Assembly: GCA_025408445.1 (NCBI GenBank)
Contig: JANYIZ010000046.1
Span: 62,001-126,000, forward strand
Origin: Frigoribacterium sp.
GTDB taxonomy: Bacteria; Actinomycetota; Actinomycetes; Actinomycetales; Microbacteriaceae
Direction of reading: 5' to 3'
DNA length: 64,000 bases
The first letter of the stretch is position 1. The number at the start of each line of letters is the position of its first letter. The translations under genes and the position numbers were made by a program. The notes under the pieces were generated by a model. The model saw only the letters and a program-made list of their open reading frames with translations, ran no database searches and had not been told where the DNA came from. This document shows, piece by piece, positions 1 to 64,000 of the stretch.

Positions 1-708
1 GACCACTGGGTCATCAACGGTGCCAAGCGCTGGATCGGCAACGGTTCGATCAGCGATGTCACCATCATCTGGGCAAGGGATGCCGAAGACAACCAGGTCA
101 AGGGCTTCATTGTGCCGACCACGACCGAGGGATACTCCGCCAAGCGCATCGAGAACAAGCAGGCACTGCGCATCGTGCAGAACGCCGACATCGTGCTCAC
201 CGACGTGATCGTGCCGGAGGAGAACCGCCTGCAGGGCTCCAAGTCGTTCCGCGAGACCGCCGCTGTGCTGCGCCTCACCCGCGCCGAGGTCGCCTGGGCC
301 GCCGTCGGCAACTCGGTAGGAGCCTACGAGGCCGCCGTCGAATATGCCGGCTCCCGCATCCAGTTCGGCAAGCCGATCGGCAGCCACCAGCTCGTGCAGG
401 AGCTGCTTGCCAAGAGCCTCGCCAACATCACCTCCTCCATCGGAGTCGTCACCCGCGTCTCCGACATGGTCGACGAGGGCACGCAGCGCGACGAACATTC
501 CTCCCTCGCCAAGGAATTCACCACCAGCCGCATGAGGGAAACCGTCGCCTGGTGCCGCGAACTCTTCGGCGGCAACGGCATCGTGATGGACTACGGCGTG
601 ATGAAGTACTTCGCGGATGCCGAAGCCATCTACTCCTACGAGGGCACGCGCGAAATGAACACCCTCATCGTCGGTCGCGCGATCACCGGCAAGGCCGCGT
701 TCGTCTAG
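1..708 (+). CDS. Acyl-CoA dehydrogenase, glutaryl-CoA dehydrogenase-like (5' end outside window)
   Basis: Frame 1 is open from the first base to the TAG at 706, giving the C-terminal 235 residues of an FAD-dependent acyl-CoA dehydrogenase. Visible are the middle beta-domain (RWIGNGSISDV), the substrate/FAD helices (QFGKPIGSHQLVQ, around residues 120-132) and the C-terminal YEGTREMN, whose Glu matches the catalytic base of glutaryl-CoA dehydrogenases and related enzymes. The family oxidises an acyl-CoA to the enoyl-CoA and passes electrons to ETF; glutaryl-CoA is the best guess for the substrate, but the visible part does not prove it. The gene is unrelated to the glycan locus and marks its left border. 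Its last ~290 bp and ~45 bp of downstream DNA recur in decayed form at 1419-1750. Confidence 0.9.
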   Translation, partial: DHWVINGAKRWIGNGSISDVTIIWARDAEDNQVKGFIVPTTTEGYSAKRIENKQALRIVQNADIVLTDVIVPEENRLQGSKSFRETAAVLRLTRAEVAWAAVGNSVGAYEAAVEYAGSRIQFGKPIGSHQLVQELLAKSLANITSSIGVVTRVSDMVDEGTQRDEHSSLAKEFTTSRMRETVAWCRELFGGNGIVMDYGVMKYFADAEAIYSYEGTREMNTLIVGRAITGKAAFV

Positions 709-845
709 CCCGGCCGGTCGAGTGTTTCGCTCTGTTGACCGCATCGAAACCCGGTTTGCGAAGGTTTGGATTCTCGTGCCGGCGGGCGCTACGCAACCAT
801 CAAGTGCGGGCGTTTTGGACCTACCGGTCTCGACCGACGCAACCC

Positions 846-851
846 TATGCT
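846..851 (+). promoter_or_regulatory. Candidate -10 element for the lipoprotein gene
   Basis: TATGCT lies 23 bp upstream of the ATG at 875 and is followed by a good ribosome site (AGGGAGAG, 864-871). No convincing -35 hexamer is present at the usual spacing, so this rests on the -10 and its position only. Confidence 0.3.
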
Positions 852-874
852 GAAGGGGAGCACAGGGAGAGCGG

Positions 875-1336
875 ATGCGGCGCGACACGATACACGCAGC
901 CGCTTGGGGCGCCGCGCTCAGCTGTAGCCTCGCGCTCGTTGTTTCCGGGTGCGCTGCGAGCCCCTCGCCGCCCGACGCTGCAAGCCCGACGTCGAGCCGA
1001 CACACAAAGCCATCCCCGAGCACAACGCCGAAGCCACTCGCGACGGGGCAGATTCCGGTGCCCGGCCAAGATGTCGACGCTCCAGTGAACGGCTTCGATT
1101 CGCTCACTGTTTTTAGATTGTGCCGGGAGAAGATGATTTCCGACTACCCGACCATCACGAACTACCGTCCTTACGCGACGGGTGACGTCTCTGCCGCGAT
1201 CGAGGGGACCGGTGTGAACGTGCAGTTGCCCTTCGGGGCGCTCCCAGACGGGCGCCCCGAGGGCATCATGGTGTGCGAAATCACAGGAACGCCCGCAGCG
1301 CCCAAGATCACCTACTCGGGGCCCGTCGACGTCTGA
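875..1336 (+). CDS. Small secreted lipoprotein of unknown function
   Basis: A 153-residue protein with a basic N-terminus (MRRD), a hydrophobic stretch and a lipobox ending VVSGC, so Cys26 should be lipid-modified and the protein anchored to the outer face of the membrane. A Ser/Pro/Thr-rich linker (about residues 27-62) leads to a short globular part with two further Cys (about residues 84 and 131) that could pair. AGGGAGAG four bases before the ATG is a strong ribosome site. No family was recognised. It sits between the intact acyl-CoA dehydrogenase 3' end and that gene's decayed copy, so it may have arrived with, or been trapped by, the rearrangement that made the duplication. Confidence 0.75.
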   Translation: MRRDTIHAAAWGAALSCSLALVVSGCAASPSPPDAASPTSSRHTKPSPSTTPKPLATGQIPVPGQDVDAPVNGFDSLTVFRLCREKMISDYPTITNYRPYATGDVSAAIEGTGVNVQLPFGALPDGRPEGIMVCEITGTPAAPKITYSGPVDV

Positions 1337-1418
1337 CCGACCCGGTGATCGTGCACCCAAAAGTCATGAACGCCGCCCACCAGAACGCCCATCTCCCGCT
1401 TGTGCGGCTGGCTTTCAC

Positions 1419-1750
1419 GCCAACATCACCTCTTCGATAGGAGTCGTCACCCGCGTCTCCGACATGCCCGATGAGGGCACACAGCGCGACGAACTCTCCT
1501 CTCTCGCCAAGGAATTCACCGTCAGCCGTCTGCGGGAAACCATTGCCTAGTGCCGCGAACTCTTCGGCGGCAACGGCATCGTCATGGACTACGGGGTGAT
1601 GAAGTATTTCGCGGATGCCGAAGCCATCTACTCTTACGAGGGCACGCGCGATGAACACCCTCATTGTCTGCCGAGCGATCACCGGCACGGCCGCGTTCGT
1701 CTAGCCCGGCCGGTCGAGTGTCTCGCTCTGGCGACCGCATCGAAGCCCGG
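1419..1750 (+). pseudogene. Decayed partial duplicate of the acyl-CoA dehydrogenase 3' end
   Basis: This stretch aligns base for base with 421-754, covering the last ~95 codons, the stop and ~45 bp of following DNA (the copies share a segment ending in CGAARCCCGG). The copy has no start. The Trp codon at 550 is a TAG here (1548-1550), and a 2-base deletion after the YEGT codons (GAAATGAAC becomes GATGAAC) shifts the frame. It is therefore non-functional. Because the similarity includes sequence beyond the stop codon, it arose by DNA duplication rather than by divergence of a paralogous gene. The DNA left of it (1337-1418) shows no recognisable gene. Confidence 0.88.
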
Positions 1751-1767
1751 CATGACAGAGTTAACCC

Positions 1768-3057
1768 ATGCGCCGCCCCCGTCCTCGGTTCGTTCCGCGG
1801 TCCGAGTTCGGCATAACTGCAGCGCTAGCGGTGCTTGCGAGCGCCGCAGCCTGGTTCCGTCTACCTCCGACGACACAGCAGACAGTCTGGGCGGAGGACG
1901 GCACAATCTTCCTCAACGATGCCATCTCAGGAGCCCCGGCCTCGCACCTCTTTGCGGGGTATGCCGGCTACCTCCAGTTGCTGCCGCGCCTGATCGCCGA
2001 CGGCGTCATTCGAACTGTCGACATCGCCGACGCGGGCATCATGATCAACCTGGCAAGTTGCGCGGTCGTAGGTCTCGGAGCTTCCCTCGTCTATTGGTGT
2101 GCACGCGACGTGATCGCGGCGCGTCCGCTGCGCCTCGTTCTGTGCTCAATCACCGTGCTCGCCCCACTCGCACCGATCGAGCTCCTCGGAAACGCCGCGA
2201 ACCTGCACTGGTTCTTCATCTGGAACACTCTCTGGATACTGCTGTACCAACCGCGCACGCGAATCGGCGCGTGGATGCTTGCGATCGTCACGCTCATCGG
2301 AGCCATGTCCGAGATCCAACTCCTCGTGCTTATGCCACTGCTCCTGGTGAACGTGAGAGGCCATAACGTGTGGCCACCACGCATCGGTCTGGCAGTGGGA
2401 CTGGTCGCGCAGATCATCACCACACTGCTGTCACCGCGGGTGGCTCACGCTGGCGGACTCGGCGGCGCACTCCGCGCGTATGTCGGACAGGTAGCCCTGC
2501 CCAATTTCGCCGCAAATCGGCAGACGATGACCGCCGCGCTTGGCGAGCAGGCTCTCGTCTGGGAGGTGCTCGCCATTGTCCCATTCGTGCTCTCCGTGCT
2601 GGTCTGCCTCCGGTGGGGCACTGCCCTGCAGCGAGTCGCTGCCCTCTATCTCGTGCCGGGGTCGTTCGTGATCTGGGTGGTCGATTCCTACCTGAATGGT
2701 TACGGCGGTTCCCCCATCCATCACGCGCCCTTCGTCTTTATCCGCTATGCGGTCATACCAAGCATGCTTTTGCTGGCCTCGATCGTCTTGGCAGCGCAGG
2801 TACTGGCCTCTCGGCGGGGTCCGATTGCTTGGATCGGCACCGCGGCGGTCGCCGCCCTGGTCGTGTTGATGGTGGTGCAGTACATCCCGACCGAGACCAA
2901 TCGTTCGAACGGACCAACCTGGGCGAACGCGATAGGAGCCGCGCGAAAATCGTGCGAGTCTTCGGCCTCAGGGATGAATCAGCTCGTGGTTACCGCTCCC
3001 CGCACGAAAACCGCGCTCTGGACATTCCCCATCTCCTGTGAACGGTTGGCGAAATGA
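1768..3057 (+). CDS. Polytopic membrane protein, possible GT-C type glycosyltransferase
   Basis: 429 residues with roughly ten hydrophobic segments spread over residues 12-375 and a polar C-terminal tail of ~55 residues. After the first membrane segment comes [10 protein letters not shown]; an acidic pair in the first external loop is typical of lipid-sugar-dependent GT-C transferases, but no family signature was identified. The stop overlaps the next start by ATGA (3054-3057), coupling it to a polyprenol-phosphate mannose synthase, which supports a role in using a lipid-linked sugar at the outer membrane face. Function is an inference from topology and neighbour. Alternative: a generic polysaccharide-locus membrane protein without transferase activity. 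Confidence 0.72.
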
Positions 3058-3827
3058 CCCCGACGCCGCGTGCTCGCACGCTTGTTATTCTCCCCACTTT
3101 TAACGAGCGGCAGAGTCTCGGACGCGTAGTTGAACGAACACTGCGAGCGCTTCCCAGTACTCACATTCTCGTCGTCGACGATGACAGCCCCGACGGCACC
3201 GGGATATTCGCCGAGACGCTTGCCGCATCCGACGAACGTGTCCACGTGCTGCATCGCTCGGAAAAACTGGGGCTCGGGGCCGCGTACATCACCGGCTTCG
3301 CGTGGGGCCTCGAGCATGGCTACGACTGGTTGATCGAAATGGATGCCGATGGCTCACATCCACCGGAGGCTCTGCCCCGAATGCTGGAGGCGGCATCCGC
3401 GTCGGATTCGGTGGGGCTGGTGATTGGGTCACGTTGGGTGTCTGGGGGGTCCGTCGAGGACTGGCCGAAGGGCCGCGAACTGCTCAGTCGAGTCGCTAAC
3501 ACCTACGCGCGCATCATGCTCGGTCTGAGCGTGCGCGATGCGACCGCCGGCTACCGCGTCTACCGCTCGGCTGTGCTTGCCGGCTTCGACTTCGCTAACG
3601 TCGACTCCAAGGGATATTGTTTCCAGATTGACCTGACGTTGCGCACCCTTGATGCTGGCTTTGCAATCTCCGAGGTGCCGATCCACTTCCGCGAGCGCGA
3701 GTTTGGCGTCTCGAAGATGAGCCGGGAGATCGTGATCGAGGCGCTGCTCAAGGTCACGGGATGGAGTTTTACCAGGCGCGTCCGGCGCAACCCTTCGGAA
3801 ACAGCGCTGCCCCTCGGCAACGCCTAA
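3054..3827 (+). CDS. Polyprenol-phosphate mannosyltransferase (DPM1-like GT2)
   Basis: A 257-residue GT2 enzyme of the dolichol-phosphate mannose synthase type, the usual length for the single-domain catalytic form. Key motifs are the N-terminal ILPTFNE, DDDSPDGTG (nucleotide binding, near residues 40-48), MDADGSHPPEALP (metal and acceptor site, near 97-109) and RDATAGYRVYR. There is no C-terminal membrane domain, so it should act on the cytoplasmic face, moving mannose (or a related hexose) from GDP-sugar to polyprenol phosphate. It overlaps the upstream membrane protein by 4 bp, suggesting a donor/consumer pair. Donor identity is known from the family, not from this sequence. Confidence 0.88.
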   Translation: MTPTPRARTLVILPTFNERQSLGRVVERTLRALPSTHILVVDDDSPDGTGIFAETLAASDERVHVLHRSEKLGLGAAYITGFAWGLEHGYDWLIEMDADGSHPPEALPRMLEAASASDSVGLVIGSRWVSGGSVEDWPKGRELLSRVANTYARIMLGLSVRDATAGYRVYRSAVLAGFDFANVDSKGYCFQIDLTLRTLDAGFAISEVPIHFREREFGVSKMSREIVIEALLKVTGWSFTRRVRRNPSETALPLGNA

Positions 3828-3830
3828 CCT

Positions 3831-5177
3831 ATGTCTATGAACACTCTCGACAGCCGCGGATTCCGTCTGGGATTCGCGACCTTCGTGCTGTTCACCGGAA
3901 TCGCTGGAGACTTCTGGCGCAATTCCCTCAGCTGGTACGGCTACGGCGTCTTCGTTGTGGGCATAGCCGCAATCTCGTTCGTAGTCCTCCACCACAACCG
4001 CGCTCGATTCCGTGTTGGCTCGCTGCCCTATCCGCTGCTCGCCTTCATCGCGCTGGCATTCCTGTCAATCGCCTGGTCGTACTACCCGGGTTTCACCGCC
4101 CTCGGCGCGGTCGTGCTGCTGCTGACCACCGCCTCCGCCGTGTCGATCGCGGTGACGGTCACCTGGCCGGAGCTGCTCATCGTGCTCGGCTGGGTCTTCC
4201 GACTGGTTCTCGCACTTTCGTTCCTTTTCGAGTTCATCGTGTCCGCACTCATCCGACACCCGATCTACCCGGTCTGGGTCACGCCAGAAAACAATCCGGC
4301 AAAGCTGCTCTACTGGTCGCGCGACCTGCTCTTCGGCCTCGGCAAGATCCAGGGCATCGTCGGCAATTCCAGCCTGCTGGCGATGGCGGCCCTGCTCGGG
4401 CTCATCGTGTTTGCGATCCAGCTCGCCTCGAAGACGGTGAAACGGGGATGGGGCTGGTTCTGGCTCGCCGTCGCTCTCGTCACGATCGGGCTCACTCGGT
4501 CGGCCACCATCTTCGTCGCCCTCGCCGTGGTAATCGTCGTTGCGCTCGCGGCGCTGCTCGTGCGCCGAGCGCGCGTGCCGCGCGGGCGGGCGTATGCCTA
4601 TGGCGGCATCACACTCGTTGTCGCCGCCCTCGCCGTGCTCGCGGATCTCGCGCAGAGCCGCATCCTCGGGCTACTCGGTAAGAGCTCGGACTTCACCGGG
4701 CGATTCACCATCTGGCACGAGGTGATCACGCTTGCCCAGCAACGCCCCGGTGCGGGCTGGGGATGGCTCGGGTACTGGATCGTCTGGATCGCCCCGTTCA
4801 ACACCCTCAAGAAGGCCGGCGGAGTGCAACCGCCCCACGCCCATGACGCGTGGCTGGACGTCTGGCTGCAGCTGGGGATAGTCGGCCTTGTGGTGTTCGG
4901 AGCTGTCGTGCTCGCGACGCTCGTACGCTCCTGGCTCCTGGCGGTCGACCGCGTCGTCACCGGGCGGGGGGACCCCGGCTCGCACAGCTGGCTTGCGCTC
5001 TTACCCCTCCTCATGCTCACGGCTCAGTTGGTGCAGAGCATCGCCGAGAGTCGCATCTTGCTCGAGGGCGGGCTGATGCTGTTGGTGATCTGGGCGGTAA
5101 AGACCAAGACCAGCCCGCTCGGCCTGGAACCCGTCGAGCCCGAGCTGTCCCCCGCGACGCTGCGGAACCGGCCATGA
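3831..5177 (+). CDS. O-antigen ligase / Wzy polymerase family membrane protein (copy 1)
   Basis: 448 residues with about 11-12 membrane segments and the Wzy_C/WaaL-type central loop. Around residues 305-355 it has GAGWGWLGYW, then PPHAHDAWLDVWLQLGIVG, matching the family's conserved His-containing motif before GxxG; a His here is needed in characterised O-antigen ligases. Such proteins polymerise glycan repeats or ligate them to a lipid or protein acceptor on the outer membrane face. The start lies 4 bp after the mannose synthase stop; a second ATG two codons later (3837) is possible. A paralogue follows directly and differs at the key His. Confidence 0.85.
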   Translation: MSMNTLDSRGFRLGFATFVLFTGIAGDFWRNSLSWYGYGVFVVGIAAISFVVLHHNRARFRVGSLPYPLLAFIALAFLSIAWSYYPGFTALGAVVLLLTTASAVSIAVTVTWPELLIVLGWVFRLVLALSFLFEFIVSALIRHPIYPVWVTPENNPAKLLYWSRDLLFGLGKIQGIVGNSSLLAMAALLGLIVFAIQLASKTVKRGWGWFWLAVALVTIGLTRSATIFVALAVVIVVALAALLVRRARVPRGRAYAYGGITLVVAALAVLADLAQSRILGLLGKSSDFTGRFTIWHEVITLAQQRPGAGWGWLGYWIVWIAPFNTLKKAGGVQPPHAHDAWLDVWLQLGIVGLVVFGAVVLATLVRSWLLAVDRVVTGRGDPGSHSWLALLPLLMLTAQLVQSIAESRILLEGGLMLLVIWAVKTKTSPLGLEPVEPELSPATLRNRP

Positions 5178-5207
5178 GAGAGGGCCGCTCATGACCGGGG
5201 TCTGCCG

Positions 5208-6500
5208 GTGAGCCTGGCGCCACCGCGGCATCCGGCATTCGAGCTCCCACGTCAGATGCTCGGCTCCCCCCGGTTTTCGGCCGCGCTCACCCAGGCGATC
5301 ATCGGGGCTCTCGCCGCCTCATTGCTCCTGAGGGAGCTGATCGGCTGGGCGGGCTGGCTGGCCATCCTCGCCGGGCTGGTCGTGCTGGCTTCGCTCTCTC
5401 TGATCGCCCGGCGCGAGGAGATCGAATGGCACGGCCTGCTGCCGATATCCCTGCTCGTGTTTGTCGGCTGGGCCACAATTTCGTTGTTCTGGAGCGAGTA
5501 CAACTGGGTGACGATCGGCAGCGCCCTTTACCTGCTCGCCGTGACGATGCTCGGAATCTACGTCGCCCTCATCCGCGACACCATCCAGATCGCGCGGGCG
5601 TTTGGGAATGTGCTGCGCGGTGCACTCGTGCTCTCGCTTGTTCTCGAAATCTTCTCCGGCATCCTCATCGATACCCCGCTCGGATTCCTCGGTATCCAGG
5701 GCAGCCTCAGGGAACTTGGGCCGATCCAGGGCATCTTCGGAACACGAAACCAACTCGGCATTGTCACCCTCGTGGCGATCGTCACTTTCGGCACGGAGCT
5801 TCGCACCCGATCGGTGCCGCGCAACCTCGCGATCGGGTCGCTGGTGCTCGGCGGCCTTACGCTCGTGTTCGCGCGCTCCCCCGTCGCGTTCGGAACGTTC
5901 GTCGTCGTGATCCTTGCAACCCTCGCCTTGTACGGGCTGCGCCGAGTCTCCCCCGAGCGCAAACGAATTTGGCAATTCATTCTTCTCGGGTCCACGATCA
6001 CGGTTGGCGCCATCGCTTGGGGGTTGCGCACCCCGATCATCGATGCTCTCAGCGCCAGCAGCGAGGTCAATCTGCGGCTTGCAGTCTGGCGCCCTATCAG
6101 GGCGTTGATCCCCATCCACGAACTCGAGGGATGGGGTTGGGCTGGTCACTGGTGGGAGGGCGTTCCCCCCTTCACTTACATCCGCGACGGGCTTCAGTCA
6201 TCGGCCCTAAACGCGTACCTTGACGTCTGGTTCCAGGTCGGCCTCATCGGTCTCTTCGCCTTCGTCTTCATGGTCGCGCTCGCCTTCATCCGCTCCTGGC
6301 TGCTCGCTTGCCGCCAGCGCAGCTTCGTCTACGCCTGGCCGGCGCTCGTGCTGGTGGTGCTGCTTGTGAGCGGGCTCGCGGAGAGCTCGGTTCTGGTGGA
6401 ATTCGGCTGGCTCACCTTCGTGGTGTGCTCGGTCAAGGCGTCACGGGAGTTGAGTTGGCGGAAGGCGTTTGCGGAAACTGAGCGCGAAAAATCCAGGTGA
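5208..6500 (+). CDS. O-antigen ligase / Wzy family membrane protein (copy 2, motif His missing)
   Basis: 430 residues, about 11 membrane segments, same fold and loop order as the preceding gene (GWGWAGHWW, then the LDVWFQVGLIG block). Where copy 1 reads HAHDAWLDVW, this one reads SALNAYLDVW, so the conserved His of the ligase motif is not at its usual place. It may be a regulatory partner, a catalytically altered enzyme or an inactive relic, although the reading frame is intact. The GTG start has GGGG 7 bp upstream; it lies 30 bp after copy 1, so the two are probably cotranscribed from the 1768 gene. Confidence 0.82.
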   Translation: MSLAPPRHPAFELPRQMLGSPRFSAALTQAIIGALAASLLLRELIGWAGWLAILAGLVVLASLSLIARREEIEWHGLLPISLLVFVGWATISLFWSEYNWVTIGSALYLLAVTMLGIYVALIRDTIQIARAFGNVLRGALVLSLVLEIFSGILIDTPLGFLGIQGSLRELGPIQGIFGTRNQLGIVTLVAIVTFGTELRTRSVPRNLAIGSLVLGGLTLVFARSPVAFGTFVVVILATLALYGLRRVSPERKRIWQFILLGSTITVGAIAWGLRTPIIDALSASSEVNLRLAVWRPIRALIPIHELEGWGWAGHWWEGVPPFTYIRDGLQSSALNAYLDVWFQVGLIGLFAFVFMVALAFIRSWLLACRQRSFVYAWPALVLVVLLVSGLAESSVLVEFGWLTFVVCSVKASRELSWRKAFAETEREKSR

Positions 6501-6989
6501 GTGACGAGAAAATAATTTTGTCATCCCTACCTCTGGGAACACTTTGAGAGCCCCCTCGAATGGGAACGCGCTTCCTCTGATTTCGATGCCGATGATGGTG
6601 GTAAAACCCGCTCCTCTTTTCACCCCTTTTTGGGACAAGAATTCAGTCGGCTGTGCGCCCCGGTCGAGTGTTTCGCGAGCACCGGCGCTGTGTTCTAGTG
6701 CGACGATTTGTCGTTCGTCCAGAAGGTGCTGAGAGAGGCCGAGGGTGCGCCCAGATCACATCTCTGATGCGTGTCTACCAAACAGGGTCAGAGCCAGATG
6801 GAGCCCTCCGCGAGGCGGATCGGAGGGAGGTGGACGAGCACGCCGAATCAAAAGATCACGGCGATGAAAGTGGAGGTGCGGCTTGTGAGCTGCCGCGGAA
6901 TGCCGTTCTCAGGGTCCTTCCCAGTGGATTTGCTGCTCGAAGAAGAGCAGTCCCGGTGGAATTCGGCGACAGAGAAGCGCGCTCAGCGC
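6501..6989. other. Gene-poor stretch, possibly decayed coding DNA
   Basis: About 490 bp between the second ligase-type gene and the end of the convergent FG-GAP gene. Several short open frames exist on both strands, but none has a plausible start with a ribosome site or a recognisable motif. An AT-rich imperfect palindrome (AAAATAATTTT core) lies near 6509-6519 just after the plus-strand stop; it could help end transcription but lacks a clear T-tract. The minus frame around 6790-6950 reads like broken protein with a stop in the middle. No function can be assigned. Confidence 0.4.
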
Positions 6990-9330
6990 TCACCCCAGAA
7001 AACTCAGCCCTGCCCAGGCGTTTCCAGCGCTCACCCGGTCCAGGAACCAGCCCGCACCATTCCCCGGATACAACCACAGCTGACCCGTCGCATCACGAGC
7101 GAAAAGATCGTCGTGGCCATCTCCGGTGACGTCTCCCACTGCGGCCATGGCCGTCATACCCTGCCATCCCGTCCCGACGCTGATTCGAGGAAGCCACCCT
7201 CCTTTCCCGTCACCTGGGTAAAGCCACATCTGCCCGGATGCCTCGCGTGCAAACAAATCGGCATGCCCGTCGCCATTGAAATCTCCGGCGCCCATGAGAA
7301 GTGTCATGTCCTGCCATCCAGTCCCGGCACTGATTCGAGGGAGCCACCCTCCTTTCCCGTCGCCTGGGTACAGCCACATTTGCCCAGACCCATCCCGTGC
7401 GAAGAGGTCAGAGTGACCGTTCTCGTTGAAATCTCCCGCCCCGACAAGAGCTGTCATAACCTGCCAACCGGTGCCCGCATCCTTTCGGGCGAGGAGTCCG
7501 CCATGTCCGTCTCCGGGGAACAACCACATGTGCCCGGAGGAATCCGTGGCAAAAATGTCCTCATGGCCGTCACCATCGAAGTCCCCAGCAATCGATACGC
7601 TGACGTACCCGGACCACCCGGACGCAATCTGAGACCGCGCACCGAAAGTGCCTGAGTTGGCGCCGGGATAAAGCCAGAGAATTCCCGAGGTCCGATCGAG
7701 GGCGATGAGATCGGGTTTTCCATCACCGTTAAAGTCACGGAGATTGGCTGATCCAGTCGAGGTCAGTGGGATTGTCGCCGGAAGCGGAGCGACAATCCCA
7801 TCGCCAGCAATCAGATCGAGGCCGCTCCAGCCAGAGCCTTCATCTACCCGAGGGAGGTATCCGCCGCGCCCGTCACCCGGATAGAGCCACAGTTCGCCCG
7901 CAGAGTCCCGAGAGAGAAGATCTTGGTTGCCGTCCTGTGTCAGATCACCCGCTCCGAAGATCGAGTTCATGACGTTCCATCCCGTACCGCCGTCGTAGCG
8001 CGCGCCGAAACCACCGACCCCGTTTCCAGGGTAGATCCACGCACGTCCCGACGAATCGCGTGCGAGGAGGTCTGCGTTGCCGTCCCCGTCGAAGTCGCCC
8101 ACACTGGCAAGCGACGTGTATGCCCCCCAGCCGGTGGCAACAGCGGAGCGGGCTGCAAGCTTGCCACCGCTGGTCCCCGCGTAGAGCCAGATCACGCCCG
8201 TGGTGTCCCGCGCTATCAGGTCGGGACGACCATCCCCGTTGAAGTCGGCGCCGCCCACCAGTGCGGTGTATTGACCGAATCCAGACCCCAGATCGACTCG
8301 AGTTCCGAGCGTGCCGGCGCCGTTGCCGGGATAGAGCCAAAGTTCGCCGCTGGAGTCCCGAGCCATAAGATCCGCTTTTCCATCGCCGTTCAGATCACCT
8401 GCCATTATGAGCGCGGTGTAGGCCGCCCATCCGCTCCCCATGGAGATTCGTGTCCCAAATCCTCCGGCCGCGGTCCCTGGATACAGCCAGAGCGTACCGG
8501 CAGTGTCTCGGGCCACCATGTCCGGGATCCCATCACCCGTGAAATCGTTAACCACCGGTGGGGCCGTCGCTACAAACGACGATGGATTCCAACCGGACCC
8601 TGCATTGGTGCGTGGAAGCCAGCCGCCGGACCCGTTCTCCGGGTACATCCACATTTGTCCGGTGCTGTCGCGAGCAAGTACTTCGGCGTGGCCGTCGCCA
8701 TTCATGGCGGTACCACCAGCGAAAGCAGTCATCACCTGCCACCCCGTACCCGCGTTGATGCGAGGCAACCATCCACCCCGACCGTCGCCGGGGTACAGCC
8801 ACATCTGGCCAGATGGCTCTGTGGCAAACAGGTCGGCATGCCCGTCAGATGTCGCGTCCCCAGCGAAGACGAAATGGGACATCGCCTGCCAGCCGGTCCC
8901 TTCGTTGATTCGTGGTAACCACCCGCCGTGACCATCTCCTGGGTACAGCCACATGACCCCGTTTGGTTGCCGCGCAAAAAGGTCTGTGTGGCCGTCTCCA
9001 GAGAAGTCGCCTGCCGTAACGAGCGCTGTCATTGTCTGCCAGCCGGTGCCGACGTCGATTCGTGGCAACCAACCTCCGTGTCCGTCACCGGGGTAGAGCC
9101 ACATCTGGCCGGAGCGTTCTGTAGCGAAGACGTCTGGGTGCCCGTCCCCGTTGAAATCGCCGGCCGCGACGATTGACGTGAACACATTCCATCCGGATGC
9201 GACTTTCCTGCGTGCCAGCCACCCGTTATGACCGTCTCCGGGATACAACCACTCGACCCCGTTCGCATCCCTCGCGAGGAGGTCCGGGTGCCCATCCCCG
9301 TCAAAATCACCGACAGATGTCAAGTCATAA
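6990..9330 (-). repeat. Tandem ~150-bp coding repeats (15 FG-GAP units)
   Basis: The FG-GAP gene carries 15 consecutive units of about 150 bp. Units near the 3' end are nearly identical at DNA level: the CTGCCATCC blocks at 7161 and 7311 start equivalent, very similar stretches exactly 150 bp apart, while the middle units (around 7740-8560) diverge more. This points to recent expansion or gene conversion at the end encoding the C-terminus. Copy number could change by slippage or recombination. Confidence 0.85.
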
Positions 9331-10199
9331 GAGCCATCGCTGGGGTCGAGCCCGGTCGCTGTGGTCGAGCCGAACCAGTTATTGTAATAAACCCAGAAGT
9401 TGCGGTTGCCATAGGACGAGCACCCATCCCCGACACCCGTAAGGTTCGCGAGTGCTGCAGCGTTCGGCTGGTATGGGGTGTAATTATAAAGAGCAGCTGT
9501 CGCATAGTTCTGAATGTTGACGGTGCTGTATCCGCACGAGTCGTTCGGGCTCCAGAGGATGTTCCTCACACCGGGTTGCATACCGAATTGACTCGCCTTG
9601 TAGGACTTCAGCTGCAAACTGCCTGAATACACCTGGTTTCCGAACCCGAGCGATGTTGTTGCGCACGGCGCCGTATCCGGGCATGCAAATCCCATTGCTC
9701 GATCCAATGCCGCTTGCGACGGCGCATTCTTGTCGACCAGACCCTGTTCCTTCTCCAGAGTCACGAGGATCACCTTTGCGCTGATCCCACACGCGACCTG
9801 GACCCGGAAGATGATCTCCGCTGCCGAGAGCGAGCCGCCCTCGAATGCTTGGCACCGAACAGCCCCCGTCGCATCCGACACCAAGCGCCCACGGCTCGCG
9901 ACGGTGTCAGTCAGCACATTGAGGCAGAGTCCATTCGAGCATGCACCGATTTTAGAATCGAGAAACGACTGGATCTGCGCAGAACTCAGTGCGCTCGAGT
10001 CGTAAAAGAGCGAGTCCGGTATGATGTTCCCCGCATCGAAATCGCTGGCCGTCAAGGCTGACGCGCTTGTCGGCATTGCCGACATTGTCAGACCTGTAGT
10101 GACCAGCGCTGCCGCGATCAAGAACGCCGCCATACGACCCAACGACCTGATTCGAACCGCCAACGTTCTCACCCACCCGTTTCTCAGTGACCCTCGCAC
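6990..10199 (-). CDS. Large secreted FG-GAP/VCBS-repeat protein with lysozyme-like N-terminal region
   Basis: An exported protein of 1069 residues from the GTG at 10199 (frame open to an ATG at 10274; other in-frame starts are GTG 10172 and an ATG just before the hydrophobic stretch). After the signal sequence (MAAFLIAAALVTTGL...TSASA) comes a ~230-residue Cys-containing domain with VILVTLEKEQGLV and SLGFGNQVYSG; the Glu in a helix followed by a Gly-rich loop resembles lysozyme/transglycosylase folds, but this is inference. The rest is 15 repeats of about 50 residues, each with a calcium-loop core (DFNGDGHPD or variants) and WLYPGDG, probably two beta-propellers. Divergent from pseG, so it may be a wall-associated protein and a possible carrier of the locus glycan. 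I chose 10199 because a -10 candidate lies just upstream of it. Confidence 0.85.
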   Translation of the reverse strand: MRGSLRNGWVRTLAVRIRSLGRMAAFLIAAALVTTGLTMSAMPTSASALTASDFDAGNIIPDSLFYDSSALSSAQIQSFLDSKIGACSNGLCLNVLTDTVASRGRLVSDATGAVRCQAFEGGSLSAAEIIFRVQVACGISAKVILVTLEKEQGLVDKNAPSQAALDRAMGFACPDTAPCATTSLGFGNQVYSGSLQLKSYKASQFGMQPGVRNILWSPNDSCGYSTVNIQNYATAALYNYTPYQPNAAALANLTGVGDGCSSYGNRNFWVYYNNWFGSTTATGLDPSDGSYDLTSVGDFDGDGHPDLLARDANGVEWLYPGDGHNGWLARRKVASGWNVFTSIVAAGDFNGDGHPDVFATERSGQMWLYPGDGHGGWLPRIDVGTGWQTMTALVTAGDFSGDGHTDLFARQPNGVMWLYPGDGHGGWLPRINEGTGWQAMSHFVFAGDATSDGHADLFATEPSGQMWLYPGDGRGGWLPRINAGTGWQVMTAFAGGTAMNGDGHAEVLARDSTGQMWMYPENGSGGWLPRTNAGSGWNPSSFVATAPPVVNDFTGDGIPDMVARDTAGTLWLYPGTAAGGFGTRISMGSGWAAYTALIMAGDLNGDGKADLMARDSSGELWLYPGNGAGTLGTRVDLGSGFGQYTALVGGADFNGDGRPDLIARDTTGVIWLYAGTSGGKLAARSAVATGWGAYTSLASVGDFDGDGNADLLARDSSGRAWIYPGNGVGGFGARYDGGTGWNVMNSIFGAGDLTQDGNQDLLSRDSAGELWLYPGDGRGGYLPRVDEGSGWSGLDLIAGDGIVAPLPATIPLTSTGSANLRDFNGDGKPDLIALDRTSGILWLYPGANSGTFGARSQIASGWSGYVSVSIAGDFDGDGHEDIFATDSSGHMWLFPGDGHGGLLARKDAGTGWQVMTALVGAGDFNENGHSDLFARDGSGQMWLYPGDGKGGWLPRISAGTGWQDMTLLMGAGDFNGDGHADLFAREASGQMWLYPGDGKGGWLPRISVGTGWQGMTAMAAVGDVTGDGHDDLFARDATGQLWLYPGNGAGWFLDRVSAGNAWAGLSFLG

Positions 10200-10221
10200 C
10201 GAACCGGCGCCCCCGAATGGT

Positions 10222-10227
10222 AGTATA
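10222..10227 (-). promoter_or_regulatory. Candidate -10 element for the FG-GAP gene
   Basis: On the minus strand this reads TATACT, 22 bp before the GTG at 10199. It lies inside the longest possible reading frame, which argues against the ATG at 10274 as the start. The -35 region is not recognisable. pseG diverges from the same 110-bp gap. Confidence 0.4.
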
Positions 10228-10280
10228 GTTGTCGGTTCTCCAAATCGCACGCAATCGGCCGCGCGCCCTAGCATTACGAC

Positions 10281-10316
10281 ATGACCCTCCTCATCGTCGA
10301 ATTTCCCCTCCCGTGA
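10281..10316 (+). other. Possible 11-codon leader peptide overlapping the pseG start
   Basis: An ATG at 10281 opens an 11-codon frame (MTLLIVEFPLP) whose TGA at 10314-10316 overlaps the pseG GTG as GTGA. It has no clear ribosome site of its own. If translated it could couple ribosomes into pseG, which also lacks a strong site. It may be chance. Confidence 0.25.
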
Positions 10317-11341
10317 AAGTTCTCCTCCGCGCAGATGCGGGGTACCAGACAGGGACCGGCCATGTCATGCGCTGCCTCAGCTTGGCCGAGGGCCTGACCG
10401 CAGCGGGGCACTCGGTCGAACTTATGACCGCCGAGCTCGAAGTCGATTGGCTGGTTCGCGCCGTCGCGGCATCGGGGATTCCCGTCACGTTGTCCGGACG
10501 CGATGCGCTGGTTGAACTCCAGATCGAGCAGCACTCCCCCGACTGGTTGGTGGTCGACTCCTACACGATTCCGAGCGAGCAGATTTCTCGCGCGAATCAG
10601 ATCGTTCCTGTGCTCGCAATCATCGACGGGGATGCGCGTGGCATCGATGCAAGCCTCTTCCTCGACCAAAACTTGGGTGCGAAGCGCCCATCGAATTTGC
10701 CGAGGCCTCAGGCCCAGACGTTGCTTGGCGCGGATTTCGCGCTCATCAGAGACGCAATACTTCGCGAACGACGAGAGGATCCGTGGAAGTCGCGGCACGA
10801 GCCTCCTCAGGTACTCTGCTTTCTTGGAGGCAACGACGAGACTGGAACGGGTCAGTTGGTCGCGGAGGGATTGATGGGGATCAAGGACCCGTTTGTGCTG
10901 ACTTTTGTCGCTCCGTACAACCAGCATGAGGCGCTCTCGAAGATCCTGGCCGGACATCCCGAAGTCAGCCTTCTCCGGCCGACTCCTTCGCTCCCGGCGT
11001 TGTTATCGGCGACAGACATACTGATCTGTGCAGCTGGCACCAGCACCTGGGAGGCGTGCGCGCTAGGGATTCCTTCAGTAGTGATTTCTGTTGTTGGCAA
11101 TCAGCTCTCCTCGATGAGCCACGCGGTGGATGAAGGGCTCACCCTCGGATTTGACGCCAACCTCGATCGCGGCGACGTGCCGCGGAAGACCGCGGACGCT
11201 GTTTCGCGCCTGATGCGAGAGCCCCAGCTTCGCAGCCACATCTCAACGGCGGCCAAGGCGGCCTTCGACGGGCAAGGCAAACATCGTGTCACCATGGAGT
11301 TAGCTGCCCGCGCAATTGCCCTGAAGGGTATGCACCGATGA
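10313..11341 (+). CDS. pseG: UDP-2,4-diacetamido-2,4,6-trideoxy-beta-L-altropyranose hydrolase PseG
   Basis: 342 residues. It removes UDP from the bis-acetamido L-altrose intermediate, the fourth step of CMP-pseudaminic acid synthesis in the cytoplasm. The N-terminus VKVLLRADAGYQTGTGHVMRC carries the family's RADA and GxGHxxR motifs, with the catalytic His; the C-terminal nucleotide site includes SATDILICAAGTSTWEAC (around residue 240). GTG 10313 is chosen because homology begins right there; an upstream in-frame ATG (10229) would add 28 unrelated residues. It is first in the Pse operon and overlaps the next gene by ATGA. A dedicated PseG separates Pse from legionaminic routes, which use a hydrolysing 2-epimerase instead. 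Confidence 0.93.
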   Translation: MKVLLRADAGYQTGTGHVMRCLSLAEGLTAAGHSVELMTAELEVDWLVRAVAASGIPVTLSGRDALVELQIEQHSPDWLVVDSYTIPSEQISRANQIVPVLAIIDGDARGIDASLFLDQNLGAKRPSNLPRPQAQTLLGADFALIRDAILRERREDPWKSRHEPPQVLCFLGGNDETGTGQLVAEGLMGIKDPFVLTFVAPYNQHEALSKILAGHPEVSLLRPTPSLPALLSATDILICAAGTSTWEACALGIPSVVISVVGNQLSSMSHAVDEGLTLGFDANLDRGDVPRKTADAVSRLMREPQLRSHISTAAKAAFDGQGKHRVTMELAARAIALKGMHR

Positions 11342-12036
11342 TCCTCGCCATCATTCAAGCTCGCTGCAGCTCTACCCGACTCCCGGGGAAGGTGCTCAAG
11401 CCAGTGTTGGACCAGCCGATGATCATCCGCCAGCTGGAGCGCGTGACACGAGCAGAGCGGATCGACCGTATTGTCGTCGCGACGTCGACCGATCCCTCGG
11501 ACGACGCACTGGCTGACTTGCTCACAACGGCGGGCTACGACGTACGACGAGGATCGCTCAATGACGTCGCGGGGCGATTCGCTGACGTTGTCGCCGAGTT
11601 CGAACCGGATTCATTCGTCCGCCTGACTGCAGACTGTCCTCTGGCCGATCACGAAGTGATCGACGATGTGATCGCCGGCCACCTCGCCTCGGGGGCCGAC
11701 TACACCTCTAATGTGATCGAGCGGACCTACCCTCAGGGTCTCGATGTCGAATGTGTGACCTCAGAGGCGTACTCGCGCCTTCTGCAGTTCGTGCTCAATG
11801 TCCGCGAACGCGAGCACGTCACGCTTGGCATCTACCAACGACCAAGTAAGTTTTCGTTGCACTCCGTAACTCAGGGAGTCAATCTGTCCGCGCTGCGGTG
11901 GACCGTGGATCGGCAGGACGACCTTGACTTCGTGCGGTCGGTCTACACACAGCTCTATCCGGACAACCCGGATTTCTCACAAGCAAACGTACTCGAACTG
12001 GTTACGAGGGTTCCGTCGCTCAATCACAAGAACTGA
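11338..12036 (+). CDS. pseF: SpsF/PseF-type cytidylyltransferase, probable CMP-pseudaminic acid synthetase
   Basis: 232 residues of the MobA/KdsB-like nucleotidyltransferase fold. The N-terminal IQARCSSTRLPGKVL is the nucleotide-binding signature of the SpsF/PseF group, followed by VRLTADCPLAD (metal-site Asp) and a C-terminal RWTVDRQDDLDFV block. In pseudaminic clusters this protein activates Pse with CTP to CMP-Pse, the last step before transfer. It overlaps pseG by 4 bp and no other cytidylyltransferase lies in the Pse half, so the assignment is supported by context. SpsF proteins of spore-coat loci have the same fold, so the exact substrate is inferred. Confidence 0.82.
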   Translation: MILAIIQARCSSTRLPGKVLKPVLDQPMIIRQLERVTRAERIDRIVVATSTDPSDDALADLLTTAGYDVRRGSLNDVAGRFADVVAEFEPDSFVRLTADCPLADHEVIDDVIAGHLASGADYTSNVIERTYPQGLDVECVTSEAYSRLLQFVLNVREREHVTLGIYQRPSKFSLHSVTQGVNLSALRWTVDRQDDLDFVRSVYTQLYPDNPDFSQANVLELVTRVPSLNHKN

Positions 12037-12117
12037 TTTTCACTCACCGGCGACGAGCCACTTCCCACCACTGGGTAGACTTTTGCCGTCAACTTGCTTC
12101 GGAAATTTGGAGAAACA

Positions 12118-13275
12118 ATGCCGCTCAAATACTGCGTCAAGTGCGTTCTACCGGACTCGAAGCCCGATCTGCACTTCAATGCCGAGGGAGTCTGCGCCGC
12201 CTGCCAGGCCTACGAGAATCGCGCCGATGTGGACTGGGACGCACGGCGCAAAGAGTTCCTCGCGATTGTCGACGAATATCGCGACTCAACGAACTCGAGC
12301 TGGGATTGCATTGTTCCCGTGTCGGGAGGCAAAGACAGCACCTTCCAAGTGCTCAAAATGCTGGAACTCGGCCTGCGACCCCTGTGCGTGACCGCAACCA
12401 CCTGCGACCTGACCGAAGTCGGCGTTGCCAATATCGAAAACATCAAGAACCTCGGTGTCGACCACATCACTATCAGCCCGAATCCTGTGGTGCGTCGACA
12501 GCTGAACCGAATTGGTCTTCGCGAGGTGGGCGATATTTCTTGGCCGGAGCACGTGGGCATCTTCACCATTCCTGTCCGTGTCGCGGTGCAATTCGGTATC
12601 CCGCTCCTGATTTGGGGCGAAAACAGCCAGAACGAATACGGCGGACCGGAAGCAGCCACGAATAGTCGCGTTCTTGACCGTCGCTGGCTGGAGGAGTTCG
12701 GCGGTCTCCTAGGCATGCGGGTGTCTGACCTGTCGGATGCCCAGAACATACCTGCGGGAGACCTCGCCCCATACACCTACCCGTCCGCGGTAGAGCTTGA
12801 GCGCGTCGGGGTCAAGGGCGTGTTTCTCGGCCAATTCTTCCCCTGGGACGGGATGACCAACGCGCTCGTGGCACAAGCGAACGGTTTCCGAACTACCGGC
12901 AAGGTGATCGAGGGTTCGATGGTGGACTACGAGAACATCGACAACCACCAAGTCGGCATTCACGACTATTTCAAGTACTTGAAATTCGGATTTGGGCGCG
13001 CCACGGATATCGCGAGCCTTCACGTTCGTCGGGGTCGCATTACGCGGGACCAGGCGATGGAGATCGTCAAGCAGCGCGATGGCAAGTTCCCATGGACCTA
13101 CCTCGACAAGCCGCTGGTCGACATTCTGGCCCCTATCGACGTCACTGTCGAGGAGTTCGTGGACATCTGTGATCGCTTCACAAACGAGACGCTCTTTGTC
13201 ACGAAGAAAGACGGTTCGCTAGTTCGAGATCGAGATGGAAATCTAACGAAGCATAACTACGACAACGTCGCCTGA
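12118..13275 (+). CDS. pseA: N-acetyl sugar amidotransferase, PseA/WbpG family
   Basis: 385 residues. It starts with two CxxC pairs (C6/C9 and C26/C29), a likely zinc site, followed by the PP-loop VSGGKDST near residue 69, which binds ATP for adenylation. Family members use ammonia delivered by HisH/HisF-like partners to turn an N-acetyl group into an acetamidino group: WbpG in Pseudomonas O-antigen, PseA in Campylobacter pseudaminic acid. The partners follow directly (13278 and 13900). ATG 12118 has GGAGA 4 bp upstream, whereas the in-frame start at 12094 has none. The substrate is either Pse or Leg; position in the Pse operon favours Pse. Confidence 0.9.
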   Translation: MPLKYCVKCVLPDSKPDLHFNAEGVCAACQAYENRADVDWDARRKEFLAIVDEYRDSTNSSWDCIVPVSGGKDSTFQVLKMLELGLRPLCVTATTCDLTEVGVANIENIKNLGVDHITISPNPVVRRQLNRIGLREVGDISWPEHVGIFTIPVRVAVQFGIPLLIWGENSQNEYGGPEAATNSRVLDRRWLEEFGGLLGMRVSDLSDAQNIPAGDLAPYTYPSAVELERVGVKGVFLGQFFPWDGMTNALVAQANGFRTTGKVIEGSMVDYENIDNHQVGIHDYFKYLKFGFGRATDIASLHVRRGRITRDQAMEIVKQRDGKFPWTYLDKPLVDILAPIDVTVEEFVDICDRFTNETLFVTKKDGSLVRDRDGNLTKHNYDNVA

Positions 13276-13277
13276 CG

Positions 13278-13907
13278 ATGCTGCTGACCGTCGAAGTCCT
13301 CGACCTGGGGATTAACAACCTCGCCTCCCTCAGGCGCGGTTTGAGCAACGCCGGAGCCCGCAACCTTCAAGTGATCGCAACCGCGGAGGAGTCCAAGGGG
13401 GCTACCCTCCTCGTACTCCCCGGTGTCGGGGCATTCGGCGCTGCGGTTGACGAGCTGACGAGCCGTGGGCTCGATGACACGATCCGCCATCACGTAGCGC
13501 GCGGTGGATACCTGGTCGGGGTATGTCTCGGCATGCAACTACTTGCCAGTGGAAGCGAAGAGAGTCCGGGCGTGCGCGGTCTTGGCTTGGTGCCGGGTGA
13601 GGTTCGCAGGCTTGAGCCGGGCGCACAGGATCGGGTGCCGAACATGGGATGGAGCGAGTCCACAGCGACGCGACCCGACGACGCGTTTCCCGTGCTCCAT
13701 CGGGATGTCGACTATTACTTCGTCCATTCGTACGCTGTCGCGCCGGAGTGTGACGACGACATCCTGGCGACATCGACCTTCGGCGAGACGTCGTTCGTGT
13801 CGGCAATTCAGCGCAACAATGTGCTGGGTGTACAGTTCCATCCTGAGAAAAGCTCACGCCCGGGCGCGCAATTTCTGGTTGAGGTACTGGAGTGGGCGAA
13901 TGGCTAA
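13278..13907 (+). CDS. hisH: HisH-like glutamine amidotransferase of the sugar-amidination complex
   Basis: 209 residues, class I glutaminase resembling imidazole glycerol phosphate synthase subunit HisH. The catalytic triad is intact: Cys83 in GVCLGMQ, with His188 and Glu190 in QFHPEKS. It should hydrolyse glutamine and feed ammonia to the partner HisF-like barrel. No other histidine gene is nearby, while the PseA-like amidotransferase is directly upstream (2 bp gap) and the HisF-like gene overlaps by 8 bp. I infer that this is the surface-sugar paralogue, comparable to HisH2 of Pseudomonas, and that the genuine histidine pair lies elsewhere. Confidence 0.88.
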   Translation: MLLTVEVLDLGINNLASLRRGLSNAGARNLQVIATAEESKGATLLVLPGVGAFGAAVDELTSRGLDDTIRHHVARGGYLVGVCLGMQLLASGSEESPGVRGLGLVPGEVRRLEPGAQDRVPNMGWSESTATRPDDAFPVLHRDVDYYFVHSYAVAPECDDDILATSTFGETSFVSAIQRNNVLGVQFHPEKSSRPGAQFLVEVLEWANG

Positions 13908-14655
13908 GCACAGGGTCGCACCGACCCTTCTCACAGACGGGATCAGCCTCGTAAAGGGCGAACAGTTCAGGAGCTGGCGGACGGTGGGCTCCGTTGTGGC
14001 GGCAGCCCGAGTCTTCTCGATGCGAGATGTCGATGAACTGGTACTGCTCGACGTGGCCGCGAGTCGGGAGGGTCGATGCATCGACCCCGCTATGGTCAAG
14101 AGTGTCGCAGCCTGCATGTCCGTACCTCTCGCAGTCGGGGGCGGTGTACGAAACCTTCGTGATTTCGAGGCCACACTGCGGGCCGGGGCCGACAAGGTTG
14201 TGATCGGCACAAGCGCTGCCCGCGACCTTACTGTGGTGCGCGAGTCGGCTCGCCGCTTCGGGTCGCAGGCCGTCGTCATCGCGGTGGATGTCGTGGACGA
14301 CTCCAGCATCTCGATCGCGATAGAGGGCGGTACGACCGTCGTTGAGTGCGATCCCGTAGATTTTGCGCGGGAAGTGGTCGCCGCAGGCGCAGGCGAGATC
14401 CTCCTACAGTCGATCGCGCGGGATGGCCTCCAGAAAGGCATGGATCTCGCCACGATCCGTCGTGTCACGTCGGCCGTATCCGTCCCGGTGATCGCCTCGA
14501 GTGGCGCAGGAAGTTACGAGGATCTCTGGCTCGCGTTCCAGAACGGGGCCGACGCGGTATCTGCAGGAGCTATGTTCCAGTTCACCGAGCAGACACCACG
14601 TGGCGCGCGCAATTATCTGTCAGAGCATGGAATCGCTGTACGGATGGCCGATTGA
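13900..14655 (+). CDS. hisF: HisF-like barrel with lost Asp11, ammonia channel for sugar amidination
   Basis: 251 residues, a TIM barrel like the cyclase subunit of imidazole glycerol phosphate synthase. True HisF needs Asp11 (in CLDV) and Asp130. Here the N-terminus reads RVAPTLLTDG, so position 11 is Leu, while Asp130 is retained (VVIAVDVV). Loss of the first catalytic Asp makes cyclase activity unlikely and fits a protein kept for its ammonia tunnel. GGGVRNLRDF and ASSGAGSYED phosphate-site loops are still recognisable. The start lies inside the 3' end of the HisH-like gene and the stop overlaps the next ATG (TGATG), so the whole trio is translationally coupled. Confidence 0.88.
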   Translation: MAKHRVAPTLLTDGISLVKGEQFRSWRTVGSVVAAARVFSMRDVDELVLLDVAASREGRCIDPAMVKSVAACMSVPLAVGGGVRNLRDFEATLRAGADKVVIGTSAARDLTVVRESARRFGSQAVVIAVDVVDDSSISIAIEGGTTVVECDPVDFAREVVAAGAGEILLQSIARDGLQKGMDLATIRRVTSAVSVPVIASSGAGSYEDLWLAFQNGADAVSAGAMFQFTEQTPRGARNYLSEHGIAVRMAD

Positions 14656-16151
14656 TGGGCAGCTCCCTGATCGTTGCCTACGGCAATGATCCACTCTATT
14701 TAGCGATCGTCTGGCAGCTCGTGGAACTCGAGAAGGCATCGGGTAACACTCCGACGGTGCTCGATGTGAGCCCCGTTGTGGGCATCGTGGGAGACGCGAT
14801 CAATCGGCGTGCGCTCCGCTTGTTCGGTATTCCGTCACCAGACGTCGCGTTCCATGCCTGTCTCCTCGATGCGGGTGTCAAGCTTTTCAGCGCTCCGGAT
14901 TTCGTCGCGCAGGGTAGGTCGACCCCGCTTTCGAAAGAGGCGCTGGAAGGTATTCGCGAGACCACCCGATCCGCGCTCATCTCGTTCTCACGCGATCCCG
15001 AGCCGCGAGTTACCCGGGCACCCTGGAAGAAGCTCCAGTCACGCCTGCTGAAGGCGGGCATGGAGACGTTCTATGCCGTTAGCGGTGTTCTCGCCAGCGA
15101 TCCGGGCATCGACACGGTCATCGTCCTGAACGGTCGATTCCCCCACCAGCGTGGTGCGCTTGAGGCAGCATACGAATATGACCGGGCGGTGAAGCATTAT
15201 GAGAAGGGCGATAAGGCAGATACCTACTGGTTCGAATCCTATTCGACTCTCGACCGGGTGCGCACCCAGGAGACCGTCGACTTCACGCTCGACCATCTCG
15301 CCACCGAAGAGGCGTTGGAACTCGGCAGAGAATGGATGGCGCGCCGCTCGTCCGGCGGAGCGAACATCTATGCGCGCTTCTTCGACGACCAATCTGTGGT
15401 CGACTCGAGCATGCGAACCCGACGAGTCGTCGGATTCTTCACTTCATCACAGGACGAGTTCGCAGCGCTCGGCCCGGAGTGGCACGTACAGGAATGGATG
15501 GATCAGCTACTCGCATTCGAGGTCGCGCTTTCCCGGATCGAGTCCGAGGATGTCGAAGTTTACCTGCGGGTGCATCCCAACTTCGCGACTAAATCGCTCC
15601 GCAGCTTCCGACGCGAACGTGCGGCCATCGAGGCTCTGGGATCGCGCCACCCCGAGCTGCGCATCATCTGGCATGACGAACAGGTCAATTCCTACTCGCT
15701 CGTGAGCGACACGGACGTCGTGGTCGTGTGGGATTCGACCATCGGTCTCGAGGCGAGCGCTTACGGAAAGCCAGTGTGGGAGCTAGCCGCCTCGTACTAC
15801 GACCTTTACGCAGATGTCAGACAGTGGTTCGGACCTGACCAGTCTCCATCGCCTGACGCGCTTGAATTCAAGGTGGACACGACACGTGCGCTTCGATTCA
15901 TGGCATACCTCGACATTCGTGAACCGAGTCTTTCGGCGAAGACAATCGCACTGCGCGAGTCCATCACGCCGCCCATGAGCCTCGGTCTCAGATTCACTAA
16001 TATTCTCAGTTCGGGGGGTGCTCCCACTCCACGGATTGCACTCGAGTCAATCCGCGATTCCTTCGGTCACCGCCGTGCCGATATCAACCTGGCTGCAGTA
16101 CGCAACTTCATCGCAAAGAATCGGCGGCGCAGAATTCAACCTGAACAGTAG
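14655..16151 (+). CDS. KpsC/KpsS-like capsular glycosyltransferase, candidate nonulosonate transferase
   Basis: 498 residues without membrane segments or signal peptide. The C-terminal half has the layout of capsule KpsC/KpsS and CDP-glycerol transferase-like enzymes: VEVYLRVHPNF, then DVVVVWDSTIGLEASAYGKPVW, the usual donor-site Asp-Ser-x-x-Gly-x-Glu block near residues 355-375. Known KpsC/KpsS use CMP-Kdo, which is chemically close to CMP-Pse and CMP-Leg. The gene lies inside the Pse operon, coupled to the HisF-like gene by TGATG, so transfer of (amidino-)Pse is a reasonable inference. No classical sialyltransferase motif was seen. A paralogue of 593 residues is at 19855-21636. Confidence 0.7.
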   Translation: MGSSLIVAYGNDPLYLAIVWQLVELEKASGNTPTVLDVSPVVGIVGDAINRRALRLFGIPSPDVAFHACLLDAGVKLFSAPDFVAQGRSTPLSKEALEGIRETTRSALISFSRDPEPRVTRAPWKKLQSRLLKAGMETFYAVSGVLASDPGIDTVIVLNGRFPHQRGALEAAYEYDRAVKHYEKGDKADTYWFESYSTLDRVRTQETVDFTLDHLATEEALELGREWMARRSSGGANIYARFFDDQSVVDSSMRTRRVVGFFTSSQDEFAALGPEWHVQEWMDQLLAFEVALSRIESEDVEVYLRVHPNFATKSLRSFRRERAAIEALGSRHPELRIIWHDEQVNSYSLVSDTDVVVVWDSTIGLEASAYGKPVWELAASYYDLYADVRQWFGPDQSPSPDALEFKVDTTRALRFMAYLDIREPSLSAKTIALRESITPPMSLGLRFTNILSSGGAPTPRIALESIRDSFGHRRADINLAAVRNFIAKNRRRRIQPEQ

Positions 16152-16206
16152 GTATTCTCGTAGTGCGTTTGGCGCACGCGATCTAATAGTGTGCGTCTGT
16201 CCCATC

Positions 16207-16211
16207 GGAGG
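16207..16211 (+). promoter_or_regulatory. Strong ribosome site fixing a TTG start for pseB
   Basis: GGAGG followed by 6 bp and TTG at 16218. The in-frame ATG at 16191 would place this site inside the coding region and would add nine residues unlike PseB. The 66-bp gap before pseB also holds a small hairpin (GTGCG-TTTGG-CGCAC, 16168-16182). Confidence 0.7.
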
Positions 16212-16217
16212 TTTTGT

Positions 16218-17201
16218 TTGTCTATTCTTGAGCGTTCGTCCATTCTTGTGACGGGCGGAACAGGCTCGTTCGGGAAGGCGTTCATACGGTACGCACTCGA
16301 CAACCTCGACCCCAAACGAATCGTTGTCTTCTCACGTGACGAACTAAAGCAGTACGAGGCTCGGCTCCTTTTCAACAACGATGAACGCCTACGCTGGTTT
16401 ATCGGCGATATCCGTGATCAGCATCGTCTTATGCGAGCGATGCACAACATCGACTACGTCGTACATGCGGCAGCCCTGAAACAGGTCGATACTGCGGAAT
16501 ACAATCCCTTCGAGTACGTGCAGACCAACATCATCGGGTCGCAAAACGTGGTCGAGGCAGCGATCGATACCGGCGTAAAGAAGGTCGTCGCGCTCTCCAC
16601 CGACAAGGCGTCGAGCCCGCTCAACCTGTACGGCGCAACGAAGCTCGCAGCAGATAAGCTATTCCAATCGGCGAATCACTATGCAGCCGGCTACGAGACC
16701 CGGTTCAGCGTCGTCCGCTATGGAAACGTCATGGGTAGCCGCGGATCGGTCGTACCGTTCTTCAAGAAGCTGGCAGCCGAGGGCCAATCGCTTCCGATCA
16801 CAGACACCCGCATGACGCGGTTCTGGATCACGCTCCCCCAAGCGGTGCAGTTTGTGGTCGACTCGTTTGACCTCATGGTGGGTGGTGAGCTCTATGTACC
16901 CCGCATCCCGAGCATGCGAATCACCGATCTGGTCGAGGCCGTCGCACCGGGCTCACCGACGCACGAGATAGGAGTCCGCCCAGGCGAGAAGCTGCACGAG
17001 GAAATGATCTCCGAAGACGACAGCCGCCGCACGCTGCTCCTTGACAATCGGTTCGTCGTCTTGCCGACCATTGCCGACTGGGGCGACTTCGTGGCGCCGG
17101 ATGGTGAGTCACTTCCCGACGGTTTCGCATACCGCTCGAATACGAATGACCTGTGGCTGTCGAGCGCCGACATCCAGAAGATCCTCGAGACGCTCGATTG
17201 A
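16218..17201 (+). CDS. pseB: UDP-N-acetylglucosamine 4,6-dehydratase (inverting) PseB
   Basis: 327 residues, an extended short-chain dehydrogenase with TGGTGSFGKAF at residues 12-22 (NADP binding). The region VVALSTDKASSPLNLYGATK holds the Asp-Lys and Tyr-x-x-x-Lys residues typical of inverting 4,6-dehydratase/5-epimerases, as opposed to the retaining RmlB type. It makes UDP-2-acetamido-2,6-dideoxy-beta-L-arabino-hexos-4-ulose from UDP-GlcNAc, the first committed step to pseudaminic acid. VRPGEKLHEEMIS is a further family marker. The TTG start is supported by GGAGG 6 bp upstream. pseC follows after 2 bp. Confidence 0.93.
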   Translation: MSILERSSILVTGGTGSFGKAFIRYALDNLDPKRIVVFSRDELKQYEARLLFNNDERLRWFIGDIRDQHRLMRAMHNIDYVVHAAALKQVDTAEYNPFEYVQTNIIGSQNVVEAAIDTGVKKVVALSTDKASSPLNLYGATKLAADKLFQSANHYAAGYETRFSVVRYGNVMGSRGSVVPFFKKLAAEGQSLPITDTRMTRFWITLPQAVQFVVDSFDLMVGGELYVPRIPSMRITDLVEAVAPGSPTHEIGVRPGEKLHEEMISEDDSRRTLLLDNRFVVLPTIADWGDFVAPDGESLPDGFAYRSNTNDLWLSSADIQKILETLD

Positions 17202-17203
17202 TT

Positions 17204-18331
17204 GTGAGTATCCCCTACGGTCGCCAGTCGATCGACGAGTCAGACATAGCGGCCGTCGTCGAGACGCTCACCACGGACTGGCTAACGATGGGCCCGAAGG
17301 TTACCGGCTTCGAGTCGGCCATCGCGGCTCTCGCAGTCACACCCGGTGCCGTGGCGGTCTCGTCGGGAACGGCGGCACTGCACTGCGCTTACGCCGGCGC
17401 TGGCGTCGGCGCCGGGGACGAAGTGATTACCAGCCCGATGACGTTTGTCGCTACCGCGGCGACAGCGATCGCCCAAGGGGCGACGGTGCGGTTCGCGGAT
17501 GTCCAGGCAGACACCGCGAACATCGACCCGGAGTCTGTCTCTGCACTTGTCGGATCGAAGACACGGGTTATCGCGGCCGTCGACTATGCAGGACACCCCG
17601 CCGACCTCGACGAACTGGGCGCCATCGCACGGGGATCGAACGCGCTCCTGCTTGAGGATGCCGCCCATTCGATAGCGTCCACGTATCGCGGGCGCCCGGT
17701 CGGCAGCATCGCCGACCTCACCGCGTTCTCGTTCTTCCCGACTAAGAATCTCACGACCGCCGAAGGTGGCGCAGTCGTCTCAACCGATCCGGAGCTACTG
17801 GAGCGCGCTCGCAGGTTTCGCAGCCATGGCATGGTGCGTGACCGGGAGAAACTACGCTACCCGGACGAGGGGCCGTGGCATCAGGAGGTGCACGAGTTCG
17901 GCCTCAACTACCGACTTCCCGATGTGCTGAGCGCGCTCGGCACGAGCCAGCTACTGCGCATTGCCCAATTCAAGACGCGGCGAACGGCGATCTTCGAGCG
18001 GTATAGCGAGGAGCTCGCCAACGTCGACAGGCTTGTTCTGCCGACCCGTCGAGACTACGTCGATCCGATGTGGCACCTTTTCCCGGTTAGGGTGAGGGAC
18101 GGTCGCCGACGCGAGGTGTTCGACTACCTGCGTGATCACGGGGTGCTGGTGCAGGTCAACTACATCCCGGCGTATTGGCACCCTGTCTTCGAGGACCTGG
18201 GCTACCGGCGGGGTATGTGCCCCGTAGCCGAGCATTTCTACGAAGAGGAGATCTCCCTTCCGATGTATGCGGGGCTCACTGAATCCGACCAGGGTGTCGT
18301 CATCGACACCCTTCGCGCCGCTCTCGCGTGA
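17204..18331 (+). CDS. pseC: UDP-4-amino-4,6-dideoxy-N-acetyl-beta-L-altrosamine transaminase PseC
   Basis: 375 residues, a DegT/DnrJ/EryC1-family PLP aminotransferase. SSGTAALHCAY binds the PLP phosphate, EDAAHSIAST supplies the ring-nitrogen Asp, and the Schiff-base Lys is in FFPTKNLTTAEGGAVV. The TTAEGG context is the PseC form rather than the LegC form. It transfers an amino group from glutamate to C4 of the PseB product. GTG 17204 starts 2 bp after pseB; the longer frame from 17153 would overlap pseB by 49 bp and add unrelated residues. Its product is acetylated by PseH at 19394. Confidence 0.92.
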   Translation: MSIPYGRQSIDESDIAAVVETLTTDWLTMGPKVTGFESAIAALAVTPGAVAVSSGTAALHCAYAGAGVGAGDEVITSPMTFVATAATAIAQGATVRFADVQADTANIDPESVSALVGSKTRVIAAVDYAGHPADLDELGAIARGSNALLLEDAAHSIASTYRGRPVGSIADLTAFSFFPTKNLTTAEGGAVVSTDPELLERARRFRSHGMVRDREKLRYPDEGPWHQEVHEFGLNYRLPDVLSALGTSQLLRIAQFKTRRTAIFERYSEELANVDRLVLPTRRDYVDPMWHLFPVRVRDGRRREVFDYLRDHGVLVQVNYIPAYWHPVFEDLGYRRGMCPVAEHFYEEEISLPMYAGLTESDQGVVIDTLRAALA

Positions 18332-18365
18332 CCGAATCTGAACTGAAACGAACGGTGGTCCACCC

Positions 18366-19397
18366 ATGACCGTGACATCCGAACCCCGCAAGGGGCCCAT
18401 GATCGTCGCTGAGATCTCCGGGAATCACAACGGCTCGCTCCCCCGAGCGCTCGACATTGTGCGTGCTGTAGCCGACTCCGGCGCGCATGCGGTGAAGATC
18501 CAGACCTACACGGCCGACACAATCACCCTCAATGTCGACTCACCGGCCTTCCGGGTGAGCGCCGAGCACGAGCTCTGGGGTTCGCGCACGCTTTACGACC
18601 TTTATTCCGAGGCGTTCACGCCGTGGGAGTGGCACGAGCCGATCTTCGAGTTGGCACGTGAGCTCGGGCTCATCGCCTTCAGCACTCCGTTCGACGAGAC
18701 AGCGGTGGACTTCCTCGAAACGCTCCACGTGCCGCTCTACAAGATCGCATCCCTCGAGATCGTCGATCTGCCGCTCATCCGCCAGGTCGCCCAGACCGGC
18801 AAGCCGATGATTCTCTCAGTCGGCACCGGCTCGATCGTTGAGGTCGCCCAGGCGGTGGAGGCGGCGCGCGCAGGCGGCGCGACCAACATCACTCTGCTCG
18901 CGTGCACGAGCTCGTACCCCGCACTGCCCGACGATGCCAACCTGCTGCGGATGCCCGTGATGAAGGAACTCTTCAACGTCAAGGTCGGCCTCTCCGACCA
19001 CACGATGGGCATCGGTGTGTCCGTTGCAGCGGCCGCACTCGGAGCGACAGTCATCGAGAAGCATGTGACACTTCGCAGGGCGGATGGCGGGGTCGACAGC
19101 GCCTTCTCCCTCGAGCCGGAGGAGCTGACGATGCTTGTCGAGGGCTGCGATGCTGCAGTGCGCGCGCTCGGCTCGGCCGACAAGTGGGCATCCACCGCCG
19201 AAAACGAATCGCTTCGACTTCGTCCCTCGCTCTACGTCTCTGCCGACGTGAAGGCGGGTGACGTCGCGACGGCCGAGAACGTGCGGTCGGTACGCCCCTC
19301 GGGCGGGCTGCCCCCGATCGAGATTGACCGTGTGCTCGGTAGGGTCTTCGCCTCGGATGCTGCGCTCGGCATGCCCGTGAGCTGGGAGCTTTTCTAA
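18366..19397 (+). CDS. pseI: Pseudaminic acid synthase PseI (NeuB family with SAF domain)
   Basis: 343 residues. The TIM-barrel begins IVAEISGNHNGSLPRA (around residues 13-28) with the metal and phosphoenolpyruvate residues of the NeuB family, continues with KIQTYTADTITL and IEKHVTLRRADGGVDS, and ends in a SAF (antifreeze-like) domain from about residue 285. It condenses 2,4-diacetamido-2,4,6-trideoxy-L-altrose with phosphoenolpyruvate to form pseudaminic acid. HVTLRRADGGVDSAFS is the PseI-type substrate loop, distinct from the second NeuB protein at 25766. The 34-bp gap after pseC contains no clear promoter. Its TAA overlaps the stop of the convergent pseH. Confidence 0.92.
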   Translation: MTVTSEPRKGPMIVAEISGNHNGSLPRALDIVRAVADSGAHAVKIQTYTADTITLNVDSPAFRVSAEHELWGSRTLYDLYSEAFTPWEWHEPIFELARELGLIAFSTPFDETAVDFLETLHVPLYKIASLEIVDLPLIRQVAQTGKPMILSVGTGSIVEVAQAVEAARAGGATNITLLACTSSYPALPDDANLLRMPVMKELFNVKVGLSDHTMGIGVSVAAAALGATVIEKHVTLRRADGGVDSAFSLEPEELTMLVEGCDAAVRALGSADKWASTAENESLRLRPSLYVSADVKAGDVATAENVRSVRPSGGLPPIEIDRVLGRVFASDAALGMPVSWELF

Positions 19398-19858
19398 CCC
19401 AGATGGTAGATGTCGGTGTCCCCTTTGGACCCCGACAACACGAACCCGGCGGCGGTGAACAACCTAACGCTTCGGGTGTTCTCGGGGCGTATCAGCGCAC
19501 GGATCGGCAACGCGCCGGTCCAGACCGGCGCAAACCGCTCGAGCGACGCGCCGAGCACTCCCGCCGCGAGCCCACGACCACGGAACTCGGGATTCAGGTT
19601 GATGCTGACCTCGGCCTCAAGTCCGTCGGGATCGAGATCGAAACGCGAGGTCCCGACGCGGGCCAGCCCGGACGACTCCGTGGACTCCGCGATGTAGAGG
19701 AAACGCCGCGGATCGGCGATCACGCTCGTCAGCCAGGCGCGGTGCCGATCCCACTCGACCTCGATGCGGGAGGAGGACGCCGCCCGCGACGCGGCATCGT
19801 TGCGCCACTCGAAGAGCGTCTGGGCGTCGGAGGGCTTGGCCGCGCGCACGATGATCAT
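19394..19858 (-). CDS. pseH: GNAT acetyltransferase, probable PseH
   Basis: 154 residues of the GNAT fold. The start RAAKPSDAQTLFEWRND and the acetyl-CoA loop EFRGRGLAAGVLG (residues ~93-105) followed by PENTRSVRLFTAAGF are typical. Similar small GNAT proteins in Pse clusters are PseH, which acetylates the 4-amino group made by PseC. It is the only GNAT in the Pse region, so the pathway is complete with it. It is on the opposite strand, its stop interlocks with that of pseI (shared bases 19395-19396), and it overlaps the upstream 593-residue gene by ATGA. Confidence 0.8.
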   Translation of the reverse strand: MIIVRAAKPSDAQTLFEWRNDAASRAASSSRIEVEWDRHRAWLTSVIADPRRFLYIAESTESSGLARVGTSRFDLDPDGLEAEVSINLNPEFRGRGLAAGVLGASLERFAPVWTGALPIRALIRPENTRSVRLFTAAGFVLSGSKGDTDIYHLG

Positions 19859-21636
19859 GCGCGCACTCTTCTACGGATCGTCCCCGCGAGCGAGTCGGTC
19901 TCGTGGATCCCATCCCACAACGTGGCGCACAGCGCCCGCAGGTACCCCTCGAGCAGTTCCGTCTCTTCGAGGTCTGTGGTGGTGGGCGTGGGCCAGCGGG
20001 AGGAATCCGACGCGCTCTTTAGGCGGTTGGTGACGACATCCAGGAAGACGGCCCGGCTGAGCGTGGAGACCCTGCGGTTACGCAGCGCTAGCCTCTCCCG
20101 GATCATCGGGCCGTACTGCAGGAACAAGTACACGAACTTGCGCCAGAGCCACAGCCTGAAGCCCGGCTTCCGCGGGCGGACAGCGATCGGCTGGGAGTTC
20201 ACGGCGTCCGAGAAGTCCACAGCGACCCGACCGAACAGGTAGGCGAACCAGCGAAAGGCGCGCCGCGTGTTCTCGATCGACCAGCCCTCGGCCACTGCAG
20301 CGTCGATGTGCGCGGTGTACTCAGCGAGCGTGTGGCCGATGCGGTTGATCTCGCCGGGATATGTGAAGAAGTCAGCGTTCGAGGGAACGACAACGGGAAT
20401 GCCGACGGAGGCGAGTTCGGCCCCGACCGACGACCGGAAGTTGAGCAGCACATCAACGATCTGCATCACGTCGTACAGCCCGATGCCGTCCGCTGGCATG
20501 TTGAATGTCACGTTAGCCGGGGCAGCATCCAGCAGTGCCATGATCTGGCGGACGACAGGAGAGAGCACGCCCTCGCGCTTGTTGGGGAACATCCTCGGAT
20601 GCAGTCGCAGCACGACGTGCACGCCCGGATGCTCGCGCGCATAGTCAAACAGGAAGTCGACCCATTGGAACTGGTCCTCGAACAGCGAGGTCTGCGTGAG
20701 GTTTGTCGGTATGGCGTCGATCAGTCGGACCCCCATCAACTCGTCTTCGCTCGACATTGTCGCAAGCAGAACGGTCGACTCCGGCGCGATACACAGTTGG
20801 GCGCGGAGCTCCTCTGGCGACGTCCCCTTGAGTTCACTGGAGTAAGCAAAGGCGCTGTTCGCCGCGAAGAGCCCGGTGAGGTGCCCCCCCACCAGGTCGA
20901 TCTGCTCACTTCCGATCGGCCGTGACTCGAAGTCCTTCCACGACCGCGAGTTGAACACATCCTCCATCGTGTAATCGCTGGCGAAGATCGAAAGCGTCTC
21001 AGCCCTGCGGATCATGTGGTTACCGCCATGAATCGTGTAGGTGTCGATGCCCGCACGCCCAGCCGCGGCGACGAACGCGTGGTTGACAGAGTAGTGATCG
21101 TTGTACACAACCACCGTGTCTGGCCGCTCGGCGGCCAGGATTCGTTCGGCGGCGAAGTAGGTAAGGAGGGTGTTCTTCAATTGGCCGAGGTAAACATCCC
21201 AGACCTCGTCGGAGAGGTCGGTACTCACGAGTTTGTTGGTCAACCAGGTCTCATACGCCGCGTAGCGTCCGAGTGGGATCCCATCGACCTCGAGCTTGGT
21301 CCATTCGTCACGACGCACGCTGTCCACAAGCCCGTCGACCCGCGCGCGGATCTCGGGATCGAGCCACGCATCCATGATGATCGCGGGGATTCCCATCTTC
21401 TCGGTGAGCAGGTCGCGCCGTTTCACGCACGCCTTGCACACCTGCAGGCGCTTAGAGAGGCCGACTTCCGGACCAACGCCAGCCGCCGACATGGCGACGC
21501 AGTGCACCCGGAGCATACCGTCGCAGCGAATTGCGGTCACCTCGATCGATTCCTGTTGAAACGCGTCGGCGACGAGGGCCTCGGGATACGAGTGCTCCCA
21601 TATGTTCGAAAACGGCGAAAAGAAAAGGAGCTTCAC
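19855..21636 (-). CDS. Large KpsC/KpsS-like protein, second candidate nonulosonate transferase
   Basis: 593 residues, cytoplasmic. The N-terminal half contains CKACVKRR and several Cys unusual for glycosyltransferases (CDGMLRVHC, then CKAC near residues 52-71). The C-terminal half shows HVVLRLHPRMFPNKREG and DVLLNFRSSVGAELASVGIPVVVPS (near residues 350-425), equivalent to the donor site of capsule KpsS/Kdo transferases. The gene is between pseH (4-bp overlap) and a hexapeptide-repeat acyltransferase, in a short minus-strand operon facing the leg operon. Transfer of Leg or Pse is inferred from context only; the N-terminal Cys-rich part suggests a metal site or a second activity. Confidence 0.68.
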   Translation of the reverse strand: MKLLFFSPFSNIWEHSYPEALVADAFQQESIEVTAIRCDGMLRVHCVAMSAAGVGPEVGLSKRLQVCKACVKRRDLLTEKMGIPAIIMDAWLDPEIRARVDGLVDSVRRDEWTKLEVDGIPLGRYAAYETWLTNKLVSTDLSDEVWDVYLGQLKNTLLTYFAAERILAAERPDTVVVYNDHYSVNHAFVAAAGRAGIDTYTIHGGNHMIRRAETLSIFASDYTMEDVFNSRSWKDFESRPIGSEQIDLVGGHLTGLFAANSAFAYSSELKGTSPEELRAQLCIAPESTVLLATMSSEDELMGVRLIDAIPTNLTQTSLFEDQFQWVDFLFDYAREHPGVHVVLRLHPRMFPNKREGVLSPVVRQIMALLDAAPANVTFNMPADGIGLYDVMQIVDVLLNFRSSVGAELASVGIPVVVPSNADFFTYPGEINRIGHTLAEYTAHIDAAVAEGWSIENTRRAFRWFAYLFGRVAVDFSDAVNSQPIAVRPRKPGFRLWLWRKFVYLFLQYGPMIRERLALRNRRVSTLSRAVFLDVVTNRLKSASDSSRWPTPTTTDLEETELLEGYLRALCATLWDGIHETDSLAGTIRRRVRA

Positions 21637-21660
21637 GGGGCCGCAGCCTACCAGTGCACG

Positions 21661-22341
21661 TCAGGAGGCGGCGTCGAATACGCGGTTGCGCACGCTCCGC
21701 GGATTGGGCAGAAATCGATGCTGCGGGAACTGGCCGACGACGATCGAGTCCGCGGGCACGGCCGTATTCACGACGAAGGAATTGGCCGCGAACACCACGT
21801 TCGCGCCTACCGTAGCGGCACCGAGCACGCTCGAGCGGGAGAATAGGATCGTGCCCTCACCGAAGGTGGGATAGACACCGTTGTCCGCGCCGACAGTGCA
21901 GTTCTGGTAAACGACCAGATAGTCCGCGTAGGACGCGTTGCCGATGACCGTCCCCACCGGATGAACGAGCAGGAAGACGTCGGGGAGCGACACCGAGAAG
22001 TAAAGGTCGAGTCCATTGAGTATCTTATTGAGATAGAAAAGCTTGGTCGGCAGCTCGGTGTCGCCGGTTTGTCGCCACGAGGTGTTCGCGAGCATATAGA
22101 GGAACATAGCCATGTGATCGCTGTTCAGGTGATCGAAGCGCGCGACACCGTTGGCGTTGTAATACTTACGCTCGATACGGGAGAAGCAGTGCTCGAGCCT
22201 CTCGAGGGTCGGCTCGATGAGCGGGAAGACCGGATAGGGAAGCGCCCTGCCGTCCGGAAGGTAGTTGTCGAGCATCCGCTCCACGAACGTTGCGAGCGCG
22301 AGCGAATCGAGCGTACTCGAGAAGGAGACATTACCTTGCAT
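21661..22341 (-). CDS. Hexapeptide-repeat (left-handed beta-helix) acyltransferase, serine-acetyltransferase-like
   Basis: 226 residues. An alpha-helical N-terminal part (residues 1-125) precedes a left-handed beta-helix with imperfect hexapeptides such as VGTVIGNASY, CTVGADNGVYP and VLGAATVGANVVFAANSFVVNTAVPADSIVVG, the ending typical of CysE-like O-acetyltransferases. The layout (helical domain then beta-helix) recalls serine acetyltransferase, but the N-terminal part is not recognisable as CysE. Position upstream of the candidate nonulosonate transferase and pseH suggests O-acetylation of a glycan sugar. It is first in a three-gene minus operon; the 56-bp gap to legB must hold both promoters. 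Confidence 0.7.
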   Translation of the reverse strand: MQGNVSFSSTLDSLALATFVERMLDNYLPDGRALPYPVFPLIEPTLERLEHCFSRIERKYYNANGVARFDHLNSDHMAMFLYMLANTSWRQTGDTELPTKLFYLNKILNGLDLYFSVSLPDVFLLVHPVGTVIGNASYADYLVVYQNCTVGADNGVYPTFGEGTILFSRSSVLGAATVGANVVFAANSFVVNTAVPADSIVVGQFPQHRFLPNPRSVRNRVFDAAS

Positions 22342-22385
22342 GGGCTAACGGTACATGCCGCGAGACGGGGGCCGCGTGCGGCCAG

Positions 22386-22391
22386 TAAACT
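22386..22391 (+). promoter_or_regulatory. Candidate -10 for a leaderless legB transcript
   Basis: TAAACT ends 6 bp before the legB ATG (22398). With a start about 7 bp after the -10, transcription would begin at the ATG itself, a common arrangement in actinobacteria. No clear -35 is visible. GGAG at 22392-22395 is too close to the ATG to be a normal ribosome site. Confidence 0.4.
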
Positions 22392-22397
22392 GGAGCC

Positions 22398-23393
22398 ATG
22401 AAAGTCTTGGTTACTGGAGCCGACGGCTTCATCGGCTCCCATCTCACCGAGGCACTGGTCAGGGAGGGTCATGAAGTCCGGGCGTTCGTCGCCTACAACT
22501 CGCTCGACTCGTGGGGTTGGCTGGATTCCGCGCCGCGCGAGATCACCTCGCAGATCGAGATCCTGCCGGGCGACATCCGCGATCCCGCGCTGACGATGTC
22601 GGCCGTTTGCGGCCGCGACGCCGTGCTGCACCTCGCCGCCCTTATCGCCATCCCGTACTCCTACGTGGCACCAGACCTCTACGTGCAGACCAACGTGCAG
22701 GGCACGCTCAACCTGCTCAACGCGGCACGTACCGCGGACGTCCAGCGGTTCGTCCACACCTCGACAAGCGAGGTGTATGGCACCGCACGGTACGTGCCGA
22801 TGGATGAGAGACACCCACTTCAGGGCCAGTCGCCATATTCGGCCAGCAAGATCGGCGCCGACCAGATGGCGAATTCGTTCTTCACCTCCTTCCAGCTTCC
22901 AGTTGTGACGATCCGGCCGTTCAACACGTTCGGACCGAGGCAGTCCGCGCGGGCCGTCATCCCGACGATCATCAGCCAGCTCGCTGTCGGCAAGGAGCAG
23001 ATCCAGCTGGGTGCCCTCTCCCCCACGCGCGACTTCACCTATGTATCGGACACGGTAGGCGGCTTCGTCGCCGCCCTCGAATCATCCGCAGGGGTGGGCG
23101 AGGTCATCAATCTCGGCGCAGGCTTCGAGGTCTCGATAGGAGCAACCTTCGCGACTATCGCATCAATCATGAACAGCGACGCCGTTGCGATCGAAGACCC
23201 GCGACGTGTTCGCCCGGAGAACTCGGAGGTCGAGCGGTTGTTCTCGAACAACTCCAAGGCCGCGGAGCTCCTCGGCTGGTCGCCGCAACTGGCCGGCCTC
23301 GACGGATTCCGCGAGGGCCTGTCCCGCACCGTCGACTGGTTCTCCGACCCCGTGAACCTTGCCCGCTACCGCACTGACGCCTACACTACGTGA
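22398..23393 (+). CDS. legB: NAD-dependent 4,6-dehydratase LegB
   Basis: 331 residues, an extended SDR of the retaining NDP-hexose 4,6-dehydratase type. TGADGFIGSHL (residues 6-16) binds NAD; HTSTSEVYGTARYVPMDE supplies Thr and Glu of the active site, and SPYSASKIGAD holds Tyr-x-x-x-Lys. The insert after TSEVYGTA and the RPFNTFGPRQSARAVIPTI block are typical of LegB. In the Campylobacter pathway the substrate is GDP-GlcNAc, which becomes the 4-keto-6-deoxy sugar; the guanylyltransferase at 27523 supports this here. First gene of a nine-gene leg operon. Confidence 0.9.
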   Translation: MKVLVTGADGFIGSHLTEALVREGHEVRAFVAYNSLDSWGWLDSAPREITSQIEILPGDIRDPALTMSAVCGRDAVLHLAALIAIPYSYVAPDLYVQTNVQGTLNLLNAARTADVQRFVHTSTSEVYGTARYVPMDERHPLQGQSPYSASKIGADQMANSFFTSFQLPVVTIRPFNTFGPRQSARAVIPTIISQLAVGKEQIQLGALSPTRDFTYVSDTVGGFVAALESSAGVGEVINLGAGFEVSIGATFATIASIMNSDAVAIEDPRRVRPENSEVERLFSNNSKAAELLGWSPQLAGLDGFREGLSRTVDWFSDPVNLARYRTDAYTT

Positions 23394-23403
23394 GGCCGCC
23401 GCA

Positions 23404-24573
23404 GTGAGAAGCACGCTCGCCCACGAATTCATCGCCACCGTGCGCGCCGTCGTCGGCGACGAACCCGTCATCGGCTTGCACGAGCCTGAGATCGGCGAGG
23501 TGGAACAGGCGTTCGTTGCCGAGTGCCTCGCGTCTACTTTTGTTTCCTCCGTCGGGCCGTTCGTCACGCGCTTCGAGCAAGAGATCGCCGCGATAACGGG
23601 GGCCAGGCACGCCATCGTTGTGTCTAACGGCACCTCCGCGCTGCACGTGGCGCTGACCCTGGCGGGTGTGCGCCCCGGCGACGAGGTCCTGATCCCGGCA
23701 CTCTCGTTCGTCGCCACGGCAAACGCGGTCGTCCATGCGGGCGCCCGTCCGTTTTTCGTCGATGCAAACCCGGTCACCCTCGGGCTCGACAAGGTTGCTC
23801 TGGAGGTCGTGATCAGTGGCTTCGAGCGACGCGACGGTGTGCTTGTGAATCCGAGGACGGGAAGCCGCGTCTCGGCTATCGTGCCGATGCACACTTTCGG
23901 TCATCCACTGGATATCAGGGCGATTGTCGCGCTTGCCGATGAGCACGGACTCGTCGTCGTCGAGGACGCCGCAGAGTCACTCGGCAGCTATGTCGGTGAT
24001 CGCCACACCGGCACGTTCGGCAGGCTTGGCGTGCTGAGCTTCAATGGCAATAAAATCGTGACGACTGGCGGCGGTGGCATGGTGCTGACGGATGATGACG
24101 AGCTCGGCGCACGGGCCAAGCACATCACCTCCACCGCCAAACTCTCCCACCCCTGGGAATTCGAGCACGACGAGGTCGCTTGGAACTATCGAATGCCGAA
24201 CATTAATGCAGCCCTCGGCATGGCTCAGCTCACGCGATTCGACGGTTTCCTGGTGGAGAAACGCCGACTCGCCGATCGTTACTCGGCGGCGTTCGCCGAC
24301 CTCGACGGCATTAGCTTCCTGCCGGAGCCCGAGGGCACCACGAGTAACTACTGGCTCAATGCGGTACGTCTGGACGTCGCCGACCTCGCGCTTCGAGACG
24401 CCCTGCTGCAGGCATCCCATGACGCGGGACTCAAAGTGCGACCGTTCTGGAACCTTCTGAGCGACCAGCGAATGTACCGGGAGAATGAGCGCGGCGACCT
24501 CTCCACGGCCAGGGAACTCCTCGACAGCGTGATCTGCCTCCCCAGTTCGCCCAGGTTGGCCCGCCTGCCGTGA
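23404..24573 (+). CDS. legC: LegC-type sugar 4-aminotransferase
   Basis: 389 residues, DegT/DnrJ/EryC1 PLP enzyme. Marks are SNGTSALHVALTLAG (PLP phosphate), EDAAESLGSYV (Asp near ring nitrogen) and the Schiff-base Lys in SFNGNKIVTTGGGGMV; FNGNK-IVTTGGGG is the LegC form. It adds the 4-amino group to the LegB product. GTG 23404 is chosen since GAGG lies 8 bp upstream and the gene follows legB by 10 bp; the frame is open to 23359 but that would overlap legB. A GTGA overlap links it to legG. Confidence 0.9.
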   Translation: MRSTLAHEFIATVRAVVGDEPVIGLHEPEIGEVEQAFVAECLASTFVSSVGPFVTRFEQEIAAITGARHAIVVSNGTSALHVALTLAGVRPGDEVLIPALSFVATANAVVHAGARPFFVDANPVTLGLDKVALEVVISGFERRDGVLVNPRTGSRVSAIVPMHTFGHPLDIRAIVALADEHGLVVVEDAAESLGSYVGDRHTGTFGRLGVLSFNGNKIVTTGGGGMVLTDDDELGARAKHITSTAKLSHPWEFEHDEVAWNYRMPNINAALGMAQLTRFDGFLVEKRRLADRYSAAFADLDGISFLPEPEGTTSNYWLNAVRLDVADLALRDALLQASHDAGLKVRPFWNLLSDQRMYRENERGDLSTARELLDSVICLPSSPRLARLP

Positions 24574-25784
24574 CAGGATCGCCGCGGCGAGTAGCGGTTC
24601 TCACCGGCACGAGGGCCGATTATGGATTGCTGTCCCGCCTCGCGAGGGCACTGGACGCCGACCGTCGCACCGAACTGCTCCTGATCGTCTCCGGCTCGCA
24701 CCTGTCGCAGCGCCACGGCAACACCGTCGATGAGATCGTGGCGGACGGGGTGCCAGTTGCGGACCGCGTGCCGATCTGGGGCGACAGCGACGAACCCGAG
24801 GCGGTCGCACAGGACTTCGGCACCGCGGTCGGCTTGTTCGCCGGATCGCTCCGCCGCCTCGGGCCGGATGTGGTTGTGGTACTCGGAGATCGGCTCGAGG
24901 CGCTCGCCATGGCGACTGCCGCCACAATCCTTGGGATACCAGTCGCCCATATTCACGGCGGAGAATTGACCGAGGGGGCAATGGACGAATCGCTCCGGCA
25001 CGCCATAACGAAACTTTCCTCCCTGCACTTCGTCACGACCGATGAGCACCGCAGGCGCGTCATTCAGCTCGGCGAGCAGCCCGACCGGGTGCTCACCTTG
25101 GGCGCGCCCGTGCTCGACGCGATAGCCGAGCTCCACCTGCTCAACCGGGACGAACTGCGCAGGCGGTTCGGGATTAGTTTCGGCGCCATCACCGTGCTGT
25201 TGACTTTTCACCCCGCGGCCTTCGACCCTGTGCCGAGCGTCGAGCTGTTGGGATGGCTCCTCTCCGCCGTCGACGCGCAGCCAGGCGCACACCTCATCAT
25301 CACCGGCACGAACTCCGATATAGGCAGTGACGAGATCAGGGCCGTCATCGCCGACTACGTTCGCGCCAACCCGGGCACCACTGACTATGTGGAGTCGTTT
25401 GGCCAGTTGGGCTACCTCAGCACCATGGGCGTAGTCGACCTCGTCGTGGGGAATTCCTCCAGCACCGTGCTCGAGGCGCCGCTCCTCGGTATCCCCTCCG
25501 TGCTCGTCGGCGACCGGCAAGAAGGCCGGCCGTTGTCACCAAGCGTGCTCCGTCCGTCGCCCGACGCGACTGCGATACTGGAGGCGGTGTCGCTCGCCCT
25601 AGCCCCCACGTTCCGCGCCTCGTTCTCCGGCGCGCCCTCCGTATTCGGCACGCCCGGCTTCGCCCGCCGCGCTGTCGAGGTTCTTGCGTCAGCCGACCTT
25701 TTGCGAACGCCGCGCAAGCGGTTCAACGACCTCTCGACCACCCCACCGAATGACGGGAATGCACAATGTCAGAACGCCTGCTGA
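24570..25784 (+). CDS. legG: Hydrolysing NDP-HexNAc 2-epimerase LegG (NeuC family)
   Basis: 404 residues, GT-B fold of the hydrolysing UDP-GlcNAc 2-epimerase family. It begins VAVLTGTRADYGLL, the family's nucleotide-site signature, with VVLGDRLEALAMATAA, HIHGGELTEGAMDESLRHA and VVGNSSSTVLEAP (C-terminal diphosphate site). In legionaminic synthesis it releases 2,4-diacetamido-2,4,6-trideoxymannose from the nucleotide. The last ~25 residues are Asn/Thr-rich, unlike the family, and overlap the start of legI by 19 bp. GTG start, overlapping the legC stop. Confidence 0.9.
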   Translation: MTGSPRRVAVLTGTRADYGLLSRLARALDADRRTELLLIVSGSHLSQRHGNTVDEIVADGVPVADRVPIWGDSDEPEAVAQDFGTAVGLFAGSLRRLGPDVVVVLGDRLEALAMATAATILGIPVAHIHGGELTEGAMDESLRHAITKLSSLHFVTTDEHRRRVIQLGEQPDRVLTLGAPVLDAIAELHLLNRDELRRRFGISFGAITVLLTFHPAAFDPVPSVELLGWLLSAVDAQPGAHLIITGTNSDIGSDEIRAVIADYVRANPGTTDYVESFGQLGYLSTMGVVDLVVGNSSSTVLEAPLLGIPSVLVGDRQEGRPLSPSVLRPSPDATAILEAVSLALAPTFRASFSGAPSVFGTPGFARRAVEVLASADLLRTPRKRFNDLSTTPPNDGNAQCQNAC

Positions 25785-26860
25785 TCATCGCCGAGGCCGG
25801 CGTCAATCACAACGGATCGATCGACCGGGCCCTCGAGATGGTGGGGGTCGCCGTCGAGGCCGGAGCCGACATCATAAAATTTCAAACCTTCTCCGCCGAC
25901 AAGCTTGTCCGGAAGGACGCTCAGCTCGCCGAGTACCAACGCACCTCCGACACCGACTCGCGCAACCAGTGGGATCTGCTCAAAGGCTTGGAGCTCTCCC
26001 ACGAGGAGTTCACGCGGATCCGTGCGTACTGTGACGAGCGCGGCATCGAATTTCTCTCAACCGGATTCGATCTCGATGAGCTTGCATTCCTCATCGACGA
26101 GCTCTCGATCCCGATCGTAAAGGTGGCGTCGGGAGACCTGACGTTCGCGCCGATGCTCGTCGCCGCCGGCCTCTCGGGGCTGCGTGTGATCCTTTCAACC
26201 GGGATGGCGAACCTGGACGAGGTCGGGCAGGCGCTCCGCTTCATCGGCGTCGGTATTGCGCAGGAAGCCGGTCTGCTCGCGGGCGACACGGCGCCGAGCC
26301 GCGATGTTCTCGAAACGACATGGACGAACGCGGCGGTTCGCCAACTGCTCGCCGACCGGGTCACGGTGCTGCACTGCACGACCGAGTACCCTGCGCCGCT
26401 CGAGGTGCTCAACCTCCGAGCCATCTGCACGATCGCTTCCGAGTTCGGCGTGCCAGTCGGCTACTCCGACCACTCGCTCGGTGACCTCGCCTCGATAGTC
26501 GCCGTCGGCCTGGGTGCGACCGTGATTGAAAAGCACTTCACTCTGGACAAATCGCTCGAAGGCCCCGACCACGCCGCATCACTTGACGCTGGTGAGCTCG
26601 TCGACTTCGTGCGCAGACTGCGCGAGGTGGAGGTCGTGCTTGGCAGCCCGGTGAAGGAGTGCCAGCCTGTCGAGGTGTCCAATCGCGCGGCCGTTCGGCG
26701 CAGCATCGTGGCGTCGCGTCCTATCGCGGCGGGCGACCTGATCACCGAGAGCGACCTAGAGTGCCAGCGCCCGGGTGTCGGCCGCTCAGCTTTCGAATTC
26801 TGGGATGTCGTGGGTAGTCGTACTCCTCGCGACTACGTAATAGGTGAGTACGTTGACTGA
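25766..26860 (+). CDS. legI: Legionaminic acid synthase LegI (NeuB family with SAF domain)
   Basis: 364 residues. The NeuB barrel begins LIIAEAGVNHNGSIDRA, has KFQTFSADKLV, the HCTTEYPAP motif and IEKHFTLDKSLEGPDHAASLD (the NeuB/LegI-type substrate loop), and ends with a SAF domain from about residue 300. It condenses the LegG product with phosphoenolpyruvate. The paralogue at 18366 has the PseI-type loop instead, so the two synthases serve different sugars. It overlaps legG by 19 bp. A NeuB acting on ManNAc (sialic acid) is less likely given legB and legC in the same operon. Confidence 0.9.
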   Translation: MSERLLIIAEAGVNHNGSIDRALEMVGVAVEAGADIIKFQTFSADKLVRKDAQLAEYQRTSDTDSRNQWDLLKGLELSHEEFTRIRAYCDERGIEFLSTGFDLDELAFLIDELSIPIVKVASGDLTFAPMLVAAGLSGLRVILSTGMANLDEVGQALRFIGVGIAQEAGLLAGDTAPSRDVLETTWTNAAVRQLLADRVTVLHCTTEYPAPLEVLNLRAICTIASEFGVPVGYSDHSLGDLASIVAVGLGATVIEKHFTLDKSLEGPDHAASLDAGELVDFVRRLREVEVVLGSPVKECQPVEVSNRAAVRRSIVASRPIAAGDLITESDLECQRPGVGRSAFEFWDVVGSRTPRDYVIGEYVD

Positions 26861-26861
26861 C

Positions 26862-27497
26862 ATGGCAACGCGGGAAGTCGTGCTCCTCGGTGGTGGCGCA
26901 CACGCGCGCGTACTCCAGGAGACGCTCGGCCTGCTTGGCGTGCCGGTCGTCGGCTTCGTCGCTCCCGGCGGCGCCTGGCCAGTCGATAGTCTGGTGTGGC
27001 TTGGCTCCGACGATGTGCTCGACGGGCTCGACCGTCGCGGCACGATGCTGGTCAACGGCGTCGGATCGACGCGGGCGGCCGGGCTTCGCGCGACGGTGTT
27101 CGAGGCGGCCCGCGCCCTCGGTTTCGACTTCGCCACAGTCGTCGACCCCTCGGCCGTTGTGCGGGCGAGCGCCCGACTCGGGCGAGGAGTGCAGGTGCTA
27201 GCGGGCGCGATAGTCAACACTGACGCGGTTGTCGGAGAGGACTCCATAGTCAACTCCGGAGCCATCATCGAGCACCACTGCCGACTGGGAAGCCACGTGC
27301 ACGTCTCCCCGGGCGCCGTGCTCGGTGGTGGTGTCATCGTCGGCGACCGATCCCACGTCGGCCTCGGTGCGCGCGTTCTCCAGGGCGTCTCGATAGGCTC
27401 TGACTGCACGATCGGTGCTGGCGCTGTAGTCACCCACGACGTCCCCGACAACTCAATCGCTGTCGGAGTACCCGCAGCGCACCGTCCCGCGAAGTAA
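26862..27497 (+). CDS. legH: NeuD/LegH-type hexapeptide acetyltransferase
   Basis: 211 residues. An N-terminal Rossmann-like half (VVLLGGGAHARVLQE, residues 5-19) is followed by a left-handed beta-helix (VVGEDSIVNSGAIIEH, HVSPGAVLGGGVIVG, IGAGAVVTHDVPDNSIAVGVPA). This is the architecture of NeuD, PglD and LegH. In this operon the likely role is N-acetylation of the 4-amino group made by LegC; O-acetylation of the finished sugar is the alternative. ATG 26862 lies 1 bp after the legI stop with AGGTGAG upstream; an in-frame GTG at 26844 overlapping legI is also possible. Confidence 0.83.
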   Translation: MATREVVLLGGGAHARVLQETLGLLGVPVVGFVAPGGAWPVDSLVWLGSDDVLDGLDRRGTMLVNGVGSTRAAGLRATVFEAARALGFDFATVVDPSAVVRASARLGRGVQVLAGAIVNTDAVVGEDSIVNSGAIIEHHCRLGSHVHVSPGAVLGGGVIVGDRSHVGLGARVLQGVSIGSDCTIGAGAVVTHDVPDNSIAVGVPAAHRPAK

Positions 27498-27522
27498 CGC
27501 GCATGGGCGAAAGGTAAACATA

Positions 27523-28578
27523 ATGTTCAATGACATCTCAGATGTCCGCGTCGGACCGAAGCAGACGGTTCGCGACGCCATCGAGATCATCGACGCGAAT
27601 CGTAAGCAGATCGCACTGGTCGTTGACGACCGCGATCAACTACTCGGTGTGGTCGCGGACGGCGATATCCGACGGGGTATGCTTCGCGGCGCAACTCTAG
27701 ACGCGCCAATCACTGAAATAATGACGGCATCCCCGAAGGTTGCTAGGCAGGGCCAGAGTGCGGCGGCGATCCTCGAGATGATGTCCGAATTCGAGATCCG
27801 CCACGTACCGGTTGTCGACCCCGATGGCGTCGTGACTGGTCTGTTCACAGTGGACGATCTGCGGCAGCCGGTTGAGTCGACGACCCCGGTGGTGCTGATG
27901 GCTGGCGGTCGCGGCCAGCGGCTCTATCCGCTCACCAAGGAAACACCGAAGCCGATGCTGTCGATCGGGGACTCGCCTCTCCTCTCGATCATCCTGACCA
28001 ACCTACGGTCCCAGGGTTTCGTCAACGTCTTCATCTCGGTCAACTACCTGGCGGATGTAATCACCAACTACGTCGGGGATGGCTCGAGGTTCGGACTCCG
28101 CGTGACATACGTCCATGAAGACAAGCCACTCGGCACGGCCGGCGCGCTAGGGAGCCTCGCTGGCGTGATCTCCGAGCCGTTCATCGTTATGAACTCCGAC
28201 CTGCTCACGCACGTGAACCTGCGCGAGATGCTGTCCTTTCACGCAAAGCGCGACGCAAAGGGCACGATCGGGGTGCGCGAACACGTATTCGAGATCCCCT
28301 ACGGCGTCGTCAACCTCGACGGTGCTGTAGTCGAATCCATGATCGAGAAACCATTTCATCGGTCGCTTGTAAACGCCGGGATCTATGCCCTCGACCCGCT
28401 CGCCCTGGATCTGCTCGTCAAGGGCGAGTACATGGACATGCCGACCCTGCTAGGCCAGCTAATCGAGGGCGGACACGATGTCACCGCATTCCCCATCCAC
28501 GAATCTTGGCTCGACGTCGGCCGACCCGAGGACCTCAACCTGGCCCGCAGTGAGTCGGACAAGTGGAAGAATCCGTGA
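27523..28578 (+). CDS. ptmE: CBS-domain sugar-1-phosphate guanylyltransferase, PtmE-like
   Basis: 351 residues. Residues 1-120 are two CBS motifs (for example QIALVVDDRDQLLGVVADGDIR shortened here to its ends QIALVV and VADGDIR, and IRHVPVVDPDGVVTGLF); residues 125-351 are a nucleotidyltransferase with the signature MAGGRGQRLYPLTKETPKPML and the metal motif MNSDLLT. The same fusion, PtmE of Campylobacter, makes GDP-glucosamine from glucosamine-1-phosphate for GDP-routed legionaminic acid. CBS pairs bind adenosyl ligands, so energy-state control is plausible. AAGG lies about 9 bp before the ATG. Confidence 0.85.
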   Translation: MFNDISDVRVGPKQTVRDAIEIIDANRKQIALVVDDRDQLLGVVADGDIRRGMLRGATLDAPITEIMTASPKVARQGQSAAAILEMMSEFEIRHVPVVDPDGVVTGLFTVDDLRQPVESTTPVVLMAGGRGQRLYPLTKETPKPMLSIGDSPLLSIILTNLRSQGFVNVFISVNYLADVITNYVGDGSRFGLRVTYVHEDKPLGTAGALGSLAGVISEPFIVMNSDLLTHVNLREMLSFHAKRDAKGTIGVREHVFEIPYGVVNLDGAVVESMIEKPFHRSLVNAGIYALDPLALDLLVKGEYMDMPTLLGQLIEGGHDVTAFPIHESWLDVGRPEDLNLARSESDKWKNP

Positions 28579-29492
28579 CCAGGGCGCTCGTCATCGGTGG
28601 CGGATCGATAGGGTCTCGCCACGCATCCGTGCTCATGGATCTCGGGCACAATGTGGCGTTCGTGAGCAGACGGAATAACCTCGACGCGTTGACCTTCCCC
28701 TCACTCCAACATGCCCTCGGCGAGTTCACGCCCGGCTATGTCGTCATCGCGACGGAGAGTAGTATGCACGAGGCCGCGGTCGCCGATCTCCGCGCACTCG
28801 ACTACACGGGGGTGCTGCTCATCGAGAAGCCGATGCTTGTCGACGCCGCCACGCTTGACGCGGCTCCATTCGCCCGCATCGGTGTGGGTTTCAACCTGCG
28901 ATTCCATCCGGTGATCGCCGGGCTCAAGAGCCTCCTCGCGTCCACCCGCGTGCTCACCGTCGAGGTCTACGCGGGCCAGCACCTCTCCGGGTGGCGTCCG
29001 TCGCGCCCGGTCGCCGAGCAGTATTCGAGCGTCCGCGCCCGCGGGGGTGGGGTCTTACGCGACCTCTCACACGAATTCGACTATCTCGGTTTCCTCTTGG
29101 GACATTGCGAGGGGGTCTTTGCCCGCGGCGGACGACTCGGAACGATAACGATCGACTCGGATGACGCGTGGGGAATCGTAGCGCGATACGAGCGCTCACC
29201 CCTAGCGACAATCCAGCTCAACTACTTCGACCGAAACACACGCAGGAGGATCGTCATCAACACCACGGAATCCACAATCGAGGCCGACCTGGTCGCGTCG
29301 ACCCTCCGTGTCGACGATCGAGTGGAACAACTCCCGACCGACCGCGACCTCACCTACCGTGCCATGCACCGCGCGATGCTCGATGGCTCCGACGTCTCGT
29401 TCGCAACCGTCGAGCAGGCAGCCGACACAGACCACCTAGTGCGGATGATCGAGCGCAGCGCGATAACAAACTCGTGGGTGGAATCCTTATGA
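28575..29492 (+). CDS. ptmF: Gfo/Idh/MocA-family oxidoreductase, PtmF-like
   Basis: 305 residues. An NAD(P) fold starts ALVIGGGSIGSRHASVL; LLIEKPM near residue 90 carries the EKP motif of the Gfo/Idh/MocA family, with Lys as a catalytic candidate. The C-terminal substrate domain includes GGGVLRDLSHEFDYL, with the active-site Asp/His region. Position between ptmE and legF equals that of PtmF in the Campylobacter legionaminic locus, where PtmF and PtmA help make the glucosamine precursor. GTG 28575 overlaps the ptmE stop as GTGA; an in-frame GTG 12 bp upstream is an alternative. Confidence 0.75.
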   Translation: MTRALVIGGGSIGSRHASVLMDLGHNVAFVSRRNNLDALTFPSLQHALGEFTPGYVVIATESSMHEAAVADLRALDYTGVLLIEKPMLVDAATLDAAPFARIGVGFNLRFHPVIAGLKSLLASTRVLTVEVYAGQHLSGWRPSRPVAEQYSSVRARGGGVLRDLSHEFDYLGFLLGHCEGVFARGGRLGTITIDSDDAWGIVARYERSPLATIQLNYFDRNTRRRIVINTTESTIEADLVASTLRVDDRVEQLPTDRDLTYRAMHRAMLDGSDVSFATVEQAADTDHLVRMIERSAITNSWVESL

Positions 29493-30187
29493 GGGTCTGC
29501 ACGATCACGGTCCGGTCTGGATCGAAGGGCGTTCTCGGCAAAAACTGGCGGCCACTCCTAGGCTTGCCGCTCTTCGCCTACTCCGTGCTCCAGGCCGCCG
29601 AGTCCGGGCTGTTCGACCGGATAGCGGTCTCCAGCGATGCTCCCGAGGTGCTGCTGTCAGCCGCGCAGTACGGCGCGACCGACGTTGTCGAGCGCCCGGG
29701 TGAACTCGCGCTCGATACTGCCGGGAAGCTACCAGCCATAGTGCACGCCGTGCTTGAGGTCGAGGCCACCATCGGTCGCCGTTTCTCGACGGTCGTCGAC
29801 TTGGACGCGACGTCCCCGCTCCGGCTGCGAGAGGACATCGTCGGCGCTGTCGCCCTGCTCGAGACTCAGGGGCTCGAGTCCGTCATCACGGGCGCCGAGG
29901 CGCGGCGCTCCCCTTACTTCAACCTCGTCGAGGCGGATCCCGAGACTGGTTTCGTCGAGGTCTCAAAGCGGCCCAAGAACCCCGTGCTGCGGCGGCAGGA
30001 CGTTCCCCGCGCGTTCGACATGAACGCATCGGTATACGTTTGGGATCGCGACGCGCTCGTTGCGTCACCGGGAGTCTTCTTCCCGACCACCAAACTCTAT
30101 GAGATGCCTGCGAATCGATCGCAGGACATCGACAGCGAATTCGACTTCCAGATCGTCAGTTGGATCATGGAGTCGCGGAAAGGCTAG
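29489..30187 (+). CDS. legF: CMP-legionaminic acid synthetase LegF (NeuA-like cytidylyltransferase)
   Basis: 232 residues. VRSGSKGVLGKN near the N-terminus is the CTP-binding signature of acylneuraminate cytidylyltransferases, followed by VVDLDATSPLRLREDI (metal-site Asp) and the C-terminal QDIDSEFDF motif. It activates legionaminic acid as CMP-Leg for transfer. This NeuA-type enzyme is clearly different from the SpsF-type one at 11338, so each sugar acid seems to have its own synthetase. ATG 29489 overlaps the ptmF stop as ATGA; the longer frame from 29168 runs through ptmF and is not used. Confidence 0.9.
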   Translation: MRVCTITVRSGSKGVLGKNWRPLLGLPLFAYSVLQAAESGLFDRIAVSSDAPEVLLSAAQYGATDVVERPGELALDTAGKLPAIVHAVLEVEATIGRRFSTVVDLDATSPLRLREDIVGAVALLETQGLESVITGAEARRSPYFNLVEADPETGFVEVSKRPKNPVLRRQDVPRAFDMNASVYVWDRDALVASPGVFFPTTKLYEMPANRSQDIDSEFDFQIVSWIMESRKG

Positions 30188-30190
30188 GAC

Positions 30191-31012
30191 ATGGGTCACT
30201 ACAGGCAGCTCTTCGACCTCACCGGGCGGGTGGGTGTCGTCACCGGAGGCGCGGGAATTCTGGGGCAGGAGACGACAGCGGCCCTCGCAGACAACGGAGC
30301 GGATGTGGCGGTCGTCGACATCGACGCCGAGCGTGCTGAATCTGTCGCATCCGGGCTCGTCCAAGAGTTCGGAGTTCGCTCGATCGGTATCGCCTGCGAC
30401 GTTACGGATCCCGCATCGGTGGCGTCGATGGCGCTCGCGGTGGAAAGTCGGCTCGGTCCCATCGACATATTGCATAACAACGCGGCGACCAAGGGACCCG
30501 ACCTCGGGAAAATGTTTGCCTCGGTCGAGGACTACGATCCCGAGACTTGGCGCGCGATCATGGCGGTCAACCTCGACGGGCTGTTCCTAGTATCCCAGCG
30601 GATTGGGGGGTTGATGGCAGCACGCGGCCGTGGTTCCATTATTCACACCGCGTCAATATACGGCGCCACAATGGGCCCGGACCAGCGCATCTACGAGGGA
30701 TCCGAGTACCTCGGTCGCCCGATCAACACTCCGCCGGTATATTCGGCTTCGAAAGGCGGCGTCGTCGGTCTGACACTTTACCTGGCGACCTACTGGGCAA
30801 GCAGGGGAGTCCGCGTCAACGCACTGACACCCGGCGGCATTGCTTCAGGACAGAATGATCAATTCAATGCACGCTATAGCTCGCGTGTGCCCCTCGGCAG
30901 AATGGCGGAGGCCAGCGAGATCGCGGCCGGCCTCCTCTTCCTTGCATCGGACGCCTCCAGCTACATCACCGGACAGAACCTCCACATAGATGGCGGGCTT
31001 AGTGCCTGGTGA
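30191..31012 (+). CDS. ptmA: Short-chain dehydrogenase, PtmA-like
   Basis: 273 residues, classical SDR. VVTGGAGILGQE (residues 15-26) binds the cofactor, NNAATKG is the NNAG-like motif, Ser of HTASIYG plus YSASK give the catalytic Ser-Tyr-Lys, and YITGQNLHIDGG closes the chain. Its place at the end of the leg operon matches PtmA of Campylobacter, which is needed for the GDP-glucosamine branch. The substrate cannot be read from sequence. It follows legF by 3 bp and its 3' end overlaps the convergent glycosyltransferase by 14 bp. Confidence 0.82.
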   Translation: MGHYRQLFDLTGRVGVVTGGAGILGQETTAALADNGADVAVVDIDAERAESVASGLVQEFGVRSIGIACDVTDPASVASMALAVESRLGPIDILHNNAATKGPDLGKMFASVEDYDPETWRAIMAVNLDGLFLVSQRIGGLMAARGRGSIIHTASIYGATMGPDQRIYEGSEYLGRPINTPPVYSASKGGVVGLTLYLATYWASRGVRVNALTPGGIASGQNDQFNARYSSRVPLGRMAEASEIAAGLLFLASDASSYITGQNLHIDGGLSAW

Positions 31013-31946
31013 GCGATGCACGCTCCTGACGCCTCTTGCGCAGCGCGAGCACCGCGGTGATCGCGACGCCTCGCAGGACGCCAAAGATGGTGCCACGGAA
31101 CACCACCCGGTTGACCCAGAGCTCGGCGGACCGGTCGAGACCGGTGGGGGGCACTAGCAGCGCGTCGCGCTCCCCGGAGTAGAGGTCGAGTTCCGTCCAG
31201 GGCGGAGCGGTCGTGGTGTGTGTGCCCTCGTCCTGCCCTATATAGGTCACTAGGTTGTGGTTCGGGCTCACGACGAGCTGGCGGCGGGACCACATGCTCG
31301 CGACCCAGCGATATGCCCAGGTCGAAATGCGCTGAGCCCGAGCGTCGCCGAAGTTCTGCCGCCAGCGCAGCGCGGCAAAGACGCCGCCGACGATCGGCCG
31401 CAGTGTGCTCACGGTGGCCGAGGCGCCCCACGCGAGGTCGTCGTCGTAGCCCGCCCACGCGCGATCCCAGGTCGCCCATGCTATCGACTCGGGGTAGACG
31501 GTGAGCCGGCTCGCGGCATCCGGCATGTCCATCCGGTTGGTCGGCACCACGTTATAGCCCGAGATGTGGGCGATGCGGGGGTCGTCGCGGAACAGGTCGA
31601 GCATGTATGCCGCGTACGGTATGAAGTCCGGTCCGGGCAGCACATCCTCCTCGAGGACGATCACCTGGCCATACTCCGAGGTGGCCCAGCCGACCGCGTC
31701 CACGACGGACGCCCGGAGCCCGATATTAACGGGACGAAACCGCGTGTGCAACTCCGCGCCCCAATCAATGCCGTCGACCGCGTCCCGCACGGCCTGCACC
31801 TTCGCGTCGTCGCCCGGTCTCCCCGCCCGCGGACCGTCGACGACTACCATGACCAGCGGCGGGGCGAGAATCCTGAGCCTGTCGACGAGTGCCTTCACTT
31901 TCTCCGGGCGGTTGTAGGCAAGGATCAGGAGGGGGGTCTGGTGCAC
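30999..31946 (-). CDS. GT2-like glycosyltransferase (hemolytic-factor HlpA type)
   Basis: 315 residues. LLILAYNRPEKVKAL opens the GT-A fold; VVDGPR and VLEEDVLPGPDFI (acidic metal motif near residues 100-112) follow, then the YPESIAWATWDRAWAGYD block seen in this glycosyltransferase subgroup. The C-terminus has one amphipathic or weak membrane segment (FGVLRGVAITAVLAL). I place the start at GTG 31946, with GAAGGA 6-8 bp upstream and the fold beginning at once; the frame is open to an ATG at 32018, which adds 24 unrelated residues. Convergent with ptmA. Donor and acceptor unknown. Confidence 0.75.
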   Translation of the reverse strand: MHQTPLLILAYNRPEKVKALVDRLRILAPPLVMVVVDGPRAGRPGDDAKVQAVRDAVDGIDWGAELHTRFRPVNIGLRASVVDAVGWATSEYGQVIVLEEDVLPGPDFIPYAAYMLDLFRDDPRIAHISGYNVVPTNRMDMPDAASRLTVYPESIAWATWDRAWAGYDDDLAWGASATVSTLRPIVGGVFAALRWRQNFGDARAQRISTWAYRWVASMWSRRQLVVSPNHNLVTYIGQDEGTHTTTAPPWTELDLYSGERDALLVPPTGLDRSAELWVNRVVFRGTIFGVLRGVAITAVLALRKRRQERASLTRH

Positions 31947-32006
31947 AGGGGTCCTTCGAATCGATAGTCTGTATGAGGCAATGCGCAGCCCCGAGGGCGC
32001 GCGCGC

Positions 32007-32014
32007 AGTATAAG
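32007..32014. promoter_or_regulatory. Overlapping divergent -10 candidates (AGTATAAG)
   Basis: On plus, TATAAG at 32009-32014 lies about 20 bp before the TTG start at 32034; on minus, TATACT at 32012-32007 lies about 60 bp before the GTG at 31946. The two genes diverge here with an 87-bp gap. No -35 sequences are convincing. Confidence 0.3.
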
Positions 32015-32033
32015 ACAACTTAAGGATACGGCT

Positions 32034-33293
32034 TTGAGAGCAGTCATCGTTGGCCTGGGTTACGTGGGTCTTCCCCTTGCGAACGCCGCATCAAGGTCGG
32101 GCGTTGACGTGGTGGGACTAGACCTGAACCTAGGCACGGTAGACGGCCTCAACGCCGGTCGCAGCCATATCGACGACTTGGCCGACACCGACATCGCCGC
32201 TCTCCTCGCGACAGGCTTCCGCGCCACGAGCGATTCGACCGTGATCGCGAAGGCGGACATCGTCGTCATCTGCGTGCCCACCCCACTTGACGACGACGGC
32301 CGTCCCAACCTCGCCGCGGTCATCGGAGCGACGAAGACGATCGCCGCAAACCTCACGAAGGGCACCACTGTCGTGCTGGAGTCGACCACCTACCCCGGGA
32401 CGACGGAAGAAATCCTGAAGCCGCTGCTCGAGGAGGGCGGTCTTGTCTGCGGCACGGACTTCCATCTCGCCTTCTCTCCAGAACGCATTGATCCCGGCAA
32501 CAGGGTCTACGACATCACCAACACCCCCAAGGTCGTTGGCGGCGTGACCCAGGAATGCAGCACGAAGGCCGCCGGGTTCTATTCGCAGTTCGTCGCCGAA
32601 GTTGTCACGGCAAACGGCCCACGCGAGGCCGAAACCGCCAAGCTGCTCGAGAACACCTACCGGCACGTGAATATCGCTCTCGTCAACGAGATGGCGCAGT
32701 TCTGTTTCGCGATGGGCATCGACATCTGGGACGTTATCCGACTCGCTAAAACAAAACCGTTCGGCTTCCAATCCTTTTCTCCGAGCGCCGGTGTTGGTGG
32801 TCATTGCATCCCTATCGACCCCAACTACCTGGCGTACAAGGTCCGGGCCGAACTTGACCGTCCGTTTCGATTCGTCGAACTCGCCGAAGAGATCAATCAG
32901 GGCATGCCTCCGTATGTGAGCCGTCGTTTGCAAGATCTTCTGAATAATCATTCGAAACCGGTCCGTGGATCGACCGTTCTCATTCTTGGAGTCACGTACA
33001 AGGCGAATATCTCGGATCGCCGCGAGTCGCCGTCGGTCCCCCTTGCCAAGAAACTCCTCGATCTGGGCTGCAGGCTGCAGTACCACGATCCGTACGTTGA
33101 GGAATGGTCCGTCAACGGTGTCAGAATCGACAAAGTTCACGAACTGTCGGCAGGGCTGAAGAACTCTGATGCGGCAATCGTGGTGCAAGCCCATCAGGAA
33201 TATATCGCGCAGTCGGATCAATTTTCGGCCACGTCAACACCCGTGCTGGACACTACCGGCAAGTTCAGCGGACCGAACGTTGAGCGGCTTTAG
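32034..33293 (+). CDS. UDP-HexNAc 6-dehydrogenase (WbpA/WecC family nucleotide-sugar dehydrogenase)
   Basis: 419 residues with the full three-domain layout. VIVGLGYVGLPLA (residues 4-16) binds NAD; the catalytic Cys is in GVGGHCIPIDPNYLAYK, and VPTPLDDDGRPNL plus TLILGVTYKANISDRRESP-like C-terminal motifs (VTYKANISD) are present. GGHCIPIDPNYL with WbpA-type spacing indicates UDP-GlcNAc or UDP-ManNAc oxidation to the uronic acid rather than UDP-glucose. The TTG start has AAGGA about 8 bp upstream. It supplies an acidic amino-sugar to the glycan. The 4-epimerase or 2-epimerase that might follow is not adjacent. Confidence 0.85.
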   Translation: MRAVIVGLGYVGLPLANAASRSGVDVVGLDLNLGTVDGLNAGRSHIDDLADTDIAALLATGFRATSDSTVIAKADIVVICVPTPLDDDGRPNLAAVIGATKTIAANLTKGTTVVLESTTYPGTTEEILKPLLEEGGLVCGTDFHLAFSPERIDPGNRVYDITNTPKVVGGVTQECSTKAAGFYSQFVAEVVTANGPREAETAKLLENTYRHVNIALVNEMAQFCFAMGIDIWDVIRLAKTKPFGFQSFSPSAGVGGHCIPIDPNYLAYKVRAELDRPFRFVELAEEINQGMPPYVSRRLQDLLNNHSKPVRGSTVLILGVTYKANISDRRESPSVPLAKKLLDLGCRLQYHDPYVEEWSVNGVRIDKVHELSAGLKNSDAAIVVQAHQEYIAQSDQFSATSTPVLDTTGKFSGPNVERL

Positions 33294-33300
33294 GGCCCCC

Positions 33301-34335
33301 ATGCACGCATACTGCACCTACTTTGATAGCGGATACCTCTCTCGGGGACTTTCGTTGATCGACTCGATTCGCGCCAACGGAGACGCGGCGCCGATATGGG
33401 TGCTCGCTCTGGACGATGTTGCGAGGGAATATCTCGATTCCGCGGCGCTCCCGAATGTCTTCACGCTCACGATTGCGGAAATTGAGTCCACCTTCCCCGA
33501 TCTGCTCCCGCTCAAATCCGGCCGTTCGAGGATGGAATATTACTTCACCACCACTCCGCTGGTCATGCGCTGGGTCCTGAACCAGTACGAAACACCGGCT
33601 GAGACGACCGTGGTCTATCTCGATTCGGACCTGTACTTTTTCAATGATCCAAAGCTGGTTCTTGATTCTGTCGGCGTGGGATCGATCGGCATAATCGAGC
33701 ATCGATATCCTAAACGCCAGCAAAAACGACTCGCAAAGTACGGTCGCTTCAACGTGGGATGGGTTGGAGTCAGGGGGGATGTCAACGGCCTCGCCTGTCT
33801 CGACTGGTGGGGTGCACGCACCATCGAGTGGTGTTCCGATGTGCCGAGCGACGGCCGTTACGCGGATCAGGGCTACCTTGACTCCTTCCCCGCACTATTC
33901 GACGGTGTCGTAGTGCTGGATTCTCCCGGGTTCAATCTCGCGCCATGGAATACCGCCCGGTACCACCTTGCAGTCGACAGTGGTGGGCAGGTCTTGGTAG
34001 CAGGCTCGCCTCTCGTTTTTTTTCACTTCCATGGCCTTCGACGAGTGGGAACCTGGTACGTCACGAGCCAATTGGTATACGGCGCACGGTTGGGGGATAT
34101 TTTGCGAAACCGAGTGTATGTCCGCTATCTGAAACACCTGGAAGTCGCGTCCCGGCTCGTTCAACCCAAGCTCGCAACAACTCCTGTAATCAACCGTCGA
34201 GGCAATGGTCTCTGGGGCTTGGCGAGCCGAGTTCTCAAAGCGGCTACTGATAAAACCACCATTCTCAGCGGTAATGCTGTGTCTCTGAAAAGCCTTGAGC
34301 TCCCCGAAACACTCACGGCACCGTCGTTGTTGTAG
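33301..34335 (+). CDS. GT8-like glycosyltransferase
   Basis: 344 residues, soluble. The N-terminus YCTYFDSGYLSRGLSLIDSI and the metal motif VVYLDSDLYFF (DxD near residue 104) fit GT-A enzymes of the GT8-like group; NVGWVGVRGDVNG and RYADQGYLDSF supply the second half of the donor site. LVFFHFHGLRRVG is encoded across a run of eight T (34016-34023). ATG 33301 lies 7 bp after the dehydrogenase stop and the homologous part starts at once; AGGG is weakly placed upstream. Likely cotranscribed with the dehydrogenase. Last plus-strand gene before the mobile-element region. Confidence 0.75.
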   Translation: MHAYCTYFDSGYLSRGLSLIDSIRANGDAAPIWVLALDDVAREYLDSAALPNVFTLTIAEIESTFPDLLPLKSGRSRMEYYFTTTPLVMRWVLNQYETPAETTVVYLDSDLYFFNDPKLVLDSVGVGSIGIIEHRYPKRQQKRLAKYGRFNVGWVGVRGDVNGLACLDWWGARTIEWCSDVPSDGRYADQGYLDSFPALFDGVVVLDSPGFNLAPWNTARYHLAVDSGGQVLVAGSPLVFFHFHGLRRVGTWYVTSQLVYGARLGDILRNRVYVRYLKHLEVASRLVQPKLATTPVINRRGNGLWGLASRVLKAATDKTTILSGNAVSLKSLELPETLTAPSLL

Positions 34336-34554
34336 TTCCCAAGTACCGGGCGAGGTCATAGTTCAATCCAACGTGCACACTGTGGTGCGTACGTTCGAGG
34401 TCGCTGTAAGACTCGGCCGGTTCTTCGCAGTTGAAACGCAATCCAATCGGGGGTTGCCCATAAGCGCAACCATGCGAACTTGCGACATGAGCTTGCCACG
34501 AGGAACATTCTCTCTGGGGCAGGGTCTACCCACCGGGCCAGAACTAGTGTCAGC
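34336..34554. other. Intergenic stretch without a recognisable gene
   Basis: About 220 bp after the GT8-like stop. Small frames cross it but none has a ribosome site or a recognisable motif. It leads directly into an IS3-type remnant and may be part of the same decayed insertion. Confidence 0.4.
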
Positions 34555-34802
34555 TCGAACGACGCGATAGCCGAGTCGTTCATCGCTACGTTGACAACCC
34601 AGTTCTATTTCCGACGGATCTGGGCGTCCAGGAATCGGGCAAAGATCGAGGCTGTCGTCTGAATCGAAGACCGTTCGAACCGTCGCCGCCGCACGCCTTG
34701 CCCGGGCACATCACACCCATCGACTTCGAACTGCCATACCCGATCCTGACCGCGGCGCTTCAAGAAGCCGCATAAGCCCGTGTCCACGAAACGGGGTCAA
34801 GG
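34555..34802 (+). mobile_element. IS3-family transposase (OrfB) C-terminal remnant
   Basis: The frame reads NDAIAESFIATLTTQFYFRR, the diagnostic end of the DDE integrase domain of IS3-type OrfB (usual form DNAVAESFFATLKTE). A TGA at 34660 stands where Trp is expected before IEDRSNRRRR; the following HITPIDFEL continues in another frame, so there is one nonsense change and at least one indel. The frame ends at TAA 34773, and GTGTCCACGAAACGGGGTC (34780 onward) resembles the terminal repeat of such elements. Only the last ~70 codons remain; the element is dead. Confidence 0.82.
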
Positions 34803-34872
34803 CCATACTTCACGTCTCGGTACCGCCTGGCTGAACCGCTGCTACCGGAATTACACCGTGGGTCGCAATTCT

Positions 34873-35694
34873 TTACCTGCTCTCGACGAGATTCAAGTAA
34901 CGCTCTGAGGGAAGTTTGTCGTTGGTCGCATAGAAATACAGGTTGGTGCGATTCGGAAAAGTGGTCTCGAAAACCTGCACGTTTGCGAAGTAGGGGGTGA
35001 AGAAGCGAGAAAGATCAGCCTTATCGTGAAACTCATACTCGTGCTGGTGCAGGTGTTTATGGCCTCCGCCGCTCTCGACGATCGTGTAGCCGCTGAGGAT
35101 TCCATCCGGCTTGAGGCGCGACGCGATCGTGGCCATCAGAGCTTGTGTCTCTGCCTCGGTGAAATGCTCAATCGCGGCGTCCCAAATAATATTGTCGAAC
35201 TGGCCCTCGGGAATGTCTGTTCGAATGTCACCAACTGCGTAGCTGATGTTGTCGCTCTTGTTATTGCGATTCGCTGACTTGATCGCCTTGGGGTCAAAAT
35301 CGACGCCCACCACAGAGTCCGCGATAAGTGAATAAAAGTGATACGCCATGAAGCCGTCACCGCAGCACAACTCAAGAACAGACGGCTTCCGCCCATCTTT
35401 CGTGGTGGCTTGGAGGGCAAACGACGAGTAGACGCCGCGTTCCCACGGGAGGGAGTTGCGAGATTTTTTCCAAGCGTAGAACTGGTCTAGGTAGTGATCG
35501 AAATACTCCGGATTGTCGACACCCCACTCGACTAGAAATTGGAAATGATGCGCGCCCGACGAGATGGCCCGCATCAGTCGGCTATTCGCTTTCGCGAGAC
35601 CGACGAGAGGAAAGGTGGACTTGGTCATTCGAAGCGCCTTCTGGACGAAGGTCAGTTGACCAGGGGTCTTTTCACTCATGTCGCGGATCCTCAT
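34873..35694 (-). CDS. Class I SAM-dependent methyltransferase
   Basis: 273 residues. Motif I is VLELCCGDGFM (near residues 108-118), the acidic end of strand 2 is VVGVDFDPKAI, and IIWDAAIEHFT fits motif IV. The N-terminal 90 residues (AISSGAHHFQFLVEWGVDNPEYFDHYLDQFYAWKK region) are typical of methyltransferases in glycan loci. It probably O- or N-methylates a sugar, possibly capping a chain. It stands alone between the IS3-type and IS21-type remnants, on minus and with lower GC than the Pse/Leg genes, so it may have been brought in with them. An in-frame ATG five codons downstream (MSEKTPG) is an alternative start. Confidence 0.8.
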   Translation of the reverse strand: MRIRDMSEKTPGQLTFVQKALRMTKSTFPLVGLAKANSRLMRAISSGAHHFQFLVEWGVDNPEYFDHYLDQFYAWKKSRNSLPWERGVYSSFALQATTKDGRKPSVLELCCGDGFMAYHFYSLIADSVVGVDFDPKAIKSANRNNKSDNISYAVGDIRTDIPEGQFDNIIWDAAIEHFTEAETQALMATIASRLKPDGILSGYTIVESGGGHKHLHQHEYEFHDKADLSRFFTPYFANVQVFETTFPNRTNLYFYATNDKLPSERYLNLVESR

Positions 35695-35720
35695 CAGTTT
35701 TTTTACGCCGACTGAAACAG

Positions 35721-36056
35721 GGCCACTTTCGCTATTTGAAAAAAGGCCGCTGTTGTGTGCTTCTAGTGTGCCGTAATTGGGGTCGGGCTGTGGTTCAGGA
35801 ATCGGTGGCTGATGCCTTTTAGGTCGATGGCGTCGGCGTGGTGGACGATGATCGGGTCATCATCACCGAGGCGATGGTCAGGTCGCCGAAGACGTCGCTC
35901 CAGCGGGCGAGGCAGGTTGCTGGTCATGTTCAACGACGCGTGTTCGTAGCGAGCGCAGACGAGCTTGAAGAGGAGGATGGCGGCGTCCTGGTCGAAGGGA
36001 ATCTAGCTGAACTCGTCAAGAATCAGCTGGCTGTAACGCCGCAGCCCGGCCAAGTC
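35721..36056 (-). mobile_element. IS21-family IstB (ATPase) remnant with probable element end
   Basis: On minus from 36056 the frame reads DLAGLRRYSQLILDEFS, then a TAG (36005-36003), then IPFDQDAAILLFKLVCARYE and MTSNLP, the C-terminal half of the IstB helper ATPase of IS21 elements (usual LILDELGYLPFDQ...RYE...TSNRPF). After MTSNLP a frameshift separates it from IIVHHADAIDLKG and the stop at 35763. GGCCACTTTCGCTATTTGAA at 35721-35740 resembles IS21 terminal sequence. No IstA is present. The remaining DNA to 36214 (36057-36214) shows no recognisable gene. Confidence 0.83.
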
Positions 36057-36214
36057 TATTCAAAAGATGGACTCCACAGCTTCCTCGACAACCTTCCACC
36101 CGACAAATAACATCGCGTCGACTGCGCCTATCGGTCAGATAAACGCTAACACCGCCGAGGAGCAGGGGCACGAATCCCGGGAGTGCTGACCCCAAACGCC
36201 CGCGCATACGGTAT

Positions 36215-37639
36215 CTAGCTGCCCACTCGATTTGAGCCCGAGGCAATGACGCGGCCACTATTCTGCACGGCACCACGAACCGGCTTATGGAGCCTTCTCA
36301 TTAGACGGATCGACAAGAACCATTCACCAAACCACCCCAAAAGGACGACAACGCACGCGCTAGCCCATGGATACGCCGGTATCCCATAGCGATCGATGGG
36401 TGAATTGGAAGCAGCGTAGACAGCGAGGAATGCAAGCGGGACCAAGAGAACTAACAGCAGCCTCCACTTGCGCCTGATCAACGAAATCCCTAGCGCCAGG
36501 AGGAAACCCACAAACGTTGCCGAATATAGAAATGGAGACGTCCGCGAGGCATTGGCAAAAAGAGTGTGCACCATAACCGATGGATTAGACAAGGTGAAAT
36601 ATCCTGGCGCGTAGGAAGTGAATGGCTCCCGCACGAAAGCCGTATCCCACTGGGAAATTCCCCAACCCGGAACCATTTGCTGCCGCAAGAACAGGTCATT
36701 TTCCTTCGTGTAAGGATCCACTGTTCCCATGTGCATGAGAGCAAACATCCTCTGGGTCATTTCAACTGCGGTTGGGATATAGGGGACGCTGGAGAGCGGC
36801 TCAATGACAGCGCCGGGAATTGACGTGGTTTTCAAATATGGGGCTTTTACTGCCTCCCATCCCGAGTAGACCTGTAGGCCCACTGCGTACACGAGGACAC
36901 ACAGCGCGACGATTGAAACAACAGACAGAAGCCCCACGAAAAGTCTCCACAGTGCGGTTGCCGCTTGTGAAAGTTTTCTGAGCACTGTCGGCCAGTAACT
37001 GATCGTGACCGTCAGCACCACCGGCACTAAGGCGAGGTAAAGCCAACCGATCGACGTCCAGATGGCGGTAACGTAATTGAGCGTTACCAGCGCCAAAAGC
37101 CCCGGCCGAGTTAGCTGCCTCGGACGATTTATCGCCCAGATGACGCCCAGTGCGAAAAAGGCAAGTTGGAGGGTAAAGAGTGCCTGTTGCAGCACCAATG
37201 CGCTGTAAATGAGGAACATCGGGTTGAGCGTAATCAATATGGTCACGACAACCTGGGGAACGGTAACGTCGCCATGCCCGAGCGCCTGTCTCACCGCATA
37301 CAGCGCAATGAATGACGCGGTGCCCAAGCATAGGGCCTGAGCCATAATGATGAACATTCCATCGTCACCCAGATAGTGGAGCGCCCTGAGGAAAATTGGG
37401 TACCCAGGTTCGCGGAATAAAGCGTAATCAGTTCCAAAATTCGGTTGGAAGAGGGACTTAGCGCTCGCAATATACATGATTCCGTCAACCGTGACCTTGA
37501 GCGGTACAGCCATCATCGACAAGATGGTGACAACACCTATGATCAGGGCTGCTGCAGTTCGATACCTCAATGTTTTCCGCAGCACTCGGCCACCATGGTT
37601 CAAGACGGATTTCTCCCCCCGCGCCGCCACGCGCGTCAC
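36215..37639 (-). CDS. Polytopic membrane protein, probable GT-C/ArnT-like glycosyltransferase
   Basis: 474 residues with about 10-11 hydrophobic segments. After the first one comes VTVDGIMYIASAKSLFQPNFGTD, and FREPGYPIFLRALHYLGDD follows; an Asp in the first loop and this REPGYP region are seen in lipid-sugar-dependent membrane glycosyltransferases. A large external loop (about residues 255-340) lies before the last membrane segments. It is AT-rich relative to the flanks. The start at 37639 has no strong ribosome site; internal GTG codons near residue 12 are possible. It is the last gene of the long minus block, next to the IS21 remnant. Function inferred from topology only. Confidence 0.7.
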   Translation of the reverse strand: MTRVAARGEKSVLNHGGRVLRKTLRYRTAAALIIGVVTILSMMAVPLKVTVDGIMYIASAKSLFQPNFGTDYALFREPGYPIFLRALHYLGDDGMFIIMAQALCLGTASFIALYAVRQALGHGDVTVPQVVVTILITLNPMFLIYSALVLQQALFTLQLAFFALGVIWAINRPRQLTRPGLLALVTLNYVTAIWTSIGWLYLALVPVVLTVTISYWPTVLRKLSQAATALWRLFVGLLSVVSIVALCVLVYAVGLQVYSGWEAVKAPYLKTTSIPGAVIEPLSSVPYIPTAVEMTQRMFALMHMGTVDPYTKENDLFLRQQMVPGWGISQWDTAFVREPFTSYAPGYFTLSNPSVMVHTLFANASRTSPFLYSATFVGFLLALGISLIRRKWRLLLVLLVPLAFLAVYAASNSPIDRYGIPAYPWASACVVVLLGWFGEWFLSIRLMRRLHKPVRGAVQNSGRVIASGSNRVGS

Positions 37640-37802
37640 GAACTACGGCTCAGCATAGGAAATTCGTCATGGCGCTCAATGGCACCATGTGCATTACCCG
37701 GGCCAAATATCGTTCCCGGTCGATGGGCATCAGGGAAGAGGCGGTACTGCTCATCGCAGGTCAGTGCTGGCCGGTGGATTCCTTCGTTGAGCACGGCGGG
37801 CA

Positions 37803-38264
37803 CTAAGCCCACCTTGCAGACGAGAAAACTGATCGCGCGGCGCGCTCGGTCGGGGGGAGGGTCACGTACGCCGGGACGTTGCTCGCAAAGTCACCGTTGT
37901 TTTCACCAATTGGATAGTGAACCTCCGTGCCGATATAGCCATACCTGAGCAATTTCCGCGCGGGGACCCAATTATCGCAACACAGCACGGCCAAATAGGC
38001 GGTCAGCGACTCGGATGACCTGTCCGCGAGGCGCGCGTCGAATGAAACAGCGTGCTCATAGCTCGAATGGATCCGACGCTGCTGATTGTTCGAACTGTCG
38101 AGGTGGGGCCCTTTGACGACTGACCTTTCATCCATTCGACTAGTGCGACCTTGCTCGTGTACAAAGTAATATTTTGAATCCCGCTTTCTAGCTTGCAGAG
38201 TTAGCGGTGCAGGCAGGGTGGGCAAGCCGATTGCCCGCATAGTTATTGCGCTGGAGGCGGTCAT
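37803..38264 (-). pseudogene. Truncated DegT-type sugar aminotransferase (C-terminal remnant)
   Basis: From its residue ~29, the 153-codon frame aligns with the last ~140 residues of the intact aminotransferase at 38687: SKYYFVHEQGRTSRMDE here against SKYRIGVAHGRNSRMDE there, then RRIHSSYEHAV against REIHARYAAAV, TEVHYPI against TDIHYPL, and LPPTERAARSVFS near the end. The PLP-binding N-terminal two-thirds, including the Schiff-base Lys, is missing, so it cannot be an aminotransferase. It begins with an ATGA overlap on the fdtA-like stop and may still be translated. The 163 bp between it and the next gene (37640-37802) hold no recognisable gene. Confidence 0.72.
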
Positions 38265-38680
38265 TCGGACGTCGCCCTCTGAAATTCGTCATAGTCGTGG
38301 ATGTAATCGTCAACGTCATAAACGTGCGATGCCAGAACGATTAACACCGCGTCTGGAGAATAGTCGTATTGCGTACCCCAAGTCATGGCCGGCATATAGA
38401 GCCCCGCTGCCGGACTGTTGAGCAACAACACCTCGCTTCGATCACCGTTATCAACCATTGCTCTAACCGAACCGCTCACGCAGATAAGAAATTGTTCGCA
38501 TTCTCGATGAGCGTGGATTCCCCTTGGCTGCCCTTCGGGAACCCCTGAAATCACGAACACCCGCTTGGCAACAAATGGCAGCTGTCCAGCGACCTCGGCG
38601 ACAACCAGGTTGCCCGTCGCATCAAGAAATTGTTCGAGCTCCACGAGCCGAGGATCTGAGTAAACCGGCGAGTCAGCCAT
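38261..38680 (-). CDS. dTDP-4-oxo-6-deoxyglucose 3,4-ketoisomerase (FdtA/QdtA type)
   Basis: 139 residues, single cupin. VPEGQPRGIHAHRECEQFLICVSGSVRAMVD gives the His residues and Gly-turns of the FdtA/QdtA/WxcM ketoisomerases (motif parts RGIHAHRECEQ and GSVRAMVD), and LYMPAMTWGTQYDYS is the conserved second block. It moves the keto group from C4 to C3 of the RmlB product so that the aminotransferase can add a 3-amino group. Whether the product has galacto (Fuc3N) or gluco (Qui3N) shape cannot be told from sequence. It follows the aminotransferase by 6 bp. Confidence 0.85.
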   Translation of the reverse strand: MADSPVYSDPRLVELEQFLDATGNLVVAEVAGQLPFVAKRVFVISGVPEGQPRGIHAHRECEQFLICVSGSVRAMVDNGDRSEVLLLNSPAAGLYMPAMTWGTQYDYSPDAVLIVLASHVYDVDDYIHDYDEFQRATSE

Positions 38681-38686
38681 GTGATC

Positions 38687-39796
38687 TCACAGTACTGCCA
38701 GCGCGGATTCGATTCGCGAGATCTCGCTCTCGGTGAGTTCGGGAAACACAGGCAAGGAAAGCACTGCGGTCGCCGCCCATTCCGACACGGATAGATCGAT
38801 GGCCTCGGAAACTTCGGGATGAAAGGCCTGCAGGTGATCGGGGAGCGGATAGTGGATGTCCGTATCTATCCCGGCAGCCGTGAGGTGCTTTCGCACCCTG
38901 TCCCGCTCGTCCGTTACGAGAACTGAGAGGTGGGCGGTGAAGTCGTTGGTTGCGCCATGCAGCAATCGCGCGCTGCCCCCAACTGCGGCCGCGTAGCGTG
39001 CATGGATTTCGCGACGACGCGAATTACGCGCATCGAGGTATGGCAGCTTGACCTGCAGAATCGCCGCTTGAATCTCATCCATCCGACTGTTCCGACCGTG
39101 GGCCACTCCGATTCGATACTTCGATGTCCAACCATATTGACGCATCCGCCGCACGCGTCCGGCAAGTTCAGCGTCGTCAGTAAATACTGCTCCTCCGTCA
39201 CCGAAGGCCCCAAGATTCTTGGTCGGGTAGAAACTTGTCGTTGCGATATCCCCAAAAGTTCCGGATTGTTTTCCGTTGAGATGGGCGCCAAGGGATTGTG
39301 CGCAGTCCTCCACGACTGCAACACCGTACTCGCGGGCAACTTGAACTATTGCCTCCACAGGAGCCATTGCGCCATAGAGGTGCGTAACTACCAACGCCTT
39401 GGGTGGCACTGGATTTGCGGTGATGGCATTTCGAACAGAGACGGGATCCGCGAGCAACGTATACGGAGAAACATCGAAGCAGACGGGAGTCGCACCAAGG
39501 AGGCGGCTCGCCACCGTGGCGTAACCTCCTGCGTTTGCGACCGTCAGTACAGAGTCCCCCACCGTCACCCCTACTGCTGCCAGTGCCAGTTCGAGAGCGT
39601 CTGTACCATTGCCGACGGCCACGACCTCGTTAGCGCCGAGATAGCTCGCGAGCTCCCTCTCAAAGGCATCATGATGAGGCCCCATGACGAACCAGCCGCT
39701 TTTTACGACGGAGGCGACAGCCGCTTCAACCTGCTCGAGTTGATCGGGAGGAATGCGGGAAAGGTCGTTGAACGGAATCCGATCATACGGTGTCAT
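38687..39796 (-). CDS. dTDP-3-amino-3,6-dideoxyhexose aminotransferase (FdtB/QdtB type)
   Basis: 369 residues, complete DegT/DnrJ/EryC1 PLP enzyme. GNGTDALELALAAVG binds the PLP phosphate, EDCAQSLGAHLNGKQSGTFG carries the ring Asp (parts EDCAQSLGA and GTFGD), and the Schiff-base Lys is in SFYPTKNLGAFGDGGAV. FPTKNLGAFGDGGA is the form of FdtB-like 3-aminotransferases. It would give dTDP-3-amino-3,6-dideoxyhexose from the product of the ketoisomerase next to it. Its start overlaps the DUF2142 gene by 14 bp. An N-acyltransferase (FdtC/QdtC type) to finish the sugar was not found nearby. Confidence 0.88.
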   Translation of the reverse strand: MTPYDRIPFNDLSRIPPDQLEQVEAAVASVVKSGWFVMGPHHDAFERELASYLGANEVVAVGNGTDALELALAAVGVTVGDSVLTVANAGGYATVASRLLGATPVCFDVSPYTLLADPVSVRNAITANPVPPKALVVTHLYGAMAPVEAIVQVAREYGVAVVEDCAQSLGAHLNGKQSGTFGDIATTSFYPTKNLGAFGDGGAVFTDDAELAGRVRRMRQYGWTSKYRIGVAHGRNSRMDEIQAAILQVKLPYLDARNSRRREIHARYAAAVGGSARLLHGATNDFTAHLSVLVTDERDRVRKHLTAAGIDTDIHYPLPDHLQAFHPEVSEAIDLSVSEWAATAVLSLPVFPELTESEISRIESALAVL

Positions 39797-41249
39797 TGGA
39801 CCTGTCCATTTCTTTTACGAGGATGACGAGCAACGATGCGAATGCGATCGATCCCACAACCCATACGACCATCGGAGACACGGGCATACTCCACCACCAT
39901 TGAATCCCTGAATCCAGATTGAAGCCATGACCCACAATGCCGGTGATGTAACGCCGCATATTTGTGTATAGCGCGACCGACTCCGCAACGGCCAGCCCAG
40001 CGACAATGAGCCACAATTGAAGTCCCGAAATTGATCCCTCCCGGCGCCCCATACCAAGAAGGCCAATCCCTGCAAAGACGACAATCAACGGCAGCAGGTA
40101 CCGCGGTTGCACGTTTTCGCCGACAACATTGAGGCCCTTTACCAGCACGTAAGTCGGAATAGCCAAAAGGGCTAACGCCACAACACCAAGCGTGATTTTT
40201 TCGCGATATTTCAACCGCACCAGGCCGGCAAAAACGATCCCGATGAACGCGACGAGAGCCCCAAGTGGGACCACCGCCGGTAGCGATGTATCCAGCCAAC
40301 CCAGCTTCCAGGTTCCAAAAACACCGGACCATAGCGAGGGGACATCGAGCGCGTTTGTGATGGCAAGAGTGAACGGATTTGCCGTCGGGGGCGTCACGCC
40401 ACCAACGCTCGACAATCCAGAATCCAGAACCGTGGATTGCCTCGATCCGAGGAAGAAAGCGACGCCGACTCCGGCCATTACGATCGGCAGAATGGCCGAA
40501 ATGAGATAGCGCCGCGTTGGCGTGAACGTCAGAATACCGACCAGCGCAATCGAAAGCACGGAGTAGAGCGCAGCATCTCCTCGGGCACCTGCAGCCATAA
40601 AAGACGCTAGTGCGAAAACAATCCCGAGTCCCAATTTGCGCCGTCCTTCAGCTTCAAAGTATCCCAGCAGCGCGATCCATCCCGAGCCAATACCGATGAT
40701 CGCCCAGGAACTCGGGTTGTTCGACGCGATCAGGAATAGTCCGAGGGGAACTGTAGTGACGATCCAGCTCCAGATAAGAGTGGAACGTCTCGACCTTGGT
40801 AACAGGATGAAAAGCGCTACCGTCATGGCGATGAAGATAGCGATGTTGACCAATCTCATGAGCACGACCGACACCGAGATGTTCGGTCCCACGAAAGCGC
40901 TCATAACCGCGTAGTAAACGGGAGGATAGTTATTTTCGAAATTCCCACGGTTAGTGCGGGTGCTCGGCCTCGATCCTTCTGCAAAATACTTTGACTGGCA
41001 CGCGGCGCTTTGGCTGGGCTGTGCGGCGAAGCAGGGTGAGAAATGGATTATCGGCGGCACTATTCGCTCGCTTGGATCTGAAGTGGTCTCACACGCCGAG
41101 GTATTAGATATGTTCGAGCACCAGATGCTCGCGAGATGAAAATCGTCGTCGGGACTCGATCCCACTGGCGACGCGAGCGCCCACGCCATCAACGCGATCA
41201 GCGCGAGCACCGGCGCTAGGTACAGACGTCGAAATCCTCTTCGTTTCAC
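39783..41249 (-). CDS. DUF2142-family membrane protein
   Basis: 488 residues, about 11-12 membrane segments. SPVGSSPDDDFHLASIWC just after the first segment, then a Cys-rich external loop (CSNISNTSACE, SPCFAAQPSQSAACQSKYF) and NYPPVYYAVMSAFVG, are the hallmarks of DUF2142. Members occur in glycan loci and are thought to be GT-C-like glycosyltransferases; the acidic cluster would be the catalytic loop. Four Cys in that loop could form disulfides outside the cell. It overlaps both neighbours (14 bp with the aminotransferase, 4 bp with the DUF2304 gene). Confidence 0.83.
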   Translation of the reverse strand: MKRRGFRRLYLAPVLALIALMAWALASPVGSSPDDDFHLASIWCSNISNTSACETTSDPSERIVPPIIHFSPCFAAQPSQSAACQSKYFAEGSRPSTRTNRGNFENNYPPVYYAVMSAFVGPNISVSVVLMRLVNIAIFIAMTVALFILLPRSRRSTLIWSWIVTTVPLGLFLIASNNPSSWAIIGIGSGWIALLGYFEAEGRRKLGLGIVFALASFMAAGARGDAALYSVLSIALVGILTFTPTRRYLISAILPIVMAGVGVAFFLGSRQSTVLDSGLSSVGGVTPPTANPFTLAITNALDVPSLWSGVFGTWKLGWLDTSLPAVVPLGALVAFIGIVFAGLVRLKYREKITLGVVALALLAIPTYVLVKGLNVVGENVQPRYLLPLIVVFAGIGLLGMGRREGSISGLQLWLIVAGLAVAESVALYTNMRRYITGIVGHGFNLDSGIQWWWSMPVSPMVVWVVGSIAFASLLVILVKEMDRSNDTV

Positions 41250-41587
41250 TCTTTGCCCTTGGAGTTCTCTTCGAGCTCCATCGCGACACTTTGAATCACT
41301 TTCCGCAATTCATCCCTGGTCCTTGCGAGTTCGAGACTCAACTGCATGAGAAGGAGGAGGACGACGAAGAACGCTGCAAAGAAAAGCAGATTAATCGGCT
41401 GTGAGATGCCGAAGAAGGCCGCGACGGCCTCAAGGATACCGGGGAAGAATGCCAGTACGACACTGACGATTGCCGCAACTAACCAGATGACCGCGTACTT
41501 CTCAGGAAGGAAGTAGAACCGTAGAAGTACGAGCACCACAACCAACATGACTATGGACAGAGCAATTGCAAGTACCTGTGGGTTCAT
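41246..41587 (-). CDS. DUF2304-family small membrane protein
   Basis: 113 residues with three membrane segments (about residues 4-24, 32-52, 66-86) and a charged C-terminal coil (LELARTRDELRKVIQ, residues ~84-110). This is the DUF2304 layout. Such proteins almost always follow a DPM1-like glycosyltransferase, as here (ATGA overlap with 41584), and are thought to anchor or assist it at the membrane. The tail beyond the third segment should be cytoplasmic and could bind the soluble enzyme. Confidence 0.85.
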   Translation of the reverse strand: MNPQVLAIALSIVMLVVVLVLLRFYFLPEKYAVIWLVAAIVSVVLAFFPGILEAVAAFFGISQPINLLFFAAFFVVLLLLMQLSLELARTRDELRKVIQSVAMELEENSKGKE

Positions 41588-42351
41588 ACGGACTTCCTTT
41601 CTTTCTTTGAGATGCGCTTCGTGACGATGACGCTGCGCGGCACGGTACGAAAACCGGCAAGGACGAGAATGAGAAAGATTCTTCCCGTGTAGAGGAATGC
41701 GCGGAAAATTGATTGCGACGGGAGCCCCCCGAAACGCTCGTTCATCGTCACTGGCACTTCCGTTACCGTCAGCCCTTGGCGAGCGGCCAACACAATCGAC
41801 TCCACTGTGTCACCGAGGTACTCGACCGGGTAGTGCTGGGAGAACAATGCAATCGCCCGAGGGCCGCTCACCCTAAATCCTGATGTGACGTCGGTGAGCC
41901 GCGAGCGCGCATAAGTCGACACCACCCAAGCGATGACGCGCATGACGGTGCGCCTTGCCCATGTGGTGCGAAAATAGCCACCGTCAGAGAATCGGCTGCC
42001 AACGACAATATCGGCGGTCCCGATTTGCGACAACAAGACGCTGAGGAACTCCGGGCGGTGTTGACCATCCGCGTCGAGTTGCACCACGGCTTCATAGCCG
42101 TGCCGAGCTGCGTATTTGAAGGCCGTGCCCATTGCGGCACCTACTCCGAGGTTGATCGGGTGGCGGATAACTCTCACGCCGGCGGCCCGGGCAATCGTGG
42201 CGGTAGCGTCTCTCGAACCGTCGTCGATGACAATGACGTGTTCAAGCGCGTGGTGGTTCCGCAGATCAATCAGAACCGCGCCTATCGACGCTTCTTCGTT
42301 GTAGGCCGGAATTGCAATGAGGGCCTTGAGCGTGCTCAAGTCAGTTGTCAT
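41584..42351 (-). CDS. GT2 polyprenyl-phosphate sugar transferase (DPM1-like)
   Basis: 255 residues. ALIAIPAYNEEASIGAVL, VIDDGSRDAT and VQLDADGQHRPEFL (metal motif near residues 95-108) are the DPM1-type motifs; TDVTSGFRVSGPRAI follows. The C-terminus has a hydrophobic stretch (FLYTGRIFLILVLAGF) that may pair with the DUF2304 protein. It probably charges polyprenol phosphate with a hexose for the DUF2142 and other GT-C proteins. It overlaps the ABC flippase gene by 11 bp and the DUF2304 gene by 4 bp. It differs clearly from the first DPM1-like protein at 3054, so two lipid-linked sugars may be made. Confidence 0.85.
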   Translation of the reverse strand: MTTDLSTLKALIAIPAYNEEASIGAVLIDLRNHHALEHVIVIDDGSRDATATIARAAGVRVIRHPINLGVGAAMGTAFKYAARHGYEAVVQLDADGQHRPEFLSVLLSQIGTADIVVGSRFSDGGYFRTTWARRTVMRVIAWVVSTYARSRLTDVTSGFRVSGPRAIALFSQHYPVEYLGDTVESIVLAARQGLTVTEVPVTMNERFGGLPSQSIFRAFLYTGRIFLILVLAGFRTVPRSVIVTKRISKKERKSV

Positions 42352-44173
42352 GAAAAGACATCAGCCTCACATATTCGGCCACCATCGGCACCGTCGCTTG
42401 GAGGGTTTTGAAATCGTCAGATGCAGTAATGCGACCATTTTCCACGACATGTACTACGTCAGAGTGCTGAACGGTAGACAACCTGTGCGCAATGATCATG
42501 ACCGTCACTCGCCCGTGGAGCTTTCGCAAAGTGTCGGAGATAAAGGCTTCGGAACTAGCATCGAGACCGCTGGTAGCTTCGTCCAGAATTAGTAGCCGCG
42601 GCTTCGAGTAAAGGGCCCGCGCGAGTCCGATTCGCTGGATCTGGCCACCGCTGAGGGAGTCGACCTGTTTGCCAACCGACGCATCGATGCCATCGGGCAG
42701 ACCCGCGATGAACTCACTGAGATACGCGGCGGCGATCACCTCTTCGACGAGTTCGCGATCTATCTCATTGGCGGCTACACCCAGGGCGATGTTTTCTGCG
42801 ATGGTTCCGGAAACTAAGCCTGGCTTTTGGGGAACATACGAGATCAAGCCGGGGGCGCGCTTTCGCAGCTCATTGGGTTCCATCCCCCCAATGGTCACGC
42901 CACCTGAATCGGGATGCACTAGCCCAAGGATCAGATCCACGAGCGTTGTCTTCCCTGCGCCTGATGGCCCGATAACAGCCACATGTTGTCCAGCCCCAAC
43001 GGAGAGTCGGATGTCGTGAAGGGTGTCAGAGGCGTCTCCCGGATAGCGATAGGTGGCGCCGGAGATAACGATCGGAAGTCCGTTTGCCCGATCAATACTC
43101 ACGGCCTGAGGCTGATCTACCGAAACGTCAGTGACAGACGCAGCGGCTTCGCGTGCCTGAACCTTGATCAGAAAGTCATGTGCGAGAGATGCCTGCTCTG
43201 CATTTTGCTTGATCGACCCGAGCGCGCTCTGAAGCGGTAGGAGGGATGCCATTATCCGCACTCCGCCAGTGAGGAAAACCCCAATTGTTACGATTCCGCT
43301 CGCGAGCTGGCCGGTAAGAAATTGCTGCGCGACGAAAATAACGACACCGAGCATGAGCGCAGTCTCGACCACATATCTAGGCATTCCACCGAGAAACGTG
43401 ATCGTAGCTCCACTTCGAGATACCCGTCGGCGCGCATCGTAGATTCGCTTGATAAAAGGGCCCTGCTGAGCAAGAACTGAAATTTCGCGAAACGTGTCCA
43501 GCGTGTCGCTGATCGTACTTGTGGCCGTCACCGTTCCTTCGACAGTCTGTTGTCCCGCCTTTTTGAGACTGCCCCCGATCACGACCTGGATGATCACGAT
43601 GATTATCGAAAAATATCCGAGGGCGAAGAGCGCGGCCAGCGGGTTGACGAAGAAGAAGGTTGCCGCAACTACGACAAGCAGGAACCCCTCGCTTGCCAAA
43701 GTTGCCACATTGTTGAGTAACCCGGTGAAGGCGAAGATAGTGGAACCGGTGATCGCCCACTGGAACTCGGCCTTCGAAAATTGCTTGACGCTGTCAAGGG
43801 AACCGCGGAGAAGATAGTCGGCGATTTTGCCTGCGTTTTCGCTTTCTATATCTGCGACCAGTGCGGTCAACTTCCAGGAGAGAAAGATCGCGGCTGACGC
43901 CTTAAACAGGAACACCACAAGCACAAAGATTACGAGCCAGAGAAGACCCTCGCTCGTAATCGCGGGAAGTGTGATCCCGAGAATCTTGACGGGTGCCCGG
44001 GCCCCGGAAGCCGATCCGTACTGCGACACCCCAATGCCAGCGATAAGCCCTATGAGTCCGATTCCTACAACGTCCAGCAGGCCAGTCAGCGACCGAAACA
44101 CGACGAGTGAAAAGTAGGTCACCCTCTGCTTTCGAGTGAGGAAACTCAGCGAAAGTTGAACAGCGGCAAACAT
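42341..44173 (-). CDS. ABC exporter (fused permease-ATPase), PglK/MsbA-like lipid-oligosaccharide flippase
   Basis: 610 residues: six membrane segments in residues 1-330, then an ATPase domain with Walker A GPSGAGKTTLVD, signature LSGGQIQRIGLARAL, Walker B LLILDEATSGLD and the switch His in IAHRLSTVQ. A half-transporter that would act as a homodimer. In glycan loci such proteins (PglK) flip undecaprenyl-linked oligosaccharides outward. The ATPase half is preceded by VISGATYRYPGDASDTLHDI. It is separated from fcl by only 23 bp, so it is probably in the gmd-fcl operon. MsbA-type lipid export is the alternative, less likely in this context. Confidence 0.85.
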   Translation of the reverse strand: MFAAVQLSLSFLTRKQRVTYFSLVVFRSLTGLLDVVGIGLIGLIAGIGVSQYGSASGARAPVKILGITLPAITSEGLLWLVIFVLVVFLFKASAAIFLSWKLTALVADIESENAGKIADYLLRGSLDSVKQFSKAEFQWAITGSTIFAFTGLLNNVATLASEGFLLVVVAATFFFVNPLAALFALGYFSIIIVIIQVVIGGSLKKAGQQTVEGTVTATSTISDTLDTFREISVLAQQGPFIKRIYDARRRVSRSGATITFLGGMPRYVVETALMLGVVIFVAQQFLTGQLASGIVTIGVFLTGGVRIMASLLPLQSALGSIKQNAEQASLAHDFLIKVQAREAAASVTDVSVDQPQAVSIDRANGLPIVISGATYRYPGDASDTLHDIRLSVGAGQHVAVIGPSGAGKTTLVDLILGLVHPDSGGVTIGGMEPNELRKRAPGLISYVPQKPGLVSGTIAENIALGVAANEIDRELVEEVIAAAYLSEFIAGLPDGIDASVGKQVDSLSGGQIQRIGLARALYSKPRLLILDEATSGLDASSEAFISDTLRKLHGRVTVMIIAHRLSTVQHSDVVHVVENGRITASDDFKTLQATVPMVAEYVRLMSFHDN

Positions 44174-44196
44174 ATACTCCAGACTACTGCAGGGGG

Positions 44197-45150
44197 CTAA
44201 CGGGTCTGATGCGTAGTAATTCCTTCGTGTTTACTCAACCACTCGTAGGTGCGCAACACCCCCTCCAACAAGCTGGTTTTCGGTTCCCAACCGAGGCCTC
44301 GAAGCCGACTCGAATCGAGTAACTTGCGCGGCGTTCCGTCAGGCCGCGTGACGTCCCACGCGATCTCACCTTCGAATCCGGTGATCCCGGCGATGAGCTG
44401 TGCTAACTCTCGAATCGACACCTCTTCACCAAAACCAACATTGATCGGGCCAGGTTCGTTGTAGTTGTCGAGAAGAAAAATCACAGCCTGCGCGAGGTCA
44501 TCCACATAAAGAAATTCTCGCAGAGCCCCCCCTGTGCCCCAGAGCGTGACGCTCGGTGATTTCGATTTGACCGCTTCGTCGAATCTGCGGAGCATTGCAG
44601 GCAGCACATGGGAGGTCTCTAAGTCGAAATTATCTCCGGGGCCGTAAAGGTTGGTAGGCATCGCCGAGATCCATTGGCGGTCATATTCACTTCTATACGC
44701 GTCTACAAGTCGAATCCCGGCGATCTTTGCGATGGCATAGGCATCGTTCGTCGGTTCCAGAGCGCCGGTGAGCATGGAAGACTCCTTTATCGGCTGCGGC
44801 GCAAATTTGGGATAGATGCACGAAGATCCGAGGAAGAGAACCTGGGGGACTTCGGCCGCGTGTGCCGCGTCCATTAGGTTTGTTTGGAGGATGAGGTTCT
44901 CGGTGAGAAACTCGACGGGATAGGCATCATTCGCCGCGATCCCTCCGACCTTGGCCGCCGCGATCACGATGCAATCCGGCTTGCTCCGTCGCACAAACTC
45001 GAACACCGCCGAACGATCACGTAGATCAAGCTCCGCCCGGGTGCGACCCACCCAGGAATAGTCGGCTCGGTCTTCGATGGCCCGAACGATGGCCGATCCA
45101 ACCAGGCCGCGATGTCCTGCCACATACACGCTCTTCATTGGGGTGTTCAT
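44197..45150 (-). CDS. fcl: GDP-L-fucose synthase
   Basis: 317 residues. VYVAGHRGLVGSAIVRAI (NADP site), FLGSSCIYPKFAPQPI (catalytic Ser and Cys), DAYAIAKIAG (Tyr-x-x-x-Lys) and the MPTNLYGPGDNFD block are diagnostic of the epimerase/reductase WcaG/Fcl. It turns the Gmd product into GDP-L-fucose. ATG 45150 has GGAGG 6 bp upstream and overlaps the previous stop as ATGA; the frame is open to 45567 but that part is antisense shadow in the neighbour. gmd is one gene away in the same operon. Confidence 0.93.
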   Translation of the reverse strand: MNTPMKSVYVAGHRGLVGSAIVRAIEDRADYSWVGRTRAELDLRDRSAVFEFVRRSKPDCIVIAAAKVGGIAANDAYPVEFLTENLILQTNLMDAAHAAEVPQVLFLGSSCIYPKFAPQPIKESSMLTGALEPTNDAYAIAKIAGIRLVDAYRSEYDRQWISAMPTNLYGPGDNFDLETSHVLPAMLRRFDEAVKSKSPSVTLWGTGGALREFLYVDDLAQAVIFLLDNYNEPGPINVGFGEEVSIRELAQLIAGITGFEGEIAWDVTRPDGTPRKLLDSSRLRGLGWEPKTSLLEGVLRTYEWLSKHEGITTHQTR

Positions 45151-45917
45151 TTCTTTCCTCCACCGACCAAGCTGGCGGCTCGATGTGTCGCCCATCGAAC
45201 GGGAGCTTCCCAGATCGGCGATATCGGTCGAAGCCAATTGGGCAGGAACTCTCGACGAACCTGGCTTGCTTCTCGAACAGATCCATCCCGCTGACCCACG
45301 GACAAGGAATCGGCGTGCCACCTGAATGCTGCGAGTGTTTGCGGAAGGTAGGACAGTCTGCCGAATCGCGCGAGTTGCAGGAAGATATCCAGATCGAACG
45401 CCCAGCCCAAATCGGTCCTCAGCCCGCCGGTTTGGTTGTAGGAACTGCGGCGAAATAATGAGCCGGGCTGGGGCACGAGGTCTGGACCGACGCGAAGCAA
45501 TGGTGCGGCCCATGAGCCAGAACGATTCTTCCAGACGACCTCTCCGAGTTCGTCGATGTAATCGCAAGCGCCATAGACTGCCGAGGTCCTCGGGTGGCTC
45601 GCCAGAAAGTGGCTCGTCAGATTGAGCGCGCCAGGCCTGAGAAGATCATCGTCGCCCAGCCATGAGATATATCGCACTTCCCCGGCAAGCGCGTCAAATC
45701 CTTGGCGGATAGCACCCGCAAGAGTCGCTCCGGTCTCGTCCAGTTTGAAATCCGCTAGCCCATCCTCGATCAACTGGGATGCGTCGAATTCGGCCGGGGC
45801 GACGAGAATTATCGTGCACGACCCCGCCTCACGAATTGAATTTAGTGATTGGAGCAACAGCGCCGGACGCCTGCCCAACGTTGGAACAACTATGCCGATG
45901 CCTGACTCTTCCGTCAT
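45147..45917 (-). CDS. GT2 glycosyltransferase
   Basis: 256 residues. GIVVPTLGRRPALLLQSL opens a GT-A fold; ISWLGDDDLLRPGAL carries the DDD metal motif near residue 90, and PGSLFRRSSYNQTGG plus LGWAFDLDIFLQLA form the acceptor side with a likely catalytic Asp. Lying between gmd and fcl and coupled to both (1 bp and 4 bp), it is a reasonable candidate fucosyltransferase, but the donor cannot be read from sequence. No membrane segment. Confidence 0.82.
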   Translation of the reverse strand: MTEESGIGIVVPTLGRRPALLLQSLNSIREAGSCTIILVAPAEFDASQLIEDGLADFKLDETGATLAGAIRQGFDALAGEVRYISWLGDDDLLRPGALNLTSHFLASHPRTSAVYGACDYIDELGEVVWKNRSGSWAAPLLRVGPDLVPQPGSLFRRSSYNQTGGLRTDLGWAFDLDIFLQLARFGRLSYLPQTLAAFRWHADSLSVGQRDGSVREASQVRREFLPNWLRPISPIWEAPVRWATHRAASLVGGGKK

Positions 45918-45918
45918 C

Positions 45919-46953
45919 CTAAGAAACCCACGGCGCTATCTTTGGAGAGTCGACGACGTGTTTGCTGATCGCCGCGATGTCGTGATCAACCATGATTCGA
46001 GCAAGCTCCTCTGGATGGACCGAGGCCTTCCATCCGAAATCGCGATGAGCCATCGAAGCATCACCCACGAGCGAGTCCACCTCAGTCGGCCGCAGGTACC
46101 GATCGTCGAGTCGGACATATTTTTGCCAATCGAGTCCCGCATGCTCGAACGAGAATCGTACGAAATCTTTGACGCTGTGATCGGTGCCGGTTCCAACCAC
46201 ATAGTCGGAAGCCCTCTCTTCCTGAAGCATCTGCCACATCGCGACGACGTACTCCGGCGCGTAGCCCCAATCCCGCCGCGCGTCTAGATTGCCGAGGAAG
46301 AGCTCGCTCTGGAGCCCGGCTGCAATTCGAGCCACTGCAGTGGTGATCTTGCGCGTGACGAAAGTCTTCCCTCTACGAGGACTTTCATGGTTGAAGAGGA
46401 TGCCATTCACGGCGAAGAGTCCGTAGGCCTCTCGATAGTTTCTCGCTGCCCAGTAGGCGTAGACCTTGGCTACTCCATAAGGTGACCGCGGCCAAAACGG
46501 GGTATTTTCATCCTGGGGCGGAGGCGTTGCGCCGAACATTTCCGAACTCGAAGCCTGGTAGAACTTCGCCGGCACGTGGGTCTGACGGATCGCCTCAAGG
46601 AGTCGAATCGTCCCGAGTCCGGTTGTGTCCCCGGTGTACTCGGGCTCATCAAACGAAACCCGCACATGGGACTGCGCCGCCAGGTGGTAGACCTCGTCGG
46701 GCGCGATTTTCATCATGAGGGTCGAGAGCCTCGAACCATCGGCAAGGTCCGCATAGTGGAGAAAAAGTTTATTATCTTCCTCGTGCGGGTCATGGTAGAG
46801 GTGATCGATTCGTTCTGTATTGAAGGTGGACGCTCGACGAATCAATCCGTGGACCTCGTACCCCTTGGAGAGGAGAAGCTCGGCGAGGTACGACCCGTCT
46901 TGACCGGTTATTCCTGTGATGATCGCACGCTTTGCGCGCTGGGTGCTCGGCAT
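45919..46953 (-). CDS. gmd: GDP-mannose 4,6-dehydratase
   Basis: 344 residues. [17 protein letters not shown] (NADP site), [24 protein letters not shown] with [12 protein letters not shown] (Thr/Ser-Glu and Tyr-x-x-x-Lys) and [13 protein letters not shown] are strongly conserved in Gmd. It converts GDP-mannose to GDP-4-keto-6-deoxymannose for Fcl. GDP-mannose synthesis genes are not in the window and must be elsewhere. The 51-bp gap upstream includes TTGTTGACT on minus, which could belong to a promoter for the gmd-to-37803 block. Confidence 0.95.
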
Positions 46954-47004
46954 CGGAGTGGTCCGCTCGGATTAGGTAGTCAACAAAGCGCCTAGTCTAC
47001 ATTT

Positions 47005-48117
47005 TCAGCGCGCTCCCCGGTGGCGTAGCCGTCGCAAACTATTGCGTCCAGCTGCTGCCACCCGCACAAAACCGCGAATCGGACGGGACAGCTTCCAGGC
47101 GCGGCTTTGAAGAATGCCCGCATATTGTTCCCGATCGGCTAACAACTGACGAATCTCCTCAACGGCTCCGGGCGGCAAGACAATTGGCCGTGAATTCATT
47201 TTCTCCACCACGCGAGCTTCAGCCGACTTCCAGACGTCGCTGGTGTGGTCCGAGTAGGACGAACTGCCGATTTCCCACCGGCGATAGATCGACGTCAGCG
47301 CATCCACATCTTCCACCCCGCAGAACAACGATGCTCGAAGGATGATGTCCCAGTCCTCACAAACCGCAAGGCGCTCATCGAATGTCAGTCCGAGTTTGCT
47401 GAACACCACGGAAGGAAAGGCCACGCTCATGAATGGCGTTTGATTCACCCTGAAATGCTCGAGGACATCGAAGACCTGTGGGTACTCGGCAGCGGGCCAG
47501 CTGGAGGTGTTGAAACCCGCCTGCCCCTGCGGCCAGGTCACTAGTGACACCGACTGCACCGCTGTTTTGGCCCGCAATAGTCGGCCACCAGCTTTACCGG
47601 CGAGGTGATGGAATTCTTCTACCCAATTGGCAAAAACGAGATCATCGTCGTCGTAGACGGCGATATAGCTACCAACCGCCCGTGAAAGGCCCTCATTGAG
47701 TGGAGTACCTCGTGTCCCGCCATCCACAGGAACGATTGTGATGCGTTCTGCAAAAAGTGGCGGCTGCTGCTCGACAACATGCTCAACAGACTCCGATTGC
47801 TTCGAACTGGCATTGTGGACAAGAAGCAGGAGCTCAAAATCAGCATCAGTTTGGGCCGCAAGACACAACAGCGCATCCTTCAGCGGTTCAATTCGGGTGC
47901 CTTGGGTACGCAACAGCACTGTGAGGAATGGTCGCGACGAGTCGCGAGGCGAACCGAATTCTTCTACTAACGACACAAGCTTTTCGGATGATCCAGCATC
48001 CATGTGCGGTTGGTGAGCGATGTCCATCATTATTCGCGCGATCATCGACGGCGCGTTGTCAGGCCCCCGATCAGGGTGCATCGATGAACCAACGCTCGGT
48101 GCAGATGGTCGATACAT
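47005..48117 (-). CDS. GT2 glycosyltransferase with C-terminal extension
   Basis: 370 residues. After ~60 residues without clear fold (possible later starts among several Met), FLTVLLRTQGTRIEPLKDAL starts the GT2 domain; IAVYDDDDLVFANWVEEF is the metal motif and CEDWDIILRASLFCGVEDVD the catalytic ED block. The last ~60 residues (ILQSRAWKLSRPIRGF) match the short tail often seen on surface-glycan GT2 enzymes. ATG 48117 has GAGGTG 5 bp upstream, so I keep it. Donor unknown. Separated from the next gene by 12 bp. Confidence 0.82.
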   Translation of the reverse strand: MYRPSAPSVGSSMHPDRGPDNAPSMIARIMMDIAHQPHMDAGSSEKLVSLVEEFGSPRDSSRPFLTVLLRTQGTRIEPLKDALLCLAAQTDADFELLLLVHNASSKQSESVEHVVEQQPPLFAERITIVPVDGGTRGTPLNEGLSRAVGSYIAVYDDDDLVFANWVEEFHHLAGKAGGRLLRAKTAVQSVSLVTWPQGQAGFNTSSWPAAEYPQVFDVLEHFRVNQTPFMSVAFPSVVFSKLGLTFDERLAVCEDWDIILRASLFCGVEDVDALTSIYRRWEIGSSSYSDHTSDVWKSAEARVVEKMNSRPIVLPPGAVEEIRQLLADREQYAGILQSRAWKLSRPIRGFVRVAAAGRNSLRRLRHRGAR

Positions 48118-48129
48118 AAAAACACCTCA

Positions 48130-49026
48130 TTAATATCGGTGCATGGCGTAGTTGCCATTTACGAACTGTGAGACCCGATGGTGTGGGTCCAGCGGACTAG
48201 GGAGAATGCCAGAAAAATTTCGGCGATCGTATTCCGCTGCCGCATCCAAGAGCGACTTTTCCGACGACTTTCGGAACGACTCAAGAATTGATGTGACGAT
48301 TTGCGGTCGGGAGTACTTATGCGCGAGAAACAGCCCGGCCTCGGCAGAAAAATACACTTCGGCAGGACTCGCCACAATATCTCCGTCAACCGTGAGCCGC
48401 TTGTCGTGGAACACACGGGCCGCCGGCTCGTGCCGTACGGAGTAGCCGGCCAGTTTGAGACGCCAGGAATAATCGACATCATCGCAGTAGAGGAAGAAGG
48501 TTTCGTGGTCGAAGCCATCCACTGCCTCGAAGGCATGGCGCTGAGTGAGAGAACACGCGCCGGATGCCCAGCTCGTCTCACCTGTCGCGGAGTCATAGTC
48601 CTTAGGGTGTTCGAGCGGCAATTGCCGGCCATCCACGACCCCCACGTTGTCACCCACAGCCACCATCAGAAGTGCGAGTGAGTCCGGTCCGAGAACCGCA
48701 TCGGGATTAAGGAAGAGGAGCAGGTCCGACCTGGTTTGCAGTGCCAACCGGTTGTGCCCTCCTCCGTGACCGAGGTTCTCTCCGAAGTAGACATGCACGA
48801 CGGTCCCGCCCTGCGCCTCTACAGAGTGCCGGATTCGTGCAAGATGCGACTCATCGAGGGTCGGACTCGTGCCGCAATCCCCTAATGCCAGAGCCCAGGA
48901 GCTCAACAGTCCGCGCTCGCGTGCCAATCGGGCCGAGTTGGCAACCGCTTCTGCTGCCCTGATGATCCCACCGGGTTCGTTCTCGAACAGGATCGACTGG
49001 ACAGTAACGCTGCGTGCTTCACCCAC
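48130..49026 (-). CDS. GT2 glycosyltransferase, rhamnosyltransferase-like
   Basis: 298 residues. [12 protein letters not shown] and [16 protein letters not shown] (NPD metal motif) are typical of WbbL/RfbN-type enzymes, and [21 protein letters not shown] is the DVDxxxR catalytic block; [12 protein letters not shown] closes the domain. It overlaps rmlA by 8 bp, and dTDP-rhamnose is made by genes in this same block, so L-Rha is the likely donor; a 3-amino-dideoxyhexose is another option. The usual N-terminal GT2 strand ([11 protein letters not shown]) is atypical for the family. Confidence 0.8.
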
Positions 49027-49897
49027 GTTGCGGCTCGAGCAGGTCGATGATGTACTGCCCGTACCCGCTCTTCACGAGAGGTACGGCAATCTCTCGAAGT
49101 TGTGCATCCGAGATCCATCCGGCCCGCCAGGCAATCTCTTCGATGCACCCTACTTTGTAACCCTGTCGGTCTTCGATCACCCGAACGTACTCAGACGCCT
49201 GCATCATCGACTCAAAAGTTCCCGTATCTAGCCATGCGACACCTCGGTCGAGGATCTGGACCTGAAGCATTCCCGACGCGAGATAGTGTTCATTCACCGT
49301 AGAGATTTCTAGTTCTCCCCTGGCGCTCGGCGTGATTGACTTGGCTATCTCGACCACGCTGTTGTCATAAAAATAGAGGCCAGGAACCGCAAAGTTGCTC
49401 TTGGGCCGCGTCGGCTTCTCTTCAATCGAGACAGCGGTCATCTGCTCGTCAAATTCGACCACTCCATAGGCCCTCGGATTGCTTACGTGGTAAGCGAAGA
49501 TCAGGCCGCCTTCGAGATTCTCGTGCATTCGTAGAGACTGCCCGAGGCCGCCGCCGTGGAAGATGTTGTCCCCCAGTACCAGCGCAACACTTTCCGCGCC
49601 TATGAACTCCTCACCGATGATAAAGGCTTGGGCAAGCCCGTCCGGATTCGGTTGCACCGCATATTGGAGACTGATCCCCAGAGCACTTCCGTCTCCGAGT
49701 AGCGACTTGAACTGTGCGTTGTATTCGGGAGTAGTGATGATCAGAATCTCGCGGATCCCCGCCATCATCAGGGTGGACAAAGGGTAGTAGATCATAGGTT
49801 TGTCGTAGATAGGCATTAGCTGCTTCGAGATGCCCTTGGTTATCGGCCACAACCTACTTCCGCTACCGCCCGCAAGAATAATTCCGCGCATGGTCAT
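49019..49897 (-). CDS. rmlA: Glucose-1-phosphate thymidylyltransferase RmlA
   Basis: 292 residues, the usual size. [22 protein letters not shown] binds dTTP (parts [13 protein letters not shown] and [12 protein letters not shown]), with [10 protein letters not shown] the metal site and [17 protein letters not shown] the allosteric/active region. It makes dTDP-glucose, the common precursor of dTDP-L-rhamnose and of the dTDP-3-amino sugar. It overlaps the acyltransferase by ATGA and the GT2 gene by 8 bp. An ATG two codons later would fit RmlA consensus equally. Confidence 0.95.
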
Positions 49898-51138
49898 GTC
49901 GCCTTTCGGGTCTTTTGATTACGACTGGGCAGCAAATTCAGGACTCGGTCGTGCCAATACGGGATTCCTCTTCCTGGGCCACGGTCTTTCAGGGACATCG
50001 CGTGTTTCTCGATGCCGTGCCAACTCAGCCAGGCGAAGGCGAAACTGAACACTAATGAAATAAGGACGTACGGAAAATAGCCCCAGCTATTCACTCCGAG
50101 CCATGAAAGCAGTTGCTGTACTAGGAATCCATAAATGTAGACACCGTACGAATAGTCATCCTTCACGCCAACTTTCCTGAGGACGGCCGGAAGCCTAACT
50201 GCCAGATAGAGAACGAAGTACACGCCGGCTGCCATCCCAACGATGGCATACCCCCCGAACCTGAGGCTCAACACCAGGACCAAACCAGCCAGAACTCCCA
50301 AACGATCATCGAACGGGATCGCCTTCGCATAAAGCGCGAGACATGCACCAAACGCGAATGCAAGCACCAGGAACGTAAGTTGCCTGTCCCACAGATAAGG
50401 GGCAATGAGCCCGACCTGCTTCGGCGCAAACAACTGGACGAACTGCGCAAGCGCGAGCAACGCCGTCAATATGGGAACGACGATCTTCGCCCGACGAAGC
50501 ACACCGAACACGAGACAGATGCCCACCAATAGGTAACACATCCACTCATAGGTAAGTGTCCATAACGAGCCGTTGAAATAGCTTCCGCCCAATGCTCGGC
50601 CATAGGGAGTGGTTGAGGAGAGAATGTCGTAAATTCCGAACGTCCCTATTCGCAGAGTCCAGTTTGACTTGAGATAGGTAATCGGCCCATCGGGGGCCGA
50701 GCGAAAATATTGAGCCAGATTATGGCCATCCGCCCACCAGACAATTGGGGCGATCACCAATGCCGTGACTAGGAGCACTGCCCAATAGGCGGGAAAAATC
50801 CGCAAAAAGCGACGCCACAAGAATTGCAAAATGTCAGCAGCGAGACCGCTCTTCGTAATGAGATAGCCACTGATGGCAAAGAAGCCGGCGACAGCAATTC
50901 CCCCGAGTGACGTTTGGCCAATCGTCCAGCCCGCAACCGGCTCGACACCAAATCCGCCCAGCGGAAAGGCATGATCGACAATAACCAGCGAAGCGAGAAC
51001 GAGGCGGATGAAGCCGAGCGAATTATTGTGACCCCGAAGAGCATCACCCAACATCAGAAGCGGTTGGGGATCGCCCGACGCAGCTCGTGGTTTCGCCAGA
51101 TTCACCCCGTTGCTCACTCCAGACACCGTTTCGCCCAT
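49894..51138 (-). CDS. Acyltransferase 3 family membrane protein (O-acyltransferase)
   Basis: 414 residues, about ten membrane segments. [20 protein letters not shown] contains the active-site His of the AT3 family in segment 1, [14 protein letters not shown] is the RxxSxxY-like block, and [16 protein letters not shown] carries the conserved Tyr-Glu-Trp. These enzymes acetylate glycan hydroxyls, often on exported chains. It lies 3 bp downstream of rmlC and overlaps rmlA by 4 bp. Acceptor unknown. It is not a candidate for the missing sugar N-acyltransferase, which is normally a soluble hexapeptide protein. Confidence 0.85.
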
Positions 51139-51141
51139 GGC

Positions 51142-51753
51142 CTAGTGACCCGTCGAACCGAGGGTCGAGTAGTAGGCCCGACAGTCTGCCCATTTCGGCA
51201 ATAACGCGGATCCTGCTGCGTCTCGCAGCGACGGTGAATCGGTGTCCTTGGGAGATAGGAGCAAGTCTTCAATGGGCAGGGAGAAGTCCAGCTTGATCGT
51301 CTCGTCGAGCGGGTTGATCCCGTGCTCGCGCGTGGCGTTGTACACATCCGAAACCAGATAGCTCACCGTGGCATCTTCCGTCAAAGCCACAAACGCGTGC
51401 CCGAGGCCCTCAGCGATGTAGATGGCCCGGTGATCCACGTCGTCGAGTACCACTGAGTCCCACTGGCCGAAGGTCGGAGAACCTTCCCGAATATCGACGA
51501 CGAAATCCAAAACTGCTCCGTGAGTGGTGGTGACGTACTTTGCTTGCCCTCGCGGCACATCGGCAAAATGAATGCCTCGCACAACGCCTCGTCTAGAGAC
51601 CGATGTGTTCGCCTGCCGAAGTTCGAGAGAGTGTCCAATCGTCGCCTCCAACAGGTCGTGCCGGTACCACTCGAGAAAGAGTCCGCGGTCATCACGCCGA
51701 TGGACGGGCGTCACTTCGTAGGCATCAGGAATCGCTAATTCTCGAATTTGCAC
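51142..51753 (-). CDS. rmlC: dTDP-4-dehydrorhamnose 3,5-epimerase RmlC
   Basis: 203 residues, cupin epimerase. RRDDRGLFLEWYR, LRQANTSVSRRGVVRGIHF (catalytic His in RGIHF), VDIREGSPTFGQW and IYIAEGLGHAFVALTEDA are the RmlC blocks, with the catalytic Asp-His pair and the Tyr of VSYLVSDVY. It performs the double epimerisation to the L-sugar. The frame is open to an ATG at 51807 inside the upstream gene; GTG 51753, 10 bp after that gene's stop, gives the normal RmlC length and N-terminus. Confidence 0.93.
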   Translation of the reverse strand: MQIRELAIPDAYEVTPVHRRDDRGLFLEWYRHDLLEATIGHSLELRQANTSVSRRGVVRGIHFADVPRGQAKYVTTTHGAVLDFVVDIREGSPTFGQWDSVVLDDVDHRAIYIAEGLGHAFVALTEDATVSYLVSDVYNATREHGINPLDETIKLDFSLPIEDLLLSPKDTDSPSLRDAAGSALLPKWADCRAYYSTLGSTGH

Positions 51754-51763
51754 GTAGCCGATT

Positions 51764-52789
51764 CTATCCGAGGGGGTTGAGCGGCTGGAGGAGGTCGCGG
51801 ATTGCATCCGCTGGTCCCCTCCCGAATTTGCCGTACCGCCCGGTCATCACCTCCCGAACGACGGGCACAATGCGCAACATTCGATGCGGTGAAAGGAGGG
51901 AACGACGCTCTTCGTGCAGAACCTTTTGCCTCGCCGCTTCGATGCGCGCTGGAACTACCGCTCGAATATCCGGAAGCCTGAGCGCCAACGATCTCGACCG
52001 CCGGAGCAGTCGGCTGTTTCGTTCATGGCCCGGCTCGATCATGCGAACGAATTTTTCTCGCACGGTCAAGGCGCGTACACCAATCTGATTGTGTCTGTGT
52101 TGCCGATAATCGATCAATGGTTCAGCGATGACATCGATTTCGTCGACCGCAGCCGCGACTATTGCCAGCCATTCATCGTGTAGCCAGCCCTGGGGAAATG
52201 GTGCCGCAATATCCGCCAGTTCTCGGCGGAACATTGTTGCAGCCCCCGTGATCAGGTTGCGGCGAAGGAGCAGCTCGAACCCGCCCCCTCTATGGATCGT
52301 CCGCTGGATGGACTCGTCGACGCCGAGCACCCTAAACAGACTTGGAGCCAGCTCGGCTCCGCCCTCGTCTATTAGCCGCGCATCCGAATGAACCAGAAGC
52401 AGGGAAGGGTGACGATCGAATGCATCGAGCGCCGCTTCCACTCGACGGGGAAGCCAGACGTCATCTTGATCGCACAGCGCGACGAACTTTCCGGTACACG
52501 CGTTGATCGCTTGTTCGAAATTCGCTGCGACTCCAAGCGGCACGGTGTTGATGATGAGAGAGAAGCTGGTCGAAGAATCGGGATTAATTTGTTCGTTGGC
52601 AGTGATAACGGTGCGGACAACCTCGACAGTCCGGTCGGTTGAAGCGTCATCTGAGACCACTATCTGAGTCGGCACTCGAGTCTGCGCTAGGACGCTTCGA
52701 AGCTGCTCCTCAATGAATTGCTCGCCATTGTGGGTGCAGATCGCGACGGACACACTCGTACGGCCCACGAACGATTGTGGTTCGAGCAT
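51764..52789 (-). CDS. GT2 glycosyltransferase
   Basis: 341 residues. VSVAICTHNGEQFIEEQL, VVSDDASTD and VALCDQDDVWLPRRVEAAL (DQDD metal motif near residue 105) define the classical GT2 layout; LHDEWLAIVAAA is the catalytic D-E-W block and DYRQHRHNQIGV follows, as in rhamnosyl- and other O-antigen transferases. The last ~70 residues are a helical Arg-rich tail. It lies 3 bp after wzt and 10 bp before rmlC in the minus operon, so L-Rha is a plausible donor. Confidence 0.83.
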   Translation of the reverse strand: MLEPQSFVGRTSVSVAICTHNGEQFIEEQLRSVLAQTRVPTQIVVSDDASTDRTVEVVRTVITANEQINPDSSTSFSLIINTVPLGVAANFEQAINACTGKFVALCDQDDVWLPRRVEAALDAFDRHPSLLLVHSDARLIDEGGAELAPSLFRVLGVDESIQRTIHRGGGFELLLRRNLITGAATMFRRELADIAAPFPQGWLHDEWLAIVAAAVDEIDVIAEPLIDYRQHRHNQIGVRALTVREKFVRMIEPGHERNSRLLRRSRSLALRLPDIRAVVPARIEAARQKVLHEERRSLLSPHRMLRIVPVVREVMTGRYGKFGRGPADAIRDLLQPLNPLG

Positions 52790-52792
52790 TTT

Positions 52793-53536
52793 CTAGTCCG
52801 GCTCCACGTTGAGCGACTTCAGATACGCCTTGATCGTGGACTTCGCTGGGCCGGCTGCCTTGAGCACACCGTGGTCTAGCCACGCCGTCTGGTCACACAT
52901 CGCTTGCACAGTCGGCATGGAGTGGCTGACCAGAATCACGGTCTTTCCCGCCGCCTTGAAGTCCCGGAACTTCTGAAAACACTTCTCTTGGAATTCCGCA
53001 TCACCGACTGCGAGAACTTCATCGACGACCAGGATGTCGGGATCTACATTGATCGCGATAGCGAAACCGAGTCGCACGTACATCCCGGAGGAATAGTTCT
53101 TCACCGGCTGGTCGATGAACTGCTCAACACCGGAGAAGTCGATGATCTCATCGAACTTACGCGTGACGTCCTTTCTGGACATCCCGAGTATTGACCCATT
53201 GAGGAAGACGTTGTCACGGCCGGAAAGTTCGGCGTGGAAACCTGACCCGACCTCGAGCATCGCAGCGATCTTGCCGAAGTGGGTGATCGCTCCTTTGTTC
53301 GGATAGTAAATGTTTGCGAGGCACTTGAGCAGCGTGGACTTGCCTGACCCGTTGCTGCCGATAAGTCCGAAGGTCGACCCGGCAGGCACATCGAAGGAGA
53401 CGTCGTCGAGTGCCAGGAAATCCTCGTGGACAGAGGTGCGACCGCGCATGATGGCCGACTTGAGACTCTGGTTGCGCTCGTGGTACATCCGGAAGCTCTT
53501 GGTGACGTGGTCGACTCGGACGGCGATGTCGCTCAC
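52793..53536 (-). CDS. wzt: Polysaccharide ABC exporter ATPase (Wzt/TagH type, no carbohydrate-binding domain)
   Basis: 247 residues. Walker A GSNGSGKSTLLK, signature YSSGMYVRLGFA, Walker B ILVVDEVLAVGD and switch His in LVSHSM are all present; FALDDVSF-type start and HFGKIAAMLEVGSGFH are typical of the Wzt/TagH/RfbE group. It ends ~40 residues after Walker B, so it lacks the C-terminal carbohydrate-binding domain that some Wzt use to recognise a capped chain; export should not depend on such a cap. GTG 53536 overlaps the wzm stop as GTGA; the longer frame to 53626 runs inside wzm. Confidence 0.92.
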   Translation of the reverse strand: MSDIAVRVDHVTKSFRMYHERNQSLKSAIMRGRTSVHEDFLALDDVSFDVPAGSTFGLIGSNGSGKSTLLKCLANIYYPNKGAITHFGKIAAMLEVGSGFHAELSGRDNVFLNGSILGMSRKDVTRKFDEIIDFSGVEQFIDQPVKNYSSGMYVRLGFAIAINVDPDILVVDEVLAVGDAEFQEKCFQKFRDFKAAGKTVILVSHSMPTVQAMCDQTAWLDHGVLKAAGPAKSTIKAYLKSLNVEPD

Positions 53537-54369
53537 AGCGCCTCCGCCAGGTTTCGTTCGTTCTTGCGGAAGACCAGCATCCCAAAGCTGAGAGCAGCCG
53601 CGGCCCAAATCAGGCAGATCAGCCATTCGAGGGGATCCGGGAAGCGGTTGTCGTAAATCAACTCTCGAAAGAGAGCAACGAAATGGACCATCGGGTTGAA
53701 ATTATAGATGTCGACAATCCGAACCGGTGTGCCACCCAAACCGCCGATCTCCGCAGACTTGTTTGCCACCCGCTCGATCGGATAGATGATGGGCGTGAGG
53801 TAAAGCCAGAACTGGAGCACGATCGTCAGCAGGTACTGGGTATCCCGGAAGTAGACGTTAGCTATCGAGAACAAGAGCGCCACTCCAGCGGCGAAGAGTG
53901 CGAGGAGCGCCATCGCCACAATGACTAACGGAATCCAGGGAAGTACGAAGCCACCCGCGATGGTTATCGCTATCAGCAATACGGCGATTTCGAACATCCA
54001 GTTATAGGCAGCGGCACCGACGGTCGAGAACGGGAGCACGATGCGGCTGAACGAGACTTTTTGTATGAGATTGGCGTTGTCGACGAGCGACCCGGCGCCG
54101 GAACTCACCACGGCGGAGAAGAACGTCCACGGCAAAAGGCCGCAGAGCAGCCACAGAGCAAACACGTTGAGCCCACTTGGATCGCCAGCGCGCGGGTTGC
54201 TCGGGAAGAAAACACCAAAAACAAGCGAGTAGATAAGCATGAGCGCGAGCGGGTTCGCGAGCGACCAGAGCTGGCCGAAAACCGTGCGCTTGTACTTGCC
54301 GCGGACGTCGCGAGAGACGAGGTTGAAGAGGAGTTCGCGGGAACTCCACACTTCATTCAGGTATTTCAT
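53533..54369 (-). CDS. wzm: Polysaccharide ABC exporter permease (Wzm/TagG type)
   Basis: 278 residues, six membrane segments. The N-terminal cytoplasmic helix SRELLFNLVSRDVRGKYKRTVFGQLWSL (parts RDVRGKYKRT and GQLWSL) and LPWTFFSAVVSSGAGSLVDNANLIQKV are diagnostic ABC-2 motifs of Wzm/TagG. It forms the membrane channel with the Wzt-type ATPase and moves lipid-linked polymer to the outer face. First gene of the long minus block; the 84-bp gap to the divergent plus gene must contain its promoter. Confidence 0.92.
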   Translation of the reverse strand: MKYLNEVWSSRELLFNLVSRDVRGKYKRTVFGQLWSLANPLALMLIYSLVFGVFFPSNPRAGDPSGLNVFALWLLCGLLPWTFFSAVVSSGAGSLVDNANLIQKVSFSRIVLPFSTVGAAAYNWMFEIAVLLIAITIAGGFVLPWIPLVIVAMALLALFAAGVALLFSIANVYFRDTQYLLTIVLQFWLYLTPIIYPIERVANKSAEIGGLGGTPVRIVDIYNFNPMVHFVALFRELIYDNRFPDPLEWLICLIWAAAALSFGMLVFRKNERNLAEAL

Positions 54370-54430
54370 TCATCCTCGCTGGGTATCCACGACGCTCACG
54401 AATCGAGCCGTGAATCTCGAAACAATCTAG

Positions 54431-54442
54431 CCTAGAACTAGG
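54431..54442. repeat. Short inverted repeat in the divergent wzm / rhamnosyltransferase gap
   Basis: CCTAGAACTAGG (stem of 5 bp around AA), 12 bp before the ATG at 54454 and about 60 bp before the wzm ATG. It may be an operator for divergent control or chance. Nothing else stands out in the 84-bp gap. Confidence 0.3.
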
Positions 54443-54453
54443 ATTACCTCCCG

Positions 54454-55332
54454 ATGGCACTCTCTCCGCAGCCCCCGCGTACGCCCGTGGTGGCCGTCGC
54501 GACGGTCAGCTACGGATCGGGCGATGTGCTGGGGGAATTCCTCGAGTCAGTGCCAGCTTCTAGTGCCGACCCATTGGTGGTCGTGATCGCGAATAACGAC
54601 AGCACTGACGCAACGGTGGCGCAGTTCGCGGCCGCGTCATCCGCTCACTACCTCGCTCTCGATCGCAATCGGGGTTACGGCGGCGCGATGAACGCGGCGA
54701 TCCGCTCCCTGCCCTCCGATGTGGAATGGGTGTTGGTGAGCAACCCGGATGTAGTGCTCTCGGCAGGCGCACTCGATGCTCTCGTCGCTGCCGGCAATTC
54801 GGATCCCCGCATCGGCGCGGTAGGACCGGCAATCATGACCGATGGCGAGGTCTATCCGTCGGCCCGCGCCGTACCGTCGCTTCGCACCGGGATCGGGCAT
54901 GCCCTGTTCGCGAACATCTGGCTTGGCAATCCCTGGACGCGGGCGTATCGCCGCGACTCCAGCCGCGAGCCGGTGCGGCGGGACGCAGGCTGGCTCTCCG
55001 GAGCCTGCGTACTCGTGCGCAAGAGCGCGTTCGACCAACTCGGCGGTTTCGATGACGGCTACTTCATGTACTTCGAAGACGTCGACCTTGGATACCGGCT
55101 CGGCAAAGCCGGTTATCGCAACGTCTACGAGCCGACCGCCGTAGTTGTGCACACCGGTGCCCATTCCACGAGCGATCACTCCGCGCGGATGATTGCCGTC
55201 CACCACCAGAGCGCTCGCCGATTCCTCACCCGGAGGTACTCGGGCTGGTACCTCTGGCCTGTGAGAGTCGTACTAATCATCGGGCTTGACCTGAGATCGG
55301 CCATCCTGAGCCGCCGAGCCACTCATCACTAG
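54454..55332 (+). CDS. wbbL: GT2 rhamnosyltransferase, WbbL-like
   Basis: 292 residues. VATVSYGSGDVLGEFLESV begins the fold; LDRNRGYGGAMNAAI and WVLVSNPDVVLSAGAL (NPD metal motif near residues 93-100) and YFMYFEDVDLGYRLGKAGY (catalytic EDVD) are the WbbL/RfbN pattern. In actinobacteria WbbL adds L-Rha to GlcNAc-PP-decaprenol when wall linkage units or polymers are begun. Its position between wzm/wzt and rmlB fits an early, conserved step rather than an accessory one. GT family is sure; the acceptor is inferred. Confidence 0.85.
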   Translation: MALSPQPPRTPVVAVATVSYGSGDVLGEFLESVPASSADPLVVVIANNDSTDATVAQFAAASSAHYLALDRNRGYGGAMNAAIRSLPSDVEWVLVSNPDVVLSAGALDALVAAGNSDPRIGAVGPAIMTDGEVYPSARAVPSLRTGIGHALFANIWLGNPWTRAYRRDSSREPVRRDAGWLSGACVLVRKSAFDQLGGFDDGYFMYFEDVDLGYRLGKAGYRNVYEPTAVVVHTGAHSTSDHSARMIAVHHQSARRFLTRRYSGWYLWPVRVVLIIGLDLRSAILSRRATHH

Positions 55333-55368
55333 ACTCGTCACGACTGTGCCTAGGAGGCAGCAACTCCC

Positions 55369-56352
55369 ATGAAAATACTCGTCACCGGCGGCGCCGGTTT
55401 CATCGGCTCGAACTTCGTTCGCCGCACCCTTCAGGACGCCTATGCGGGCCTCGAGGGTGCCGAGGTTGTCGTGCTCGATTCCCTCACCTACTCCGGCAAT
55501 CTCGAGAATCTCACTCCGGTCGCCGACTCTCCCCGTTACGAGTTCGTGCAGGGGGATATCCGCGATCTGGGTCTGCTCGACACGCTGCTGCCGAGCGTGG
55601 ATGCGGTGGTGCACTTCGCCGCGGAATCGCACGTCGATCGCTCGGTACGGGACTCCGGCATCTTCGTAGAGACCAACGTGGTCGGCACCCAGAGGCTGCT
55701 CGACGCAGCCCTGCGCGCCGACCTCAAACGCTTCGTGCACGTCTCGACCGATGAGGTCTACGGATCCATCGCGGAGGGGTCCTGGGACGAGTCGCGGCCG
55801 CTCGAGCCCAACTCGCCGTATTCGGCGTCGAAGGCCGGCAGTGACCTGCTCGCGCGTAGCTACTTCCGCACCCATGGCCTCAACCTGTCGATCACCCGCT
55901 GCTCGAACAACTACGGCCCGTACCACTTCCCCGAAAAAGTCATCCCGCTCTTTGTCACGAACCTCATCGACGACAAGCACGTTCCGCTGTACGGGGAGGG
56001 CAACAACATCCGGGACTGGCTGCACGTGGATGACCACTGCCGCGGCATCGCGATGGTGGTCGTGGGCGGCCGTGCTGGCGAGGTCTACAACATCGGCGGC
56101 GGCACCGAGCTCACCAACACAGAGCTCACGCAACTGCTGCTGGATGCCACGGGCAAGGACTGGTCGTACGTGGATCGGGTCACCGACCGCCTCGGCCACG
56201 ACCTGCGCTACAGCGTCGACATCGGCAAGATCCAGGCCGAGCTCGGGTACGAACCACAGGTGCCGTTCGAGCAGGGACTCGCGGATGTCGTGCAGTGGTA
56301 CCGCGATAACCGTGCCTGGTGGGAGCCGCTGAAGGAGCGCGCGGCGCTGTGA
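55369..56352 (+). CDS. rmlB: dTDP-glucose 4,6-dehydratase RmlB
   Basis: 327 residues. VTGGAGFIGSNFVRRTL (NAD), HFAAESHVDRSV, HVSTDEVYGSI (Thr-Asp-Glu catalytic trio), SPYSASKAGSD (Tyr-x-x-x-Lys), RCSNNYGPYHFPEK and RDWLHVDDHC are all present, the complete RmlB set. It makes dTDP-4-keto-6-deoxyglucose for both RmlC/RmlD and the FdtA/FdtB pair, so it sits at the branch point. AGGAGG lies 11 bp before the ATG. Normally next to rmlD; here a toxin-antitoxin pair is between them. Confidence 0.95.
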   Translation: MKILVTGGAGFIGSNFVRRTLQDAYAGLEGAEVVVLDSLTYSGNLENLTPVADSPRYEFVQGDIRDLGLLDTLLPSVDAVVHFAAESHVDRSVRDSGIFVETNVVGTQRLLDAALRADLKRFVHVSTDEVYGSIAEGSWDESRPLEPNSPYSASKAGSDLLARSYFRTHGLNLSITRCSNNYGPYHFPEKVIPLFVTNLIDDKHVPLYGEGNNIRDWLHVDDHCRGIAMVVVGGRAGEVYNIGGGTELTNTELTQLLLDATGKDWSYVDRVTDRLGHDLRYSVDIGKIQAELGYEPQVPFEQGLADVVQWYRDNRAWWEPLKERAAL

Positions 56353-56361
56353 TTTCGCCGC

Positions 56362-56391
56362 TGTAGCCATTGTGCTACGACCGGCTACACT
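56362..56391 (+). promoter_or_regulatory. Candidate operator and promoter of the vapBC pair
   Basis: The 45-bp gap after rmlB holds an inverted repeat TGTAGC-CATTG-TGCTACG (GTAGC 56363-56367 against GCTAC 56374-56378), a further GCTAC at 56384-56388 and a -10-like TACACT (56386-56391) 7 bp before the antitoxin ATG. Antitoxins of this type usually bind such palindromes to repress their own operon. Start so close to the -10 suggests a leaderless transcript. Confidence 0.45.
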
Positions 56392-56397
56392 CGCTCC

Positions 56398-56655
56398 ATG
56401 AGCTGGATCGCTGCGCGAGAACTCCGCAACCACACCGCGGATGTGATCGAGCGTGCTCGCAAGGGTGAGGAGATCACAATTACGGTGAACGGGGTTCCCT
56501 CGGCACGATTGACCGCTCTTCCTGCAGCCAAGAAGGCATACCTGACCAAGGCCGAATTCCTCGCCCTCCGGCCCAAGACGTCCGACGTGACGCTTGCGCG
56601 CGATATCGCCGCCCTCACGGGACACACCACCGACGATCTCGGCCCGATTCTGTGA
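56398..56655 (+). CDS. vapB: Phd/YefM-type antitoxin (VapB)
   Basis: 85 residues. WIAARELRNHTADVIERARKGEEITITVNGVPSARL, seen in parts as ARELRNHTADVIERA and GEEITITVNG, is the Phd/YefM DNA-binding and dimer fold; the C-terminal ~40 residues (KPKTSDVTLARDIAAL-like, with ARDIAALTG) should wrap the toxin. It would neutralise the PIN-domain protein encoded by the next gene (ATG overlapping at 56652, a 4-bp GTGA-type overlap) and repress transcription with it. The pair interrupts rmlB and rmlD. Confidence 0.88.
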   Translation: MSWIAARELRNHTADVIERARKGEEITITVNGVPSARLTALPAAKKAYLTKAEFLALRPKTSDVTLARDIAALTGHTTDDLGPIL

Positions 56656-57053
56656 CTACGGTCGAGGGGCTTCTTGACACCAGCGTCATCGTTGCCATGG
56701 AGATGCTTCGACCCCTCGACGAAGCGCTTCTTCCCGAACGGCAATTCATCAGCGTCATCACGCTCGCAGAATTGCGGGCCGGGGTGCTCGCGGCATCGGA
56801 TACCGAGACGCTGTCGAGGCGCCGCCGCTCTCTTGACGCCTACTCGACAACCGACGCTCTGGTTGCAGGCGACGCGGCAGCTGAGGAATGGGCGCGCCTT
56901 CTCTATCGGCTAGTCCAGGCGGGTCGCCGCGTAAATGTCAACGATCTCTGGATTGCCTCGATCGCCCTATCGAATGATTTGCCGGTCGTGACTCACGATC
57001 AGGATTTCGACTCGCTGGTGGACCTCGGCGGCCCTGTCGTCATCCATGTGTAG
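56652..57053 (+). CDS. vapC: PIN-domain ribonuclease toxin (VapC)
   Basis: 133 residues. LLDTSVIVAME contains the first catalytic Asp, ITLAELRAGVL the conserved Glu, and VNDLWIASIALSNDLPVVTHDQDF the two further acidic residues (Asp in NDLW and in HDQDF). This is the complete PIN active site, so the toxin appears intact. VapC proteins cut specific RNAs when the antitoxin is lost. GTG start overlapping vapB by 4 bp. Its 3' end lies 12 bp before rmlD, so the pair may be read together with rml genes. Confidence 0.88.
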   Translation: MTTVEGLLDTSVIVAMEMLRPLDEALLPERQFISVITLAELRAGVLAASDTETLSRRRRSLDAYSTTDALVAGDAAAEEWARLLYRLVQAGRRVNVNDLWIASIALSNDLPVVTHDQDFDSLVDLGGPVVIHV

Positions 57054-57065
57054 GAGAAGAAACCC

Positions 57066-57935
57066 ATGACCAGTTACCTCATCACCGGAGCCGCCGGCAT
57101 GCTCGGCCAGGACCTCCAGCACGCCCTGTCCGGGCGCGACGCCACCGCGCTCAGCCGCGCCGACCTCGACGTCACCAACCTCGACGCGGTGCGCGCGGCG
57201 GTCTCCGGTCACGACGTGGTGATCAATGCATCCGCTTATACAAAGGTGGATGACGCCGAGAGTAACGAGGCGGATGCTTTCGCCGTCAATGCCACCGGTG
57301 CGCAGAATCTCGCCATTGCGGCATCCGAGTCCGGAGCCAAGCTCGTGCAGGTGTCCACCGACTACGTGTTCGACGGGTTGGCGACCTCGCCTTACGACGA
57401 GGCGACTCCGTTGAATCCGATCTCCGCCTACGGACGCAGTAAGGCCGAGGGCGAACGGCTCGCCCGCGAAGCGAACCCCGATGGCACGTACATCGTGCGT
57501 ACCGCCTGGCTCTACGGCGCAGGAGGCCCCAACTTCGTCAAGACCATGCTGCGACTCGCGCAGAGCCACGATACCGTGAGCGTCGTGACCGACCAGCTCG
57601 GGCAGCCGACGTGGACCGGGGATCTCGCTCGCCAGATCGTCGAACTGCTCGATGCGGATGCCGCCCCCGGCATCTATCACGCCACCAACTCCGGCGAAGC
57701 CAGCTGGTTCGACTTCACCCGGGAGATCTTCCAAGTCGTTGGCCTCGATCCTTCGCGCGTCAAGGAGACGACGAGCGCTCAGTTCGTTCGCCCCGCGCCG
57801 CGCCCGGACTACTCGGTTCTCGGACACGAGGCCTGGGGCCGTGCGGGTGTCTCGCCCATGCGAAACTGGCGAGCGGCCCTTTCGGCGGCGTATTCGGCGG
57901 GCGCACTGCAGGTCGATCCGCCCGCCTTGACCTGA
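57066..57935 (+). CDS. rmlD: dTDP-4-dehydrorhamnose reductase RmlD
   Basis: 289 residues. LITGAAGMLGQDLQHAL (NADPH), VINASAYTKVDDAE, VQVSTDYVFDG (catalytic Thr-Asp), NPISAYGRSKAEGE (Tyr-x-x-x-Lys) and RTAWLYGAGGPNFVKTML are the RmlD set. It reduces the RmlC product to dTDP-L-rhamnose, completing rmlABCD, which is split over three places in the window. Ribosome site AGGAGAAG 7 bp before the ATG. A hairpin follows the stop. Confidence 0.95.
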   Translation: MTSYLITGAAGMLGQDLQHALSGRDATALSRADLDVTNLDAVRAAVSGHDVVINASAYTKVDDAESNEADAFAVNATGAQNLAIAASESGAKLVQVSTDYVFDGLATSPYDEATPLNPISAYGRSKAEGERLAREANPDGTYIVRTAWLYGAGGPNFVKTMLRLAQSHDTVSVVTDQLGQPTWTGDLARQIVELLDADAAPGIYHATNSGEASWFDFTREIFQVVGLDPSRVKETTSAQFVRPAPRPDYSVLGHEAWGRAGVSPMRNWRAALSAAYSAGALQVDPPALT

Positions 57936-57952
57936 CCCCCATACGCGGGGTC
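57934..57952 (+). terminator. Hairpin after rmlD, possible terminator
   Basis: GACCCC-CATACGC-GGGGTC, a 6-bp GC-rich stem with a 7-base loop starting at the rmlD stop. No T-tract follows, so it would be a weak or Rho-assisted stop. Confidence 0.35.
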
Positions 57953-58016
57953 TCCGGCACGCTGGTAATGTCGTTTCAGGGGAATCGGCAGTTCCCGACA
58001 ACTTCATTGGAGCGAC

Positions 58017-59156
58017 ATGACGACCCTGCGCGTGATCGTGGACCAGATCGTCGCGCCGATCCCGGGCGGCATCGGTCGCTACACCGAAGAGCTCACCCGC
58101 GAGCTCATCCGCACGGCGCCGAGGGGGTGCGACGTCGCCGGTATCGTCTCATCATCGCCCGAAGCGGACTATGAGTTGATCGAAATGGTCCTCCCCGGTC
58201 TCGACGGCCTCTTCAAGAGCGCACTGGCACGTCGCGAGCTCGAGCTCGCCTGGCAGCACGGCTTCACCCGCCTTCCCGGAAGCGGCATGGTGCACGCCAC
58301 CGGGCTGTTCGCGCCGCTGTTCAAACACGATCGAGTCAATACTGTCGGCGAACAGATCGCGGTGACGATCCACGACGTCATCCCGTGGACCAATCCGGAT
58401 GCACTGTCCACCCGTCGACTCGGCTGGTACAAGGCCATGGCGAAGCGAGCATACAAATATGCGGATGCCGTGGTCGTTCCGACGCACGCTGTCGCCTCCC
58501 AGCTCTCTGAAATCCACGACTTCGGAGACCGGGTTCGGGTGATCGGCGGAGCCGTGAGTTCCAAGCTCACCCTGCCGGTGGATCCGGATGCCCGTGCGGA
58601 GCGGCTCGACCTCCCGGAGCGATTCATCCTGAGCGTTGGTACCCTCCAGCCCCACAAGGGGATAGCTCCGCTCATCCAGGCGATGGCGCGTCCGCAGCTC
58701 AACGGCTACACCCTGCTCATCGCCGGTCCTGAGGGATCGCAGGGCCTCGATGTCGTCGGAATAGCGGCCGAAGCCGGACTCGCCGAGGATCGGGTGCGCG
58801 CGCTCGGTTACCTTGCCGACGCGGATCTGGCCGTCGCGCTGGACCGCGCTTCGGTCTTCGTCTTCCCGAGCCTCGCTGAGGGCTTTGGGTTGCCCGTGAT
58901 CGAGGCCTTCAACTTCGGGACCCCGGTAGTGCACTCCGACGACCCTGCGGTACTCGAGGTATCGGCCGGAGCCGGCCTGGCTGTCGCCCGCGAGCCCGCG
59001 GAGTCTTATGCCGAGCGGCTGGCCGAGGCGATCGGCACAGTGCTCGTGGATCGCGCGCTCGCCGAGCGCATGGGATTCGCTGGCCGGGACCGCGCGCGCA
59101 CGTTCAGCTGGGCGGACTCCGCCGAGAAGGTCTGGCAGTTGCACGCTGACCTGTAG
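58017..59156 (+). CDS. GT4 family glycosyltransferase
   Basis: 379 residues, GT-B fold. N-terminal DQIVAPIPGGIGRYTEELTREL is the glycine-rich acceptor-side loop (part GGIGRYTEEL); ILSVGTLQPHKGIAPLIQA begins the donor domain and FPSLAEGFGLPVIEAFNFGTPVV is the E-x7-E signature with the retaining catalytic Glu. VTIHDVIPWTNPD is typical of mannosyl- and rhamnosyl-type GT4 enzymes. TAATGT at 57966-57971 is a possible -10, and GGAG lies 5 bp before the ATG, so it may have its own promoter. Donor not determinable. Confidence 0.88.
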   Translation: MTTLRVIVDQIVAPIPGGIGRYTEELTRELIRTAPRGCDVAGIVSSSPEADYELIEMVLPGLDGLFKSALARRELELAWQHGFTRLPGSGMVHATGLFAPLFKHDRVNTVGEQIAVTIHDVIPWTNPDALSTRRLGWYKAMAKRAYKYADAVVVPTHAVASQLSEIHDFGDRVRVIGGAVSSKLTLPVDPDARAERLDLPERFILSVGTLQPHKGIAPLIQAMARPQLNGYTLLIAGPEGSQGLDVVGIAAEAGLAEDRVRALGYLADADLAVALDRASVFVFPSLAEGFGLPVIEAFNFGTPVVHSDDPAVLEVSAGAGLAVAREPAESYAERLAEAIGTVLVDRALAERMGFAGRDRARTFSWADSAEKVWQLHADL

Positions 59157-59178
59157 GTTTCGCTCTCGACCAGCAGCG

Positions 59179-60522
59179 TTACGGGGCAGGGGTCGCCGCC
59201 GGCGGGGTCGTCGCGGCCTGCACCGCGGCGTGGAGCTTCTCGTAGTCCGGCTTGTTCTGGTTGAAGGTCGGCGGCACCAGTTCCAGATGCGTGACCGAGA
59301 GTTTCCGCGCCTTATTGCCGAGGTCGACGAATCCAGGCAGTGCTGCTGATGGCATGTCGGTCTTCACCACCTGCGCCCCGGCCTTGGCGATGTCCTGGAA
59401 CTTCGTCAGAACGATCGAGGGCTGGAACTGCTTGAGCATCGATTCCTGCACGACTCGTTGCCGCGCCATCCGCTCATAGTCACTGCCCATGTAGCGCGAC
59501 CGCCCGTACCAGAGCGCGAGATAGCCGTTCATGTGCTGGGGCCCGGCCTCGAAAGTGCCATAGGGCTCCGTGGCGGTGACCGGCCCGTAGGCGAGCTTCG
59601 CCGGTACGTCGATCGTCACTCCGCCGAGCGCGTCGATCAACTCGGAGAAGCCCTGCATATCGATGAGTCCGTAGTACTGGATTGAGAGGCCGGTGACGCC
59701 CTCGGCCGCATCCTTCAGCGCCTCGATACCGGGCGAGCTCCCCTTTGATGCCGCAGTGGGGTAAAGCGACTTGTGCTCCTCCCCGTAGGTGTAGAGGTAG
59801 TCGAGGAGGCACTGGTCGCCGCAGTTGTAGCCCTGAGGGAACGGACCGTAGAGCGGCGATCCCTTCGCGAACTGGATCTGCTCCATGTTGCGCGGGATGC
59901 CGATGATTGTCGTGGCGCCGGTCGTCGCGTCAATACTCGCGACCGAGGTGCTGTCGGGGCGCAATCCGGTGCGATCCGGGCCGGCGTCACCGCCGACCAG
60001 CAGGATGTTGTATCGCCCGTTCACCGGAGCGGCCATCTCGCTTCCGGCGAAGATCGAGGTCACCGCGTTCCGGGCACTGCCCGCGCTCACCGCTCCATAG
60101 CCGGCGGCACCCGCCGTGACGGCGAGCGCGAGGATCGACAGGGCCGCGATCGCGGGGCGCATCGCGGGGGCCGTGGCGATGAGCCGAGTGAGGCGCAGGG
60201 TGTCGAGGGTGAGCACGATCCAGAGCACCGTGTATGCCGCCAACACGACCTGGATCACCGTCAGCCCGATCGGGTTGGTCACGATGCTGAGGATCACGGT
60301 GTGTGCGACGAACCAGATGAGAATACCCACGAGACCGAGGCCCCAGAGCAGGAAGGTCGCTCCGACTCCGAAGCGCCCGAGCCGCCGATTGCCCGCAAGG
60401 ATCTGGGCGGATCCGGGGATGAGCAGGTTGAGACCCACGAGCCACCACGCCCGCTTGGTCATGGTGGGGGTCGACCTCAGATCCGGGGTGCGGATCGGGC
60501 TGGTCGCGGTCATCACGCTCAC
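59179..60522 (-). CDS. LytR-CpsA-Psr (LCP) family glycopolymer transferase
   Basis: 447 residues. Four hydrophobic segments in residues 25-150 (usually one in simple LCP proteins) precede the extracellular LCP domain (about 165-390): [32 protein letters not shown], and [26 protein letters not shown] with the Arg residues that grip the pyrophosphate. LCP proteins move undecaprenyl-linked glycopolymers onto peptidoglycan (or arabinogalactan). Two Cys (YNCGDQC) in the loop could pair. The tail is Ala/Pro-rich. The start overlaps purE by 4 bp, so it is in the purK-purE operon. It could attach the polymer from this locus to the wall. Confidence 0.9.
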
Positions 60523-61031
60523 AGGCTCGACCTCAGCGCGACATTCTTCGCTGCGACGGTGTCTTCGAGGGCGCGCGCGAACTCCGCGAGCGCGGTTTCG
60601 AGTACGGGATCGGAGATTGCGAGCATCCGGATCGCGAGGAGTCCGGCGTTGCGTGCGCCCCCGATCGACACGGTGGCGACCGGAACCCCGGCTGGCATCT
60701 GCACGATAGACAGCAGGGAGTCCAGCCCGTCGAGCTGTGCGAGCGCCACCGGCACGCCGATCACCGGGAGGGTCGTGACGGCGGCGAGCATTCCGGGCAG
60801 GTGGGCTGCCCCACCGGCCCCGGCGATGATGACGCGGATGCCCCGGCCCGCGGCATCCCGACCGAAGGAGATCATCTTCTCCGGGGTGCGATGCGCGGAC
60901 ACGACCTCGACCTGATACACCACGCCGAATTCCGCGAGTACGGCAGCGGCCTCTTTCATGACAGTCCAGTCGGAGTCCGAGCCCATGACGACGGCCACGC
61001 TGGGCAGCACAGAAGCAGGGGACTCGGGCAT
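60519..61031 (-). CDS. purE: N5-carboxyaminoimidazole ribonucleotide mutase PurE
   Basis: 170 residues. [32 protein letters not shown] and [25 protein letters not shown] (part [11 protein letters not shown]) are the PurE class I motifs, with the active-site His in SAHRTP. It isomerises N5-CAIR to CAIR in purine synthesis. The C-terminus is slightly extended but otherwise the usual length. It lies 17 bp downstream of purK and overlaps the LCP gene by ATGA. Confidence 0.97.
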
Positions 61032-61048
61032 AGCGACCAGCCTAAAGG

Positions 61049-62167
61049 TCAGTTCTGGTAATGCTCCGCAGCGGCACGCGCCTGAAACACCACCTCGTCG
61101 AGGTCGTCGCCGCTGGCCGTAACATGGCCGACCTTGCGCCCTGGGCGAGGCGACTTTCCGTAGTTGTGCAGCTTCACGGAGGGCTCATCCGAAAAGGCGT
61201 TCGGGTAGCGCTCGTCGAGGTCGCCGACCGCCGGCCCACCGAGGATGTTGACCATCACCGACCACTGGTCCCGGCATCCGGTCGCCCCGAGAGGCAGGTC
61301 GAGCACGGCACGAAGGTGCTGCTCGAACTGGCTGGTGGTGGAGCCATCGATGGTCCAGTGCCCCGTGTTGTGCGGACGCATGGCGAGTTCATTCACGAGC
61401 AGTCGCTCATCCGTTGTCTCGAAAAGCTCCACGGCGAGCACACCGGTGACCCCGAGATTCTCGGCGATCGAGCGCGCGATCTCCTCCGCGACATCCGCGA
61501 GCCGCCCGCGGGAGGATGGCGCAGGAGCAATCACTTCGGAACACACGCCATCACTCTGGATGCTCTCGACCACCGGCCAGCAGGCGATCTCCCCGGAGGG
61601 GCGGCGGGCGACCGACTGGGCGAGCTCACGGCGGAAGTCCACCAGCTCTTCGGCGAGCAGCGGATGCCCGAGCGCGAGCCAATCCGAGGCCTCGGCCGCG
61701 GCGCGCACCACCCGCACCCCCTTGCCGTCGTAGCCGCCAGTGGCGGTCTTCACCACGGCCCGGCCGCCGTGGTCGGCGAGAAAAAGGGCGAGTTGCTGCT
61801 CGGTCTCGATGCGGGCCCAGTCGGGAACCGGAAGCCCGAGCGCTGAGAGCCTCTCCCGCATCAGGAGCTTGTCCTGCGCGTAGAGCAGGGCGTCGGGTCC
61901 GGGTCGAACGGCGACGCCGGCCCGGACGAGGGCCGCGAGCACCTCCTGCGGCACGTGTTCGTGGTCGAAGGTCACGACATCAACCGACTGCGCGAAGGGA
62001 AGCACATTGGAGACATCGCGGAAGTCGCCGAGTGTCGTCACCGCCAGCGAGGCTGATTCGCCCGCGGTCTCGGCGAAGACACTCAGCTCGATGCCGAGGT
62101 TCACCGCCGCGGGGATCATCATGCGCGCGAGCTGTCCGCCACCGATCACACCTACCCGAATAGTCAC
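61049..62167 (-). CDS. purK: N5-carboxyaminoimidazole ribonucleotide synthase PurK
   Basis: 372 residues, ATP-grasp. [17 protein letters not shown] opens the fold, [17 protein letters not shown] is the ATP-binding loop, [19 protein letters not shown] the metal-binding Glu/Asn site and [16 protein letters not shown] the C-terminal block. Uses ATP and bicarbonate on AIR, feeding PurE. First gene of the purK-purE-LCP operon; divergent from gtrA with an 81-bp gap. Confidence 0.97.
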
Positions 62168-62248
62168 GCTGCCAGCCTACTTTCGGATAAGGATCAGGGC
62201 ATCCGGTTATGATTCACGAGGCCAATATCCGAACCGCAAGGGAGTGCC

Positions 62249-62803
62249 GTGCTCTCCCGGCTCATCGCTCTCGCTCGGCTACTGTACGAGAAGCTCCTGC
62301 GCTACGTTCTCAAATTCGGCGTCGTTGGTCTCGCCGGCTATTTCGTGGATGTCGGTCTATTCAATGCGCTTCGCCTCGGCGCCTTCGGAGGCGGTCACTT
62401 CTTTCAGGGGCCGATCGGTGCCAAGATCGTCTCTGCCGGCATTGCGACGGTCGTGACCTGGTTCGGGAACAGGTACTGGACTTTCCGCGAACACCGCCGC
62501 AAAAACTATTTGCTCGAGCTCGCCGAATTCAGCGCGGTCTCGGTGGGTGGCATCCTCATCGGACTTGCCTGCCTCTGGGTGTCGCATTACCTACTCGGCT
62601 TCACCTCACTTTTCGCCGACAACATCTCCTCGAATCTTGTTGGGCTCGTTCTCGGCACGTCCTTCCGCTTCCTGCTCTACCGATTCTGGGTCTACGGACA
62701 CCACCGGGCCGACGGCCTCACGGCACGCGAGCACAGGGCCGAGGCGGCGCGGATGACGATCTTTGAAGACGAGCAGAGCGCGAACGAAGCCGCCTCGAGC
62801 TGA
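62249..62803 (+). CDS. GtrA-family membrane protein
   Basis: 184 residues with four membrane segments (about 25-45, 60-80, 100-125, 135-155). KFGVVGLAGYFVDVGLFNAL and TWFGNRYWTFREHR are the GtrA signature. GtrA-type proteins are thought to help flip or hold polyprenyl-linked sugars. GTG 62249 with AGGGAG 4 bp upstream; TATGAT at 62208-62213 is a possible -10. In many Microbacteriaceae it neighbours purK, so its presence here marks conserved chromosome rather than the glycan island. Confidence 0.88.
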   Translation: MLSRLIALARLLYEKLLRYVLKFGVVGLAGYFVDVGLFNALRLGAFGGGHFFQGPIGAKIVSAGIATVVTWFGNRYWTFREHRRKNYLLELAEFSAVSVGGILIGLACLWVSHYLLGFTSLFADNISSNLVGLVLGTSFRFLLYRFWVYGHHRADGLTAREHRAEAARMTIFEDEQSANEAASS

Positions 62804-62805
62804 GG

Positions 62806-63360
62806 TTAGCGCTGTCCCCAGGCAGTCGTCTCGTCGCTGTTCGCCGGGGATCGTCCTGTGCGGGATGCCTCGGCCTGGCGCCGCGCGGCGATCGGGTTGA
62901 GGCTCTTCTCCATGAGGTCGTGAAGCGCCGCCTGAACGAGATCTGCGCCGGGGACATCCCGCAGGACTACCGGATGGTCGAGGCCGGTGTTGATCAGGAT
63001 GTTGCCGCTCTGGAAGATGCTCTGTAGCCCGTTCTGGCGCACCGTCACGTCATACCCTCGGCTGTGCAGAAGTTCCTGCCGAATGCGCACGAAGAACCCG
63101 GTGCGCAGGATGATGCGCCGGGTCGTGATCACGTAGCGCTTGCCGAGCCACGCCACCAGGGGCAACAGACAGAGCAACACGATCAGGAGCGCGGCGCCCG
63201 CGAGCAGGGCGATGTTCTGCCACGGCTCCGAAAAACTGCCTTCGAAATAGCCCACTGTGCCGGCGAGCGCCATGAGTGCGACGCTCGGCCAGAACAGCGC
63301 ACGGCCGTGTGGCCGCAGTCGGGCTACCACCTGCTCCGTGTCCGGTGTGTCGCTCATCAC
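62806..63360 (-). CDS. Bacterial PH-domain (bPH2/DUF304-like) membrane protein
   Basis: 184 residues, two membrane segments (about 20-40 and 48-70) then a PH-like beta domain containing WLGKRYVITTRRIILRTGFFVRIRQELLHSRGYDVTV in parts (YVITTRRIILRTGF) and QSIFQSGNILINTG, the usual bacterial PH signature. Function unknown. It is adjacent to birA (0 bp after its stop) and convergent with gtrA (2-bp gap), the usual Microbacteriaceae order. Cytoplasmic domain location is inferred from the positive-inside rule. Confidence 0.85.
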   Translation of the reverse strand: MMSDTPDTEQVVARLRPHGRALFWPSVALMALAGTVGYFEGSFSEPWQNIALLAGAALLIVLLCLLPLVAWLGKRYVITTRRIILRTGFFVRIRQELLHSRGYDVTVRQNGLQSIFQSGNILINTGLDHPVVLRDVPGADLVQAALHDLMEKSLNPIAARRQAEASRTGRSPANSDETTAWGQR

Positions 63361-64000
63361 CTATTCATACCGCAGATGGGTCACGTCCCCGGCGGCGACA
63401 GCCACAACCCGGCCATCCGACGATTTCTTCACCGATAGCCGCCCGCTGCCGTCGATACCGATCGCCGCACCCCGAAGCTCATCCCCCCCGGGGAGTAACA
63501 CCCGCACCTGGCTGCCGAGCGTGCTGCAGAGAGCACGCAGCTGCCCACCGATTCCGCTCGACTCCGGATCGGCGCCGAACCGCAGGAAGTCGGCAGAGAG
63601 CCGGCCGAGCTCGATGAGATAGCCGGCGAGCGCGCGGTCGGCGAGGTCGGCATCCAGCCCGATCGGATCGTTCAGGGCCAAGGAAGTTGACGTCAGCGTC
63701 GGCAACTCGGCGAGAGGGATCGTGAGGTTGAGCCCGGCCCCCAGCACGACAGCGCGGCCGCTCGGCAGGAGTTCAGCGAGAAGACCCGACACCTTTCGCC
63801 CATCGATCTGCACGTCATTCGGCCACTTGAGTCGCACGGAGTGGCTCGGCACAAGCGGGGCGATCGCCTGTGTCATGGCGATCCCGGCGATGAGCGGTAA
63901 CCACCCGTAGTGGTCGATTTCGAGCGGCTCTCCGGCAGGAAGGCACGGCCGCAGGAGCACCGAGATCGCGAGCGTCTGGCCCGGAGGCGCCATCCAGACC
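63361..64000 (-). CDS. birA: Biotin--[acetyl-CoA-carboxylase] ligase BirA (5' end outside window)
   Basis: The frame is open to the right edge (213 codons visible). VWMAPPGQTLAISVLLRP starts just after the biotin-loop (GRGRxGR, off the window); PLIAGIAMTQAI, LKWPNDVQIDGRKVSGLLAELLPSG with the catalytic Lys in KWPNDV, and VVLGAGLNLTIPLAELP are typical of the catalytic domain. A C-terminal SH3-like domain with GDELRGAAIGIDGSGRL follows. No DNA-binding domain can be judged. It charges biotin carboxyl carrier proteins. Confidence 0.95.
   Translation of the reverse strand, partial: VWMAPPGQTLAISVLLRPCLPAGEPLEIDHYGWLPLIAGIAMTQAIAPLVPSHSVRLKWPNDVQIDGRKVSGLLAELLPSGRAVVLGAGLNLTIPLAELPTLTSTSLALNDPIGLDADLADRALAGYLIELGRLSADFLRFGADPESSGIGGQLRALCSTLGSQVRVLLPGGDELRGAAIGIDGSGRLSVKKSSDGRVVAVAAGDVTHLRYE

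Follow-up and report, generated by a model that had tools for sequence, protein, structure and literature searches.

A putative glutamine-dependent amidination trio, NASAT, HisH and a HisF-like barrel without Asp11, in a pseudaminic acid gene cluster of a Frigoribacterium genome

Three adjacent genes in the 64,000-nucleotide stretch of DNA analysed here (the window) very likely specify a complex that uses glutamine to amidinate pseudaminic acid (Pse), a surface sugar resembling sialic acid. They code for an N-acetyl sugar amidotransferase (NASAT), a HisH-type glutaminase and a HisF-like barrel, and are located between a pseF-like gene and pseB. HisH would hydrolyse glutamine. The ammonia would pass through the HisF-like barrel, which lacks the general acid Asp11 and would no longer form imidazole glycerol phosphate. 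The NASAT would use ATP to activate an N-acetyl group on either Pse or CMP-Pse and exchange its oxygen for NH, yielding an acetamidino product that is 0.98 Da lighter. For DMB-labelled nonulosonic acids, published quinoxaline values are m/z 450.199 for LegAmAc and 451.182 for LegAc2/PseAc2 (PMC7371886). The complex in this organism, ammonia channelling, ATP chemistry, the sugar substrate and any amidine position are matters that we infer. The amidination product has been written as CMP-Pse5Ac7Am (PMC13317340) and as Pse5Am7Ac (PMC3958885). As the literature writes both and the sequence cannot tell them apart, neither position is asserted.

The first gene (positions 12118-13275, plus strand) codes for a NASAT of the WbuX/WbpG/PseA type with 385 amino acids. 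It scores 325.4 bits in the NCBIfam profile search with TIGR03573, above the cut-off of 203.2. NASATs have been defined by a PP-loop SGGxDS and a tetracysteine motif CxxC-Xn-[GN]xCxxC, and the latter is a zinc site in a solved relative, the Legionella pneumophila enzyme LpNASAT (PDB 8wex; PMC10607449). Both motifs are present: the ATP-pyrophosphatase PP-loop reads SGGKDS (residues 69-74), and the cysteine pairs are CVKC (6-9) and CAAC within GVCAAC (26-29). LpNASAT shares the SGGKDS loop and the tetracysteine and is only remotely identical; an additional disordered stretch reported for it (residues 55-69) has no counterpart in other NASATs (PMC10607449). The second gene (13278-13907, plus strand) codes for a class I glutaminase in the role of WbuY/HisH2 (TIGR01855, 188.5 bits, above the cut-off of 105.4). 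It has the catalytic triad Cys83, His188 and Glu190 and retains FHPEK. The start of the third gene (13900-14655, plus strand) overlaps the hisH stop. Its product has 251 amino acids and would fill the role of WbuZ/HisF2/AglZ. The N-terminus MAKHRVAPTLL places a leucine at position 11 (codon 13930-13932) and residue 130 is an aspartate (codon 14287-14289). Both columns align with D11 and D130 of Thermotoga maritima HisF, for which the reference sequence was identical to PDB 2wjz. A preliminary description of this DNA had named the amidotransferase with its PP-loop and two CxxC pairs, the glutaminase with its triad, and a barrel without Asp11 that keeps an aspartate exactly at position 130; all three features were recovered.

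Phmmer searches against the PDB matched the barrel to HisF chains with E-values of about 1e-51 (best 4evz, a HisF-LUCA entry), the glutaminase to HisH chains with about 1e-36 (nearest solved relatives 1kxj and 1gpw) and the NASAT to 8wex with about 3e-38 as best solved relative. At the sequence level, the homology of the three proteins to HisF, HisH and 8wex is unambiguous, and these E-values together with a gene order that recurs in an independent genome exclude a chance match. The HisF-like protein stays below all three curated cut-offs, with 221 of 299.7 bits for WbuZ (TIGR03572), 217.4 of 294.55 for HisF (TIGR00735) and 207.6 of 310 for AglZ_HisF2 (NF038364). It is nearly equidistant to these models and by these scores a divergent member. 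Two related genomes have HisF2 domains that are fused to NASAT (see below), and these domains also miss the WbuZ and AglZ_HisF2 cut-offs, which may exclude actinobacterial HisF2 members. Thus, the window protein is described as working like WbuZ/HisF2, not as being one by that model. Use of NF038364 as a discriminator between HisF2 and true HisF across the phylum was discarded: 264 of 396 genomes had a match and none was above the cut-off.

The genes around the trio provide a Pse pathway. Upstream lie a PseG-like UDP-sugar hydrolase gene with a tentative predicted start codon (10229-11341, plus strand; TIGR03590, 152.8 bits, just under the cut-off of 153.55) and a cytidylyltransferase gene (11338-12036, plus strand; PF02348, 94.8 bits; weak match to TIGR03584), the product of which probably has the role of PseF. 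Downstream follow a gene for a surface carbohydrate or capsule-synthesis-like protein (14655-16151, plus strand; PF05159, 22.4 bits) and, on the same strand, the genes for the inverting UDP-GlcNAc 4,6-dehydratase PseB (16191-17201; TIGR03589, 482 bits, above cut-off), the aminotransferase PseC (17189-18331; TIGR03588, 404 bits, just under 423.5) and the pseudaminic acid synthase PseI (18366-19397; TIGR03586, 442 bits, above cut-off). A GNAT acetyltransferase on the minus strand (19394-19858; PF13302, 51 bits) probably takes the role of PseH. The set PseB, PseC, PseH, PseG, PseI and PseF is thereby complete, with PseF and PseH assigned by domain only. The pseI product reaches only 267 bits with the NeuB model, under its cut-off. 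Pse is favoured over legionaminic acid (Leg) for the trio operon because PseB and PseI are above cut-off and the PseI score is far above that for NeuB.

An independent metagenome-assembled genome of an uncultured Microbacteriaceae bacterium (locus L025) has the same order PseG-PseF-NASAT-HisH-HisF-capsule gene. Its NASAT shares 83% identical amino acids with the window copy. Between both loci, dS is saturated in three of five genes; dN and dS are 0.12 and 2.27 for the NASAT and 0.36 and 3.81 for HisH. These ratios and the codon-position counts indicate purifying selection on both genes, as judged from the two sequences. The genome of L025 (G793) codes, beside the window-type trio, for a second amidination trio of NASAT, HisH and an AglZ-type HisF2 (L127).

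A second nonulosonic acid cluster (22398-31012, plus strand) follows the Pse genes at a distance of 3 kb. It encodes LegB (477.6 bits, cut-off 475), LegC (490, cut-off 420), a NeuC-like (365, cut-off 236), a NeuB-like (395, just under 399.65) and a NeuD-like protein, a CBS-nucleotidyltransferase (CBS and NTP_transferase domains), a Gfo/Idh protein, a CMP-transferase and an SDR; PF22725 was also matched. By its gene content, this is a complete GDP-type Leg pathway and one locus is predicted to encode two nonulosonic acid pathways. A third, partial NeuB-like gene is located elsewhere in the genome (L132, contig C42, 532-828). Chiefly because of the complete Leg cluster, a feature absent from the preliminary description of the trio, Leg is retained as a second possible substrate: the same amidination machine may act mainly on legionaminic acid, forming LegAm, or on both acids. 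LegAm is made in Campylobacter by PtmG. The assembly has one NASAT only, and L078, the nearest NASAT beyond the pair of window and L025, adjoins a NeuB/LegI-like gene, not PseI. Against this, the trio stands between the pseF-like gene and pseB in the window and beside PseG and PseF in L025. The Rhizobium and Azospirillum trios in nonulosonic acid context (L085, L086), with PtmA/PtmE- or LegI-like neighbours, pair a different HisF, in which residue 11 is Asp or Glu, with a NASAT from a separate clade. We consider Leg as the main substrate, or a use of both acids, rather unlikely; the operon position points to Pse as the substrate. A NASAT tree splits enzymes in nonulosonate context from those in hexosamine context with 100/100 support, one long branch (L076) being a caveat, and places the window NASAT on the nonulosonate side.

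The fate of the HisF active site was followed in an alignment of 16 HisF from glycan amidination loci with 21 true HisF. Fourteen of the 16 share the locus with a NASAT; for A. lipoferum (L088) and Agrobacterium (L084), the plasmid with the HisF gene carries a NASAT-like gene at a distance of 12-15 kb. All 21 true HisF have D11 and D130. An acidic residue at position 11 is missing in 12 of the 16 amidination-linked proteins, with leucine in eleven and glutamine in one. All 12 keep Asp130, Lys19, R5, E46, K99 and E167. The window protein has R5, E46, K99 and E166, the latter equivalent to T. maritima E167; we take these four residues to be the ammonia gate, as in the T. maritima enzyme. In HisF, D11 and D130 act as general acid and general base, respectively (PMC11350729), and Leu11 should for this reason abolish cyclisation. 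The loss of Asp11 with retention of Asp130, which the preliminary description had regarded as remarkable, turned out to be common among amidination-linked HisF, including WbuZ of E. coli O145. The alignment with true and amidination-linked HisF that it had proposed placed the window protein in the D11-less HisF2 group, apart from true HisF. In comparison to HisF of imidazole glycerol phosphate synthase, the window protein shares the fold by sequence homology, the HisH partner, the gate residues and Asp130, but Asp11 is replaced by Leu and N103, A224, S225 and H228 by Gly, Gly, Ala and Gln.

In the tree, a branch with 100/98 support separates the 12 D11-less HisF from the remaining sequences. 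The other four amidination-linked HisF (L071, L085, L086, L088) stand beside true HisF. Their residue 11 is Asp or Glu, and residue 130 is Glu in three of four cases. Their sequences possibly represent a separate recruitment of HisF. Such an independent second recruitment looked attractive from the tree, but monophyly of the 16 linked HisF was not rejected in an AU test (p-AU 0.295).

Conservation of Asp130 raises the possibility that the barrel itself takes part in catalysis, for example by binding or activating the sugar, and is not a conduit alone. The residue is invariant in all 12 D11-less homologues at a mean identity of 38%, where 24 of 253 columns are invariant, and K19, D51 and G82 are kept too. 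Asp130 may, on the other hand, be kept for structure. Positions 103, 224, 225 and 228 of the PRFAR site vary among the D11-less HisF, and fusions of NASAT with a class II glutaminase have no barrel in the same open reading frame. A catalytic barrel appears unlikely on this balance. A broader evolutionary reading is offered tentatively, as a possibility below even chances: the D11-less HisF2 lineage would be a repurposed barrel that docks to NASAT and conducts ammonia, with a new role for Asp130, and the other trio lineage, with an acidic residue 11 and mostly Glu130, may go back to an independent recruitment of HisF. The fusions of HisF2 and NASAT in relatives would make this reading testable in one polypeptide.

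These fusions were found directly after hisH in a genome of the window's family (G109) and in one of the same order (G305). An N-terminal HisF2 barrel and a C-terminal NASAT form one open reading frame of 661 amino acids (L065, 5543-7525; L067, 5320-7302). Physical coupling of both proteins is supported by these relatives. At two other loci, the NASAT domain is located behind a class II glutaminase domain of the GlmS/PurF type in one open reading frame, without HisH and HisF (L066, 5952-7766; L068, 91-2100; both on the minus strand). Judged by domain content, this is an alternative ammonia supply. In L078, the NASAT follows asnB. At some NASAT loci (e.g., L070, L073, L074, L076 and L079), no glutaminase was present within the stretch examined. 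As a recurrent pattern in the gene arrangements, NASATs pair with a glutaminase and the HisF barrel accompanies HisH. Ammonia delivery from HisH over HisF2 to NASAT thus has good comparative support, and the ammonia would likely move through a tunnel.

The histidine pathway is present in the organism, as seen by hisB, hisH and priA on contig C177 of its assembly (G000; 3.05 Mb, 220 contigs, 89% complete). Family and DNA searches of this assembly did not find a true hisF or hisG. A 3.75 kb probe from a genus-mate with the block hisE-hisG-hisF-hisI-trpE did not detect DNA of the block; a 70-base match at the trpE end of the probe (C83) belongs to a pabB-like gene, not to the his-trp block. With no other hisF in the assembly, the HisF-like gene might be the organism's only HisF and serve histidine synthesis. 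This is highly improbable. Asp11 is lost, and hisG is missing together with the undetected hisE-hisG-hisF-hisI block from an assembly of 89% completeness. A true hisF is present in 11 of 12 genus-mates, one as partial match, and in Microbacterium in the same hisE-hisG-hisF-hisI-trpE block. The decisive evidence comes from the genome of L025, which has both genes: its true hisF (RVIPCLDVADGR; CLDV, Asp11) is located in hisG-hisF-hisI-trpE, and hisB-hisH-priA is also present. As the HisF-like gene is additional to a true hisF there, the simplest explanation for the lack of hisF in the window's genome is a gap in the assembly. The expectation of another hisH/hisF pair in the genome was confirmed for hisH and not for hisF. 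The proposal that glutaminase and barrel serve acetamidino formation instead of histidine synthesis is well supported by the lost Asp11, the kept gate residues, the Pse context and the presence of a true HisF alongside the barrel in the nearest relative.

The trio resembles Cj1316c-Cj1314c of Campylobacter jejuni in gene content, with NASAT, HisH and a HisF-like protein inside a Pse set and one region that holds the genes for both Pse and Leg; the actinobacterial host and the gene order differ. In Campylobacter, PseA, HisH, HisF and PseH are Cj1316c, Cj1315c, Cj1314c and Cj1313 of the flagellar glycosylation locus (PMC12102941). It also resembles wbuX-wbuY-wbuZ of E. coli O145 (NZ_CP006027; L093, 19071-21620), which has the order NASAT-HisH-HisF2 and a WbuZ with Leu11, Asp130 and all gate residues. 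Identity with the O145 proteins is low, 30% for HisF2 and about 29% for the NASAT, and the O145 NASAT belongs to the hexosamine clade. The O145 genes make L-FucNAm in the O antigen (PMC10607449). By homology, the window trio is a known system type in a new host. It is rare in this bacterial order: a NASAT was found in one of 13 genomes of the genus and in five of 396 of the order, two of them above cut-off. This rarity suggests a horizontal acquisition. Phage records had no NASAT like that of the window, and a literature search for Pse in Microbacterium yielded no paper.

Acetamidino-nonulosonic acid synthesis is best known from Gram-negative bacteria. The trio places it, by prediction, in an actinobacterial genome with both Pse and Leg pathways. 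Annotations of hisF and hisH in such clusters should not be taken as histidine genes; a 2025 Campylobacter paper takes HisH Cj1315c and HisF Cj1314c to suggest an intact histidine synthesis (PMC12102941). The parts of possible use to specialists are the residue survey, which yields a simple rule for D11-less HisF2, and the HisF2-NASAT fusions, which offer a handle on the ammonia route to NASAT.

A protein of 1094 amino acids with many FG-GAP-like repeats is encoded divergently beside the Pse cluster (6990-10274, minus strand). Upstream, two adjacent genes (3831-5177 and 5208-6500) encode O-antigen-ligase-like membrane proteins (Wzy_C), the second just under the Pfam cut-off.
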